Below are positions 1 to 64,000 of a stretch of 64,000 nucleotides of DNA, one piece after another. The position numbers were made by a program, and so were the translations under genes. This DNA comes from Gracilariopsis chorda (lineage: Eukaryota > Rhodophyta > Florideophyceae > Gracilariales > Gracilariaceae), in assembly GCA_003194525.1 (NCBI GenBank), contig NBIV01000003.1:772393-836392 (forward strand), read 5' to 3'. The notes beneath the pieces were generated by a model, which worked only from the letters and a program-made list of their open reading frames with translations, was not told the DNA's origin and did no database searches. Every line of letters starts with the position of its first letter. The first letter of the stretch is position 1.

Positions 1-744
1 CCGGTTGTGTGGAGAAACCAACGTGTACCTTGGATGGTGAGCCCTCACCACACGACATGGGCCAAAGTACTTAGAGGAAAAAGCAGGCCATTTCACGGTA
101 GTGTTCAGGGCCTTTCCACGAGCCACAAGGACCAGATCACCGACTTCAAACTTCGTAATGGAGACTGCATCGACTTCCTTCAAAGGCATCAGAGCAGAAC
201 GTTTAGCTCTATGATTCCTTGATGCGAGCAGCTCCACTGAGCGGAACCGGTCGGAGGAGTCCCCAACTCGTGCCACGACACCACCTTCATCGGAGGTCAT
301 ACGTGGTTTCACGCCGTAAAGCAACTCGAACGGAGAGATCCCACTGGCAAGATGTCTGCGCCGGTATCCGTACAGAACCGAAGGCAGGTGTTCGTCCCAA
401 CTTGAACGATTATCCAGAGCTTTCTTTCCTATTGCTCTTTTCAGAGTACCAACCATCCTTTCAGCTCGGCCATTGGACATGGGGGCGTACGCCAAGACCG
501 TTTTCCATTTGATACCATGGTCCTCCATGAATGAGACGAGTGACTTAGAAGTGAAGCATGTAGCATTGTCCGACACCACGATACGAGGGAAACCAAACAC
601 GGCAATGATCTCTTTTCTCACGAAGTCTATGACCTCCTGTGACGTAGACCATTTTGTCGCTACGGCAAGTGGCCAACCAGTCAAATGCTCAACACAAACC
701 AGAATGAAACGGTTTCCGGATTCGGTAGTCGGAAGAGGACCTGC
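1..744 (-). pseudogene. Integrase core and C-terminus of the gypsy Pol, out of frame
   Basis: Reading the minus strand one frame away from the main ORF recovers the integrase catalytic core. The first Asp sits just before the frameshift (SIDF), the second is in VVSDNA (about 565-580), and the Glu is in GRAERM (about 455-470). Further on come LYGVKP and a C-terminal VGDLVLV/FGPCRVV region like that of other gypsy integrases. No stop occurs as far as base 1. No chromodomain is visible before the edge. The single-base difference could be a real lesion or a sequencing error. Confidence 0.85.
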
Positions 745-3700
745 AAAAATCAATCGAGAAGACGTCAAAGAGAGAGGAAATGGGAGTCCGAAGGTTGCTG
801 TAATACCTTGGTAGTGGTGCGAGTCTCTGGCATTCGTCACAACTCTTGACGTAGTTGCCGATATCTTCATGCATAGTGGGCCACCAGTATCTCTCAGTGA
901 TGAACTTCCTTGTAGTCTTCAAATCCCAGTGTCCAATCTCATCATGAAATGACTTGATAATGATCTGTCGCCTACCAATAACAGGAACAACTCGCAGTGC
1001 GTTTGGCATCCTTCTGAACAATTTTCCTTCCCAGACCAGGAATTTCTTCGCATTTCGTCGGATTGCTTGGCGGAGACGTGCATCAGTCTCATCTGTAGGC
1101 AGACCACACAAGAAGCGCGCAATGTTTGCGTAGTATGGTTCAAGACCGGAGAAGTCGTCAGGCTCAACAGCCATACAAGCAAGGTCGCCTTCATCTTCTA
1201 ACGGCTCGACCTCGTCTCCGTGAACTATCCTTGACAGATAATCTGCTGCGCCATTCTCCTTGCCTGCGCGATACACTATTTCAAAGTCATACTCGGCCAG
1301 AAAGTCTAGCCAACGAGCTAAGCGTCCATGTATATCGCGCTTCTGAAATGCATATCGTAAAGCCATATGGTCCGTGATTACCTTGAATGGAACAGACGAG
1401 AGTAGATACAATCTGAACTTATTGAGAGCAAAGATAACTGCCAATGCTTCTCTTTCATATGCCGAGTAGTTCTTTTCCGCAGCGGTCATAGTACGACTGG
1501 CAAACTGCAGAGGATGTATCTTCCCATCTTCCTTTTTCTGAGAGAGAACTGCGCCGAGTGAAACACTAGAGGCGTCCGTTTCCACAATGAAAGGCTGCTC
1601 GAAGTTTGGAAATGAAAGTACCGGAGGCTCAGTCATCTTTTTCTTCAGACCGTGGAAAGCTTCTAGCATCTCTCCGGTCCAACTCAGCTTCTTATTCCCC
1701 GAGGTAGGACTGTGAAGCACGGCGGAGGTCTCAGCAAAGTTTCTGATGAACCTTCGATAGTATCCGGCTAGTCCCAGAAAAGATCGTAGTTCCGTAGTGG
1801 TGGCAGGAATTGGGGCATCCTGGATCTTAGCAATCTTCTCCTGGTCCACGTGCACTCCATCTCCGTTGATGACATGGCCTAGAAGAGACACCTCCGATAG
1901 TGCAAAGAAACATTTGGACGGTTTGAGCTTCAATCCATGCTTCGCAATCCGACCAATCACAGCCTTCAAGTGAATCACGTGCTCTCTGAGGCTTCTTGAG
2001 AATATGACAACGTCATCAATGTAAACCCGAACGAATGAAAGTCCTCTTAGCACATGATCCATCATCCGTTGAAAGGTGGAAGGGGCATTCATGAGACCAA
2101 ATGGCATGACTTCGAACATGAAAGTTCCGCATCTGCACACAAAGGTCGTCATCTCTTTGCAATCCTCAGACATCTTGACTTGCCAGTATCCAGAGAACAG
2201 GTCAAGCGTAGTGAAGACACAGCAACCTCCAAGTTCGTCAAAGATCTCTTCCATGCGTGGCAAAGGCCAGCGGTCAGCTTTCATGACTCTGTTCAGCTCT
2301 CTGTAATCGACACAAAACCTTGCGCTTCCATCTTTCTTCGAGGCAATGACAATTGGAAACGACCAAGCAGAGGCTGAAGGGGTAATGATACCAGCTTCGA
2401 GAAGAAGATCAATCTCCTTGCGTACGAACTCGTTGTGCTTCGGCGACATCCTCCTGGCTCTGAAGTAGATTGGTTTGTCAACTGTCAACTCGAAAGAGTG
2501 AGAAACAGGCACATCGGCTGGGCGTAAGTCTTTCAATGACCAAGCGATTACATTCGAGTCCTTCAGACAAGAAACCAAGTCGTCTCTTTCATTCTCTGAA
2601 ATGTGCGAGAGTTTTGAAAAGAGTAACTTCTCGTGCTGCTCATCGGTAGTGATGTCCAATTGCGGGATCATTTCGGGAGTCTCGCCATGGTTCTTTTCTG
2701 TTAGAGCAACCCCGAGTTGTTCGTCATTTTCAGAAGCAGTATCAGAGTCAATAGCGGCATCAGAATCTGAAGTGAAGTCGTCGCTATCCGTCTGGAAACC
2801 CTCTTCGTCTGAAATCTCGACGCGAGCATAGTCAAAGCCAAGTGTTACTCTTTTTCCATCAATATTCATCTTCACGTGCTGATTTCCGAGGTCAAGGCAG
2901 GCTTGTAACGATTCAAGTGTTGGACAACCCACAATGATTTCGAATGGCGGACCATCAATAACAAGAAAGTCTAATGGAACGGAGACGCCCCTGAAGGATA
3001 TAGGGATATCGTATAGTATTCCTCTGCACACGGCGCTCTGTCCATTGGCAACAGTTATCTTCTTCGTCGTATGCTTGGGTTCCAGTGCTAGCCTATCACA
3101 CAGCTTGGTTGAAATAAGGTTTGGAACAGCTCCAGAGTCGAGCAAAGCTTCAGTCTCAGTCCCATATATCATAACGGGGACCGCCTTAAGACGTCTAGGG
3201 CGCTTACCGACTGGCCCAACAAAAGGGCGTCGAACATTGCTTTTGCGACCGATGAGCTTACGAATCTCTTTCTTCGCATCATCTGCGTCTCCTCTGATAA
3301 GTTGTCCAAAGGTTAGTCCGGAAGAGGCATTCGCGAGCTCAGTGAGAACGTTATATTTGCTTGCATGGTCTTGAAGACTCTGTTTCTTCGATTTCCTCTG
3401 TTTCGGCTTCTTGACTTTCTGTTCATGAACCTTAGGTCTCCGAACTCTCTCTTCGTATCTTGTTGGATTGAGCAAAAGCGGGATGGGTGCACCACCGTCT
3501 GAACAGCGCTGTTTGGGCAACGCTTCACCGTCAGCACTTCTCTTGGTTGTGGCGACTACATCAGCATTCCCGGCGTTTTCGGTGACAATTGATACGGGGT
3601 CGGATCCTTTCTGAAGATTAGATGCTGACTCTTTAGATTCCTCATTGGCATCCCATACTTTGCGGGTCTCTTCGGGTCGGATTCTTCGCCAACAAGTGAT

Positions 3701-4522
3701 CTCTGAGTGTCCAATTTTCCCACAACGCGGGCATCGCGTATCTCGGTGCGGATTAGAGTCACATTGTGAGGCATAATGTCCGGGCTTCTTGCAGTATGAA
3801 CAAACCTTTTCGTAGTCTCGACGCTCCGTCTGTATCTTCTTAACCATTAATGACAGCTGAGCAAACTGCTCAGAGAGTTTGTCGACCTTAGACTCCAAAG
3901 CATGAGAGATAGTTTCTTCAGAAGACCTGTGGTTTTGGACAATACGCTTAGGTGGGGTACTTAATGAAACGTAGTTCCCCATTGCTTTCAGGGCAGCATC
4001 GAAGGCTTTCACTTGAACCTTCAACTCATCATAATCATCAGCGCCACGGAAAACAACGAACTGGGCTAGATCAGCGTATTCCATTACAGCTTTCTTCAAA
4101 AGACCAAACTTAGCCTTAGCGTTGAATCCTGCCTTTAAGAAGAGGTTTTCCATATATGTCAAGGAACCAACCAAGTCTGCATAATCCAATTTAGCAGAAA
4201 TTGCAAGGCGTATATCTTCCTCAGGCTCCTCGGCTTTTCCAAAACGATCGATGAAAGCTTGCTTAACGGAGCGGTAGTCCTTTGCTTCTTCCGAAAGTGA
4301 ACCATTAACAGCATAAGAATCATAGTAGAACTCAAAGGCTTTGTTCTCAAGGAAGCCAAGCAACTCAAGTGCCATGTCCTCGTCAGTCTTTCCTCTCATT
4401 GCAACATTCTCAAAGTAAAAGAAGAACTTTACGACGTCAATAGAAGAACCGTCATAAGAAGTAAATGCAGCGTTAGAGTCAGAAGAGCTCCCTCCTCGAG
4501 AGTAACATGTGGGCGCCATCAC
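689..4522 (-). CDS. Ty3/gypsy Gag-Pol polyprotein (frameshifted in integrase)
   Basis: A 1277-residue ORF for retrotransposition: Gag packages RNA, and Pol matures, copies and integrates it. Order seen: helical Gag region (about 30-190); two zinc knuckles with CX2CX4HX4C spacing (about 241-277); an aspartic protease with LLDSGA (about 460); reverse transcriptase (about 700-870) with CVDYRELN, LDLFSGYWQ, MPFGLMNAP and catalytic YIDD; RNase H (about 978-1095) opening with VETDAS; and the integrase HHCC zinc module with HWDL and CDECQ (about 1190-1232). The order RT, RNase H, integrase places it in Ty3/gypsy rather than copia. The frame ends early because of an extra base in an A run on the + strand at 745-749. 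Beyond that point integrase continues in another frame. The start at 4522 is the first ATG after the LTR leader; the second codon is also Met. Confidence 0.92.
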   Translation of the reverse strand: MMAPTCYSRGGSSSDSNAAFTSYDGSSIDVVKFFFYFENVAMRGKTDEDMALELLGFLENKAFEFYYDSYAVNGSLSEEAKDYRSVKQAFIDRFGKAEEPEEDIRLAISAKLDYADLVGSLTYMENLFLKAGFNAKAKFGLLKKAVMEYADLAQFVVFRGADDYDELKVQVKAFDAALKAMGNYVSLSTPPKRIVQNHRSSEETISHALESKVDKLSEQFAQLSLMVKKIQTERRDYEKVCSYCKKPGHYASQCDSNPHRDTRCPRCGKIGHSEITCWRRIRPEETRKVWDANEESKESASNLQKGSDPVSIVTENAGNADVVATTKRSADGEALPKQRCSDGGAPIPLLLNPTRYEERVRRPKVHEQKVKKPKQRKSKKQSLQDHASKYNVLTELANASSGLTFGQLIRGDADDAKKEIRKLIGRKSNVRRPFVGPVGKRPRRLKAVPVMIYGTETEALLDSGAVPNLISTKLCDRLALEPKHTTKKITVANGQSAVCRGILYDIPISFRGVSVPLDFLVIDGPPFEIIVGCPTLESLQACLDLGNQHVKMNIDGKRVTLGFDYARVEISDEEGFQTDSDDFTSDSDAAIDSDTASENDEQLGVALTEKNHGETPEMIPQLDITTDEQHEKLLFSKLSHISENERDDLVSCLKDSNVIAWSLKDLRPADVPVSHSFELTVDKPIYFRARRMSPKHNEFVRKEIDLLLEAGIITPSASAWSFPIVIASKKDGSARFCVDYRELNRVMKADRWPLPRMEEIFDELGGCCVFTTLDLFSGYWQVKMSEDCKEMTTFVCRCGTFMFEVMPFGLMNAPSTFQRMMDHVLRGLSFVRVYIDDVVIFSRSLREHVIHLKAVIGRIAKHGLKLKPSKCFFALSEVSLLGHVINGDGVHVDQEKIAKIQDAPIPATTTELRSFLGLAGYYRRFIRNFAETSAVLHSPTSGNKKLSWTGEMLEAFHGLKKKMTEPPVLSFPNFEQPFIVETDASSVSLGAVLSQKKEDGKIHPLQFASRTMTAAEKNYSAYEREALAVIFALNKFRLYLLSSVPFKVITDHMALRYAFQKRDIHGRLARWLDFLAEYDFEIVYRAGKENGAADYLSRIVHGDEVEPLEDEGDLACMAVEPDDFSGLEPYYANIARFLCGLPTDETDARLRQAIRRNAKKFLVWEGKLFRRMPNALRVVPVIGRRQIIIKSFHDEIGHWDLKTTRKFITERYWWPTMHEDIGNYVKSCDECQRLAPLPRYYSNLRTPISSLFDVFSIDFCRSSSDYRIRKPFHSGLC

Positions 4523-4734
4523 GAGACGGTGACGCAGGGGGCCAAAAAGTTGTAATAATAAAAGCCAAAAGGGTGCTCTTCGTAGCTAAAAGCCCCAAAA
4601 CAAGTTGAAAACAGTGGGATCAAAAGAACTAAACCCACTCGATGAAATAAAACAACACTAGGGAGAGCAAGAGGCTCAATCCCCAAATAAAACTTCTTAA
4701 CTTCTTGTTGAAACGGCGCGCAACCCAAGAATTA

Positions 4735-5402
4735 TGTCAAGGATCACTAAGGGTCAGACCCTCGGCTTCCGATCAGACACTCCGGATGTGAAGTGGATTC
4801 TGCAGCCTACCTACCTCTGCACTAACCAGAAGCAGGCGCATACAATCCTTACAGGGCTTCCAGAGGAGAGCTACTAACAGCGGGATATGCTTTCACTCTA
4901 TACCCAAGCTGGCCCTTTGCAGGAAAGGTTGCACGGCACGTCGCCTGCGGATAGCTTCCCGTCAAGTACTTCCGTCCGGAAATCACCAGGTCTTTCGACC
5001 GACACCGTTATCCGAGCAAAGCTCCGGTGGGGCTCACAGACGACAGAAACACCTTTTGGTACACACTACCCGTCTCCCGTCCACGCCTAAGGCGCTTCAA
5101 CCGGTCTTAGCGACGGTACTTCCCCACCCTATTGGACAACTAGCGGCATACGCCTCACTGGTTGTTGATGATAGTTGAAGTGGCTGAAGGTTGATAGGGG
5201 GTGGGGCTTAGATGTTGGTCGATTGTTGAGGTGAGTTCAGACCGAAGTCCGAAGCTCAGAACCTCTTTTTATAGTGTTTAGAGGCACTAAAAACGAGCTA
5301 AATACGCATTTCTACTTGCTAGTTACTCATGTGTGCGTCTAGGTTACTCCATTGGCTTCTAGAGACCTCTGGAGCTGCACACTAACCAATAATAAAGTGA
5401 CA
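4735..5402 (-). repeat. 5' LTR of the gypsy element
   Basis: A 668-bp block bounded on the + strand by TGTCA (4735-4739) and TGACA (5398-5402), the inverted TG...CA ends expected of an LTR. It carries a TATA box in the right orientation. The element's leader and Gag start follow on the minus strand. Immediately inside, the minus strand reads TTGGGTTGCGCGCC (about 4715-4729), a possible but unverified primer-binding site. The partner LTR is outside the window, so the boundaries rest on the terminal motif only. Confidence 0.7.
5265..5273 (-). promoter_or_regulatory. TATA box of the gypsy LTR
   Basis: The minus strand reads TATAAAAAG inside the LTR, about 740 bp upstream of the Gag start and in the transcriptional orientation of the element. 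This is the usual position of an LTR promoter between U3 and R. Confidence 0.6.
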
Positions 5403-5753
5403 ATTTGCGCCAGCATCACTAAAATACTGTAGTCTTTGCTGGGCCAACAAAGCGTGCAATGTGCTAGACACTACTGGAACATTCTACACGTGTGTTCCAG
5501 CAATGTCTGGCACATTCCGCAACATTAGCGACCGACATAAGGTTAGCTCTTTTCCGCGAAATTCGTGAAATGCATTACACGTGGTACTCCTAGCTTTACT
5601 CACGCGACTTCCGTAACGACGCACTATTCAGCATTATTCGTGAAGTCTTCGCTAGAGAATTCTGCATACTAAATTTCAGTGTAATGATTTTGGCAGAATT
5701 CTGCTTCGCACTCTGCAGAATTCTGAATGCGTATGCTCACTATTAGGTTAGTT
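5403..5753. other. Intergenic gap, no gene seen
   Basis: AT-richer spacer between the gypsy LTR and the stop codon of the prenylcysteine-oxidase-like gene. It contains three AGAATTCTG-centred palindromes (about 5654-5665, 5693-5704 and 5713-5726). Their role is unknown; they lie just past the gene's end and could form hairpins in its 3' UTR. Confidence 0.6.
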
Positions 5754-7682
5754 TTATGTTTCTTCGTGTGGTATCCCTATAACCTTTACCGTTTCTGTCC
5801 CGCCGTCCTCATCAGATTGTGGCGCAACACCCTTGTCTTCTTCTGTGCCCCACTGAATCCCCCTCGAAAACAAGCTTGCAGTGTTTACTGCTGCAATAGC
5901 ATCCATCTCCGGATGCTTGGCTATGCTTCGAAAAGCCTTCGCATTTATAAAGTGTGTGCCGAGTACTACATATGGCATGCAGTTGTCGATGTGCGCATGG
6001 CGAGGAAGTGAAGTGGTGGAATACGGATTTGATGGTACAGACTCAAAATGAAGGACTTTTGCGTTGTGCTCAAACATTTGCTCCTTCAGCCCTGATGATT
6101 CAAAGTCTGCTGCAACAAGAACTGCGTACACACCCCCTTCATCCTTGGATATCTCCCTCACTCTTTCAAAGCGGCAAAATTTTGGCGCATGCAGCACGTC
6201 GATAGTATCCGGGATTCTTCGTTCGTCAGCAAATCGAAAGAATGAGGATCTTGGTTTACCAGCAATGACAGCTATGTGGGTACACGCTCCGGGTGGAACC
6301 GCGGGCTGCTGTATCGTGATATTGTCTCCTCCCGCCTGACTTGTTGTACGATGTGCGGCTTCTTCTTCGGCACTTTGTTGCGCTGCCTGTTTGTCACGTT
6401 CGTATCCGAGCATGTCGGATAGAGAACTTCCTACTGGAGTGTCAATCGTCATTCCACCTTCCACTGGGGATGTACACAAGACCACACCTTCAAAGGATTC
6501 GGATGCTCCGTCCGCAAAAGTGATATCGTATTCGTTCGTTCGCTCGTTGTAGATGATTGCAGTGACTGTAGTGTTGAGTTTGACGTGCACGGGCATGGTT
6601 GCTTTTGCTGCATCGACCAAAGCTGCGCACAATGTAGCGTTATCCGGAGAAATTGTGCAAAGGCGGTCTCTGGCATCATTGTTGACGGGATCGGAATCCA
6701 ATAAGGAGAACTGCAGAGCTAGGGCGTTCACATGGTTGATATCGGCGCCCAAACTCTGTTGAACAAGCACGGGCTCGATATGTCGGTGGACGTATTCGTG
6801 GTCGTATTTGAATTGATTCACGAAGTCCATTGCAGTACTACGAAGGTATGAATCCAGTTCGGCTCGCCGAACCAAGGTGCCTACAGAGATGGAGCAGGTA
6901 GCCACATTTCTAGTATTCATCTTTGAAAGATGCTTGACGAAGCCGGTGGTGCTCCCGCGCACAATGGCCGGAGTGATGCCGTACTTGATCAGCAGCGGGG
7001 CTGTGGTTCCCCAAAATGAGTAGTTGTGCTGCCACATAGCAACGAGTCTCTGCGGTGAAAGCACAGTAAGAACAAGAAATGCAATGCACTGTGCAAGCAT
7101 CGTAGCGCGATTGATTCTGCCGTGAACTACTGTGCGTAGCTGTTCGATAGAGTAGATGAGGGCAGCCAGAGTGATGGAGCGCCAGATATTGTTGTTGAGA
7201 AATCGGTGAAGAAGGTCGAGTAAGGGCCATCCCGAGTGTCGGAGTGGATATTGATCGTTTTGCCAGTCCCATATGGCGTAGCTCCTAACCAGCGATCCAT
7301 TCGTGCCCGTAGACCACGGGCGGTGAATTGTGGCAGCGCCGGCATGGCCTCGCCTAGCAATTGTAGAGCCCGGCAGGGAGATGCGCTTGTTGAAGATTGA
7401 AATGGTTGCTCGTTCGTCATTAACTGTTTGGACGAGATCATTAAGGTACGTTCCGGGAAGAATGGGCAGCGTGCGGTACGCGCCTACCTCTACGCGGGAT
7501 TCATCCTCTAGAGCGATGGATCGCAGCGAGTTGCCTCCAAGACGGGGCTGGGTTTCAAGAATTGTGACCTCAAAAACGGTCGTTGAGTCTGACGGCGTTT
7601 CATTGTCGAGCTCCTGGACGAGGGCGAGATCCAAGGTAGTGGCGCAGCCCAGAAGATTGCCGCCGATGACGGCGATTCTCAT
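5754..7682 (-). CDS. Prenylcysteine oxidase-like FAD protein
   Basis: A 642-residue uninterrupted ORF. The N-terminus is an FAD-binding Rossmann fold: VIGGNLLG at about 5-13, then ILETQPRLGG at about 41-50, where the Glu would bind the ribose of FAD. Residues about 265-405 resemble the prenylcysteine lyase domain, with a conserved-looking block EPVLVQQSLGADIN followed by a VKLNTTVTAI strand and a GVVLCTSPVEGG segment. Known members oxidise the thioether of prenylcysteine released from degraded prenylated proteins, giving cysteine, an aldehyde and H2O2. Animal enzymes are lysosomal, but I see no clear N-terminal signal here. Hydrophobic stretches near 168-178 and 198-208 may be buried or membrane-contacting. 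The protein is longer than animal PCYOX1, with a low-complexity insert around 430-460. A more general amine-oxidase-like flavoprotein remains possible. It is the first of three co-oriented single-exon genes. Confidence 0.68.
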   Translation of the reverse strand: MRIAVIGGNLLGCATTLDLALVQELDNETPSDSTTVFEVTILETQPRLGGNSLRSIALEDESRVEVGAYRTLPILPGTYLNDLVQTVNDERATISIFNKRISLPGSTIARRGHAGAATIHRPWSTGTNGSLVRSYAIWDWQNDQYPLRHSGWPLLDLLHRFLNNNIWRSITLAALIYSIEQLRTVVHGRINRATMLAQCIAFLVLTVLSPQRLVAMWQHNYSFWGTTAPLLIKYGITPAIVRGSTTGFVKHLSKMNTRNVATCSISVGTLVRRAELDSYLRSTAMDFVNQFKYDHEYVHRHIEPVLVQQSLGADINHVNALALQFSLLDSDPVNNDARDRLCTISPDNATLCAALVDAAKATMPVHVKLNTTVTAIIYNERTNEYDITFADGASESFEGVVLCTSPVEGGMTIDTPVGSSLSDMLGYERDKQAAQQSAEEEAAHRTTSQAGGDNITIQQPAVPPGACTHIAVIAGKPRSSFFRFADERRIPDTIDVLHAPKFCRFERVREISKDEGGVYAVLVAADFESSGLKEQMFEHNAKVLHFESVPSNPYSTTSLPRHAHIDNCMPYVVLGTHFINAKAFRSIAKHPEMDAIAAVNTASLFSRGIQWGTEEDKGVAPQSDEDGGTETVKVIGIPHEET

Positions 7683-8310
7683 GATGCACGACGTGAGCGC
7701 GATAGGGGTGGAGGCTGGTTGGCAGCTACGGGGAGTGAGGAATAGGGGAGCTGAGTGAGTGTAGTAGGCTAGAAGAGGAGAAGGTGGGGGGAGGTGGGCC
7801 GGGGGGGTGCTGCATAAGCTTAGAGGGCCGAATCTTGTGACAACGAATCAGCGGTGAGTGCTGATTGGACGTTGCACTGGGGCGTTGGCTTACAGATGAT
7901 GCGACGCGTGTGCTCCTTGGACAGTGGCGCGGTTGGTTACGCGGCTTTGCAAACGCTACAAAAGCGTTAGATATGACGTGTGCCGGCGCGTGAGATAAGT
8001 TGCAGATCTGTTTAGCAGCGCGGGGCGAGTCAGAGCGCGCTTCCAGGCCATGCAAGATACCAGTGCATCTCTGGCTTTCACAAAGATATTTTGCGGCTTG
8101 CTCGAGTACATACAAAGGTAGTTGGGGAAGTTGCTGCTTTTTTACAGGAGGTTAAGGAAAGGCGCACGGTGACTCATCTCGAAGGCGGTCACAGTCCACC
8201 GCGGAGGCCAGTTAGCATTAACATTTAGGTACAAGCAACACGCAAGCAGAAAACAAAAGCTCAGATTCGCACACACACATACACTCATACACAAGTAGGG
8301 CAGACGAAGG
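7683..8310. other. Intergenic region between flavoprotein and F-box genes
   Basis: About 630 bp holding the 5' region of the flavoprotein gene and the 3' region of the F-box gene, both on the minus strand. A 129-codon open frame on the minus strand here (to 8115) is low-complexity Ser/Pro at its end, ends 44 bp before the flavoprotein ATG and has no recognisable domain. I treat it as leader sequence. No clear TATA box is seen. Confidence 0.5.
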
Positions 8311-9282
8311 CTACTGGCGATGTATGGCGCTGACGACAAAGTCAGTAAGAAAGGTAGACATGGGCCACAAACCGACAAATCCCGCGCAGCGTACGGCCCG
8401 GTTGAGCCTGACGGCTCGATCAATGCGCCAAATCCAACACGGAGCACTCGACGCTGCAGCTCCCGCGCAGTGCACTGCGCCACTCACGTGGATGAGCCCA
8501 ACCAGAGCGCCCCCGGGGAGCTTTGGGGCAGTGGCAACACCGCCCGGCGTACGTGGATGCGACAGTCGGGAGGCGCGGTGTGACGGGGACAGAGCGGGGG
8601 GATTAGCGGGAGGAGCGTCGCTCCAGCGCGCAGCATGGACAGCGACCCAGACACCGTCTAGCGGGGGTGCGTGGCAACCTTGCCAGGGTGGGAACGGTCG
8701 CGACTGCAGATATTGGGTGCCTGAGACGAGCAAGGAAGCGCAGGGTTGTGCGATAGTGATGGCTCGCAACACATGATTGTCAAACAGAAAGTGCTTGAGG
8801 AAGCGGGCCCAGTGGTTGCCGGCAGCAGCTGCGAGGGAGACGGTAGCAGACCCAGAGCGGGCACCAAGGCGGAGGGCATCGCCGTGAGCAACGACGCTGC
8901 GGGAGAATGCAGCTCGACGAAAGGAGACGGATCGCCACACTGAGGGGTTGGCGTCGATTACGCGACACCACTGGGTGCTGACGGTGCGCAATTGTGCGAG
9001 AAGGGAGGCATCGTCGATGAATCGGAAAATGGTGACGAGCACCTCGTCGGGAAGCGAAGATGTTGGGGATGGGTGGGGTGGGTGAGGTGGGCCTGGTCCG
9101 GCGACATGGTAGCGCGTTTGGGCGATGGGAGGGCGGTGACGGGCGCGCTTGGTGGGGGGTGGCAGCGGAAGGGGAGATGGGCGGGGGGAGGGACGAGGGT
9201 GGAGACGGAGGGGAGGCTTGGTAGGGAGGGGTTGTCGGTGGGGACGGGCGGTACGGGCGGCGAGAAGCGAAGTGCCGGGCAT
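8311..9282 (-). CDS. F-box domain protein
   Basis: A 323-residue single-exon ORF. The N-terminal 70 residues are Pro/Arg-rich and probably disordered. Residues about 75-118 are an F-box: SSLPDEVLVTIFRFID, then LRTVSTQWCRVID and PSVWRSV, the expected pattern of L-P-x-E, I-F-x-x-L/I and a trailing W. F-box proteins dock to SKP1 in SCF ubiquitin ligases, and their C-terminal region selects the substrate. Here that region (120-323) has no leucine-rich, kelch or WD repeats that I recognise, so the target is unknown. GC content is high, which opens long shadow frames on both strands. The F-box, not the frame length, decides this one. The Met at 9282 is the first in frame; a start further in would still keep the F-box. 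Confidence 0.75.
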   Translation of the reverse strand: MPGTSLLAARTARPHRQPLPTKPPLRLHPRPSPRPSPLPLPPPTKRARHRPPIAQTRYHVAGPGPPHPPHPSPTSSLPDEVLVTIFRFIDDASLLAQLRTVSTQWCRVIDANPSVWRSVSFRRAAFSRSVVAHGDALRLGARSGSATVSLAAAAGNHWARFLKHFLFDNHVLRAITIAQPCASLLVSGTQYLQSRPFPPWQGCHAPPLDGVWVAVHAARWSDAPPANPPALSPSHRASRLSHPRTPGGVATAPKLPGGALVGLIHVSGAVHCAGAAASSAPCWIWRIDRAVRLNRAVRCAGFVGLWPMSTFLTDFVVSAIHRQ

Positions 9283-9842
9283 GGTAGAGGGAGGTTATGG
9301 GTTGGGGTGGGGGTGGGGGTGGGGAAGACGGGGGCGAGGAGGGGGAGGGGGAGGGGGAGTGGGGAGCGTAGTGCACAGGGGACGGCGGTTGTTGATGCAC
9401 GATATATGAGAGCTGGAGAGGCGGAAGCGGCACTCGCACGCGGCGTACGGCGCGCCCATTGGCTGCGTGCAGATATTCACGTCCAATCGACGCGCGCGCC
9501 GGGGTGGCGGCGGATAGCGCGCCACGTGCGCACCAGCGCGTGAAGCGCTGACAGAGATGCGGTGCAAGTTGAAGTGCTTTCTTGACATGCGACATGTCTG
9601 TCATGTTGTCTTCTGGATGGCATGCAAAAGCACCTTGCGTTTAAAACTTCGCAAAAAGGTTGGGCGCATCTGCAACTGGCGCACATGGTTGACGACCTGA
9701 CAAAACAAATTACGAAGGCATACATCTCATTAATTGAGAAGCCAAAACCAAAACAAAAAATGTTCTCCCGCTACAGTTGGCACTCCGAACCGCGCCCACC
9801 ATAAAACAGGACGCACCGCCAATCGCGGACCACCCCCACCTC
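9283..9842. other. Intergenic region between F-box and cyclin genes
   Basis: About 560 bp. The part next to the F-box gene is G-rich on the + strand (9295-9365, GGGGTGGGGG runs) and probably lies in the 5' region of that gene. The other part is the 3' flank of the cyclin gene. The minus-strand frame reaching 9604 is a shadow of the F-box gene. Confidence 0.5.
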
Positions 9843-11381
9843 CTACATCGCCTTGCGGCAAACATCCATCCCTTCCGTCCCACCACCACCACCACCGCGT
9901 CGACGCACCACTCCCCGTTGCACTTGCATTCCGCCATACATCCCGTTCGTCCCAACTCCACCGACCCCACTCGCGCGTCCTCCACGGTGCGCCTCACTCA
10001 CGCGGCCGTGCGTCGTCCTCGTCGTCTCGCACTGACCAACCCCACAGTTCATCTCCGAGTAGTACCCGTTGTCTGTCATCACCTCACATTTCCCTCGACG
10101 CATGTTGCCCTTATCTTCCATCATTCCTTTCCGCTCATTCATCTTCATTCCATTCCCACCACTCCCACCGTGCATGAACATCTGGTTCGCGATACGCACC
10201 GGCGAGTTCCTGAAACCCACTTCCACCCCGCCTTTCACCGTACCGTGCCCATTGCCGTCGTATCCGCCCGTGCGGTCTTGCATCCCCGTCAGTTCCTTCA
10301 ATTTCGCTTTGTAATCCTCTTCCGTCACGAACAGCCTCCGATCCAGATACTTGAGCAACTGCAATTCCAGACGGTTCATCTCTCGAACAGTCGGGATACC
10401 GCCCACCTTCGCATAGTGTGCATTCGCAAAACACTGGTCATCCAGATTCTTGCAAGCCAAAGTCAAAGCCGTGATGAGTAGTCGATGCATGTTGAACATC
10501 GTCACAATAAGACGAGCTTCGTTCCGTGCAACACGCTCCAGGTAGATGAGCATAACTACGAATGCCGCTGGGCTGCAGTGTGTATACGTTACAAGCCGCT
10601 TCAAGTATTCTTTTGTGGGAATCTCCGGCTTTACCACGCTGAAAAACACGCTTTCTGGTTCAGAGTAAACCGGAAGTGCGAATTTGCCTTCATTCCGATT
10701 GGCGCGCCCATCCAGGTCCCGAGCGGCGTTCTCTATAAACTGTTCCTTGCTCATACTTCCGAGGAAACGCCCGATGTGTGCTGTGTGAGCGTTGCGAGCT
10801 GCTTTTACGGCGGGAGGCCGTACCATACCCATTTGGGGAGCGTGCGCCGTGGGCTGGGGGTAGGAAACGTGCGAATGCATGTTCACCTTGGGCATCACCT
10901 GCATTTGCGCCGCGTAAGGTATCACATTGGCGCCAAGCTGCGATGGCGCCACCGCTCGGGCGTGGTTCATTGGCTCATTGTGTGGGCGAGAGAGGCCAAC
11001 TAAAGACGGTTCGGGGAACGCAAACGCGCCGGAAGAAGGCGGTGGTGGTGGCGGGGGAGCCGGCGGTGGAGCCGGAATCCGATTTCCCTGAGAAGCTTGT
11101 GGGTATATGATGAATGGCGTCTCATTCGGAGCTGCTCGGATAAGGGGCGGCTGGGCAGGCTGGTTGGCGTGAGTGTGATGGTTGGAGAGATTGGGGGCGG
11201 CGACATGGTGTGGGTAATGGAACACACGGTGCGGAGCAGGCGGTCTCGGTACAACTTGGTGGTGAGCAGGAGGAGGAGGAGGAGGAGGGTCTTGACTTGG
11301 AAGTTGGCGGTCGTTGTAAGGGTAACGAATGCAAGACGTGGGCTGTCTTGAGTACGAGTCCGGTTGGTTATTGTAGTCCAT
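9843..11381 (-). CDS. PHO80-like (P/U-type) cyclin
   Basis: A 512-residue single-exon ORF. Residues 1-190 are Pro/Gln/His-rich with two polyproline tracts (about 32-38 and 104-115). Residues about 243-365 form a single cyclin box of the PHO80/cyclin-P type: FFSVVKPEIPTKEYLKRL, then YLERVARNEA, NMHRLLITALTLACK with D-D-x-C after it, YAKVGGI and LELQLLKYLDRRLFV. These are the landmark segments of the family, including the Lys and Glu that contact the CDK. Known relatives bind PHO85-type kinases and link nutrient state, phosphate in yeast, to transcription and division. The C-terminus (370-512) is Gly/Met-rich and unrecognised, ending in a poly-Gly run. It may be disordered. The partner kinase is not in this window. 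Confidence 0.85.
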   Translation of the reverse strand: MDYNNQPDSYSRQPTSCIRYPYNDRQLPSQDPPPPPPPAHHQVVPRPPAPHRVFHYPHHVAAPNLSNHHTHANQPAQPPLIRAAPNETPFIIYPQASQGNRIPAPPPAPPPPPPPSSGAFAFPEPSLVGLSRPHNEPMNHARAVAPSQLGANVIPYAAQMQVMPKVNMHSHVSYPQPTAHAPQMGMVRPPAVKAARNAHTAHIGRFLGSMSKEQFIENAARDLDGRANRNEGKFALPVYSEPESVFFSVVKPEIPTKEYLKRLVTYTHCSPAAFVVMLIYLERVARNEARLIVTMFNMHRLLITALTLACKNLDDQCFANAHYAKVGGIPTVREMNRLELQLLKYLDRRLFVTEEDYKAKLKELTGMQDRTGGYDGNGHGTVKGGVEVGFRNSPVRIANQMFMHGGSGGNGMKMNERKGMMEDKGNMRRGKCEVMTDNGYYSEMNCGVGQCETTRTTHGRVSEAHRGGRASGVGGVGTNGMYGGMQVQRGVVRRRGGGGGGTEGMDVCRKAM

Positions 11382-13816
11382 CGGGAATTATGGGATGTTC
11401 TCTTTTACTAGACGGTGGTGGTACAGGCTGGACGTGCTTGATTTTTAGCGGACGACGCATGGAGCGGGCGGGTGCGTTGTTCGATGTAACGAGTGCGACA
11501 CTTTCAATCGAGAATACCGAGTACTAGACACAAACGCTTTCCTTGGGTGCTAGTGCCATTTTTGCTAAGTGGTCGCAGCTGCGTAGTACGCAGCCGCAGG
11601 TCTATTATATACCGCAGCAATACACGTGCAACGTCAATTTTATGTATATTTTAACAATCAACCGACCAATAAGATGGTGTTTCTTAAGCTCTCGCGATGG
11701 TAGATACCCCCTCATAGCGTGCAAGAAAGCATAAAGTTACCCCTAAGTACAGCTATGACGCTAAGGGGGGCACTGAACGAAGACAGTGTCCTTGTCAGTC
11801 AATAAGATGAGGTCAAGTGGAGCTGTTTACAACCATTCACGCTGCCGCACTGAGCTAGAGTTTGTAAGTCGCACGTGCCCTGTGGTGAGGCTGGCTGCAT
11901 AATGTGACCTCCATTTCTTTAAGAACGCTACCTTAACCTCTATTCGCTTCAAGATTCTGCTTTCGGAAGCGGAGCAAGACGATTGGTAAGGGTTAGCGAC
12001 TAACCTTATCGCAGGTGCAGAGGGTAGATTCTTACTTCTGGTATGTCTGATGCTGATCCTTACCAGTGTTCCAAGTGAAGAGTAAGTATACACGAAGGGT
12101 AGATAAAAAAACTAGTCGTTCCTACACGTGTATACGCCGATCGGCTTCCAGAGGAATACGGATAACAATAGCCCTTACCTGTTACGAAAGTGTCATTTCC
12201 CGATACCCCTCTTGCCCTTCGCAAACTTTGGGCTCAGAAGACAACGCAATCTACCGTCAAATAGGTTCATATTGCCAAATCAGCAGAAACGCTAGCGTTA
12301 GACAGAGCTCCGAGCGCTTTCACGGACTTCACGTCCGCTGTCGTTTCTACGCCAAATAGCTTTTCCACAACAAAACGAGGTTTATGATACTTAATAGACA
12401 GCACTATATACCCAAATCCTCAGGGTTTAGATAGTATCTTACTACAATGGTGAGTGTGTACATACGCAAACGTCCCACAACAATGTAGAACTCTTAAAGG
12501 GTTAGACCGCTAACCTTTACCCGCGTCCTTGGCCGCAGCAAGAGGGGACAGGTATCGCATTCGTGTCAGAACATACTTGTTCGATTATGTCAATACCCAC
12601 ATGCTTCGACCATGCTGGTGCTCGTCTTTATAGCGAAACGAATGCACACAAGCTTTCGTAACCAACGGTGAGAAATCCTGGCGAAATTGCAGGCTGCCAT
12701 AACTCTGCTGTAACGTTGCAACGTATCGCTGGTTACCGTTTACCAAACAAATATTAACAATTGGTAATAAGCATTCTCTACAGCTGTAGATATTGTCCAC
12801 AGTGACTCGGTGTTGTCAAGGGGATTGCTAACCGTAAACCCTCCTATTCGGAAGTTTCTCCGACCAAGGGTACAGAACATCGAACGGCTTACATCGGCCT
12901 AGAATTTTTAACATTCAAAGTTTTTCAGGATGACGAACTTGCGAATTCTCCCATTAACAACATGGCTTGTCCTCTACCTAATTCCTTAACATGTTCGTCT
13001 CAAACCATAACTTGCGACCACATGCTTCAACTCCTGATAAGAGTAATCCTTAAGACCAAGGGCTACTGCCTAAGAGTAGCTTTTCTCGTGTAATAACACG
13101 AAGTGGCCTTGAGCTCTTGTGTACATGCCTATCTGTTCACAAGTATCCTCCCTCACGTTCTTATGGGCAAAAAGTTACACGGGTAGAATAGTCTCTGGTA
13201 GCATAGTACCAGCTCTTATTAGAATTATTGGGTTCCGAAGGGTCAAAAGACGAGCCCTTTATCTACTCTGGCTAGAGTTGTGGCTAGCTCCCTTAACATA
13301 AACGTAAAATCGTATACAGCTATCTCAACCACCGTTTGAGAGCATCTTCATACTTGGACAACGGAATATGACTGTGATATACCTCATCCTGTCGAAGTCG
13401 GTACATCTGTATCCGGTTGCTTTCCGTAATGAGTCAGCGTTGCTTTGTCGAGTTGGCTTACGTCATCCACCACAGTTCACGTCCTCGGCAACCATGCTGA
13501 TCTAAAATGGCAGGCTTTTGTGTCAGTACAAGGTGCACATGGCCGACTTCAAATGTAGATTCCTACCCTTCCCCAGCAGGGTAACATGGCACACGGAGTG
13601 ATTTCGAACATGCAAACATGCAAACATGCAAACATGCAAACATGCAATTTGTTTGATGTTTCATATTAGACAACAATACCACGTTGTATTGTAAAAAGGA
13701 ATAGATCTCCGAGAGCAACTGTTGCATAATTACACATTTTTCATCTCTGTTATTTCCAATGATCTTTGGGATACTCTCCGTCAACAGAATTGTGAATCTG
13801 GGGGTATGGCCTTGCC
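11382..13816. other. Gene-poor stretch, nothing recognised
   Basis: About 2.4 kb without a frame whose translation I recognise. The part next to the cyclin start presumably holds its promoter. The rest has several GGTTAG/CTAACC inverted motifs (around 11990, 12500 and 12830) but no tRNA, rRNA or transposon domain that I can identify. It could be decayed mobile DNA. Confidence 0.4.
13607..13646. repeat. Tandem repeat, five copies of AACATGCA
   Basis: Five perfect 8-bp units, AACATGCA, in a row. GCATGC-type words of this kind recur nearby (ATGCGTCTGCATAAGCATGC around 13870). It is an ordinary microsatellite-like repeat unless a DNA-binding factor uses it. Confidence 0.9.
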
Positions 13817-14465
13817 ATGATGGCAGGACGTACGCCCCAAATTGCCTTTCCCAACCATCATGGCAAAGCCATGCGTCTGCATAAGCATGCAAACCATCCG
13901 CTCTCCCCACCGCGCACCAGCAGCGCCCTTCCGACTCCCTGCGCCGCGGCCGTAGTCGCGACGGCCGGCCAGCGCGCCCTTCGGCCGCCACCGCTGTCGC
14001 TGTTGCTGTCGCTGCTCCTCACGCCTCTGTCCGCAGCCGCCGCCTGCAATACCTCAGCCGCCACGTGCGCTACCCATCCAAGCGCCAAGTTTGCTGATCC
14101 GTGTTTCTGCTATGAGGACTAGGCTTGAGGGTTATGCAAACACTGCTACCAGTTTTGAAAAGGCATTTGTAGACTCCGTGATAATAATGAATGGACATGG
14201 ACAGCGCCCTCTTCCGTCGCGCCCCACACACGATCCGTCACTGTACCCCCTTGACAGCATGGAAACCGGCTACATAAACAGCATTCCACATCTGACTGTG
14301 CCAGCCACGAATAGTAGCAATTTTGAGCAACAGGGACACGTTTTTACAGATGCACATGCGGAATATACCGTTGGAAAACTCACGGGAGTAATTCCCCACA
14401 TAATAGCACCAGATTCCGTCAAGCAAAGGCGAATTGATGTGCACCATGATCCGGTTGTGTCTTAG
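13817..14465 (+). other. Possible secreted-protein gene, two overlapping frames
   Basis: Two + strand frames abut. The first (13817-14122) contains a strongly hydrophobic run, LSLLLSLLLTPLSAAAA, followed by a short Cys-rich stretch (CNTSAATC, PCFCYED), which resembles a signal peptide and mature N-terminus. The hydrophobic run begins about 60 residues after the first Met, too far in for a normal signal peptide unless a later, non-ATG or spliced start is used. The second frame (14091-14465, 124 codons) has ordinary composition but no domain that I know. A frameshift or small intron could join them. The function is unknown and the reality of the gene doubtful. Confidence 0.25.
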
Positions 14466-14678
14466 GATCCCAAGACTAGTGATACTACAAACTACGGCCA
14501 TGTGCCGGCAGTAAAGCCACAACAACAAAACAGCAGCCCCAATATTACAATGAAGATGAGATATCTTTTATTTGTCCAAAAGGGTATCAAGCATGGTGAG
14601 AAGGAGTGGAATACGGCCGACGTTAGTCAGAAGATGACAGTTTGCAGAGAACACCGCACCATAAAGTAGCCCACGCAC

Positions 14679-14957
14679 CTAAAGATTCGGTGCCTGGGCA
14701 ATGAGTTCATTCAGTACCACAGCAGCTTCTTCCCATTTCATTTCGCTTTCAGAAATACTACGCAGTATCTCCTCCAATTCCAATAATAAGTCCTTAGACG
14801 AACCAAATCCTTTGACGTAGGAAGCGAATCCATCAGTAGCGTCTTGTTCAGTAGCCGCCGGCGCCAGGTTATGCGTTTCTGCATGTTCTTTCGCCTCCAT
14901 ATCGATGAAAGAATAATATGGAATGGAATGACCTGATATACTGGAATCGTCAGTCAT
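14679..14957 (-). CDS. Small hypothetical acidic protein
   Basis: A 92-residue ORF with balanced, protein-like composition and no low complexity: an N-terminal Ser/Asp stretch, then two probable amphipathic helices (SKDLLLELEEILRSI and EEAAVVLNELIAQA). No known family recognised. The minus strand has a TTTATATAAT box about 90-100 bp upstream of the ATG (near 15044-15053), which supports a real transcription unit. A small adaptor or regulatory protein is possible, but nothing in the sequence shows what it does. Confidence 0.45.
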   Translation of the reverse strand: MTDDSSISGHSIPYYSFIDMEAKEHAETHNLAPAATEQDATDGFASYVKGFGSSKDLLLELEEILRSISESEMKWEEAAVVLNELIAQAPNL

Positions 14958-16539
14958 GTCGCAAATAATGGCAGTGGTGGAAGGCTTTTACATAGCGAGA
15001 TGGTTGACACGAGGGTGCTGGAATCATCTGCGGCGATCACCAGATATTATATAAACACAAAAATACCTTAAGCAGGACATTATTGCCAAGTTGGTTTTGC
15101 ATGGCAGGGAAGTTTCCCCTGACAGGTTGTTATGGGTTATTATATAGACCTAGTATGAATAACTAGAGACTATGCGCACAGCCTAATTGTCTATAAAAGC
15201 CCGGGGTCGGTGGTCTCCAAGCCAACTCGGGGCAGACCACTTCTCCTCTCTTTGGCAACTCCCACCTCCTCTTAGAGCAGTCTGCTCCTCCCTCCCACCA
15301 ACCACACTTTTCCCCACCTACCCTTTTACTTGGTGCGGCTTGGTCTCCCGCACCCTTACACGTGCTTGTACTAACACCGCCCTTGTTTGGGCTCATCATC
15401 TGTGGCACGGTGCACTTCGGCCGCGTACTAGACCTAAAGTCTTGTTCGTGCGTGTTGGCCGTGGTGCTATATTAGAAGTGGTCATCAGCATTACGCTAGA
15501 TCTAAGGTTTTGATCGCGTAGGTTATCCGCTGGTGCAGTCTTTTCGGTACAATGTCCCAAGCTTGTTCGCTTTTTGTGTTATACAATCACTACCTGGTTC
15601 CCTTGCTACGTAATACATTGATTATTTGACACAGTTTGTTTCTGTTTACTACATTGGCATTGCACGCCTGTGCTGGCACTTTCGAGCTACGATTCTATTT
15701 CTGAACTGCCCTCCACTGAAAAATGGTACAAAAAGGACTGTCATCGTCCAGTTTCGTGACAACGTGCAACATGACACCCGCAAGAATCAACGCTAACGCA
15801 CTCTTAAAGCACTATTTTCTGTCAAAATTTCTAACGATATGTGTCGTGAAATAATACGTTAAAAAAACCAGGCCGCCTGTAGCAATAGCTAGACACGGCC
15901 CAGAAAGGAAGATTCCTTTGCTTGAACACAAGTTGAAGTAGTTGGAGTTACGTTGGTTGAGAGCAGAGACCGGGGTTGCGCTCTGTTCTCTCTCTTTTAT
16001 ATTAGAGAGGGGAAGACGCCACTCGTCTTCCTCAGAACAAGCTAGATGCACGCAAAAATGTATGCCACCTTGTAAGCAGGCCATATTACCGTTTTCAGAG
16101 AATGTGAAAAGGCAAGACGATTTCTCACCATCCCCAAGGATGGCCAGATGGTCTGGTCCATTTCTTTGTGTCTCACCGTCCCATAAGGATGGTGAGCACA
16201 CCTAAGTCCTCACAATATTCGTTTCTTTCGCCCCGCACAGATTTGCGTAAGATTTGTGACTTGTAACGTTCACCTAACGCGTAAGACTTTGCCAACTACG
16301 AGGAAGATAGTGAAGTATGTTACAGGAAGGTTAGCCTTTTACAATTGTGGTTTCAGGCAGTGACTAGGTCTACATATTCTACCTACCTGACGACCTTTCG
16401 TATGTAACCATTTGCAAGGGGTCAGCAGTCACGTATGATTATCATTCACTATCTGTGTAAGAAAGACAGAGAAGTTAGGTAGATGGATAACGACTTGGAT
16501 GTCAAAATTTGCAAGTGGAAGTCGAAGTTTCAGTCATGT
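14958..16539. other. Gene-poor stretch with an LTR-like TATA region
   Basis: No recognisable coding region. Around 15192 the + strand has TATAAAAG followed by a C/T-rich, CTCC-rich transcribed-looking stretch to about 15600, reminiscent of an LTR R-U5 or a host promoter and leader. I found no TG...CA pair with matching duplications. At about 16126-16199 an inverted repeat (CTCACCATCC / GGATGGTGAG) flanks a 50-bp interior. The 129-codon minus frame at 15812-16201 has a hydrophobic tail but no known domain. Confidence 0.35.
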
Positions 16540-17091
16540 GGCATGAAAACGCTCCGGTCGTTTTGCAAAAGCCATTGGTTGACCTGGTTAACGGTACCAG
16601 TTTTTGGGAGGGTATTCCGCGCGTTACATTGTTAAGATTTGGTTTAGCCATCAGCAGGGATGTCTAAACCATCAGTATGACCGATATCAGAGACGTCTAA
16701 CTTCTGGTATTATTGTTGTGCGGCGTTGACGTCCATCACAAACCTTTTCCCTTTCATAAATGAAATCCTAACAATCGTGTCAAGTAGAGACTTGCAGTCC
16801 GTCAGCATACATAACCTTAGCTTCTGATCCAAGATCTTTTCCAAATCGTAGCGCAACATATATGCCACGCCAAATGCATCGGAAAACGCGTATATTTCTC
16901 CACCCAGTACACTTCTAACAATTCTTCGAGACTTGTGCGAACGATAGCACAACACATTGCACTTGTTGTTTTTGTGACACATTGTAACGATATACCCTAG
17001 TTGTGAGGACTGCTCTAGCTTGTTCACAAAGACGGCGTGAGCGCAAACTAGAATATACAATGACGGTAGATCGAAGTTTTGTTGCAGAATC
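16540..17091 (-). pseudogene. RNase H domain of element A (3' fragment)
   Basis: Copia-type RNase H: SQLGYIV strand, KSRRIVRSVLGGEIYAFSDAF with its catalytic Glu, LTDCKSLLDTIV with a catalytic Asp, and MDVNAAQQ. Past the stop at 16710 the frame resumes with a DIGHTDG/DIPADG-TK segment typical of the end of this domain, to about 16540. The upstream side ends exactly at the LTR of chromovirus B. The RT half is 17.5 kb away at 34595. Confidence 0.8.
17087..17091. repeat. Target-site duplication of B, left copy
   Basis: GAATC immediately before the LTR start. It matches GAATC at 34590-34594 just after the far LTR. Five base pairs is usual for Ty3/gypsy integrases. Confidence 0.85.
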
Positions 17092-17803
17092 TGTAGAGCA
17101 ACGCTATTGCGGCACTTTAACGCCAATGCAGCTCATATAAAATTGATACCGTGTATGGGCATGGAACCGGCACTACGAGACGGGGGTCGATTTCCAATTA
17201 TCTGGCATAGGGCCAATTATTGGCATAGGTATGATTAGTCCAGTATTACTGGCAAGTGTAGCACAAATGTAGTGGTTTTTACACCCATTTTTGGGATTGT
17301 CAATATTTTAGGGACAATCACCATTACAGTGGGTTGGGGCTGGTACTTAGGTGGAGGTGACCCACCTCATCCCTCTGGGAAGTAAACTATCAAGCAAGTG
17401 CATGGCTCTGACTCAGACCTCCCTGGGCGTCTGGTAACTCCTCGCGGTGGGCCAGCTCCTTGTTCAGGGCTAGTCATCCACCTTGTGGAGCTTTCTCACC
17501 GCACTATCGTACGTTTTTCTACCGCGTATTGCGTTTTGTTACTTTTCGTTGTCCTGTTAACAGGTGGCACCACGGTTTCCACCGTTGCTACCGCTCACCG
17601 CCGTTTAGTCGTCTTCGCGATCTCGCTCGTTTCAACCGTCGTCACGGCCTCTCATTCGACACCTGTCATACACTTGTAGTGGGACCCAGAGTTACGCCCG
17701 GCTAGCGCGCCCACCACAGGTGGCTCTGTTTGCTACGCTACCCTCTACGGAGGGAAGTCCCGAACACCTTCGTGCGTCATTCCCTCACAGGGTTTGCGCC
17801 AAA
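17092..17803 (+). repeat. 5' LTR of chromovirus B
   Basis: Starts TGTAGAGCAACG and aligns throughout with 33878-34589. Its right edge is blurred by divergence (about 17800-17806). TGGTCTCCCAACC at 17807 would be a suitably placed primer-binding site complementary to a tRNA 3' end; which tRNA was not determined. Confidence 0.82.
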
Positions 17804-18164
17804 AAGTGGTCTCCCAACCTAGAACGTCGTACGGGGTTGTCTCGTGATCGAGATTGCTCTTTTTGGACCATTAACTGCTGTCGGTAAGCTGATCCATTCT
17901 TGGAGTTGGTTGTTCCAATCTTGGATTCATTCTATTCCTAGTTTCGATGGAATTGGGGAAGAAATCGAATTTCAGAAATCAAGGTTCTTCTCGACCCAGG
18001 TCGAATAGTGGGGATGTCCCACCGCAGCCGCGGTCAGTACCCGGCTCTCGGGAAGGGAATGGAAAGAAGCCCGGAAATCGGAAGCAGCCATAAAAGTCGT
18101 CAGAACCCCCAGTTGCTGGGTCCTCTAACGTTACGTTCCTAAAAAGGATGCTCAAACCACAGCT

Positions 18165-18837
18165 GTGGATTTTGATGCCCTCATTGTTGAGTTGAGAGCA
18201 CAAATTGGTAACTTAGAGGCTCAGACATCTGTCTTACAGAGCTCTTACGCATCCCTCTCCAGTGAGGTCGATGCCTTCCGCATGCGGATCAATGCCGATC
18301 TCATCGGTGGTGTATCCGAAGATGTTCGTACCTTATGGACTGATCTTAATGCTCTCTTAGAAATCCTTCGTGGATACCCTAAAGTAATGGGGAGAATGGA
18401 GTTGAAATTTAATCAAGTGATGGCTCGTCTCTAGACGTTGAAAAATACCATCATTGATGGATATGGCGCTCGAGAGGCCCAGGCCGCTGTTTCGCACCCC
18501 GAACGCAACCACGACCGTGGTAGGAGACGTCCGAAACGGAAGGAAGCGCACGATTATGATTCGGATTCGTCCCGTTCATCGGGTGGTTCAAGCCATTCGA
18601 GCTGCTCGGCAGACTCGGCTTCGACAGCCGAGAATGGTCACCATGGACGCTTATCCCATTCGCAGAAGTCGGCAGCCACCTATGGTGAGATTCGATGCCG
18701 AACTAGGGGTAGGAAACACTCAGGTTTGTCTGAATTGGGGCCTACTAACCCATTGTACAGGAAGCAGTTATCTTACCAGTACTACCGTCTGGAAGATTCC
18801 TCCTTGGACCGGACGCCCCATTGAACGGGAAAGGTAA
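18165..18837 (+). pseudogene. Gag of chromovirus B (broken)
   Basis: A short coiled-coil-like start (heptad-rich, VELRAQIGNLEAQTSVLQSS) runs to a stop at 18434. Ser/Arg-rich sequence continues in other frames to about 18837, and further Gag-like remains run to about 19300. Position after the 5' LTR and before the protease identifies it as Gag; no zinc knuckle is readable. Confidence 0.55.
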
Positions 18838-19770
18838 AAGACTGTACGGAACGCATGGCTCTTACGTTCAGAAAACAGTTCTTCACCGGAAAAGACCCCA
18901 ACATGGTGTTGAACTTTTTGGCACGCTTTGTGAGGAAGCTGACATCCTTGGGATGAGTGAATGGCAAGCTGTTGTTGCCCTACCCTACTTCTGACGGGGA
19001 CTCGCAGAGGACCAATTCAACGCCCACTGGATGGTGGCTGTGAGCTGGAAGTTCAGGGTGGTGATGGCGGCGGTCGAGGCGGCCGATGAGAGGGGAAGAA
19101 GGGATCTGATAAGGCGGGATGTGGTGCGGCAATTGGGCTTTCCGCGCGCCGAGTCGGTGAGTATTTTGACAGGGTGAACAGATGAGACCGGAGATCGGCC
19201 CATACCTCTGGTACCCTTCGTACCTGAGGCGAATCGGACACCAATGGAGCCCTATTTTGGCACCTAGAAATCTGCGATCACTACCCGGCCATGCACGGGG
19301 ACAAGAAGTAAATCACAAAATTTGATGACTTCCTAGGTGGACATTTGTCGGACACGTGAGCGACCCGCACGGACAGAATTGGCACAATCTCGAACTCTGG
19401 CGGTACAAAGTTTGGCATTTTTCATTGTTCATAGGGAGTCCTCGCACTTTCGTATCTTTGCCCCAAAGCGGTTGATTCCCATCGTAATTCGTTCGCAGAA
19501 CCGTCGATGCTGGCTCTTGTTTCTACCCGGAACCCGATTACTAGTCCCGCCGTAGCGGATAGCACCGAACAACAGGCTGAATCATAGCCATCGCTAGTAC
19601 CGAACATTGTACAGACACGGGACACTACTCAGTCGAAGAACTGAGTGAGGGAGTCTCCAATGGAGGGGCTCTTGAGTTGAGGCCTACAGCGCCCGAGGCG
19701 TAACCGCCTCGCTCCCCGGTCAGGATCTTTTCGAGGAATTCGGCCACCACCGACGCGTATTCTACCACTC

Positions 19771-20030
19771 TTGGTGTGTTCCTTTGGCCGTGGATACGGT
19801 ATAGGAACAGCAGGATCCCGTATCAAGTCATGGTTACGGCCAAGAGGAACTATAAGGTCTTTGCGGACCTTGGCCTTTCCACCCAGTATATGGTGCGTCA
19901 TCTGTCTATTCTGGATACAGGTGCCGGTCCTAACTCCATTATTGAATCCTAGTTACCGCCAAAAGTCCGTGAACAAGTCCTTCGAGGACCTGTTATCGAC
20001 ATCGCCGACGCTAACAATAACCCGTTGAAA
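19771..20030 (+). pseudogene. Protease of chromovirus B (broken)
   Basis: At 19911 the + strand reads LDTGAGPNS, the Asp-Thr-Gly active-site loop of a retroviral-type aspartic protease. Stops flank it on both sides, and the hydrophobic second half of the fold is only partly readable up to about 20100. Confidence 0.65.
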
Positions 20031-20829
20031 ACGGCTCGTATCGTTTCACATATCGTGAGGATTGGCAACTGCGTCGTGCAGCTTGAGTTCATTTTCTGTA
20101 AGACGCGAGCCGCTCCTTTTTTTTGGATGAGATTTCTGTGATCGATTCGTCACCTCTATTCCACCGCTGTCTCGGGAGGTAGAAATGGAGAATGGTTCGA
20201 TGGTCAAGATCATTTGCCGCTCCCTATGTAGAGCATCGTCAAAGCTGGTGTCTTTGCCAGCTCCCTTTCGGGATTCTTCAGCTTCTAAGGAGTCACCAAA
20301 GCTTCGTGTTGCACGACCCATGGCCGTCCCACCAGAATCCCAGATATTGATCACGTTACAGCCACTCCTCGTGGGAAACTGGTTGTTCAACCGCTGAAAT
20401 CATTATCTGAGAAATATCACCTCGCCTAAGCGAATGGCGTTGTTCAAATCTCTAATGAACACCCTTAACAGGTCTTAATTGCTAACTTTGGCAATAAACC
20501 CCAGTATCTGGTAAAAAACCAAGTTGTTGGCACATTCCTACCGCATCCGACGGCCCTGATAGCCACAAAGGTGTCTGCCACTGAAGTACTCGGACTTATC
20601 CCGACTTTGGAGAACACTCCTCAGCCTAAGGAGGAGGAGGGTGCCGCTTCGCAACAAGGGGACAAAACGAACAATTCGGAAAGGAAGACCGTCGCTACGA
20701 GTTATGACAAGCTCGACCCTGTGAAGGAGTTGGAAGAACTGGATATGGGACATGTTTGAGATTCGCACCGCGAAATACTGCATGAAATCTTGCGTGAGCT
20801 TACACCTATGTGAGATGGATCCCTCGGAG

Positions 20830-21720
20830 AGGTCTCCACCACAGAACACTGTATTGACCTGGTGCCAGGCACGAGACCAATAGCCCAGCACCCCTATCGA
20901 GCAGTTCCAAAGGCACGAGAGGAGGAACAGCTTCAGGTCGAAAAGATGCTCCGCGCAGGCGTGATTGAGCCCATTCAGTCACCGTTTGCATCGCCAGTTG
21001 TACTGGCTCCTAACTCCGATGGGTGATGGCGCTTTTTTATCAACTACCACCGACTTTATGCCGTCACCGTGAAGGACTTGTATCTTATACCTCGTATGGA
21101 CGGTTACATCGACTCTCTTGGAGAGGCAACAATGTTCTCCACATTGGATGCAAACTGGGGCTACTGGCAAGTGCCCTTTCGACCGGAGGACCGTGAAAAG
21201 AGAGCATTTGAATGCCATTTTGTGTGCCATTCTGGCCATTACCGCTTTAAGTGTATGCCATTCGGACTAACGAATGATCCCACTACGTTTCAGCGTGCTT
21301 TGGATATTCTCCTCGCCCGCTTCAAATGGTGGAGTTGCCTCGTCTATCTTGACGACATCATAGTCTTCTCCAGTACCTTGGATGACCATCTCTAACACGT
21401 TGGGAAATCATGGCCACGTTATGTGACGCTGGAAGTACCTTGAAGTTAAGGAAATGTGAATTATTCACTAACTCAGACAAGTACCTGGCAAACATCATCC
21501 GTCACGGACAGCTACTGATCGAAGAAGCTGGTGTTAAGTCCCTCAAAGAGGCTAAGCATCCGAAAACGCAGACGGAGCTTTGATCCTTTCTAGGAATTTG
21601 CAACGTCTACCGACGCTTTATTACCGGCCTCGCACGGATCGGAGGACCCCTCAACGACCTTCTAAAGTAGGGGCAGCCACCAAAACTGGAACCCCTTACA
21701 GCCTCTCAAGCGAAAGCTTT
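20830..21720 (+). pseudogene. Reverse transcriptase of chromovirus B (broken)
   Basis: Recognisable gypsy RT: the VIEPIQSPFASPVVL segment, a stop replacing the residue after NSDG, then in 21069-21395 VKDLYLIPRMD, STLDANWGYWQV, MPFGLTNDPTTFQ and the catalytic YLDD. The thumb continues after a stop, with the LGNxNxYRRF-type block near 21590 in a shifted frame. Confidence 0.85.
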
Positions 21721-21937
21721 TGCTTCTCTCTAATAGCCTGTTACATCGGCCCCGATACTATCTTTTCCTAAGAAAGGTCTGCCTTTTACCGTAGACACGG
21801 AGTCAAGTGATTAACCAATCGGCTGTGCGTTATTCCAGACCGCACCCGATGGGGAACGAAAGCCAGTTTGATATTGGGCAGGGACTGTCAATGTTCTTGA
21901 GCAAAGCTATTCTGTATCAGAGAAAGATTTTCTCTAC

Positions 21938-22261
21938 ATGGTCTGGGCGTTACAGACGCTACGCCCATACCTTATGGGTACCTACTTCACCGTCAAAACG
22001 GATCATTCCGCGCTATGCTGGCTGGTGTCGATTACTGAGCCCTCAGGTCGCCTGATGCGTTGGAGAATTCGGCTGGCCGAGTTTGGTTTTGGCATCCACC
22101 ACAAGAAAGGGAACCTTAACGCCCAAGCGGACGCTCTTTTACGTTTAGGAACGGAGGCTCAGGCTCTTCCTTTCGAGGACGATGAGGAGTACATCCCCTG
22201 CTTCCTACTCAACGAGGTTGATTCAGAATACGATCTGATTACAGATGATATAGGTGACTAA
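21938..22261 (+). pseudogene. RNase H and connection of chromovirus B
   Basis: The frame contains VKTDHSALCWL, RLMRWRIRLAEF, and KGNLNAQADALLR, the second half of a gypsy RNase H including its last catalytic Asp. The first catalytic strand lies upstream in a broken frame near 21790 (VDTESS). An acidic linker leads towards integrase. Confidence 0.8.
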
Positions 22262-22599
22262 ATACTCGTCGTAGACGGAGACGACCCCGACCTGGGCTCT
22301 TTCGTCCCAATAAACCCCGAGTAGATGACTCGTAAACAGTTCGGAGATCCGTTTTGTACGAAGATACGCGCCCAGTTGAAGGGTGGCGCTAAAATCCCCT
22401 TGGGGTCAACTCTCAAGGATTCTCGATCTATACGGTGAGCTCTATTCTACAGATCGTGGTTCCCAATACTCTACAGTCACGTGTCTTACACCTCTCAAAT
22501 CACTCGAAGATGTCCGCTCATTTTGTTGCCGGGAATTTGTACACGTCGCTTCGTCGGGATTTCTATTGGCCTGCATTACCAATCGACTGATACTCAATT

Positions 22600-23741
22600 G
22601 TGAGATCCTGTACCCATTGTGCTTGTGAAAGATTGAAGTTACTTGGCCATGCGAAGAAGCTGACTCTGTTCCCTGCACGGGCCCCACTTGAGTTCGTGGC
22701 AATCGATATACTCGGTGAATTTCTCCGGACGTTCCTTGGTAACAAGTTCTTACTCGTCATCACGGACAGATTTTCATACTTAGTTCGGACAGTTCCGCTA
22801 AGGAAGATTACCGTTCGCAGTGTTGCGGAAGCTTTTGTTCGTCAGTGGGTCCTTGCTTACGGCCCGCCAGTCAATCTCATTTCAGAAAATGGACCACAAT
22901 TTGTGGCTCGCTTCTTTCAAGACGTGTGTCGAATACTCGACGTGAAGAATCTCTTTACGAGCTTGTACCACCCATAATAAAATGGTCAAGTAGAACGGTT
23001 TAACCGAACGCTGCTATTCGCATTGCTGGCCTATGCGACAGAAATCCAAGGACTTGGTATATGTTTACGGATACCGTTACATATTTGTATAGTACGCAGG
23101 TTCACAGAGTTACTGGTCTTTTTCCATTCGAACTAGTACTCTCCTGAGCCCCGCTATTGGTTAAATTTGAATCACAACCTACATTGGATCGATTCCCGTC
23201 TACGACGGATCACTACATCCAATGGAAGAATTGGCTCACGACCATCGTTCCTTTCGCCCAATCTTCAATGGCAAAAGCCCAACCCGCTTACAATCGGAAC
23301 TTCGATGCTCGAATTCGCCGACCCCTTCCCGATATTGAAAAAGGACAGCTAGCTTCCGCAAGGAAAGAATACTACAATCCCGAGAGGGAAAAGCGACAAA
23401 AACTCTCTCCCATCACGAATGGCCCCTATAAGATCATCTCCATCGAGAAGGACACAGTCGTACTGGAGGTTGGTGATAATCACGAACGCTTTTCTCGAGA
23501 TCGAGCGTTTCAAGCACCAAATTCCATCACGGAAGTTCTTCTGGACCGTAACGGAACGGATGAGACAAACGCCCCCAGTTCTTCTAACAAGGGTATCTTT
23601 ACAACCGCGATAGGGCTCCCTCACCCATCGAGGGGACTCTCGGACGTACCTACGCTTTCTACTACCGAACCTTCGGTTACCAACCGTCTGGTTCTCTCTC
23701 GCTCTTTAGCGCCTGTTATTCCGTCGCCAGACGTGGTTTAA
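22600..23741 (+). pseudogene. Integrase of chromovirus B with GPY/F module
   Basis: The CTHC zinc-module end at 22606, VAIDILG (first Asp), then LISENGPQF where the usual second catalytic Asp is Glu, then two stops and VERFNRT containing the catalytic Glu (about 22985). The 23157-23741 frame carries a GPY/F-type module (TNGPYKIISIEKDTVVLEV), characteristic of chromoviral integrases. The D-to-E change and the paired stops show it is inactive. Confidence 0.85.
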
Positions 23742-24587
23742 ATTCCCCTCGCTCCACCTAAGTAAAAAGAGGGGATAGATCACCGCCGCGATAACCATTT
23801 ACCGGTGTCGCAACCGTTAATTACTGCTCGTGAAACATGGACTGTCGACGTGGATTCACTGCACGGATCCTTCCAGAACGGCAAAGTGGCGGATACCCCG
23901 GGTGCGGGCACTGCAAGCTTGCAGCCTAGCAGTGATGCTAAGGGCATGGACCCACCCCCAGTAGGAAGGATCAAACTTGTCGACAAGGATACTTCGCGGC
24001 CCGTCACAGGGAATTCACCTCAGCAGGCTGATATACGCAATTAAGTTAGAGACGTTAATTCCAGTACAACTGTATTGGATCCGCAGTCGGAGAATAGTGC
24101 CAAAGACCGTCGGAAACTGTCGTTGACCTTTTCGAGAAAGAGCTTAATCAACTCTGCCCCAACTGGGAGTGGTAACACAAGAAAACTGGTTGACAAAGGA
24201 GTCGACCACCTTGTTACGCAGTCGCCAACTCCCCACGTCGTGAAAACCCCACTGTCTCCGCACGCTAGCGGGCAAACCAGGTCTGTCACGGCGGACCCTG
24301 GCGTTATCAGCCCCCTGAGGGATTACATGGCATACAGCACTGTGAATTGTACTCACCCAAGCATGGGTCGGGATAGGCAATCGACGCCATTGTGCGGAAG
24401 TCGCTTAGCTAATACCCATCAAAATGGCCCAGGAGACCACGAAGTGGACGGTTAAGCTGTTACCCAGGCCACTGCAGGGTTGGACAGAACTGCAAACGCT
24501 GGTGGAACGCCGCACGCCCCGTCACGTGACGCGCGCCGTGCGCCATCTCGTGGAGGCCTCATATCACAATGGCAAACCGTCACCGCC
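23742..24587 (+). other. Integrase-to-chromodomain linker of B, degraded
   Basis: Open but unrecognised + frames (23805-24044, 24075-24455, 24424-24663) rich in Ser, Thr, Pro and Gly. They sit between the GPY/F module and the C insertion point. I regard them as the disordered linker of the B polyprotein before its chromodomain, not as separate genes. Confidence 0.4.
24583..24587. repeat. Target-site duplication of C, left copy
   Basis: CCGCC directly before the LTR at 24588, identical to CCGCC at 30926-30930 directly after the other LTR. Confidence 0.85.
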
Positions 24588-24736
24588 TGAAAAACGCGGG
24601 GTAGTGCCTTGCGGCTTGACCCATATACGAGGTCAGCCAGAGCCGCGGGCGGTGCTTTATTGATACTCTGACCGTCAGGTTCAGTGAAACGTGTACGTCT
24701 ACACGTTTCACTGAACGGCTGGTACAGCCATTCACA
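24588..24736 (-). repeat. 3' LTR of copia C
   Basis: 149 bp, TGAAAAACGCGG to CCATTCACA on the + strand. The minus strand has AATAAA (24656-24661), a polyadenylation signal in the sense of the element. Confidence 0.88.
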
Positions 24737-24747
24737 CCGTCCCTCGC
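24737..24747 (-). promoter_or_regulatory. Polypurine tract of copia C
   Basis: The minus strand reads GCGAGGGACGG right before the 3' LTR. This is the expected position of the plus-strand primer for reverse transcription. Confidence 0.6.
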
Positions 24748-25005
24748 AGTTATGAACAAAATATCATTATTGCGTACTACTAGTATCTATCTCGAATAAT
24801 TGACTAAAGGTGCCACCGTTAAAAACCTTTTGCGCAGCAAAACCTTGTAGGAAAAATCTGCCCCAAAAGGAAAATGTAAAGCAAGTTACATTCTACTCTG
24901 ATCCGTATAAAAGTACGACGGTTTCTTATTTCTGTACCAAAAATCAAAGAAAAACAAAATCACAAATAGAAAAACACAAGCGTTAGAAAACTTGTCAAAA
25001 GAGAA

Positions 25006-25434
25006 TCAGAAGTGAAGATGTACGCCACACAGCAAACCCAATGTTTGCAGACGGTCTTGCCCAAACGACTTAGTAAACACGTCGGCAGGCTGCATTTCAG
25101 TTCGCACGTATTCCATGCGAACAATTCCATTCGTCACCAATTCTTTACCATGGTGGAACTTCAGAGCAATATGCTTGTTACGCTCAGACGTCCGGGCATT
25201 TTGGACGATTGACAACGCGGTGGAGCTATCACTGAATACCGGGATGGGATACATGTCTTCCGGTTCATCTTCAACGATGGTTTCATACAGCATTTCCCAA
25301 AACAATCTCCTTAGCCATGTCACGCCTTTTCCACAATAGGACAGTGCGATGTATTCAGCCTCTCCAGACGATAGCGCAATTATCGTCTGCTTCTTTGTAG
25401 TCCAAAGAATGGGTCCTTCGTTTACCTTTACCAA
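25006..25434 (-). pseudogene. RNase H of copia C
   Basis: 142 codons. Copia RNase H landmarks: KKQTIIALSSGEAEYIALS with the catalytic Glu, PVFSDSSTALSI with a catalytic Asp, SERNKHIALKFHHGKELV, and the C-terminal MQPADVFTKSF. It ends about 260 bp from the 3' LTR. It is separated from the RT fragments by stops and shifts near 25435-25485. Confidence 0.9.
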
Positions 25435-25485
25435 TAAACCAGTTGTAGACTTTCTGGTGTCCTTGCAACCAGCCCAGTCTGCATC

Positions 25486-26334
25486 TCAATACCCTTCCAT
25501 CGGCGCGTTGGCGCTTGATGAGAAGTGGAGGCAATAGTCTTTCGTACCTTTCAGGTACCTTAACGCCCTTTTCGCAAGTCCAGCATGTCTCTTTCCAGGA
25601 GCATGCACTTGCCTCGCTAGCATTGAAGCTGCGAACATGATGTCAGGCCTTGACTTCACAGCCAAGTACATCAAATGCCCTACCAGATCTCGGTATCGGG
25701 CGTGAAGCACAGTGGACAGACCTTCTTCGTCGTCCTTTAGATCCGTCAGATCGAAAGAAGTAGGCAACGGAGTTTGCGCAGGATTCGAGTTCACTAATCC
25801 GTACTCCTCTAACGTCTACACGACGTATCTTTATTGTGATACCCAAATTCCTTTGCTGTCTCTGTCAATGTCCATCCCAGTAAAAGAATCTGCTTAACCA
25901 AGAAACTTTACTTGAAAGAGTTTTTTCATCTCTTCCTTAAAGTATTCCAGGCGAGATCTTGAGTCTCACAACATTAGTACGTCGTCTACTACAACCACAA
26001 GTATAATAACCCCAATACTCGACTTGTAGATATACAGTCGGCTGTCCGTTCGCGACTGCCGAACTTTTAGCTTTAGCAGCTCTGAATGGAATAGCGATCC
26101 CCAGATGTGTCTGGCTTGTTTCGCACCATACATTGACTTCAGTAGTAGGCAGACCTTTCCATGTTGATATGACGAGCCCGATGCATTGGTAGGCTGTTCC
26201 ATTATCAATGGCTCGTCCAGGTCTCCGTTTAAGTAAGCGTTACTTATATCCAAGGTTTCCATTATTAAACCTTGTGCAGCCGCTTTCGCCAGCCCAAGTC
26301 GGATTGTCTCTAGCCGTGCTACGGGAGCGTACAA
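25486..26334 (-). pseudogene. Reverse transcriptase of copia C, broken C-terminal part
   Basis: Frame 25966-26334 begins YAPVARLETIR, contains LDISNAYLNGDL with the first catalytic Asp, and VVVVDDVLML with the catalytic Asp pair, then stops. After a broken stretch the thumb resumes (25486-25794): YRDLVGHLMYLAVKSRPDIMF and ALRYLKGTKDYCL. The fragment follows the TAG that ends the pol frame upstream. Confidence 0.88.
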
Positions 26335-28053
26335 CTATTCCGGATCGTAATCCAAATACGGCTCCTGTTTGTCTCCTCGGACCACACATCGAGCCTTTGG
26401 CAGTACCTTCAGTGGCCTGCTGGTTATATGCTTCGAGATGAACGTCCACAGGAATGGCATTGGTTTCATTTCAGGTTTCCGGTCCACCAGCTTCCACGTC
26501 TTTCTGCTGGTTAGAGCCTCGTACTCCCTATCGATTGCATCGGCCCACATTGGAATGTTGCGTGCATCTCTAAAGGTCTTTGGAACCGTGAGATCCTGTT
26601 CCTCGTTGTCATACCTTGCCCTTGATACCAAGCACTGAGCTAGAGATGCGTCCATATGTTCTTCGTTGGCATCTCGCATATCGCTCTCGGCTTCTTTTCG
26701 TTTCAATGAGGAGAAATCAATCAGTTGATTGATTGAAGGGAGTCTTTCCTTTGTGACCGTGAAGTCCTGTTGTCTACATTTCACTACCTTGCGTAGCGAA
26801 GGAATGTAGATCCGGTACAGAGTGCGTAGGCTTTGCATTCCAACAAAGTGTCCGGGAAGTGCACGAGGCAAGAGCTTTTTGTTGGGAACAGTCTCTGACC
26901 TGTAAATAAATGCATGTCCCTTTCGTCCAAACATCAGAAGTCTCGAGAAGTCTGGCTTTCTCTTGAACCATAGTGTATAGATGATCTGCGTACCTACACG
27001 GGAGTTTGGTAGGCGATTACGTATCCAGTTCGCGTGACATATCGCCTCTTCCCATAGTTTTAAAGGGAGTTTTGAAGGGTACAGAATTGTCCTTGCAGTT
27101 TTTCGAAGGTCTTGGGTAATCTTTTCTGCTGCTCCATTCGACTGGTGGGCGTATGGCGGAGTGTACTCGAGGACAATTCCGTTTTCTGACGCGTATGCGA
27201 TGAAGCCATCAGATCGGTTCTCACCCGCCCCGTCAAGGCGAACGCGGTAGAGTCTTTGGCCTCGTAACTCGGTCTCTGCGCGCGCCTTGTACCATCTTAT
27301 GGAAGGAAAGAACTGCCGTTGCCTATCCATAAAGTATATAGATGACGACCTTGTGTTGTCATCAAAGAGAACCTGCATATACCTCGAGCCTTGTAATGAA
27401 GGTGGGGTAATCGGACCAGTGAGGTCTGTATGCACCAGCTCTAGCGGCTTCGTGGCCGTTGACGATGAGGGTTCCACGGCAGCCCGTTTTGTCCCTGCTT
27501 CAATACAGTCTGAGCATTGGATGTTGTATATTTCGGAGCGTAAGAGGTTTGGGATCTCTATCGATTGTTTCGAACAGGAGAAGAGCCTATCCTTTCCTGT
27601 GTGACCAAGTCTGTCGTGCCTGTCTTTGGCGGTGTCACCTGGGAACGGGTTTGCAGTTTGTGCTCTTGGCGGGGGAATAGGGTTCAGAAACGGATATAGT
27701 CCGTCCCTCTGTGGTGACCGGTAGAGTACATCACCAGAGTTCGGATGTTTGATGATGAAGCACGTGGAATCTGAGTTGTTCAAGAATTCTACACGAGTGT
27801 GTTGTGCGAGGATTGAGAGGGAAATGAGGTTAGAGTCGAAGGATGGTGTGTGGTTTGCGAGAAGACTCAATCCGTCTCCCAGTGGGAGTCTTATTGTTCC
27901 GTATCCTTCGATCCTAGACTGGCAGTCGCATGTGCGCAATGTTTGGTCTCCAGTACGGTGATAGTCCCAGAACAATGATTTGTCGTTCACAAAGTCATGT
28001 GTCGCACCACAGTCGAGCAATGTGTTGACTTTACTATCAAAGCAGGAAGACAT
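26335..28053 (-). CDS. Copia C protease-integrase-RT frame, 572 codons, ends at a TAG
   Basis: Starts inside the protease, with LLDCGATHDFV (active site DCGA; copia usually has DSGA). Integrase follows: H-x-R-L-G-H and CSDC zinc residues (about 150-185), then VHTDLTGPI, RLDGAGEN and SNGAAEKI supplying the D, D and E of the core. The start of RT comes at the end (TWKLVDRKPE, KARCVVRGD). The frame ends at a TAG in the middle of RT (26333-26335 on the + strand), beyond which RT continues directly in the same frame. The upstream link to Gag is shifted near 28054-28158. Confidence 0.88.
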   Translation of the reverse strand: MSSCFDSKVNTLLDCGATHDFVNDKSLFWDYHRTGDQTLRTCDCQSRIEGYGTIRLPLGDGLSLLANHTPSFDSNLISLSILAQHTRVEFLNNSDSTCFIIKHPNSGDVLYRSPQRDGLYPFLNPIPPPRAQTANPFPGDTAKDRHDRLGHTGKDRLFSCSKQSIEIPNLLRSEIYNIQCSDCIEAGTKRAAVEPSSSTATKPLELVHTDLTGPITPPSLQGSRYMQVLFDDNTRSSSIYFMDRQRQFFPSIRWYKARAETELRGQRLYRVRLDGAGENRSDGFIAYASENGIVLEYTPPYAHQSNGAAEKITQDLRKTARTILYPSKLPLKLWEEAICHANWIRNRLPNSRVGTQIIYTLWFKRKPDFSRLLMFGRKGHAFIYRSETVPNKKLLPRALPGHFVGMQSLRTLYRIYIPSLRKVVKCRQQDFTVTKERLPSINQLIDFSSLKRKEAESDMRDANEEHMDASLAQCLVSRARYDNEEQDLTVPKTFRDARNIPMWADAIDREYEALTSRKTWKLVDRKPEMKPMPFLWTFISKHITSRPLKVLPKARCVVRGDKQEPYLDYDPE

Positions 28054-28158
28054 AGCCTTAGCACTTGCAACGAAACTTCGTGGCTCTTGTTCAGTGTTAT
28101 ATCGTTGGCTATTGTTTCGGTGTGGGTTTTGTTCATGCCTGCTTGAGTCCCATGGTCC

Positions 28159-29010
28159 CTACTTTCTGTTCTTGTTTCTCCTGGGGAAGCAATTTCTTCC
28201 GCGTTTAGGATGTCTGTTATTTGCGCGGTCAATCGTTCTTTTTACTCTGCATTCGGCGCGAATGTGTTCTAGTTTACCACAGTTCCAGGATATGACATAA
28301 TTGGATTTGAATGTGGATTGTTTTGGTCCAGCGTGATATATCTGGGCTGCTGGGTACGGATGTTGTCGCGCTTCATTTGTTTCTTGTGCCTTAGAGGTAG
28401 TTGCGGACTTTCGATGCTTTCTTCTGTCCATTTCAAAACGTACGAGGGAAACGACTTGATCGTATTCCATGTTATTGGCTTCAGCTAGGAGAGTGATCGC
28501 CATTAGAGATTCAGGGAGTGTTTTAAGTAGGCAGGCGGTGCGTTCGGGATCAGGTAGTCGATCTCCTAAGCGTGCAAGCTCTAAGAAAATGGTTTCCATG
28601 TCGTGCACGTGCTTCTGTATGTCTTCACCATCATGAAATATCATACCGTTTAGAAGTTGACGGAGGTTCATCTTCGACTGGATGTTGTCCTTCTCATAGG
28701 TTGATTCCAACCTCGCCCATACTTCTAATAAGGTGCAGTGCTCTCGTTCCAGTAAGTCTGAGACGGCGACGATTGGTTGTGTACCTAAGGTTTGCACGAT
28801 AATAGAACGTGCTTTCCTATTGGCATCGTCCCAGTGCTTTCGCACTTGGGCGCTACTTTGTCCCTCTATGGGTCGCTCTTGACTGAGCACGAAGAGTGCT
28901 TGTGAGGCTTGCATCAAGTCGCGAACGTATATACGCCAAGTATAGTAGTCTGCGTTTCCTTTTAAGCGGGTGACGTGCCTTGTATCTGTAACTCGATACC
29001 CATCCATCAC
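28159..29010 (-). CDS. Copia C Gag
   Basis: 283 residues, open throughout. The N-terminal half is the helical copia Gag fold (LKGNADYYTWRIYVRDLM, then VWARLESTYEKDN and LRQLLNGMIF). Near the C-terminus there is one zinc knuckle, WNCGKLEHIRAEC, with CX2CX4HX4C spacing if the first Cys is replaced (the readable form is S-W-N-C, so the first Cys appears lost). The tail is very basic (KRGRNCFPRRNKNRK). It would coat the element RNA in virus-like particles. Confidence 0.85.
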   Translation of the reverse strand: MMDGYRVTDTRHVTRLKGNADYYTWRIYVRDLMQASQALFVLSQERPIEGQSSAQVRKHWDDANRKARSIIVQTLGTQPIVAVSDLLEREHCTLLEVWARLESTYEKDNIQSKMNLRQLLNGMIFHDGEDIQKHVHDMETIFLELARLGDRLPDPERTACLLKTLPESLMAITLLAEANNMEYDQVVSLVRFEMDRRKHRKSATTSKAQETNEARQHPYPAAQIYHAGPKQSTFKSNYVISWNCGKLEHIRAECRVKRTIDRANNRHPKRGRNCFPRRNKNRK

Positions 29011-30776
29011 TGAGAGACTGGCAGTGAGAGAGGAGAGTCGTAATTTGTTATCTTCACCGGTCCTCTACCGGGCGAGGGATTATTCGTGGCGGGGACGCTG
29101 GCAGGAGATGCTATCTCCGAAGGCCCTAAAGGTCAGACCTCTGACTCTGTGTTAGACTCTTCCGGTGAGTTGTGATTTGCTGCGGCTTTACAAGTTCTGG
29201 ACAAACCACAACTTGGTGCGCGCTTTCTAAAGGAACGTCCAGGAGAGGTTACTAACAGGGGATATTTTTTTACCAGTAAACCTCCTCTAGTTCCTTGCGG
29301 ATGCTTGCTCGGCAAAGGTTTCTCTGCTATCACTAACCACGATTTAGTCCGGGCTGAACGATGAAACATGTCTCCGAGGATTCGCAGCGCACACCCCAGC
29401 AGAACCGGTTATGCGGTGTGATTACTAGCCCTCCGATTAGTTCAAGTCCCCACTCGATTCCCTGCCGGTGCTAAGCTTTCGAAGTATATCGGCAGTCAAA
29501 GTGCCAATGTCCACGTAGGGGTAATGGCAACAGAGGCCCTTAATCACAGACGCAAGCTTCCCCTCTGGTGAATTCTCACTTCCACGTGGCTTCCGGTGGA
29601 GTGGCGGGACTTTCTTTTCAACCCGAGTTTTTAGGATGAGGAGGTAACGCCGATTCGCAATGCATACGCAAACGGCGGGTGTGTATAGTTGTTAGTTCAG
29701 CGCGGGGGTGCGGAGCGTGTAGTAGTAGCAAAGAGTTTCAGCGTAGAGGCTTCAGGTGGTCGGTCCAGACGCCAAGCCGATGGCAAGGGTTGTTCAACGA
29801 CACGGAGATGTTCAAGAAGCCTCTAGCCTACACGCGTCTACGCAGCGCGGGAACGAGGAGAAGGGAACAGGGGTTTCTTTCGGTGTGATAACAATTTAGC
29901 GAGGTTCCGTTGGTGATTGAGGAGGAAGAGTAGAAACACAACTTCCAGTTTGCTGAGAAGTCGCGTGGCTCTCGGCTACGTACGCTGTAGGGATGCGCGA
30001 GACCCAAGTAGAAAGGCCATCAGATTAAGCGCAACAGATAATAGCGAAGATGAAATGGAAGCGCGAGGGAGAGACTGCTTCACTACCGCACTAGCGTGGT
30101 GAAAGTGCAGTGGCGACGGTAATGCGCAATACCCAAGGTAGTGGCGAGACCAAAGATGTCTTTTGAGCCAGATGTTGCAATGCGCAAGCTCGTTAGATGT
30201 TCTTGAAATACGACGAAGTCCGTAGGTTGCAGAAATGGGGGAACGTTTCCCCCAATTCTGCAAGTCAAAAAATAATTGCCAGTAAGGCGGGTTGTGGTCC
30301 GGCGCAGTATTGCTAAAAGGGGCTACCAGGTTACCAGATCAAGGCTACTCAAGGTTACTTCGGAGGCTACTTGGAGCCTGCGGAGATGGGGGAATGTTTC
30401 CCCCAATCTTGCAAGTGAGGTTGTGAATTGGAAGCCAACTCCAAAAAAAGGCAAGTCCGAAAGCGCGTCGATGTGATGAACGCAAATCGGAAGCTGATGA
30501 TCACGAGGTTTCCGGGAGAGATTGTGCACAAGTTCAGACGTGAGTTTGCTTTGCCACGCAAACGGGAGCGCAATAAATGAATTAGTGCTATCGCAAAGGG
30601 GTGCACTAATCCTGATGTAGTTTTAAAATACTCTTGAACGAAAGCTCTCCAAGCGGGTGAACGTCGGGGGCGCGTCGGGTGGGGCGCGTGCGAACTCTCC
30701 AAGGCAATAGAAAGGGAAAGGGGAAGGGAAGCGCGGTGAGAACCCAGGGTGGGAGTTTTTCACAGCGATGCTACGA
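29011..30776 (-). other. Long untranslated leader of copia C
   Basis: About 1.77 kb between the 5' LTR and the Gag start without a recognisable ORF, far longer than usual for copia. It includes two related imperfect palindromes, each with a GGGGGAA-x-TTTCCCCC core followed by a TGCAAGT tail (about 30229-30266 and 30380-30413). Either a packaging or ribosome-entry region or foreign DNA carried by C. Confidence 0.5.
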
Positions 30777-30925
30777 TGAAAGACGCGGGGTAGTGCCTTG
30801 CGGCTTGACCCACATACGAGGTCAGCCAGAGCCGCCGGCGGTGCTTTATTGATACTCTTAACGTCAGGTTCAATGAAACGTGTACGTCTACAAGTTTCAC
30901 TGATCGGCTGGTACAGCCATTCACA
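30777..30925 (-). repeat. 5' LTR of copia C
   Basis: 149 bp, TGAAAGACGCGG to CCATTCACA on the + strand. It pairs with 24588-24736 and is immediately followed by the CCGCC duplication. Confidence 0.88.
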
Positions 30926-30930
30926 CCGCC
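30926..30930. repeat. Target-site duplication of C, right copy
   Basis: CCGCC after the 5' LTR of C, identical to 24583-24587. Confidence 0.85.
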
Positions 30931-31133
30931 GACAGGGGCGACACGTCGGGCGAGAGTGTACACGACTTCGGTCTCCACAATCAGCCACCTGAGCACGAAC
31001 CGTGGCAATCAGGACTGAAGTACCCCGGCAAGCTGTACCCTCGCAAGCTGGCGGTGAAAGCTTTTAGTCTTGAGGAACCGTCATCGCCATCATAAGAAGT
31101 GCGATCTCCAACACGCTCACGCAGACGACAGGC

Positions 31134-31448
31134 TTGCATCGATTGCACCCTACAGACCACAGAGTAGTAGGTGCACCGATTACGTCGTTGGAACATACCG
31201 TGGACAGGACGGACGATGACACTGCCAAGCAGGGAGTACATGCACAGGAGTTTGTCATAGAGCACGTTGTCGAACAAAGTTTCATAAACGATGGGTTCAT
31301 CAATTACCGTGTCCGATGGTTTGGCTACCAACCCCCAGCGGACACGGATGAACTGGTTGAAATCTTGCCCAGATCGAAAATCGTGCAGTATCATCGCCGT
31401 AGCAAACTAGAGATGCCGCCGAACCTCGATCGCGCCCTCGTCGGCTAG
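31134..31448 (+). pseudogene. Chromodomain of chromovirus B integrase
   Basis: A 104-codon frame. Residues about 39-88 (31248-31400) are a chromodomain: EFVIEHVVEQSF, YRVRWFGY and then the acidic helix DELVEILPRSKIVQYHRR. In chromoviruses this domain at the integrase C-terminus binds histone marks and directs integration. It belongs to the polyprotein whose GPY/F module ends before 23742. The 6.3-kb copia C lies between the two. Confidence 0.85.
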
Positions 31449-31886
31449 CTCGATGGACATGCGGATGTACCAATCTCGGTCTCTAGGGGATTCCACAACG
31501 TCCCTATGGAGGGCAACATGGCCCACTACTGTGAAGGAAAGATCTTCAATTGAAGCAGGAGTTTCAGTTTAGGACGATGTAGACTCTGGAAGAGGAAGTG
31601 GAAAGAAGAAAGATGGAACTTTTGGAAAAGGGAGAGGAATCTCTGGAGAGAAAATGATGAGGTGCTATTAGAATAAGTGGAAAGCCCTTTAGGGAGAAGA
31701 AGGAGAAGAAAAGATCATGAGAAGTACAGTTTGCTGATACTCATAACTATATCGCTACCCACTAGCCAGGGTCACAACAGCCAATTTTTGGGGACTCACT
31801 AGGTATTCTCAAGAGGCTGTTCCCCCAGATTCGGGCTCAGTGCCGTCCTGACCCATCCCCGCCTGGAGCGCTCCTTGCATTTCGGA
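31449..31886 (+). other. Purine-rich stretch after the chromodomain
   Basis: Strongly GA-rich on the + strand (31530-31720), presumably 3' untranslated sequence of B. No gene seen. It borders the antisense gene that follows. Confidence 0.4.
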
Positions 31887-33640
31887 TTAATCGCCTGAGG
31901 TGACCTTTGCAAGACCACCGTTCTGGAGGAACTGAGATATCACAGCTGCTTGCTGGTTTTCAGTCATCGCAGAAGCGGCAGATGCACTCGCAGGAGGAGC
32001 TGCTGACGGCGGAGCCGAAGAAAACGTTACTGCCGGCGCTGCTGAAGGAGGAATTACAGAGTCCAGAGTCCATTGTTGAGACCTCGCCACCTTCGGCAGG
32101 AGCATCTCCATATCTGGCACCGGGAATGTCGTCCAACATTGGACCCTGTTCTTCAATCGAATGGAAGAACTCTTCCGTGATGACAAAGCAGTCAGGTGAC
32201 CCGAAGCGATGACTCGGCGAGTTTCTGGCAACACCGCCGCCTCCTCAGCCCTGATCAAATTCCGTGCCAACGGATCGAAGTACACGAAGTGGCCCGTGAA
32301 TCGGGTTCTCTTACGGCGTAAGCAGTCCGTTGGATCGGGATCATCGTCACGCGCTTCCCAAGCAACTGATACCTGGTTCCAATCCACATTGTCAATGTTT
32401 CGCAAGAGCGCTATTAGTTCAACGAAGTTACCATTGCTGCCGACAGGAACGCAGAGGTCCAGCCCACGAACGTTCTGCCTCAGAATCGGAGGGATGTACC
32501 AAAATCGTTGTTTGTCATAGACATCTTGAAGGATATACACCGCCGTTAGCATGGCCCATTCCGTATAGACGATGGACCACCATCTCGAATACGGGTTGCT
32601 GAGAAGGCGGCTTCAGATATATTAGGGGCATGGGGGCAGCTTGACCTAGCACCCTCGGCACACCTCACATGGCGCCCACATCAAGGGGACAGGAACATAT
32701 CTTCCACGCATGTGGCGGGGTCTGATCCGAGTCGATTCCGTGTTCTGATAGGGAATGAAATATCCCCAGCGAGAGCAACTGTGCCATTACCAGCGGATGA
32801 GCCGCTGCAGATACTACGATCGCGACTTGCGAGGAAGGTACCGAAATCAGGCACGCAACAGCGGACGGGTCCAACAAATCAGATTCTGATGCCCGTAGAT
32901 ACGGCGATACTGCTCGATACTACCAGCTAACCGTATGAGGTTATCTCCATATTGTATCTCGCCAAACGTTCAATATAATGCGATATCGAATCGGTAAGCT
33001 GGAGGTTTCGGACGCTCCGAGAACGTACGGTACAACCGTTGGTGCGCAATTTGAATGGGTGCCGCTCGCGCTGCGTCGTCGGACTCGCCACGATAGTAGA
33101 TAATCGCCTGTGGAGGGACTCCAACGGAGGTACACCAGTTGAAAGTCTCGGTCATGTTGACGTGCACCTCACCTGCTAGCCGGTCAGGCCCGTCGACATA
33201 CGTTTCGATCACCATCTTGAGAGTAACTCCATGCCGATGGAACCAAGGCACCCGCAAGTATGGTATCGTATTCTGTCAAAGGATGGCTAGCGCTAGTTCC
33301 TTGTAGGAGGCCCACGGATTCGAAGCGAGGTTGGCTAGTCCAGGACCCGGAGCAGAAGGCAGAGCCCATTGCCATGGCCCTTGCTGCATTGCAGGCGATT
33401 GCATCGAAATCGGTTTATGCCACGGCTGCGCCGGTCTTTGATGACCCTGACCCGGGACGGGAGCAGTGTTCAAGCTGCCAAGCTACTGCGGGGGATTCCA
33501 CTGTGCTGCAGGCGGAAAATGGTAACCAAATGGTATATTCAGTTGACTAGGACCACCCTGTGGTTGGTTCCCCGAGTTACTCGGTTGATAGCCCTGCTTA
33601 TTGGCATTTTTCAACCCACTCCAGCGGAAAACGTGCAGCA
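31887..33640 (-). pseudogene. Antisense gene inside chromovirus B, capsid- or Gag-like, function unknown
   Basis: Read on the minus strand from about 33640, one protein of about 580 codons can be followed through several frameshifts and stops. First comes a Gln/Pro/Gly/Asn-rich N-terminus (GYQPSNSGNQPQGG, MQQGPWQWALPSAPG, to about 33280). A folded-looking middle follows (MVIETYVDGPDRLAGEVHV, FNWCTSVGVPPQAIIYYRG in 32970-33257; then QVAIVVSAAAHPLVMAQLL in 32665-32877). The last 221 codons (31887-32552) are open, with DLCVPVGSNGNFVELIALLR and FVYFDPLARNLIRAEEAAVLP and an Ala/Pro/Ser-rich tail. There is no zinc knuckle, protease or polymerase. I do not recognise the family. The shape (disordered start, large alpha/beta core, Ala/Pro tail) would suit a capsid protein, for example of an integrated totivirus-like dsRNA virus, or an unusual Gag. 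That is inference only. Confidence 0.5.
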
Positions 33641-33864
33641 CAGTCGAAATTGAATCCGAATCGTTGGTACGAAAACAGAGAAGTAACTACTGGTGCAGAA
33701 GAGAATTTTTCTTGAGTGCAAAGCTACTCGCTGTAGAAAAGAAAGTTTGATGGCGTTGGGCGTTGTTGAAGGAAGGTGAAATGAAAAGATCCAGCCCTGC
33801 CATCTCCCTCTTATGCGCTTACTGTCACAGGGTTGTTGATCGCCTACGGGAAGTTCTTGCGCCC

Positions 33865-33875
33865 AAGGAGGGGGA
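33865..33875 (+). promoter_or_regulatory. Polypurine tract of chromovirus B
   Basis: AAGGAGGGGGA two bases before the 3' LTR, the right place and strand for priming second-strand synthesis. It confirms that 33878-34589 is the 3' LTR and that the antisense gene lies inside the element. Confidence 0.7.
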
Positions 33876-33877
33876 TA

Positions 33878-34589
33878 TGTAGAGCAACGCTATTGCGTCA
33901 CTTTAACGCTAGTGCGTCTCATATACAATTGATCCCATGTATGGGCATGGAACGGGCATTATGAGACGGACGTCAATTTCCAATTGTCTGGCATAGGGCC
34001 AATTATTGGCATATTCATGATAAGTATAGTATTACTGGCAAGTGTAGCTCACATGTAGTGCTTTATACACCCATTTTTGGGATTGTCAATATTTTACGGA
34101 CAATCACCATTACAGTGGGTTGGGGCTGCCGCTACTTAGGCGAAGGTGCACCTCATTCCTCTGGGAAGTAAAATATCAAGGAAGTGCTTGGCTCTGACTC
34201 AGACCCCCCTGGGCGTCTGGCAACTACTCACGGAGGGCCAGCTTCTTGTGCAGGGCTAGTCATCCACCTCGTGGAGCTTTCTCACCGCACTATCGTACGT
34301 TTTTCTACGGCGTATTACGTGTTGTTAGTTCTCGTTGTCCTGTTAACAGGTGGCAGCACGGTTTCCACCGTTGTTACCGCTAACCGCCGTTTATTCGTCT
34401 TCGCGATCTAGCTCGTTTCAACCGTCGTTAAGCCCTCTCATTCGACCCCTGTCGTACACTTGAAGTGGGACCCGGAGTTACGCCCGGCTAGCGCGCCCAC
34501 CACAGGTGGCTCTGTTCGCTACGCTACCCTCTAGGAAGGAAGGTCCCGAACACCTTCGTGCGTCATTCCCTCACAGGGTTTGGACAACA
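33878..34589 (+). repeat. 3' LTR of chromovirus B
   Basis: TGTAGAGCAACG to GGACAACA, a TGT...ACA pair, followed by GAATC. It aligns with 17092-17803 with scattered substitutions and small indels. Confidence 0.85.
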
Positions 34590-34594
34590 GAATC
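34590..34594. repeat. Target-site duplication of B, right copy
   Basis: GAATC after the 3' LTR. Using one copy of the duplication, the minus-strand codons of element A read through in phase from here into 17086. Confidence 0.85.
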
Positions 34595-35517
34595 TTTTGC
34601 TCTGAGGTGGAGCGCAGGTGATTTACCGATAATTTCAGCTGATTAATATGGTCCTTGGAAAAGGCTGATTTTGTGGCCTGAGCCATTTGCGATACTCGAA
34701 ATGATACATCTAGGCGTGTGCGTTTTATCCATTTTATTGACATCATTGAACCTCGCGTCAGGCTTCATGGGCACAATTCATGATATTTGCTTTCGCTGGT
34801 GGAGACAAAACCCACTCGGGACAGTTGAAACCTCGAGTTCGGCGAAGAAAAAATTGTCCAAAACCTTTTTCTTAGATTCAAACTCCTTCGCAGTTGCTTC
34901 TGTATCCTTCATGAAAGTTGGCGTACCAACAAGTAGTGAGTCGTCGACGTAGCCTCCAGCGAGGCCAGTGATTTCTCCCTTGATATGCATGAAAAACACA
35001 GACAGGTCGTAAAGGCTTGTTTCATCCGCAGGCCCTGTTGCATGTGCTTGGAGAACGTGTATCTCTAATAATCACCAGAATCTGTGGGCCCGTAAAGGAG
35101 ACGCAAGAGTTTAAATAGCTGGTTGGGTGCGAGCTCGAATTGCTGTAAAGGGTGAATATAGATGTCGCGAATGAGGTCGGATGGGGACTGCAGGTATGCT
35201 TGAGTGATAATGGTTGACCAGAGTTGGAAGCCAAAGATGACTGCCAGCCCGGGAATCATGCCGATGGAGCTCTGTTGGAGGTTGGAAGCATGGTGAACGA
35301 TGATCCTTTTCTCTTTGTCCATATGCGTGCTCCTGATCGAAAGAACTTGCCTTGTATAATGGTGTGTCTGTCTCTGCGTTTTTGATACACAATATAAATC
35401 GGCCTCCAATAATGTTCCCGTCGTCAGGGAGCTCGTTCTTGCACACAATCTTGTAGATACCGCTTTCCAGAAGTCCCTCGAGTTCTTTCGGCTTTGCTGG
35501 TAGGAACACTGGATCAT
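34595..35517 (-). pseudogene. Reverse transcriptase of element A
   Basis: Copia-like RT in pieces. 35065-35517 gives AKPKELEGLLESGIYKIV, NIIGGRFILCIKNAETD, ITQAYLQSPSDL (the catalytic Asp position is lost) and LLRLLYGPTDSGDY. 34778-34999 gives GGYVDDSLLVGT, the catalytic YVDD. 34595-34746 gives TRLDVSFRVSQMAQ, leading to the RNase H connection cut by B. The same RT family is seen in element D. Confidence 0.85.
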
Positions 35518-35575
35518 CGTTGCGCGGATCGCCGTATGGGATGATTTCAGTGATAAGGATGGCGTGTGCAGGCTG

Positions 35576-35890
35576 CTATAGCAATGTGGGTGGATTGTGG
35601 CCTGGGATTGAAATGTTGCTATGAAACGCTTTTAGCTGCCGCTGGAGTGCATCTACGGCGTGATTGTCTGTGAGGGTAGATAGGGGTACCACTTGTGAGA
35701 TGTTAAAGTGCGCGAGGGTCCCATTCGATTTGACGTAGACCTCTTTGTCTGTGACACGGAGGGCTGGGACAGGGCCCATGAACTCCTTCTTTTTCTCACG
35801 GTAGACATGGACTGCATCTCCGGGTACAAGGATGTAGTTCGATGGCAGCGGGAGGCGTGCTCTCTCAGGGTTTTGGAGATTCAGAAACAT
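35576..35890 (-). pseudogene. Integrase C-terminal/RT linker of element A
   Basis: A 104-codon frame with SNYILVPGDAVHVYREKKKEFMGPVPALRV, an SH3-like strand-rich segment as found at integrase C-termini, followed by a linker to RT. No catalytic residue. Placed by position between the core and RT. Confidence 0.6.
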
Positions 35891-36028
35891 GCAAAGATTG
35901 AAGCGTATTCTGTTCTTGCGGTTTCCAGCGCTCTCCTTCGTTCACTTGTACCCGCAGGAAAGCGTGGGTAAGACGTCCAAAAACTAGAAGGGATGGAACG
36001 TATCATTCTGGTCCAACTTTGTCGTTCA

Positions 36029-36776
36029 TTACCTTAGTTGCAAGACGAAAGACGATAGGGGGTCCACGTGTTTGGGATGTATGGCTGATTGTAGTGTACC
36101 GTCGCTACAAAGGAGCGTGAAAACGTTCTCCAAGTCCGAGAGAGTATCTGATTTGACGCCACTGATCTTCAGTTCGATATCCAAATCGGAGGTTATAGAT
36201 TGCCAGCGCTGTGCATTAAACACACTACCAGAGTCTGGTCTGGAGCAGTTGGGAAGGCCGATGTCGACCGAAGACCATGCTAAAGTGTATGCTGTCCACA
36301 CATTAGAGACAGAGTGTCCAGTGAGAAACACTGCATTAAAGAAGCCGTTGCAGATATCTACGATGTGGAGAACGGCCTTTCCATCTAACGAAAAGTGGTC
36401 AAGTGCCAGCTCATGATTAAAAACAATGTCTCTATCAGAAAGTGCAACGCAGATTCGCAACGGCTTCGAGGAGAAGCGCGTAAAGGTTTCACATGCCCTT
36501 GCAATATTCGGCAAGCTCAAGTGTGTGGGGTGAAACGCCTTCTGTGGAGGAGCGGCGTATTAGAATATACAACTTCTTGGCCGAATGGTAGAATAATTGG
36601 TAGAGATGCTTCCGAAGTTCTTTGATCCTGTAAGGCGACTCTGCATATGCGTACGCAATGTGCAAATCAGAAATGAGGATATGGAAAGGGTCCCAGTTCC
36701 AGAAGATATGCCTGTTGGCAATGGATAGAGGTTGTGTGCAGCCTTTCAGTTTGGAACGGAGAGTTGGGGCGTGCAT
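36029..36776 (-). pseudogene. Integrase of element A
   Basis: 36489-36776 carries the zinc-module pattern (ELRKHLYQLFYHSAKKLY, then a terminal Cys region). 36029-36520 carries the core: ALDHFSLDGKAVLHIVDICN with Asp, and GLPNCSRPDSGSVFNAQRW with the second Asp. Stops separate the pieces. Confidence 0.75.
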
Positions 36777-37311
36777 ATCAAGGAAATGACTTTGTCTGAT
36801 GCCGACGTCAAGTCCAAGGAGAAGTGTTATATCAGAAGGGACTACGTGCGCACGGAATGATATCGATGTACCAGTGGTTGTGGGGAGTTTTATAACGAGG
36901 GAGCCAAGATTGGGGCGCGAGACCTCGCCGAATCAAAACTGAAGGCTTTCAGTGCGTTGAGGTGAGAGGGAGTGGCAAAGTTGACAGAGGGTTTTCAGTT
37001 CAGGTTCACCGATGAAAGTGCTGGAGGCTTCACAGTGAACAGAAGCACCAAGGAATTAGGCGCGGATTTCATGATATTTCCCTTCATGGTGGGATAGAAA
37101 ACCATCTGGAGAGTGGACTGATTCAAAGAGATGGGAGCTGGTGTTAAGGGGTTCGGGAGGACGGCCGCGGTGATGGCAGGGGGGATGAGACGGGCGACTC
37201 GTGGTACCAGAAAATCTTTGCATCGGATGAGAGCGGATCGCAGTCGACGGCGTAGGTTACGTAGTGTAAAAGTCGCAGGCTTGGGATCACTGGAAGTGTC
37301 CATGGGTGACG
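36777..37311 (-). other. Presumed protease region of element A, unreadable
   Basis: Lies between the Gag remains and integrase, where protease should be. Frames are short and no Asp-Ser/Thr-Gly motif could be read with confidence. Confidence 0.35.
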
Positions 37312-38788
37312 TTATACGGTTGGGAGGCCTTGGTGTGGGAGGCAGATGGCCAGATTGGCTCCCACGTAAAACTCCTCATCCGGTACTGTGGAGTGGCAAG
37401 ACTGTTTGTTGTAGTTGGCAGAAGCAGTAGTCGCTGAGAGGAAATTACATTCGGCATATGATTGTGGAGTTGGGGGAGTTTCGGACGGCGGATCTGCGGG
37501 GGTGTCAAGGCAGGGTGCAGGGTCGGCTTCGGGTGCAGGCGAGGAAAAATCGTCTTGGGGATCGTTATCGTTCACAGTATCTAGTGGTTTGAATTCATCT
37601 TCCAATTAGTAGAAGTTGTTGTTGCGGGTCCTGTGTTTGGGGTCATAGTGGCGCTTAACGCGGAGCATGCGTGATGGAGCACTATATCTGTGTCGCTCAT
37701 GTTGGTTGTGTTTGCTCTCACCAAAACGATTGGTCCGGTTACCCCATGTGTTGTTTTCGTGGCGTGTATAGATTTGGTGATGCGACCAGGGGTGCGTATA
37801 ACTTCCGTATCGAGGATTGGTGTAGAATGCTTTGGTGCGTCGGTGAAGTGACCGTTGTCTTTCCACATGATATTGAAGAACGGATGCCAGTGCAGTCACC
37901 AATTCATTATAGGTGGGTAGTTCTGACGAAATTCGAACGAGAGTGGTGAGTGCATATTCTTGCTTGGCTACAGCTCGGTGCTAAATACGTCGCTTTTTAT
38001 AATCTGACTGGACTGGGTGTGGTGTGCGTGGGCAACGTTCCTCTATTTTGGCTGTCAATTTTGAGAACTCATCGTTGAGAGAACACTCTGAGGATCTGAA
38101 TTCCTTGAAAATCAGGTTGTCAAGTTTTGCAACGATCCTTTCCTGGATGGGCTCGCTGTGAAAATGCCGTTGCAAAAGGTGCATGGCCTGTTGGTACGAA
38201 TTTATTTTGCCTTAAATGAATGTCTGGAAGTATTTGCGGGCTGCTCTGAGAACAGAGTTTTCAGAAACTCAAGTCCTTCTTCGAGATTTGCTCGGTAGTT
38301 TCTCACTATGTCTTCAAATAGGATGCAGTTCTCGGGCAATGATTCTTCGATGGTACCACTGAAGCATGGCGTGGTGTCCTTAAGGGCAGTATTGAATGCA
38401 TTGGCAAGTTTTATATGACGTTCGTATCGGTTACGTTCATACTGATGGGTTTGATTTCTTGCATGATGTGGAGCAGGATGGTACGAAAAAGGATTTGATG
38501 GTGGTTTGTTGGGGTCCGTCTGTTTGTGGAATGAGGGTTGCTGCTGTTGAACTGCATAAGTGGGGTGCATGTTGTACCAGCAATCCGAAGTATTCTTGTC
38601 CAGGCGGCTCTGATGTGGCAAGGTAGACAGGGGTATCGGAGAAGGGGTGTTAAGTTGTTTCCTTGTTCCGTTGTCGTCTCGTCAAATGGTAGCCTTTGGA
38701 GCGTTTGCTCTAGATGAATTGCGGGCCCTCTGAAGAGCATGTCTGGCGACTTGGTTATTTTCAGGACAGCTTCGGTAGTGTGCTTCAT
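37312..38788 (-). pseudogene. Gag of element A (broken)
   Basis: Gag begins near 38788. Reading it needs shifts near 38640 and 38200. Segments include a Gln/His/Pro-rich stretch (38411-38621), the helical ESLPENCILFEDIVRNYRANLEEGL block (38202-38340), and a further helical segment (37981-38184), then low-complexity Pro/Ser-rich sequence to 37312. The block matches in style the Gag of element D. Confidence 0.6.
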
Positions 38789-41700
38789 TTACCGGCCCAT
38801 ATGACTGTTAGCGCACTAAGGTGTTGATGTACCCACGTTTGACACGGCAGAGTGCGTTGGTGGTTGCCCATAGTCGTTGACATGAACCACACATTGTGGG
38901 ATAAATTTGGGAGTTCTTATTTAATACTAAAAGGGTAAGAAGGACCTTCGGCCCTACCACTCCTTCCTGCACTTGTGAAATCTGCCTCTTGCCTGCAGGA
39001 AAGAGTGGAAGGGCCGGAGCTTGAGCCCTCACAAACCTGAACATCAAACGTTTTGGTTGTCCAAAACGTTTGATTATCAATGGTGCAAAAATTTGGCGCA
39101 CCAAAAAGGTTCAATAAATGAACGTGAAGAACGAGTTTGTGTGCTGGCGCAGATTGCCCCAAAAAACGAAATCGTGCACTTTGAGGGGTGCGAAGGTCGT
39201 TGTCGCACAAATCCTTAGTTAGGTTAGACATTCCCATTTCTGGGACAGTTACTACCTAGTACGATGGCGCACCAGCTGCCATATCAGGTAACGTTCCCCA
39301 ACCAAAGGGTTCTGGCTCTAGAAATTGTCGCTTTCACGAGTATATTTATCGTGCTATGAAAGATACTCTGTTGCACAAGATATTGTAAACCCCCTCGCAC
39401 AAATAAAGGTACCTATGATTTGAAGTTTTTTAACAACCATTATGGTTTCACCCTTGTATACGTTTTGGAGCCGGCTTCGCCGTTTTCCCTCGTAACTCTC
39501 ATGACTCCCCCACCATTAGCTCACATCTTTTCCCCCTACTAAGATACCTTTCCACTATTCGTGGCTCACGCTCGCCCGCACCCGCACGTACCCCCCCTTG
39601 TGTAACCAAAACCTCTAACAGAGACACATATATCGCTCCGGTGGATACGTATCGTACCACTACCTTCCAGTGCCAGTTGCGAATGGCTGTACTAGGTATT
39701 ACACCCAATTCAATCATGTTATCCCCGGAAGGGCTCTGTTGCTGAGTTCCGTCAATTTAGGAAGCTCTCAAACGCCTTCGCGGCGTTTGTAGTCGAAAAC
39801 CACGAGAGCAGAGATAACAACGAAAGATATCCGAATCCTTTCCCATGTGAAGGGTACACTCGGCGATAGATCGCTCAGAAACGATCGGCACCAGCCGAGC
39901 GTAACTTCGGGCAATCGCGTCTCGACTGACGAAGTGAGCTGAAAGGCAATAGAAGTTATCCGTTTCCATGGATGGTATGTACTGAAAAGGAAGAAAGGGC
40001 GCAAAAGAGAGTCCACGAACGGTACTAACCCTGGCATAAAGCGGGAAGAAAAGCGAAACACAAGCTGAACCTTCGGCGCTGGAACGATAATAACCTGTAA
40101 AATAAGTTAGAGAAGAAACCCTACAATAGACAAAAGAAATAAGCAAACGAGAAATAACACCATTAGCACGGGCTAACTCCTAAGAGAATCAGGACGGGTA
40201 GCCAAGCCGGAAGCAACACGGATGCTCCCTGGAATTGGGGCGCAGTGGCGTGTTGGCGAATGTGAGTACAGCCAAACCTGGTTGATTTTCTTTCCGGCAG
40301 CAGCCATGAGGCCCTCGCTTAAGTGCGATCACTGCTAGACACTAGGCCAGGAACCTAACTAAAAATTTAACAACTACTCCGGCACTCACGCCTGGCCAGT
40401 CCCTACACGTATGTGTGACCTCCCGGCTTATTAGGTCATCCACGTAAGCATTCGCCCCCCTGAAATGTATTCCAATACGTCCACACTCCCAACAGTGCCA
40501 AAGATCATGGCTCCGTGACTTCCCATTTAGGTAACCATTATCTAGGCTATCCCTCACGTTGCATTCAAGGCCTCTGACTCATGCATCTAAGTCACATCCG
40601 ATTTTCGGTCACCAACTCAACATGAGTTCAGTGCTTCCCTCGCGTTTGGATCACCTATCCAGATGTTTCTCGTTGCATAACCGATCCAGAACGTCCTTTT
40701 CTCCGCCATCTCCACGGTAGGAGTCGTCCACATCGCTTCCATCTTCCTTGTTGTCTGTGCCCTTCTCTTCTTGGTTCACGATTCTCACGTCACAAATTTT
40801 GTTTTATCTGAGCCATACGCGCCAAATCCCATGGGCCAAAATTTGCAGGAACCGTACGATGCGGGCGATAACCGTGCCACTCCTCCACCGCTCTTCAGAG
40901 TGGCTCCCCGCTATACTCTGCGGCAATCATCTACAAAAGAGGAAAGAGTCATCAATTTCTTTACAGTGCGCCTGCACTGCGGAATTCGTTGTACACCACG
41001 TGAACCAATAGACCACCCTCTAGAACCAAAACTATCTGCAAGTGCCCAGCTTTACTGCGTTGCAATTGCGAAATCTCGGCTTTGCCGTCGTTTCCTACTT
41101 GTTAGTTAGTATTCAATTGCAATTTCTATCAGCTCAGGCCCACGATGATCGGTTGTTGTGACTTCAAGTGTTTATAAAACTCTAGCTAGAACATGAGCTA
41201 CGTCTTGGACTTCGGCTTCAGCATACACGTGCAACTCTTGCATTCATCTCTTGAACGTACTATTTAAAATGGGCATAGCCAGAAGCGTGGGTCGTTCACA
41301 GTACTTCATACAGAGAACGTTTATCAATCTGTGTACTTGTTCAAAGCTTGAGAACTATACCGTGGTGACTACGTTTGCTGACGCAGATAACGTAATATAC
41401 TGTCGTACAAATTACTACCTAATAAGCGTCAGGACGCGAGCCTCCAAATTTATTTATCTCTTTAGGGCAACCACCTGGGCGTCTAAGTACGATCAGATGA
41501 GCTCAATTCTTCCCAATTGTTAACCTGGTTAGGTCTCATGTAGAGTATGGGTCACCCTATCGCCAATGAGAAGTCTTGCTCATATAGTTTCAACATCATA
41601 TCATTGGAAAACCTGCCTGACCCCAATTGCCGGTCAGTACTGACAAAATGTTTTAGAAACAGGGAGCAGTGATCGGCTGCTAGGTAGTTTCAAAACCATG

Positions 41701-41800
41701 CCAGCAACCTCACCAAGGGCACGTGTGTCTTTCTTCTTAGTCACCTCATTGGACTTCAGCAAGCCCGCCAATTGGGAGAGCGTTATGTTTTTGCCAGCTG
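38789..41800. other. Non-coding stretch between elements A and D
   Basis: Three kilobases with no convincing gene. The A-proximal end should contain A's 5' LTR, and 38950-39208 is a cluster of hairpins (separate entry). Open frames at 39757-40146 (minus) and 40771-41109 (plus) have no recognisable domains. I saw no tRNA or rRNA. Confidence 0.4.
38950..39208. other. Cluster of five hairpins
   Basis: Stem 1: 38950-38971 with 38994-39015, 22 bp with two mismatches and a 22-base loop. Stem 2: 39043-39056 with 39061-39074, 14 bp perfect, loop TTGT. Stem 3: TGGTGC 39081-39086 with GCACCA 39098-39103. Stem 4: GTTCA 39109-39113 with TGAAC 39119-39123, loop ATAAA. Stem 5: GTGCGA about 39188 with TCGCAC about 39203. 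Possibly the structured leader of element A, a foldback element, or a structured RNA. Confidence 0.6.
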
Positions 41801-42211
41801 TTATGCGTCTACATGCACTGTTCCCATAAGAATAGTGCCAACAGCAACCAGAATTCGGGTTGCATATTGTCTTAGATTATGCGATTTGTGCACTCGAGAA
41901 GCTTTTTCTGGATCTTTGTGCAATTGGGTGAAACATCTGGCTTTGAATATCTCTTCATCAGTTTCTACATTTTTGATGGCTAGCCCAAGTTGGCCAGTGA
42001 GAGTATTGGCGTCTTCTGACATTTTGTCTTGGCTAATGACTTTCCACGTTCCGTGGGATAGTAATCCTGTCAGCTCTTTTCGTTTGGCTTCACTGAATGC
42101 TGGTAGGCTTCGACGATGATCGGAAGGACCCAACATTTCAGTGATTTGAACATAAAAGACTTCAAAAGCACTCGGAAGTATTGGTTGGAGAGAGGTACGA
42201 AGCTTGTGCAT
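41801..42211 (-). pseudogene. Reverse transcriptase start of element D
   Basis: KRKELTGLLSHGTWKVIS, TLTGQLGLAIKNVETD and IFKARCFTQ parallel the same blocks of element A's RT. The frame ends before the first catalytic Asp. Confidence 0.75.
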
Positions 42212-42313
42212 TGGTTCTTCACGATGGAAAAGTTTGAATTGTGCAATAAAATGTTGGACTCTTTCGCCATTGCGATTGATAAAGACTTTTTTGTTATCAA
42301 TTCTTACAATGTT

Positions 42314-42797
42314 CTAGGGTCCAGTCCATTTTATTGGCTTTAAATCTTTTCGGCAAACTGGAACTTCTTCTCCAACTTTTAAGTTTGTCGATGCGGTAGA
42401 TAGAATGCGAGCGGAGATTGCACGGCGCAAGCACAAACTCCGAAGTGATTGTTTCCATGTCAGTGCGACCACTTGAAGAACTCTCATTCGCTTCTCATGA
42501 TTTGGGAGTTCTGTGCTAGGCGGTGGAAAGCGAAGAAGAACTCCAAATACGAGTGGTAAAGGTAAAAGTACTTTGGGATTCATTGTATCGTTCATAGCCT
42601 TGACGGCAAGTCGAGGGGCTGAGGGGATGGGGACATCGGGCTCGCTGTATCGAAACGTTTGGTAGATACGACGTAAGGGCCATGGTACCGCTCACCAGCT
42701 CCCAGGGAATGATGACTTTCAATGCCTGAGAATAATAAGGCAATTCTAGCCATGCTTGTCGGTTCTTTCCGTCGAGCGAATGTGAATTGTCTAGCAT
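42314..42797 (-). pseudogene. Integrase-RT linker of element D
   Basis: Two overlapping frames; one ends LKVGEEVPVCRKDLKPIKW, matching the SH3-like segment placed before RT in element A. No catalytic motif. Confidence 0.5.
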
Positions 42798-42861
42798 TAT
42801 CCTGTCTCATCCTGTCTGGATAGCCGGTGTATAATGTTGCCGAACAACTGAAAAATGTATA

Positions 42862-43455
42862 TCAGATTGCTTCCCTGGTTTGACTCTTTAAGAAGAATGC
42901 AGAGCTGAAGTGAGTTTGTGTATCAACAACGGGTAAAACTGGCAGTTTCCCCAAAAACATAAGATCCAAAGCAATTTTACTGTTGAATATTACTCTGCCA
43001 GGCATGGATACTTGGAAAGACTGTGGTCGAGGTGTACAACGTTGGCACGCGGCACGTGATTTTGAGATACGCTCGATTAGTGTTCTGGTCTCCGGTGTGG
43101 CATTTTCTGACTTTGCTTCGGAGATCAACTTTAAAAGCTTGTTTGCGCTTGTATGGTAGAAGTGCATATGAATTTTTCGGAGTTCAGTCTTTTTGTAAAG
43201 AATCTCAAAGAAGTCCCATTCTAAGTACATACGACCGAATTTCCGCGTGATTTGTATGGACCAATTGAACGTCTTTTTGGCTAACACGTTGTCCACGTTG
43301 TCAGGTACAAGGGCGTGTAGGTCCAAAGTATCGAGACCAAAAAGGAGAGGTACAGAGACGTGAACAAATTTAATCTCTAACTGGAAGGAAAGTGTTTCCA
43401 GGTAAGGGAATGCGTACTTGCATAGCTCCTTGGCTGAAGTATACGCCATCTCCAA
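42862..43455 (-). pseudogene. Protease-integrase junction and integrase core of element D
   Basis: 198 codons. After a strand-rich region comes the zinc module (ELRKIHMHFYHTSANKLLKL ... CQRC), then ALDLMFLGKLPVLPVVDTQTHF with the first catalytic Asp. The second Asp and the Glu lie beyond the stop in broken sequence. Confidence 0.78.
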
Positions 43456-43849
43456 CTAGAACTTTGTTGGAGTAGTTCAGCTTAAACTAAATGGAATGCC
43501 TACAAGTGTACAATACGCTTGGGCCTATGTTTTTCCTATTTCGGACTGTTGTGCGCCAAAGTTCGGACATGCGCCCTGAAATTGGCGTCGTTTTCTGTCA
43601 AATGGCCTTGTCTTCACATTGTCAATGTCAAAAAGTTTTCAACGAGGTGTTTCGGAACTGTAACGTGCTTGTTTGCGCGTAAAATGACGAATGATTCGAG
43701 CTGACCAAGTGGAGAACTTGTCCCGTCCTTTCTCGTTCTGCTACTTGGGAGCGGTACTACAGCAGAAATCCTTAGTATACCAACCTAAAAGTCCTCAAGG
43801 CAGTTTGAGAGACAGGGATCGGTAATTTGCGTTCCAAAAATTGACCCAT

Positions 43850-45389
43850 AAGATTGTTCGGAAGGATCAGACGTTTTGTCATCTGCGTTTATCTATACCC
43901 CGCCATTGCAAGCAAAGAATGTTTCTGCGCTTTCAAACTCATCGTAGTCACTGGTGTCTTCGAGCTGTTGGCAGATTTCATACAGAGCGGGCTTGAAAGC
44001 CTTGCTCTGATCCTTGCAGTTGTTGCGTTGCAAATATTGCACATGGTTGGTGGCCTTGTTGGTGAGGTCCTTTCGTTGCCTGCATTCGGCAATAAAATGT
44101 CCAAGTTTACCACAATTCTAACAGTGTACATCTCTTCTGCTCATGGTTTCACGAACTTTTATCCAGTTTGTGGAATGCGGATGGCGTTTGTATCGAGATT
44201 GGCCAGCGTAAAAGGCTTCACTCGTCTCGGGGTTTGGGAAATCACCGGTGGAGAGTGAGTCTAGCTGAAGACTCTTTTGATCTCGCATAGGAGGGGTTTT
44301 ATCCTCTTGATCCAGTTGAATTGCGGCTTCCAACTGTTCATAGAGTTCTTGATAGCTAGTCAGTCCCACATTGGCTCTGCTGCATGCTTCGAAGTCTCAA
44401 GAGTGGCGAATGTCAGCGTTCCGTAAGTACTCAATGCGAATACGTTCCGAGCGGCAGTGCATGGGGCCTTGCGGGGCAAGTTTTGAAATTTGGTTATGGA
44501 TTTTCTGCAAAACAACTCCAACTGAGCAACTCTCTGACACGAATTTCTGAATTAATAGATTACGAAGGCCGACAGCAATGCCATTCTGACCAGAGAGCGA
44601 CTTGTACTCTTTTTCCATGATTTCTTAAGCTTCTCTAAAGCTTCGCACTCTGCCATCAATATGTCTTATGTAAATTCGTTTTGCATTTCCACGCAAATGA
44701 TGGTGAAAGTACTGGCGCTTTTGATGGTGGGATATGTTAAAATCCAAGGCAGCGTATTTATACTAGCTTAGAAGCTCATCCCAGCACCCACAAAGAGTTC
44801 TGGAAAACTTCGAAGAGTCATGTTTGAAGCAAGACGTAATGTAATGCGCAAGGTTATCTGTATTGTCTCCGAAGCTATTCTATGCCTCAATGTTAGGGTT
44901 TTGAGCAGGCCACGGATGGTATTGGCGATTATTATCATTCACCCGTTTTGGAGGCAGTAGCTCACGTTGCTGCTGATCCTTGGCATCTCCTTCACCTTCG
45001 GCATATCTCGTTGTTTGCTATGGTGCAGATCGGGCAGGTGCTGCCGTTTGTTCGAATAAATCTATAGCAGTGAAAGCATCCTCTCGAATAGACTAATCAT
45101 AAATATTTTTGCCAATTCTTTTCAAGATATTACCGCTTTCATGTCCTGTGAGATTAGTTCCACGATCTTCAAAAACATTTGTCAGCTCGCGCATAACCAA
45201 CCCATTACTTAAAAATGTAATGGTAAGTAACTTGTCTGGAGGGTATACAGATCTCTGAAGTTCGACTATTCGAACAGGGTCTGCTTTGGCATTGTTTTCC
45301 GGAATATTCTTAATGAATTCGACAAAATGGCGTTGTGGCTGACATGCATATCTTACGTTGCTAGTAAAATTTCCGATAAGGGGCGGCAT
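43850..45389 (-). pseudogene. Gag of element D, stop codon inside the zinc knuckle
   Basis: The start is at 45389 (98-codon frame with DKLLTITFLSNGLVMRELTN). The middle is broken (44397-44618), then 44118-44369 leads into a zinc knuckle. The knuckle reads C-stop-N-C-GKLG-H-FIAE-C across 44118-44076, so CX2CX4HX4C spacing is kept but one spacer codon is TAG. Basic and acidic tails follow to about 43890. Confidence 0.65.
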
Positions 45390-45776
45390 GATGAACTATC
45401 AACTATTACAGTGTATATTGTGCTAAAGTATCATAGAATTGTGTTAATCTATACTTTACTTTTGTGTGAAAAGCCTATTAGTATTGCCAAATGAACATGA
45501 AATAATACGCAAAAGGAAGAGTGTTTTTTTTTACATTTTGATTATAAAGCACCTTGTGGTCTGCTTTGCCGTTTGTGTGGCAGTTCAAGTGATGATGGGA
45601 CTCAAATGAGCTCTTAAAGGTAGCACAGTAAGGTGGAGTACACTTGAATTGCAGACGGTGGCAGTGTGTTTTCGACTGGCAGTGGTCAAAGAATGTCTTT
45701 TCACTGTTGCATGGAATTTTGCACAGCGCGCAAAAGCGATTGTAGTGTGCTACACGTGTGCATTTGTTCGGTGGTT
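45390..45776. other. Flank between element D and the telomere-like block
   Basis: No gene seen. It may hold the leader or LTR of element D. At 45777 it passes without transition into T(4-6)AGGGG repeats, as would be seen after healing of a broken chromosome end. Confidence 0.5.
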
Positions 45777-45887
45777 GTTTTAGGGGTTTTTAGGGGTTTT
45801 AGGGGTTTTTAGGGGTTTTTTAGGGGTTTTAGGGGATTTAAGGGGTTTTTAGGGGGCTTTTAGGGGTTTTTTAGGGGTTTTTTGGTT
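45777..45887 (+). repeat. Telomere-like repeats, T(4-6)AGGGG
   Basis: About ten units on the + strand, mostly TTTTAGGGG, TTTTTAGGGG and TTTTTTAGGGG, with a few off-type units (ATTTAAGGGG, AGGGGGC). The variable T count and constant AGGGG resemble a eukaryotic telomere G-strand. The G-rich strand runs 5' to 3' rightwards, so a chromosome end would be to the right. I do not know the telomere repeat of this organism, so its identity as telomere is inferred. Confidence 0.7.
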
Positions 45888-46213
45888 TAGGGGTTTTTTG
45901 CTTAAGGGGTGGGTGGGGGTGTGCGGCGTCGCGGGGGTTTAGGGGGAGAGAGCGGCTTAGGGGCTTAGGGGAAGCCCCTGATTTAGGGGAGGGTTATATA
46001 AGAGGAGGTTGAGAGAAAGAAGGAGGGAAGGGGAAAGAGGGAAGGGGAACGACTTAAGCTTGGCAGAGCGCTTTCGTCTTTATGACTCCTCAGTGCCTGG
46101 TGGGTTGACTGGGAGGAGAGAAGGGTCGGAGCGATTCCGGAGCCCTTATATACACTCCTGATCTACCCTAACACTAAGCTGCCGCTACCTCTTAACTACA
46201 TGTGTATGATGAC
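45888..46213 (-). other. 3' tail of copy 1
   Basis: Non-coding tail after the RT stop. On the + strand it runs from telomere-like repeats (GGGGTTTTTTGCTTAAGGGG) through GTGCGGCGTCGCGGGGG and a hairpin (45959-45979) to a TATA-like TTATATAA, a purine-rich stretch (46004-46050) and a segment with CACTCC near the RT stop. The same tail, with small changes, follows each copy. It would be the template end for target-primed reverse transcription. Confidence 0.7.
45994..46001. promoter_or_regulatory. TATA-like box in the 3' tail of copy 1
   Basis: TTATATAA is palindromic, so it fits either strand. In this copy no array ORF lies downstream on the minus strand. In copies 2-6 the same box faces the ORF1 of the neighbour. 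Confidence 0.45.
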
Positions 46214-48082
46214 TCACTCCAACGTTAAGAATTGTGGGCCATCTGCTTCGTTGGCTGCTGCGTTGGCTTCGCTGGCTTTGGCCCGTTCCTGCTTCTTCCA
46301 GAAGCGGTTCCAGTAAGCCACATACCTATGAAACATATTCTCTCGTGTGATCCTCCTCCGCGTGACATTACAACGAGTTGTCTTACGTGAGCGTGCTACA
46401 CGTGCACCTACATCTGTACTTCCAATACGTGCATGTACACGTGCACTAATTACACCTTTCCTGACATTGTCACCTTGTGTAAACAGCATAGTACGTGGCC
46501 ATCTCTCATGTAACTTTGGATTCACAAACTTAGTGTAAACCCATTGTTCCAGCAGCTTCCACGTATCTCTCACAAGTGGATGGTACTGACACTTGACAAC
46601 TTGGTCTAGTTCAGGAGGATCCCTAGTGACGCCTCGCAAATACTTGTCACGATCACGGTAACTTACATAATCCAATGCGACACGTAGCTGTTTTCCAGTA
46701 TACCCACGTTGTGCCAGCATTTGAAATAGAAAGTGTACCTTGTGCACCCAGGTTCGTTCATCGCTGGTGTTTCTCAGGTACCTGATTATTTCTCCTTTGA
46801 TAACACCAGTGAAAACGTGGTCTGGGTGGTTAGACTTGCCGTGGAGATAAAGAAATTTGGAGATAGGTTTCGTGTACACCTTGATGTCCACAATATTCCT
46901 GAAGAGGAATCTCCTTCCTTTATAGATCTCCAGATCCAGGTAGATAGCTCGCTGATCACTGATATCCCATGTAAAGTTGAGATTTGAGCATGCACTTAAC
47001 TTTTTCATGAGACTTTCAGCCGCTTCTCTGGATCGGAGGATCACGAAACCATCATCAATATATCTTCGGTTCATGATCACATCCTTGGCATAGTCCTTGA
47101 AGATCCTTCGGAACTTATAGAACAAGTACAAGTTGGCAAATGATGGAGCAACTGGTGTGCCCGTTGCTGTCCCAGTTACTTGTCTATAAACCCTTTCTCC
47201 TAGCTGCACGAAATTGTTGTTCATAATCAGCTGTAGGATACGACACCAGAAGCCATTGTTAGTCATGAATATTGAAGGTAGTTCACGAACCAACACCCGA
47301 ATGGCATCTTTGATGTCGATTGCAGGGTAGCACCTTTCTACGTCGTACGTTAGGAATGTACAGTCGTTGGGAAGGTGCATTTGTTCCAATTGTCTCACAG
47401 TCTGCCAGCTGTTCACAGTGATAGCCGGTATCTTTGCCACAACTTCGTTTAGAATTGAACTTAGTTGTCGCGACAATTCGGCCAGCATATATGAGTGTGA
47501 TGCTGTGATTGGCCTAGACTTGACTGTGGGCTTATGGATCTTCGGAAGTACATAAAAGGGAGCTGGGTCTTCGGCTTTCTTGGCGTATCGAATGATACTT
47601 TTCTCTTCCTTCTCGGGTAGTGGACACTGTTGCAAGATTTCAACGAGGTTACTGAGTACTCTTTCATGGGGGAAAGAAGACACTTCAGAGAATGCACCCC
47701 CGTTGATTTCTCCGTCCACTAGTCCGTCGTAGAAGTCAGAGCTCATAAGTGTGAGACCAAGGTTCTTATCCGATTCTTTGACGATCCAACCCTTTTCCTT
47801 AATGTACTTCATTCCTTGCACTATCGTTAAATGCAAGGAAGGGGGTCGATCAACATTCATCTTACTAACCACTCTCTCCAACTTGTGTTGAACACGAGTT
47901 ATGGTTTGTCGATCAACCCCGTCATACCCTCTCTTCAGAACCCTTGGCAGATCTGTCACAGCTTGTCCGAGTGACAGCCTGAGCGGCGATTGCAGAGAAA
48001 ACCCTCCTCCTACCGATAGTACCTTCTTCACATTATCCGGTACTTCGTTATGAGGTATGTTAATCGGAGGGTTGTACTTCAT
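46214..48082 (-). CDS. PLE reverse transcriptase, ORF2 of copy 1 (intact)
   Basis: 622 residues, open throughout. RT blocks in order: VKESDKNLGLTL (about 101-112), the PLE-type LPKIHKP then SRPITAS (about 189-205), FLTYDVERCYPAID with the first catalytic Asp (about 243-256), TGTATGTPVAPSFANLYL (about 303-320), and RRYIDDGFVI with the catalytic Asp pair (about 339-348). Then come LDLEIYKG and the PLE hallmark KPISKFLYLHGKSNHP (about 405-420) with GVIKGEIIRYLR. The C-terminal 200 residues are a helical, Arg-rich thumb and tail (RVARSRKTTRCNVTRRR). No GIY-YIG endonuclease is present at either end. The frame is open upstream of the ATG and overlaps the end of ORF1 in the -1 frame by about 30 codons. 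It should copy element RNA onto a chromosome 3' end in the nucleus. A telomere role is inferred from context. Confidence 0.9.
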   Translation of the reverse strand: MKYNPPINIPHNEVPDNVKKVLSVGGGFSLQSPLRLSLGQAVTDLPRVLKRGYDGVDRQTITRVQHKLERVVSKMNVDRPPSLHLTIVQGMKYIKEKGWIVKESDKNLGLTLMSSDFYDGLVDGEINGGAFSEVSSFPHERVLSNLVEILQQCPLPEKEEKSIIRYAKKAEDPAPFYVLPKIHKPTVKSRPITASHSYMLAELSRQLSSILNEVVAKIPAITVNSWQTVRQLEQMHLPNDCTFLTYDVERCYPAIDIKDAIRVLVRELPSIFMTNNGFWCRILQLIMNNNFVQLGERVYRQVTGTATGTPVAPSFANLYLFYKFRRIFKDYAKDVIMNRRYIDDGFVILRSREAAESLMKKLSACSNLNFTWDISDQRAIYLDLEIYKGRRFLFRNIVDIKVYTKPISKFLYLHGKSNHPDHVFTGVIKGEIIRYLRNTSDERTWVHKVHFLFQMLAQRGYTGKQLRVALDYVSYRDRDKYLRGVTRDPPELDQVVKCQYHPLVRDTWKLLEQWVYTKFVNPKLHERWPRTMLFTQGDNVRKGVISARVHARIGSTDVGARVARSRKTTRCNVTRRRITRENMFHRYVAYWNRFWKKQERAKASEANAAANEADGPQFLTLE

Positions 48083-48126
48083 GCTTCTGGGTTCAAAAGA
48101 GCGGGGCTTCCGTGGCCTTGAACGGT

Positions 48127-48960
48127 TTAATTTTGCTTGGCGCCCCGTCCGGTGGCGCCTCGCTTCCCGTTTTTCGGCCTTCCTTTGGATTTTCCTTTCG
48201 TCTTAGAAGCATTCCCCTGATTGCCTTTCTTCGGGTAAGGCTTTTCAGTCCTCTTTGGGCCTTGCTTCTTCTGAGAGTCTCGGATGCTCTTCACATCCTT
48301 TTTCAACGCTGAGAGCTCCTTCCGCAGCCGATCGACTCCCGTAGTATCTGGAGCCTCCACTTCATCGGCCTCGACAGCGGCTTTCTTCAGGAGATCAGCG
48401 GAACGTTTCTCAGATTCGACGAACGATCCAAAGGTGAGCTTAAGTTCAAACTTCATCCTGGACTTCTCCATATCTTCGTGGAGTTTGTCCATGTAGTTGG
48501 TCTTGAAGTCCTTCACTCGCTCATCTGTTAGGTCCGGGATGAGGTTATAAGCATGGTGTAGTGCTTCCTCGACCTTTACAGTGGCTTCTTTGAAGATGTC
48601 CTTACGCTCGCCATTCATTTCCTTGACATCATCGGCTCTGGCGTCAAGAAGGAGCTGAATGGCATCTTTGCAATAGCGTTCGGTAAGGACCTTGAACTTC
48701 TCACGGAACGATTCCTCCTGGGAACTAGGACATTGAGGCATGCGGGGCACTGCAATGGCCTTAGGGACAGTTCCTTTCTCTTGGTGTTCGAGTAGTTCAC
48801 TCAAGAGGGAGGTTCTTTTCACGATCTTCTCATCCAAATCCTGAACGCGTCGACGATACGGAGCGACGACTTTGTCCAGGTTCGGCTTCACCATGCCATA
48901 CAGTTCTTCATCCGAGTACTCTAGCGGTGGAGTCTCGGGAACCATGTTCTGAGGCGGCAT
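48127..48960 (-). CDS. PLE ORF1 protein of copy 1 (intact)
   Basis: 277 residues. It has no zinc knuckle or enzyme motif. Residues about 85-230 are strongly helical and charged (FREKFKVLTERYCKDAIQLL, VKVEEALHHAYNL, DKLHEDMEKSRMKFELKL, LRKELSALKKDVKSIRDS) and likely form coiled coils. The last 50 residues are Lys/Gly/Arg-rich (KKGNQGNASKTKGKSKGRPK) and would bind nucleic acid. It stands where a Gag-like or nucleocapsid protein would, 44 bp before ORF2 in the same transcript. Upstream ORFs with coiled coils are known in some telomeric PLEs. The ATG lies about 50 bp from the copy's 5' junction. It could coat the element RNA or tether it to chromosome ends; neither is shown. Confidence 0.8.
   Translation of the reverse strand: MPPQNMVPETPPLEYSDEELYGMVKPNLDKVVAPYRRRVQDLDEKIVKRTSLLSELLEHQEKGTVPKAIAVPRMPQCPSSQEESFREKFKVLTERYCKDAIQLLLDARADDVKEMNGERKDIFKEATVKVEEALHHAYNLIPDLTDERVKDFKTNYMDKLHEDMEKSRMKFELKLTFGSFVESEKRSADLLKKAAVEADEVEAPDTTGVDRLRKELSALKKDVKSIRDSQKKQGPKRTEKPYPKKGNQGNASKTKGKSKGRPKNGKRGATGRGAKQN
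48169..48175 (-). promoter_or_regulatory. Possible -1 frameshift heptamer in the ORF1/ORF2 overlap
   Basis: The minus strand reads G AAA AAC in the ORF1 frame, inside the stretch where the -1 frame is open into ORF2. It resembles, but does not match, the canonical A AAA AAC slip site. An internal start at the ORF2 ATG is the simpler alternative. Confidence 0.2.
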
Positions 48961-49081
48961 CTTCGGTGAATGATTGAGATCGGATTGGCGACGGCAACTA
49001 CCCCTCGGATTAGGGGTTTTTTGCTTTAGGGGTGGGTGGGGGTGTGCGGCGTCGCGGGGGTTTAGGGGGAGAGAGCGGCTT

Positions 49082-49102
49082 AGGGGCTTAGGGGAAGCCC
49101 CT
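49082..49102 (-). other. Hairpin with telomeric-complement loop
   Basis: AGGGGCTT (49082-49089) pairs with AAGCCCCT (49095-49102). In the sense RNA the loop is CCCCT and, with the next bases, reads CCCCUAA, complementary to the G-strand repeat. The hairpin is present in every junction (45959-45979 in copy 1). Confidence 0.5.
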
Positions 49103-49116
49103 GATTTAGGGGAGGG

Positions 49117-49124
49117 TTATATAA
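49117..49124 (-). promoter_or_regulatory. TATA-like box serving ORF1 of copy 1
   Basis: TTATATAA, 157 bp upstream of the copy 1 ORF1 ATG, but located inside the 3' tail of copy 2. Confidence 0.5.
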
Positions 49125-49313
49125 GAGGAGGTTGAGAGAAAGAAGGGGTTTTTAGGGGGGTTTTTAGGGGGCAGAGGCTTTTTCTTTATGACTCCTCAGT
49201 GCCTGGTGGGTTGACTGGGAGGAGAGAAGGGTCGGAGCGATTCCGGAGCCCTTATATACACTCCTGATCTACCCTAAACTGCCGCTACCTCTTAACTACA
49301 TGTGTATGATGAC

Positions 49314-51177
49314 TCACTCCAACGTTAAGAATTGTGGGCCATCTGCTTCGTTGGCTGCTGCGTTGGCTTCGCTGGCTTTGGCCCGTTCCTGCTTCTTCCA
49401 GAAGCGGTTCCAGTAAGCCACATACCTATGAAACATATTCTCTCGTGTGATCCTCCTCCGCGTGACATTACAACGAGTTGTCTTACGTGAGCGTGCTACA
49501 CGTGCACCTACATCTGTACTTCCAATACGTGCATGTACACGTGCACTAATTACACCTTTCCTGACATTGTCACCTTGTGTAAACAGCATAGTACGTGGCC
49601 ATCTCTCATGTAACTTTGGATTCACAAACTTAGTGTAAACCCATTGTTCCAGCAGCTTCCACGTATCTCTCACAAGTGGATGGTACTGACACTTGACTTG
49701 GTCTAGTTCAGGAGGATCCCTAGTGACGCCTCGCAAATACTTGTCACGATCACGGTAACTTACATAATCCAATGCGACACGTAGCTGTTTTCCAGTATAC
49801 CCACGTTGTGCCAGCATTTGAAATAGAAAGTGTACCTTGTGCACCCAGGTTCGTTCATCGCTGGTGTTTCTCAGGTACCTGATTATTTCTCCTTTGATAA
49901 CACCAGTGAAAACGTGGTCTGGTTAGACTTGCCGTGGAGATAAAGAAATTTGGAGATAGGTTTCGTGTACACCTTGATGTCCACAATATTCCTGAAGAGG
50001 AATCTCCTTCCTTTATAGATCTCCAGATCCAGGTAGATAGCTCGCTGATCACTGATATCCCATGTAAAGTTGAGATTTGAGCATGCACTTAACTTTTTCA
50101 TGAGACTTTCAGCCGCTTCTCTCTGGATCGGAGGATCACGAAACCATCATCAATATATCTTCGGTTCATGATCACATCCTTGGCATAGTCCTTGAAGATC
50201 CTTCGGAACTTATAGAACAAGTACAAGTTGGCAAATGATGGAGCAACTGGTGTGCCCGTTGCTGTCCCAGTTACTTGTCTATAAACCCTTTCTCCTAGCT
50301 GCACGAAATTGTTGTTCATAATCAGCTGTAGGATACGACACCAGAAGCCATTGTTAGTCATGAATATTGAAGGTAGTTCACGAACCAACACCCGAATGGC
50401 ATCTTTGATGTCGATTGCAGGGTAGCACCTTTCTACGTCGTACGTTAGGAATGTACAGTCGTTGGGAAGGTGCATTTGTTCCAATTGTCTCACAGTCTGC
50501 CAGCTGTTCACAGTGATAGCCGGTATCTTTGCCACAACTTCGTTTAGAATTGAACTTAGTTGTCGCGACAATTCGGCCAGCATATATGAGTGTGATGCTG
50601 TGATTGGCCTAGACTTGACTGTGGGCTTATGGATCTTCGGAAGTACATAAAAGGGAGCTGGTCTTCGGCTTTCTTGGCGTATCGAATGATACTTTTCTCT
50701 TCCTTCTCGGGTAGTGGACACTGTTGCAAGATTTCAACGAGGTTACTGAGTACTCTTTCATGGGGAAAGAAGACACTTCAGAGAATGCACCCCCGTTGAT
50801 TTCTCCGTCCACTAGTCCGTCGTAGAAGTCAGAGCTCATAAGTGTGAGACCAAGGTTCTTTATCCGATTCTTTGACGATCCAACCCTTTTCCTTAATGTA
50901 CTTCATTCCTTGCACTATCGTTAAATGCAAGGAAGGGGGTCGATCAACATTCATCTTTACTAACCACTCTCTCCAACTTGTGTTGAACACGAGTTATGGT
51001 TTGTCGATCAACCCCGTCATACCCTCTCTTCAGAACCCTTGGCAGATCTGTCACAGCTTGTCCGAGTGACAGCCTGAGCGGCGATTGCAGAGAAAACCCT
51101 CCTCCTACCGATAGTACCTTCTTCACATTATCCGGTACTTCGTTATGAGGTATGTTAATCGGAGGGTTGTACTTCAT
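49314..51177 (-). pseudogene. PLE reverse transcriptase, copy 2 (several indels)
   Basis: Same protein as copy 1 ORF2 but split into frames 49314-49844, 49883-50101, 50098-50721, 50627-50839 and 50944-51177. Differences from copy 1 are small indels: one codon lost near 49697, four bases lost near 49921, two gained near 50122, and single-base changes near 50661, 50763, 50860 and 50956. The YIDD block is intact. Confidence 0.85.
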
Positions 51178-51221
51178 GCTTCTGGGTTCAAAAGAGCGGG
51201 GCTTCCGTGGCCTTGAACGGT

Positions 51222-52050
51222 TTAATTTTGCTTGGCGCCCCGTCCGGTGGCGCCTCGCTTCCCGTTTTTCGGCCTTCCTTTGGATTTTCCTTTCGTCTTA
51301 GAAGCATTCCCCTGATTGCCTTTCTTCGGGTAAGGCTTTTCAGTCCTCTTTGGGCCTTGCTTCTTCTGAGAGTCTCGGATGCTCTTCACATCCTTTTTCA
51401 ACGCTGAGAGCTCCTTCCGCAGCCGATCGACTCCCGTAGTATCTGGAGCCTCCACTTCATCGGCCTCGACAGCGGCTTTCTTCAGGAGATCAGCGGAACG
51501 TTTCTCAGATTCGACGAACGATCCAAAGGTGAGCTTAAGTTCAAACTTCATCCTGGACTTCTCCATATCTTCGTGGAGTTTGTCCATGTAGTTGGTCTTG
51601 AAGTCCTTCACTCGCTCATCTGTTAGGTCCGGGATGAGGTTATAAGCATGGTGTAGTGCTTCCTCGACCTTTACAGTGGCTTCTTTGAAGATGTCCTTAC
51701 GCTCGCCATTCATTTCCTTGACATCATCTGGCGTCAAGAAGGAGCTGAATGGCATCTTTGCAATAGCGTTCGGTAAGGACCTTGAACTTCTCACGGAACG
51801 ATTCCTCCTGGGAACTAGGACATTGAGGCATGCGGGGCACTGCAATGGCCTTAGGGACAGTTCCTTTCTCTTGGTGTTCGAGTAGTTCACTCAAGAGGGA
51901 GGTTCTTTTCACGATCTTCTCATCCAAATCCTGAACGCGTCGACGATACGGAGCGACGACTTTGTCCAGGTTCGGCTTCACCATGCCATACAGTTCTTCA
52001 TCCGAGTACTCTAGCGGTGGAGTCTCGGGAACCATGTTCTGAGGCGGCAT
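51222..52050 (-). pseudogene. PLE ORF1, copy 2 (frameshifted)
   Basis: N-terminal part open at 51724-52050 and C-terminal part at 51222-51728. A five-base loss near 51729 separates them. Otherwise identical or nearly so to copy 1. Confidence 0.85.
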
Positions 52051-52100
52051 CTTCGGTGAATGATTGAGATCGGATTGGCGACGGCAACTACCCCTCGGAT

Positions 52101-52425
52101 TAGGGGTTTTTTGCTTTAGGGGTGGGTGGGGGTGTGCGGCGTCGCGGGGGTTTAGGGGGAGAGAGCGGCTTAGGGGCTTAGGGGAAGCCCCTGATTTAGG
52201 GGAGGGTTATATAAGAGGAGGTTGAGAGAAAGAAGGAGGGAAGGGGAAAGAGGGAAGGGAACGACTTAAGCTTGGCAGAGCGCTTTCGTCTTTATGACTC
52301 CTCAGTGCCTGGTGGGTTGACTGGGAGGAGAGAAGGGTCGGAGCGATTCCGGAGCCCTTATATACACTCCTGATCTACCCTAACACTAAGCTGCCGCTAC
52401 CTCTTAACTACATGTGTATGATGAC
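52101..52425 (-). other. 3' tail of copy 3, with TATA-like box
   Basis: Matches the copy 1 tail without the telomere patch seen in copy 2. The TTATATAA at 52207-52214 is 157 bp upstream of the copy 2 ORF1 start. Confidence 0.65.
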
Positions 52426-54293
52426 TCACTCCAACGTTAAGAATTGTGGGCCATCTGCTTCGTTGGCTGCTGCGTTGGCTTCGCTGGCTTTGGCCCGTTC
52501 CTGCTTCTTCCAGAAGCGGTTCCAGTAAGCCACATACCTATGAAACATATTCTCTCGTGTGATCCTCCTCCGCGTGACATTACAACGAGTTGTCTTACGT
52601 GAGCGTGCTACACGTGCACCTACATCTGTACTTCCAATACGTGCATGTACACGTGCACTAATTACACCTTTCCTGACATTGTCACCTTGTGTAAACAGCA
52701 TAGTACGTGGCCATCTCTCATGTAACTTTGGATTCACAAACTTAGTGTAAACCCATTGTTCCAGCAGCTTCCACGTATCTCTCACAAGTGGATGGTACTG
52801 ACACTTGACAACTTGGTCTAGTTCAGGAGGATCCCTAGTGACGCCTCGCAAATACTTGTCACGATCACGGTAACTTACATAATCCAATGCGACACGTAGC
52901 TGTTTTCCAGTATACCCACGTTGTGCCAGCATTTGAAATAGAAAGTGTACCTTGTGCACCCAGGTTCGTTCATCGCTGGTGTTTCTCAGGTACCTGATTA
53001 TTTCTCCTTTGATAACACCAGTGAAAACGTGGTCTGGGTGGTTAGACTTGCCGTGGAGATAAAGAAATTTGGAGATAGGTTTCGTGTACACCTTGATGTC
53101 CACAATATTCCTGAAGAGGAATCTCCTTCCTTTATAGATCTCCAGATCCAGGTAGATAGCTCGCTGATCACTGATATCCCATGTAAAGTTGAGATTTGAG
53201 CATGCACTTAACTTTTTCATGAGACTTTCAGCCGCTTCTCTGGATCGGAGGATCACGAAACCATCATCAATATATCTTCGGTTCATGATCACATCCTTGG
53301 CATAGTCCTTGAAGATCCTTCGGAACTTATAGAACAAGTACAAGTTGGCAAATGATGGAGCAACTGGTGTGCCCGTTGCTGTCCCAGTTACTTGTCTATA
53401 AACCCTTTCTCCTAGCTGCACGAAATTGTTGTTCATAATCAGCTGTAGGATACGACACCAGAAGCCATTGTTAGTCATGAATATTGAAGGTAGTTCACGA
53501 ACCAACACCCGAATGGCATCTTTGATGTCGATTGCAGGGTAGCACCTTTCTACGTCGTACGTTAGGAATGTACAGTCGTTGGGAAGGTGCATTTGTTCCA
53601 ATTGTCTCACAGTCTGCCAGCTGTTCACAGTGATAGCCGGTATCTTTGCCACAACTTCGTTTAGAATTGAACTTAGTTGTCGCGACAATTCGGCCAGCAT
53701 ATATGAGTGTGATGCTGTGATTGGCCTAGACTTGACTGTGGGCTTATGGATCTTCGGAAGTACATAAAAGGGAGCTGGGTCTTCGGCTTTCTGGCGTATC
53801 GAATGATACTTTTCTCTTCCTTCTCGGGTAGTGGACACTGTTGCAAGATTTCAACGAGGTTACTGAGTACTCTTTCATGGGGGAAAGAAGACACTTCAGA
53901 GAATGCACCCCCGTTGATTTCTCCGTCCACTAGTCCGTCGTAGAAGTCAGAGCTCATAAGTGTGAGACCAAGGTTCTTATCCGATTCTTTGACGATCCAA
54001 CCCTTTTCCTTAATGTACTTCATTCCTTGCACTATCGTTAAATGCAAGGAAGGGGGTCGATCAACATTCATCTTACTAACCACTCTCTCCAACTTGTGTT
54101 GAACACGAGTTATGGTTTGTCGATCAACCCCGTCATACCCTCTCTTCAGAACCCTTGGCAGATCTGTCACAGCTTGTCCGAGTGACAGCCTGAGCGGCGA
54201 TTGCAGAGAAAACCCTCCTCCTACCGATAGTACCTTCTTCACATTATCCGGTACTTCGTTATGAGGTATGTTAATCGGAGGGTTGTACTTCAT
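52426..54293 (-). pseudogene. PLE reverse transcriptase, copy 3 (one frameshift)
   Basis: Open for 470 codons from the stop (52426-53838) and again to the ATG (53673-54293). A single base lost near 53791 breaks it in the LPKIHKP region's upstream flank. All catalytic blocks are in the longer piece. Confidence 0.85.
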
Positions 54294-54337
54294 GCTTCTG
54301 GGTTCAAAAGAGCGGGGCTTCCGTGGCCTTGAACGGT

Positions 54338-55157
54338 TTAATTTTGCTTGGCGCCCCGTCCGGGGCGCCTCGCTTCCCGTTTTTCGGCCTTCCTTTGGAT
54401 TTTCCTTTCGTCTTAGAAGCATTCCCCTGATTGCGGGGGCTTTCAGTCCTCTTTGGGCCTTGCTTCTTCTGAGAGTCTCGGATGCTCTTCACATCCTTTT
54501 TCAACGCTGAGAGCTCCTTCCGCAGCCGATCGACTCCCGTAGTATCTGGAGCCTCCACTTCATCGGCCTCGACAGCGGCTTTCTTCAGGAGATCAGCGGA
54601 ACGTTTCTCAGATTCGACGAACGATCCAAAGGTGAGCTTAAGTTCAAACTTCATCCTGGACTTCTCCATATCTTCGTGGAGTTTGTCCATGTAGTTGGTC
54701 TTGAAAGTCCTTCACTCGCTCATCTGTTAGGTCCGGGATGAGGTTATAAGCATGGTGTAGTGCTTCCTCGACCTTTACAGTGGCTTCTTTGAAGATGTCC
54801 TTACGCTCGCCATTCATTTCCTTGACATCATCGGCTCTGGCGTCAAGAAGGAGCTGAATGGCATCTTTGCAATAGCGTTCGGTAAGGACCTTGAACTTCT
54901 CACGGAACGATTCCTCCTGGGAACTAGGACATTGAGGCATGCGGGGCACTGCAATGGCCTTAGGGACAGTTCCTTTCTCTTGGTGTTCGAGTAGTTCACT
55001 CAAGAGGGAGGTTCTTTTCACGATCTTCTCATCCAAATCCTGAACGCGTCGACGATACGGAGCGACGACTTTGTCCAGGTTCGGCTTCACCATGCCATAC
55101 AGTTCTTCATCGAGTACTCTAGCGGTGAGTCTCGGGAACCATGTTCTGAGGCGGCAT
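54338..55157 (-). pseudogene. PLE ORF1, copy 3 (several lesions)
   Basis: Pieces at 54304-54690 and 54644-55093. Lesions: a base lost near 54364, a replaced stretch near 54434, a base gained near 54705, and two bases lost near 55110-55126 that separate the ATG from the frame. Confidence 0.8.
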
Positions 55158-55207
55158 CTTCGGTGAATGATTGAGATCGGATTGGCGACGGCAACTACCC
55201 CTCGGAT

Positions 55208-55532
55208 TAGGGGTTTTTTGCTTTAGGGGTGGGTGGGGGTGTGCGGCGTCGCGGGGGTTTAGGGGGAGAGAGCGGCTTAGGGGCTTAGGGGAAGCCCCTG
55301 ATTTAGGGAGGGTTATATAAGAGGAGGTTGAGAGAAAGAAGGAGGGAAGGGGAAAGAGGGAAGGGGAACGACTTAAGCTTGGCAGAGCGCTTTCGTCTTT
55401 ATGACTCCTCAGTGCCTGGTGGGTTGACTGGGAGGAGAGAAGGGTCGGAGCGATTCCGGAGCCCTTATATACACTCCTGATCTACCCTAACACTAAGCTG
55501 CCGCTACCTCTTAACTACATGTGTATGATGAC
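55208..55532 (-). other. 3' tail of copy 4, with TATA-like box
   Basis: The usual tail; TTATATAA at 55313-55320, about 156 bp upstream of the copy 3 ORF1 start at 55157. Confidence 0.65.
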
Positions 55533-57400
55533 TCACTCCAACGTTAAGAATTGTGGGCCATCTGCTTCGTTGGCTGCTGCGTTGGCTTCGCTGGCTTTGG
55601 CCCGTTCCTGCTTCTTCCAGAAGCGGTTCCAGTAAGCCACATACCTATGAAACATATTCTCTCGTGTGATCCTCCTCCGCGTGACATTACAACGAGTTGT
55701 CTTACGTGAGCGTGCTACACGTGCACCTACATCTGTACTTCCAATACGTGCATGTACACGTGCACTAATTACACCTTTCCTGACATTGTCACCTTGTGTA
55801 AACAGCATAGTACGTGGCCATCTCTCATGTAACTTTGGATTCACAAACTTAGTGTAAACCCATTGTTCCAGCAGCTTCCACGTATCTCTCACAAGTGGAT
55901 GGTACTGACACTTGACAACTTGGTCTAGTTCAGGAGGATCCCTAGTGACGCCTCGCAAATACTTGTCACGATCACGGTAACTTACATAATCCAATGCGAC
56001 ACGTAGCTGTTTTCCAGTATACCCACGTTGTGCCAGCATTTGAAATAGAAAGTGTACCTTGTGCACCCAGGTTCGTTCATCGCTGGTGTTTCTCAGGTAC
56101 CTGATTATTTCTCCTTTGATAACACCAGTGAAAACGTGGTCTGGGTGGTTAGACTTGCCGTGGAGATAAAGAAATTTGGAGATAGGTTTCGTGTACACCT
56201 TGATGTCCACAATATTCCTGAAGAGGAATCTCCTTCCTTTATAGATCTCCAGATCCAGGTAGATAGCTCGCTGATCACTGATATCCCATGTAAAGTTGAG
56301 ATTTGAGCATGCACTTAACTTTTTCATGAGACTTTCAGCCGCTTCTCTGGATCGGAGGATCACGAAACCATCATCAATATATCTTCGGTTCATGATCACA
56401 TCCTTGGCATAGTCCTTGAAGATCCTTCGGAACTTATAGAACAAGTACAAGTTGGCAAATGATGGAGCAACTGGTGTGCCCGTTGCTGTCCCAGTTACTT
56501 GTCTATAAACCCTTTCTCCTAGCTGCACGAAATTGTTGTTCATAATCAGCTGTAGGATACGACACCAGAAGCCATTGTTAGTCATGAATATTGAAGGTAG
56601 TTCACGAACCAACACCCGAATGGCATCTTTGATGTCGATTGCAGGGTAGCACCTTTCTACGTCGTACGTTAGGAATGTACAGTCGTTGGGAAGGTGCATT
56701 TGTTCCAATTGTCTCACAGTCTGCCAGCTGTTCACAGTGATAGCCGGTATCTTTGCCACAACTTCGTTTAGAATTGAACTTAGTTGTCGCGACAATTCGG
56801 CCAGCATATATGAGTGTGATGCTGTGATTGGCCTAGACTTGACTGTGGGCTTATGGATCTTCGGAAGTACATAAAAGGGAGCTGGGTCTTCGGCTTTCTT
56901 GGCGTATCGAATGATACTTTTCTCTTCCTTCTCGGGTAGTGGACACTGTTGCAAGATTTCAACGAGGTTACTGAGTACTCTTTCATGGGGGAAAGAAGAC
57001 ACTTCAGAGAATGCACCCCCGTTGATTTCTCCGTCCACTAGTCCGTCGTAGAAGTCAGAGCTCATAAGTGTGAGACCAAGGTTCTTATCCGATTCTTTGA
57101 CGATCCAACCCTTTTCCTTAATGTACTTCATTCCTTGCACTATCGTTAAATGCAAGGAAGGGGGTCGATCAACATTCATCTTACTAACCACTCTCTCCAA
57201 CTTGTGTTGAACACGAGTTATGGTTTGTCGATCAACCCCGTCATACCCTCTCTTCAGAACCCTTGGCAGATCTGTCACAGCTTGTCCGAGTGACAGCCTG
57301 AGGGCGATTGCAGAGAAAACCCTCCTCCTACCGATAGTACCTTCTTCACATTATCCGGTACTTCGTTATGAGGTATGTTAATCGGAGGGTTGTACTTCAT
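55533..57400 (-). pseudogene. PLE reverse transcriptase, copy 4 (open except near the start)
   Basis: 581 codons open (55533-57278) with every RT block. One base lost near 57302 puts the first 40 or so codons out of frame, so translation from the normal ATG would fail. It is the second-best preserved ORF2 of the array. Confidence 0.85.
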
Positions 57401-57410
57401 GCTTCTGGGT

Positions 57411-58277
57411 TCAAAAGAGCGGGGCTTCCGTGGCCTTGAACGGTTTAATTTTGCTTGGCGCCCCGTCCGGTGGCGCCTCGCTTCCCGTTTTTCGGCCTTC
57501 CTTTGGATTTTCCTTTCGTCTTAGAAGCATTCCCTGATTGCCTTTCTTCGGGTAAGGCTTTTCAGTCCTCTTTGGGCCTTGCTTCTTCTGAGAGTCTCGG
57601 ATGCTCTTCACATCCTTTTTCAACGCTGAGAGCTCCTTCCGCAGCCGATCGACTCCCGTAGTATCTGGAGCCTCCACTTCATCGGCCTCGACAGCGGCTT
57701 TCTTCAGGAGATCAGCGGAACGTTTCTCAGATTCGACGAACGATCCAAAGGTGAGCTTAAGTTCAAACTTCATCCTGGACTTCTCCATATCTTCGTGGAG
57801 TTTGTCCATGTAGTTGGTCTTGAAGTCCTTCACTCGCTCATCTGTTAGGTCCGGGATGAGGTTATAAGCATGGTGTAGTGCTTCCTCGACCTTTACAGTG
57901 GCTTCTTTGAAGATGTCCTTACGCTCGCCATTCATTTCCTTGACATCATCGGCTCTGGCGTCAAGAAGGAGCTGAATGGCATCTTTGCAATAGCGTTCGG
58001 TAAGGACCTTGAACTTCTCACGGAACGATTCCTCCTGGGAACTAGGACATTGAGGCATGCGGGGCACTGCAATGGCCTTAGGGACAGTTCCTTTCTCTTG
58101 GTGTTCGAGTAGTTCACTCAAGAGGGAGGTTCTTTTCACGATCTTCTCATCCAAATCCTGAACGCGTCGACGATACGGAGCGACGACTTTGTCCAGGTTC
58201 GGCTTCACCATGCCATACAGTTCTTCATCCGAGTACTCTAGCGGTGGAGTCTCGGGAACCATGTTCTGAGGCGGCAT
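57411..58277 (-). CDS. PLE ORF1, copy 4 (altered C-terminus)
   Basis: 288 residues. Identical in style to copy 1 up to KKGNQG. Then a base lost near 57533 switches to another frame, still basic (LLRRKENPKEGRKTGSEAPP), ending later than usual. The helical core is unaffected, but the normal Lys/Gly tail is lost. Confidence 0.8.
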   Translation of the reverse strand: MPPQNMVPETPPLEYSDEELYGMVKPNLDKVVAPYRRRVQDLDEKIVKRTSLLSELLEHQEKGTVPKAIAVPRMPQCPSSQEESFREKFKVLTERYCKDAIQLLLDARADDVKEMNGERKDIFKEATVKVEEALHHAYNLIPDLTDERVKDFKTNYMDKLHEDMEKSRMKFELKLTFGSFVESEKRSADLLKKAAVEADEVEAPDTTGVDRLRKELSALKKDVKSIRDSQKKQGPKRTEKPYPKKGNQGMLLRRKENPKEGRKTGSEAPPDGAPSKIKPFKATEAPLF

Positions 58278-58327
58278 CTTCGGTGAATGATTGAGATCGG
58301 ATTGGCGACGGCAACTACCCCTCGGAT

Positions 58328-58647
58328 TAGGGGTTTTTTGCTTTAGGGGTGGGTGGGGTGTGCGGCGTCGCGGGGGTTTAGGGGAGAGAGCGGCTTAGGG
58401 GCTTAGGGGAAGCCCCTGATTTAGGGGAGGGTTATATAAGAGGAGGTTGAGAAAGAAGGAGGAAGGGGAAAGAGGGAAGGGGAACGACTTAAGCTTGGCA
58501 GAGCGCTTTCGTCTTTATGACTCCTCAGTGCCTGGTGGTTGACTGGGAGGAGAGAAGGGTCGGAGCGATTCCGGAGCCCTTATATACACTCCTGATCTAC
58601 CCTAACACTAAGCTGCCGCTACCTCTTAACTACATGTGTATGATGAC
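58328..58647 (-). other. 3' tail of copy 5, with TATA-like box
   Basis: The usual tail with small losses in G runs. TTATATAA at 58432-58439, 155 bp upstream of the copy 4 ORF1 start. Confidence 0.65.
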
Positions 58648-60512
58648 TCACTCCAACGTTAAGAATTGTGGGCCATCTGCTTCGTTGGCTGCTGCGTTGG
58701 CTTCGCTGGCTTTGGCCCGTTCCTGCTTCTTCCAGAAGCGGTTCCAGTAAGCCACATACCTATGAAACATATTCTCTCGTGTGATCCTCCTCCGCGTGAC
58801 ATTACAACGAGTTGTCTTACGTGAGCGTGCTACACGTGCACCTACATCTGTACTTCCAATACGTGCATGTACACGTGCACTAATTACACCTTTCCTGACA
58901 TTGTCACCTTGTGTAAACAGCATAGTACGTGGCCATCTCTCATGTAACTTTGGATTCACAAACTTAGTGTAAACCCATTGTTCCAGCAGCTTCCACGTAT
59001 CTCTCACAAGTGGATGGTACTGACACTTGACAACTTGGTCTAGTTCAGGAGGATCCCTAGTGACGCCTCGCAAATACTTGTCACGATCACGGTAACTTAC
59101 ATAATCCAATGCGACACGTAGCTGTTTTCCAGTATACCCACGTTGTGCCAGCATTTGAAATAGAAAGTGTACCTTGTGCACCCAGGTTCGTTCATCGCTG
59201 GTGTTTCTCAGGTACCTGATTATTTCTCCTTTGATAACACCAGTGAAAACGTGGTCTGGGTGGTTAGACTTGCCGTGGAGATAAAGAAATTTGGAGATAG
59301 GTTTCGTGTACACCTTGATGTCCACAATATTCCTGAAGAGGAATCTCCTTCCTTTATAGATCTCCAGATCCAGGTAGATAGCTCGCTGATCACTGATATC
59401 CCATGTAAAGTTGAGATTTGAGCATGCACTTAACTTTTTCATGAGACTTTCAGCCGCTTCTCTGGATCGGAGGATCACGAAACCATCATCAATATATCTT
59501 CGGTTCATGATCACATCCTTGGCATAGTCCTTGAAGATCCTTCGGAATAGAACAAGTACAAGTTGGCAAATGATGGAGCAACTGGTGTGCCCGTTGCTGT
59601 CCCAGTTACTTGTCTATAAACCCTTTCTCCTAGCTGCACGAAATTGTTGTTCATAATCAGCTGTAGGATACGACACCAGAAGCCATTGTTAGTCATGAAT
59701 ATTGAAGGTAGTTCACGAACCAACACCCGAATGGCATCTTTGATGTCGATTGCAGGGTAGCACCTTTCTACGTCGTACGTTAGGAATGTACAGTCGTTGG
59801 GAAGGTGCATTTGTTCCAATTGTCTCACAGTCTGCCAGCTGTTCACAGTGATAGCCGGTATCTTTGCCACAACTTCGTTTAGAATTGAACTTAGTTGTCG
59901 CGACAATTCGGCCAGCATATATGAGTGTGATGCTGTGATTGGCCTAGACTTGACTGTGGGCTTATGGATCTTCGGAAGTACATAAAAGGGAGCTGGGTCT
60001 TCGGCTTTCTTGGCGTATCGAATGATACTTTTCTCTTCCTTCTCGGGTAGTGGACACTGTTGCAAGATTTCAACGAGGTTACTGAGTACTCTTTCATGGG
60101 GGAAAGAAGACACTTCAGAGAATGCACCCCCGTTGATTTCTCCGTCCACTAGTCCGTCGTAGAAGTCAGAGCTCATAAGTGTGAGACCAAGGTTCTTATC
60201 CGATTCTTTGACGATCCAACCCTTTTCCTTAATGTACTTCATTCCTTGCACTATCGTTAAATGCAAGGAAGGGGGTCGATCAACATTCATCTTACTAACC
60301 ACTCTCTCCAACTTGTGTTGAACACGAGTTATGGTTTGTCGATCAACCCCGTCATACCCTCTCTTCAGAACCCTTGGCAGATCTGTCACAGCTTGTCCGA
60401 GTGACAGCCTGAGCGGCGATTGCAGAGAAAACCCTCCTCCTACCGATAGTACCTTCTTCACATTATCCGGTACTTCGTTATGAGGTATGTTAATCGGAGG
60501 GTTGTACTTCAT
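58648..60512 (-). pseudogene. PLE reverse transcriptase, copy 5 (one frameshift)
   Basis: The N-terminal 333-codon frame (59511-60512) ends after the NLYLFY block. The C-terminal 288-codon frame (58648-59514) starts just before YIDD. A four-base loss near 59547 separates them. Confidence 0.85.
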
Positions 60513-60556
60513 GCTTCTGGGTTCAAAAGAGCGGGGCTTCCGTGGCCTTGAACGGT

Positions 60557-61388
60557 TTAATTTTGCTTGGCGCCCCGTCCGGTGGCGCCTCGCTTCCCGT
60601 TTTTCGGCCTTCCTTTGGATTTTCCTTTCGTCTTAGAAGCATTCCCCTGATTGCCTTTCTTCGGGTAAGGCTTTTCAGTCCTCTTTGGGCCTTGCTTCTT
60701 CTGAGAGTCTCGGATGCTCTTCACATCCTTTTTCAACGCTGAGAGCTCCTTCCGCAGCCGATCGACTCCCGTAGTATCTGGAGCCTCCACTTCATCGGCC
60801 TCGACAGCGGCTTTCTTCAGGAGATCAGCGGAACGTTTCTCAGATTCGACGAACGATCCAAAGGTGAGCTTAAGTTCAAACTTCATCCTGGACTTCTCCA
60901 TATCTTCGTGGAGTTTGTCCATGTAGTTGGTCTTGAAGTCCTTCACTCGCTCATCTGTTAGGTCCGGGATGAGGTTATAAGCATGGTGTAGTGCTTCCTC
61001 GACCTTTACAGTGGCTTCTTTGAAGATGTCCTTACGCTCGCCATTCATTTCCTTGACATCATCGGCTCTGGCGTCAAGAAGGAGCTGAATGGCATCTTTG
61101 CAATAGCGTTCGGTAAGGACCTTGAACTTCTCACGGAACGATTCCCTGGGAACTAGGACATTGAGGCATGCGGGGCACTGCAATGGCCTTAGGGACAGTT
61201 CCTTTCTCTTGGTGTTCGAGTAGTTCACTCAAGAGGGAGGTTCTTTTCACGATCTTCTCATCCAAATCCTGAACGCGTCGACGATACGGAGCGACGACTT
61301 TGTCCAGGTTCGGCTTCACCATGCCATACAGTTCTTCATCCGAGTACTCTAGCGGTGGAGTCTCGGGAACCATGTTCTGAGGCGGCAT
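60557..61388 (-). pseudogene. PLE ORF1, copy 5 (one frameshift)
   Basis: The N-terminal frame 61131-61388 and the C-terminal frame 60557-61145 are separated by a two-base loss near 61144. The rest matches copy 1. Confidence 0.85.
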
Positions 61389-61438
61389 CTTCGGTGAATG
61401 ATTGAGATCGGATTGGCGACGGCAACTACCCCTCGGAT

Positions 61439-61763
61439 TAGGGGTTTTTTGCTTTAGGGTGGGTGGGGGTGTGCGGCGTCGCGGGGGTTTAGGGGGAGAG
61501 AGCGGCTTAGGGGCTTAGGGGAAGCCCCTGATTTAGGGGAGGGTTATATAAGAGGAGGTTGAGAGAAAGAAGGAGGGAAGGGGAAAGAGGGAAGGGGAAC
61601 GACTTAAGCTTGGCAGAGCGCTTTCGTCTTTATGACTCCTCAGTGCCTGGTGGGTTGACTGGGAGGAGAGAAGGGTCGGAGCGATTCCGGAGCCCTTATA
61701 TACACTCCTGATCTACCCTAACACTAAGCTGCCGCTACCTCTTAACTACATGTGTATGATGAC
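61439..61763 (-). other. 3' tail of copy 6, with TATA-like box
   Basis: The usual tail; TTATATAA at 61544-61551, 156 bp upstream of the copy 5 ORF1 start. Confidence 0.65.
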
Positions 61764-63620
61764 TCACTCCAACGTTAAGAATTGTGGGCCATCTGCTTCG
61801 TTGGCTGCTGCGTTGGCTTCGCTGGCTTTGGCCCGTTCCTGCTTCTTCCAGAAGCGGTTCCAGTAAGCCACATACCTATGAAACATATTCTCTCGTGTGA
61901 TCCTCCTCCGCGTGACATTACAACGAGTTGTCTTACGTGAGCGTGCTACACGTGCACCTACATCTGTACTTCCAATACGTGCATGTACACGTGCACTAAT
62001 TACACCTTTCCTGACATTGTCACCTTGTGTAAACAGCATAGTACGTGGCCATCTCTCATGTAACTTTGCTTGTGTAAACCCATTGTTCCAGCAGCTTCCA
62101 CGTATCTCTCACAAGTGGATGGTACTGACACTTGACAACTTGGTCTAGTTCAGGAGGATCCCTAGTGACGCCTCGCAAATACTTGTCACGATCACGGTAA
62201 CTTACATAATCCAATGCGACACGTAGCTGTTTTCCAGTATACCCACGTTGTGCCAGCATTTGAAATAGAAAGTGTACCTTGTGCACCCAGGTTCGTTCAT
62301 CGCTGGTGTTTCTCAGGTACCTGATTATTTTCTCCTTTGATAACACCAGTGAAAACGTGGTCTGGGTGGTTAGACTTGCCGTGGAGATAAAGAAATTTGG
62401 AGATAGGTTTCGTGTACACCTTGATGTCCACAATATTCCTGAAGAGGAATCTCCTTCCTTTATAGATCTCCAGATCCAGGTAGATAGCTCGCTGATCACT
62501 GATATCCCATGTAAAGTTGAGATTTGAGCATGCACTTAACTTTTTCATGAGACTTTCAGCCGCTTCTCTGGATCGGAGGATCACGAAACCATCATCAATA
62601 TATCTTCGGTTCATGATCACATCCTTGGCATAGTCCTTGAAGATCCTTCGGAACTTATAGAACAAGTACAAGTTGGCAAATGATGGAGCAACTGGTGTGC
62701 CCGTTGCTGTCCCAGTTACTTGTCTATAAACCCTTTCTCCTAGCTGCACGAAATTGTTGTTCATAATCAGCTGTAGGATACGACACCAGAAGCCATTGTT
62801 AGTCATGAATATTGAAGGTAGTTCACGAACCAACACCCGAATGGCATCTTTGATGTCGATTGCAGGGTAGCACCTTTCTACGTCGTACGTTAGGAATGTA
62901 CAGTCGTTGGGAAGGTGCATTTGTTCCAATTGTCTCACAGTCTGCCAGCTGTTCACAGTGATAGCCGGTATCTTTGCCACAACTTCGTTTAGAATTGAAC
63001 TTAGTTGTCGCGACAATTCGGCCATATATATGAGTGTGATGCTGTGATTGGCCTAGACTTGACTGTGGGCTTATGGATCTTCGGAAGTACATAAAAGGGA
63101 GCTGGGGTCTTCGGCTTTCTTGGCGTATCGAATGATACTTTTCTCTTCCTTCTCGGGTAGTGGACACTGTTGCAAGATTTCAACGAGGTTACTGAGTACT
63201 CTTTCATGGGGGAAAGAAGACACTTCAGAGAATGCACCCCGTTGATTTCTCCGTCCACTAGTCCGTCGTAGAAGTCAGAGCTCATAAGTGTGAGACCAAG
63301 GTTCTTATCCGATTCTTTGACGATCCAACCCTTTTCCTTAATGTACTTCATTCCTTGCACTATCGTTAAATGCAAGGAAGGGGTCGATCAACATTCATCT
63401 TACTAACCACTCTCTCCAACTTGTGTTGAACACGAGTTATGGTTTGTCGATCAACCCCGTCATACCCTCTCTTCAGAACCCTTGGCAGATCTGTCACAGC
63501 TTGTCCGAGTGACAGCCTGAGCGGCGATTGCAGAGAAAACCCTCCTCCTACCGATAGTACCTTCTTCACATTATCCGGTACTTCGTTATGAGGTATGTTA
63601 ATCGGAGGGTTGTACTTCAT
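61764..63620 (-). pseudogene. PLE reverse transcriptase, copy 6 (several indels)
   Basis: Split into frames 61764-62039, 62056-62330, 62297-63025, 63001-63375 and 63366-63620. The changes include an 11-base loss with altered bases near 62069, a base gained near 62328, a loss near 63025, a gain near 63105 and losses near 63239 and 63381. The catalytic core (62297-63025) is open. Confidence 0.82.
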
Positions 63621-63665
63621 GCTTCTGGGTTCAAAAGAGCGGGGCTTCCGTGGCCTTGAACGGTT

Positions 63666-64000
63666 TTAATTTTGCTTGGCGCCCCGTCCGGTGGCGCCTC
63701 GCTTCCCGTTTTTCGGCCTTCCTTTGGATTTTCCTTTCGTCTTAGAAGCATTCCCCTGATTGCCTTTCTTCGGGTAAGGCTTTTCAGTCCTCTTTGGGCC
63801 TTGCTTCTTCTGAGAGTCTCGGATGCTCTTCACATCCTTTTTCAACGCTGAGAGCTCCTTCCGCAGCCGATCGACTCCCGTAGTATCTGGAGCCTCCACT
63901 TCATCGGCCTCGACAGCGGCTTTTTCAGGAGATCAGCGGAACGTTTCTCAGATTCGACGAACGATCCAAAGGTGAGCTTAAGTTCAAACTTCATCCTGGA
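63666..64000 (-). pseudogene. PLE ORF1, copy 6 (C-terminal part, cut by the window edge)
   Basis: The basic tail and last helix are readable (63666-63899). Two bases are lost near 63923. The N-terminal part is beyond the window. Confidence 0.8.

Follow-up and report, generated by a model that had tools for sequence, protein, structure and literature searches.

Very probable self-addition of an endonuclease-deficient Penelope-like retroelement to red algal telomeres

Results and discussion

The last 18 kb of the 64,000-nucleotide stretch of red algal DNA analysed here (the window) carry a tandem array of what is very probably an endonuclease-deficient Penelope-like retroelement (PLE) attaching its new copies to the host telomeres, as judged from sequence comparisons within the window and across the 91.3-Mb genome. 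Three related element families (A, B and C) were found in this genome, and element units recur across many of its contigs more than would be expected by chance. The nearest hit to a named protein (61%) is from Gracilaria domingensis and points to a probable red algal host; the phycobilisome family, a less firm clue, gave a single weak hit (28.1 bits). With a 3′ end joined to telomeric repeats and a fixed orientation at contig ends, the element would be of the telomere-associated, endonuclease-deficient type to which Athena and Coprina belong.

The array in the window

The window ends where its contig ends (C3, 836,392 bp; window positions are C3 positions minus 772392). The preliminary description counted six near-identical copies in one orientation. 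The orientation and the near-identity hold, but the count is five full copies (3.06–3.10 kb each) and a sixth that is cut by the contig end. All of the copies lie on the minus strand. The array starts, as previously described, at a telomeric tract (45777–45905, plus strand) in which the repeat is T(3-6)AGGGG, with the G strand running toward the contig end; on 19 contigs this repeat is found at the terminus. Copy 1, a member of family A (45910–49004), has its 3′ end at this tract and its 5′ end distal, and is followed by copies 2 (49033–52094), 3 (52123–55201), 4 (55230–58321), 5 (58350–61432) and 6 (61460–64000). Copies 2–6 are 98.3–99.9% identical to copy 1, which is the only window copy with both ORF1 and ORF2 intact. 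Neighbouring copies are spaced by 27–28 nt and the same ACTACCCCTCGGATTAGGGG is present in all five joins, in line with the earlier statement that the copies are joined through TTAGGGG; in the junction of copies 1 and 2 this motif lies within 49005–49032.

Among ten family A copies compared, there are approximately 22 indel events per pair versus 0.34% substitutions (approximately 10 per pair). This dominance of indels looks like residual long-read consensus error, with real decay also possible. It could also be taken to mean that a few real insertions were inflated into arrays largely by misassembly, as could the small size of many array contigs (only about 17–25 kb) and the way in which the arrays run out at contig ends. 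However, the orientation and the 3′ junctions agree across large contigs, and the three families are clearly distinct in sequence and in unit length. An artefact is therefore rejected as the whole explanation, and we find it hardly credible as the main one. Copy numbers and array lengths in the assembly are uncertain.

Open reading frames and reverse transcriptase

ORF2 (46214–48082, minus strand) encodes 622 residues from its first ATG. A domain search matched it to the reverse transcriptase (RT) domain RVT_1 at 2.7e-8 and gave no match to GIY-YIG. Aligned relatives have RVT_1 in 42 of 53 cases and GIY-YIG in two of 53, and the only GIY-YIG frame found genome-wide (291 codons) is on contig C359. 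In a 52-sequence tree, ORF2 is placed with a set of rows, two RT-GIY-YIG proteins among them, and far from TERT; the tree contains no named PLE, and the Penelope-type call rests on the resemblance to RT-GIY-YIG proteins. The RT blocks of ORF2 have been given PLE motif names. The RVT_1 match, the domains of the relatives and the tree all bear out the earlier proposal of a PLE-type RT without GIY-YIG, and ORF2 is classed here as a Penelope-type RT without an endonuclease, lacking the GIY-YIG domain of the canonical PLEs.

ORF1 (48127–48960, minus strand) encodes 277 residues and has a C-terminal GRGAKQN that is common to the three relatives found. The preliminary description missed an overlap between the two ORFs: the whole open RT frame has 662 codons (46214–48202, minus strand; converted from unit coordinates), and it begins, in the −1 frame, within the end of ORF1. 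Within this overlap is a candidate −1 frameshift site (48139–48174, minus strand), consisting of AAAAAC followed by a GGCGCC-type hairpin, and ORF2 would probably be translated as an ORF1–ORF2 fusion by −1 frameshifting. The overlap peptide had no matches in 146 proteins, a weak test given that predicted genes are made to open with a start codon.

A search of IMG/VR gave no relative, and a search of genome contigs gave four distant loci (25–28% identity), all in bacterial records. Among the closest 83 metagenome relatives, 66 have a longest contig of 3.0–4.2 kb; these 83 may constitute a large clade, as yet undescribed, whose members are likewise arranged in tandem.

The 3′ untranslated region

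A minimal type I hammerhead motif, without helix III, is a usual feature of PLEs. A putative hammerhead-ribozyme core motif, also missed in the preliminary description, is located in the 3′ UTR of copy 1 (46062–46097, minus strand) and recurs on the same strand in copies 3 (52274–52309), 4 (55381–55416), 5 (58497–58532) and 6 (61612–61647); in copy 2 the motif is altered, with a changed core (49170–49203, minus strand). All three families have the full core in their 3′ UTR, with 34 of 36 positions in common, and it has 169 matches in the genome versus none in the control. Rfam RF00163 aligns the motif at 13.2 bits, where the gathering score is 34. When folded in isolation, the 36-mers do not outperform shuffled versions. 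The sole Rfam match on 44 kb of arrays was a sub-threshold mir-650 in the family B 3′ UTR (31.4 bits versus a gathering score of 100). Upstream of the hammerhead, families A, B and C have a TATATAAGG box (46144–46152, minus strand), a possible promoter for the adjoining unit. The hammerhead motif is separated from the telomeric repeats by a C-rich tail of about 140–157 nt, which includes a GCGACGCCGCACA block (45920–45932, minus strand) that is identical across the three families.

Attachment to telomeric repeats

Sequence information for red algal telomeres is described as mostly missing or fragmentary (PMC7046594). In the present genome, the G strand of T(n)AGGGG points outward on 19 of the 19 contigs where the tested repeat lies no more than 1 kb from an end, and there are 335 T5AG4 doublets versus one in the control. 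The preliminary description had allowed for a different telomere repeat, but arrays of TTAGGG and TTTAGGG were searched for in the genome and were not found. We identify T(n)AGGGG as the terminal repeat of this genome.

The 3′ ends of the elements run into telomeric repeats in all nine cases examined, on tracts of differing sequence and spread over the three families, as expected if a telomeric G-strand end primes reverse transcription. Of the 12 contigs of at least 50 kb that have copies no further than 20 kb from an end, 11 have the 5′ end pointing outward. Arrays are found on several contig ends and interior copies are in the minority among the placed contigs. Both the attachment to telomeric repeats and its expected orientation are upheld. 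At the end of C247 a copy is broken inside ORF1 and bears a T(4-6)AGGGG cap that continues up to the very end of the contig, and on C343 a 5′-truncated copy is flanked by telomeric tracts on both sides; these two truncated copies have different breakpoints. Some observations count against telomeric addition: a copy on C157 points inward, a degenerate inverted ORF1 lies 26 kb from the end of C117, and the copies on C27 and C58 are interior, with the truncated 5′ end on C58 joining ordinary DNA. C306 was considered as a further element capped directly by a telomere and was rejected, the 701 bases beside the tract being non-element sequence. A tandem unit of approximately 1.7 kb that is not a PLE also has telomeric repeats at its joins.

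The genome contains a TERT gene (a frame of 1,138 codons), and 19 contigs end in plain T(n)AGGGG with no element within the reported pattern distance. The arrays had earlier been likened to the HeT-A/TART telomeres of Drosophila. HeT-A, TART and TAHRE lie head-to-tail at chromosome ends with the 5′ end outward, and the algal arrays are similar in both respects. The Drosophila elements differ in having an RT of the non-LTR class and in belonging to a host without telomerase, whereas the alga has TERT. Chromosome-end maintenance mainly by the elements would fit the extension of the arrays to several contig ends and the outward 5′ end, but it is very unlikely in view of the TERT gene, the contigs with simple ends and the telomeric repeats added onto an element on C247. 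The comparison was too strong because the genome has a TERT gene and simple terminal repeats, and the replacement of telomerase as in Drosophila is rejected.

Insertion and array growth

If the elements add themselves to telomeres, the element RNA end CCCCUAA(A) would pair with the G-rich overhang, and the overhang 3′-OH would prime reverse transcription. The insertion would go down 3′ end first, ending where the RNA runs out at its 5′ end or short of that point, and the new end would then be extended by telomerase or by another element. Within arrays, the unit junction would be inherited, either through an RNA spanning two units or through recombination that multiplies units. In the RNA case, the promoter and hammerhead would come from the 3′ UTR of the neighbour, in pseudo-LTR style, and transcription might start close to the TATATAAGG box of the adjacent unit, giving transcripts that end in CCCCUAAA.

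The junctions between units scarcely vary, and within a contig the family B arrays have been homogenized (0–17 fixed differences per contig pair and 0–2 shared polymorphic columns). Both observations count against this model, since fresh end-additions would not predict them, and the near-invariance of the junctions suggests that the arrays grow through junction-spanning RNA or recombination besides fresh end-additions. Both are also consistent with a subtelomeric satellite, in which unequal exchange or break-induced replication amplified a small number of old PLE insertions beside telomeric tracts, and recombination now carries them from one chromosome end to another, retrotransposition being at present rare or absent; the tandem habit and telomeric joins of the 1.7 kb non-PLE unit point the same way. 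We nevertheless consider a satellite rather unlikely, given the nine 3′ ends on differing tracts in three families, the unlike breakpoints of the two truncated copies whose 5′ flanks are telomeric, the open frames retained in many family B and C copies (653 and 606 codons, respectively) and the presence of an ORF1 relative in a EukProt transcriptome. For elements that add themselves to telomeres, a fuller account is possible and is put forward tentatively: a gag-pol-like red algal telomeric PLE with a −1 ORF1–RT fusion, a junction-spanning RNA that carries the promoter and hammerhead of its neighbour, cDNA primed by a G overhang made by telomerase, and arrays that spread as pseudo-LTR multimers at chromosome ends beside a working telomerase.

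Comparison with known elements

The preliminary description regarded a two-ORF family in long head-to-tail arrays as new, but such elements have already been described in rotifers. Endonuclease-deficient PLEs are described there as having two ORFs and a typical length of 4–6 kb, and at telomeres their copies form long arrays, either head-to-tail or interspersed (PMC6431247). The algal element appears to extend this known kind to a new branch of life. For red algae, a search by title and abstract start, with subscription literature mostly outside its range, found no report of such elements among the papers listed.

The Terminons and Athena elements of bdelloid rotifers resemble the algal element in several ways: their RT is not fused to a GIY-YIG of its own, they attach to telomeric repeats and are truncated by them at the 5′ end, their 3′ end bears reverse-complement telomeric repeats that follow a hammerhead motif (a putative one in the alga), and their arrays are head-to-tail or interspersed (PMC6431247). 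They differ in host and in telomere repeat. Terminons reach up to 40 kb and carry several accessory ORFs, whereas the algal units are approximately 3.0–3.3 kb with two ORFs only, and the algal element has its C-rich tail between the hammerhead motif and the telomeric repeats. The −1 overlap of the ORFs is noted on the algal side alone. Gladyshev and Arkhipova are said to have described Coprina in 2007 as the endonuclease-deficient PLEs of fungi and others; compared by description and not by sequence, Coprina is similar in being a telomere-associated, endonuclease-deficient PLE. Poseidon from Anolis, a canonical GIY-YIG PLE, shares a telomerase-like RT, a tandem pseudo-LTR arrangement and, if the algal candidate is a true hammerhead, that motif as well (PMC11167929), but the algal element has no endonuclease domain and would insert at telomeric ends rather than at nicked sites.

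Penelope-like RTs and telomerase are described as sharing ancestry (PMC6431247), and telomere-primed elements would be a close living parallel to a possible route from retroelement to telomerase. In this one alga, T(3-6)AGGGG as terminal repeat occurs together with a TERT gene and three families of telomere-dwelling elements, which opens priming, frameshifting and the competition with telomerase to direct tests.

Structure of the array and of the element

The final 18 kb of the window is occupied by a tandem array of a 3.06–3.10-kb unit, with every copy on the minus strand, and the array reaches the end of the contig (C3, 836,392 bases, of which the window covers 772393–836392; the genome, G000, comprises 91.3 Mb in 1,081 contigs, designated C with a number). 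Copies 2–6 are 98.3–99.9% identical to copy 1. The preliminary description had reported six copies in one orientation; the shared orientation and near-identity stand, but only five copies are complete and the sixth is truncated by the contig end. Its statement that the array starts from a telomere-like block agrees with the plus-strand reading, in which a 129-bp T(3-6)AGGGG tract (window 45777–45905) lies immediately before copy 1 (45910–49004).

Both frames are intact in copy 1, and each of copies 2–6 has at least one broken frame. ORF1 of copy 1 (277 residues) matched no Pfam family above the cut-off. ORF2 (622 residues counted from the first ATG) matched RVT_1, and the domain search of the copy 1 protein gave no GIY-YIG match. 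The element of the window belongs to family A (C3, C263 and C58). Differences among the ten family A copies compared are dominated by indels, at approximately 22 events per pair versus 0.34% substitutions; this pattern would fit errors in the consensus close to a repeat that the assembly failed to resolve, with real decay as the alternative.

Elsewhere in the window are two single-exon host genes, encoding a prenylcysteine-oxidase-like protein (5754–7682; best named relative a prenylcysteine oxidase from the red alga Gracilaria domingensis, 61% identical over 96%) and a proline-rich cyclin (9843–11381; Pfam Cyclin, 4e-30). Long frames at 1–4522 and 26335–29010 resemble, by eye, LTR-retrotransposon gag-pol of Gypsy-like and Copia-like type. 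A nuclear frame on another contig (C193:122113–122385, locus L042) weakly matches a phycobilisome family (28.1 bits) and, by eye, has an apparent N-terminal transit region. The host is probably a red alga allied to Gracilaria.

The telomere repeat and TERT

The TTTTAGGGG doublet has 104 matches in the genome versus three for the reversed control, and the TTTTTAGGGG doublet 335 versus one. In the seven tracts read directly, the most frequent units are T5AG4, T4AG4 and T6AG4. The preliminary description would have been contradicted by a different telomere repeat; the genome was scanned for three consecutive TTTAGGG or four consecutive TTAGGG and neither was found. The placement of the TTTTAGGGG doublet covers 100 of the 104 matches, spread over 30 contigs, and among these matches the G strand points outward in all 19 contigs with a repeat within 1 kb of an end (sign test, 3.8e-6). 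Six of the other 11 contigs have tracts adjoining elements (C3, C58, C263, C269, C343 and C505), on C71 and C723 the listed tracts lie away from contig ends, and on the last three (C406, C756 and C898) the repeats are regularly spaced, as described below. The genome also has a TERT gene (C110:29860–30267, locus L041): a frame of 1,138 codons matches the RNA-binding domain at E = 5.3e-28, and the 1,031 codons examined also matched RVT_1, with a C-terminal domain match just below the cut-off.

Genomic positions and telomeric junctions

With ORF2 as query, at least 74 genomic matches were recovered, 71 of the 369 first-look candidates having been scored. Besides family A there are family B (3,264-bp unit, approximately 62–63% identical) and family C (approximately 2,976-bp unit, approximately 52% identical). 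Copies were placed on at least 14 contigs of 50 kb or more, and on 12 of these they lie within 20 kb of an end; the placements are a lower bound, drawn from 100 of 169 hammerhead-pattern matches and from partly scored protein searches. Among the placed copies the 5' end points toward the nearer contig end in 11 of these 12 contigs (C3, C117, C151, C193, C247, C263, C266, C269, C306, C319 and C343; sign test, 0.006), the sole exception being C157. The copies on C27 and C58 are interior, at a distance of approximately 87–89 kb from the right contig end. An inverted and degenerate ORF1 is additionally present on C117 at 230032, 26 kb away from the contig end.

Nine element 3' ends were read (family A, C3, C263 and C58; family B, C151 and C247; family C, C117, C269 and two on C343). 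All nine continue into CCCCTAAAA-type repeats, and the tracts differ from each other. The 3' stop point is family-specific in eight, the inner C343 end being shorter. At the C247 terminus a family B copy breaks off within ORF1, T(4-6)AGGGG repeats continue from there up to the contig end, and on C343 a 5'-truncated family C copy is flanked by telomeric tract on both sides. The C58 copy is an exception to this pattern, as its 5' truncation abuts ordinary DNA. With the 3' end proximal, the 5' end distal and truncation at the 5' side, the geometry fits target-primed reverse transcription, which would start from the telomeric G-strand end. Taken together with RVT_1 in the absence of GIY-YIG, these junctions and positions make the proposed telomeric, endonuclease-deficient Penelope-like element (PLE) a well supported main reading.

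Three 187-nt stubs, consisting of the hammerhead motif and tail, lie between telomeric pieces (two on C343, 12374–12764, loci L034 and L035; one on C117, 242495–242680, locus L031). Their 5' ends are nearly identical, approximately 50 nt past the TATATAAGG box, and the stubs may have been copied from short transcripts initiated in the 3' UTR.

A putative hammerhead motif in the 3' UTR

The 3' UTR of all three families contains GGCACTGANGAGTC(A/G)TAAAGACGAAAGCGCTCTGCC, with 34 of 36 positions identical across families; the surrounding UTR is poorly conserved except for the TATATAAGG box and a 13-nt block. We tentatively interpret the motif as a hammerhead of the minimal type I class, with GGCA/UGCC as helix I, CUGANGA as the core, GUC/GAC as helix II and then GAAA; GCGC presumably replaces helix III and cleavage is predicted after GCGCUC. 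Rfam RF00163 aligns the motif identically, but at 13.2 bits against a gathering threshold of 34 (E = 0.95), and the isolated 36-mers folded no better than shuffles. The strict core pattern has 169 matches in the genome versus none in the control. The motif is intact in five of the six window copies. In copy 2 (49033–52094) TTTTTAGGGG-like repeats replace part of the usual tail and the hammerhead core is altered (49130–49203), through either a real event or a consensus error. PMC7761336 and PMC6155905 describe minimal type I hammerheads without helix III in PLEs, and PMC7761336 likewise in Terminons, the endonuclease-deficient PLEs of bdelloid rotifers. The Terminon 3' end is described in PMC6431247 as a hammerhead followed immediately by reverse-complement telomeric repeats, whereas the red algal element has a C-rich tail of approximately 140–157 nt between the two.

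Expression of ORF2

In all three families the end of ORF1 is overlapped by the reverse-transcriptase frame, which is shifted by −1; in the overlap, AAA AAC is followed 6–9 nt downstream by a GGCGC-type hairpin. The site takes the classical form A AAA AAC in the family B copy of C461 but not in all copies: it reads G AAA AAC in families A and C, and A AAG AAC in the family B copy of C151. Family B has no ATG at the position of the family A ORF2 ATG, although families A and B share a conserved protein sequence at this place. From these features we infer that ORF2 would be made as an ORF1–ORF2 fusion by −1 frameshifting. An 883-codon fused frame is present in the second full C343 copy and in one C746 copy; on C343 it arises from one extra A within AAAAAC, which could be a sequencing error.

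Relatives of the element

Among 7,999 candidates scored, 135 ORF2 relatives were found at E ≤ 0.001. The longest contig is 3.0–4.2 kb, about one unit, in 66 of the 83 closest relatives (among the 120 of 135 listed), as expected if these are tandem too; short assemblies alone could give the same pattern. One relative, P0002, is almost the same as family B and is likely to derive from the same species. Three ORF1 relatives were found, one of them in a EukProt transcriptome; at least one eukaryote therefore transcribes an ORF1 homologue. In a tree built from 52 different sequences (seven rows from this genome, TERT, and 45 of the 120 listed relatives, none of them a named Athena or Coprina sequence), families A, B and C fell with 27 other rows in one clade (support 100/100), with the two GIY-YIG rows outside it and TERT as a very long outgroup branch. 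A PDB profile search matched reverse transcriptases weakly (best 1.2e-7; telomerase, 0.025).

Growth of the arrays and novelty

A scan for unit joins, requiring the exact 18-nt 5' start, found nine in family A on two contigs and 24 in family B on five. Within each family the join is identical bar single-base differences. Independent end-additions with fresh 5' ends would be expected to give varied joins, and the near-invariance points instead to an RNA spanning the join or to recombination. An RNA would span the unit join in pseudo-LTR style; alternatively, recombination would multiply the units. Between contig pairs, family B arrays show 0–17 fixed substitution differences and 0–2 shared polymorphic columns, and no fixed difference separates the two family A arrays compared. 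A unit of approximately 1.7 kb on C756 (450–2250, locus L063), unrelated to the element and by eye containing an apparent fragment of a copia-type reverse transcriptase, has T(n)AGGGG on both sides and is seemingly tandem; among the matches listed, telomeric repeats recur at multiples of approximately 1.7 kb on C406, C756 and C898. These non-PLE units suggest that recombination is able to build such arrays in this genome. PLEs are described as tandem or partly tandem in PMC11167929.

The preliminary description had regarded a compact two-ORF family in head-to-tail arrays as new. This has to be withdrawn, as both traits are already described for bdelloid elements, which share them with the red algal element. 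The literature searches, partial in coverage, turned up no report of such elements in red algae. Features that seem to be new are the occurrence in a red alga with a T(3-6)AGGGG telomere, a unit this short, joins that hardly vary and a possible frameshift.
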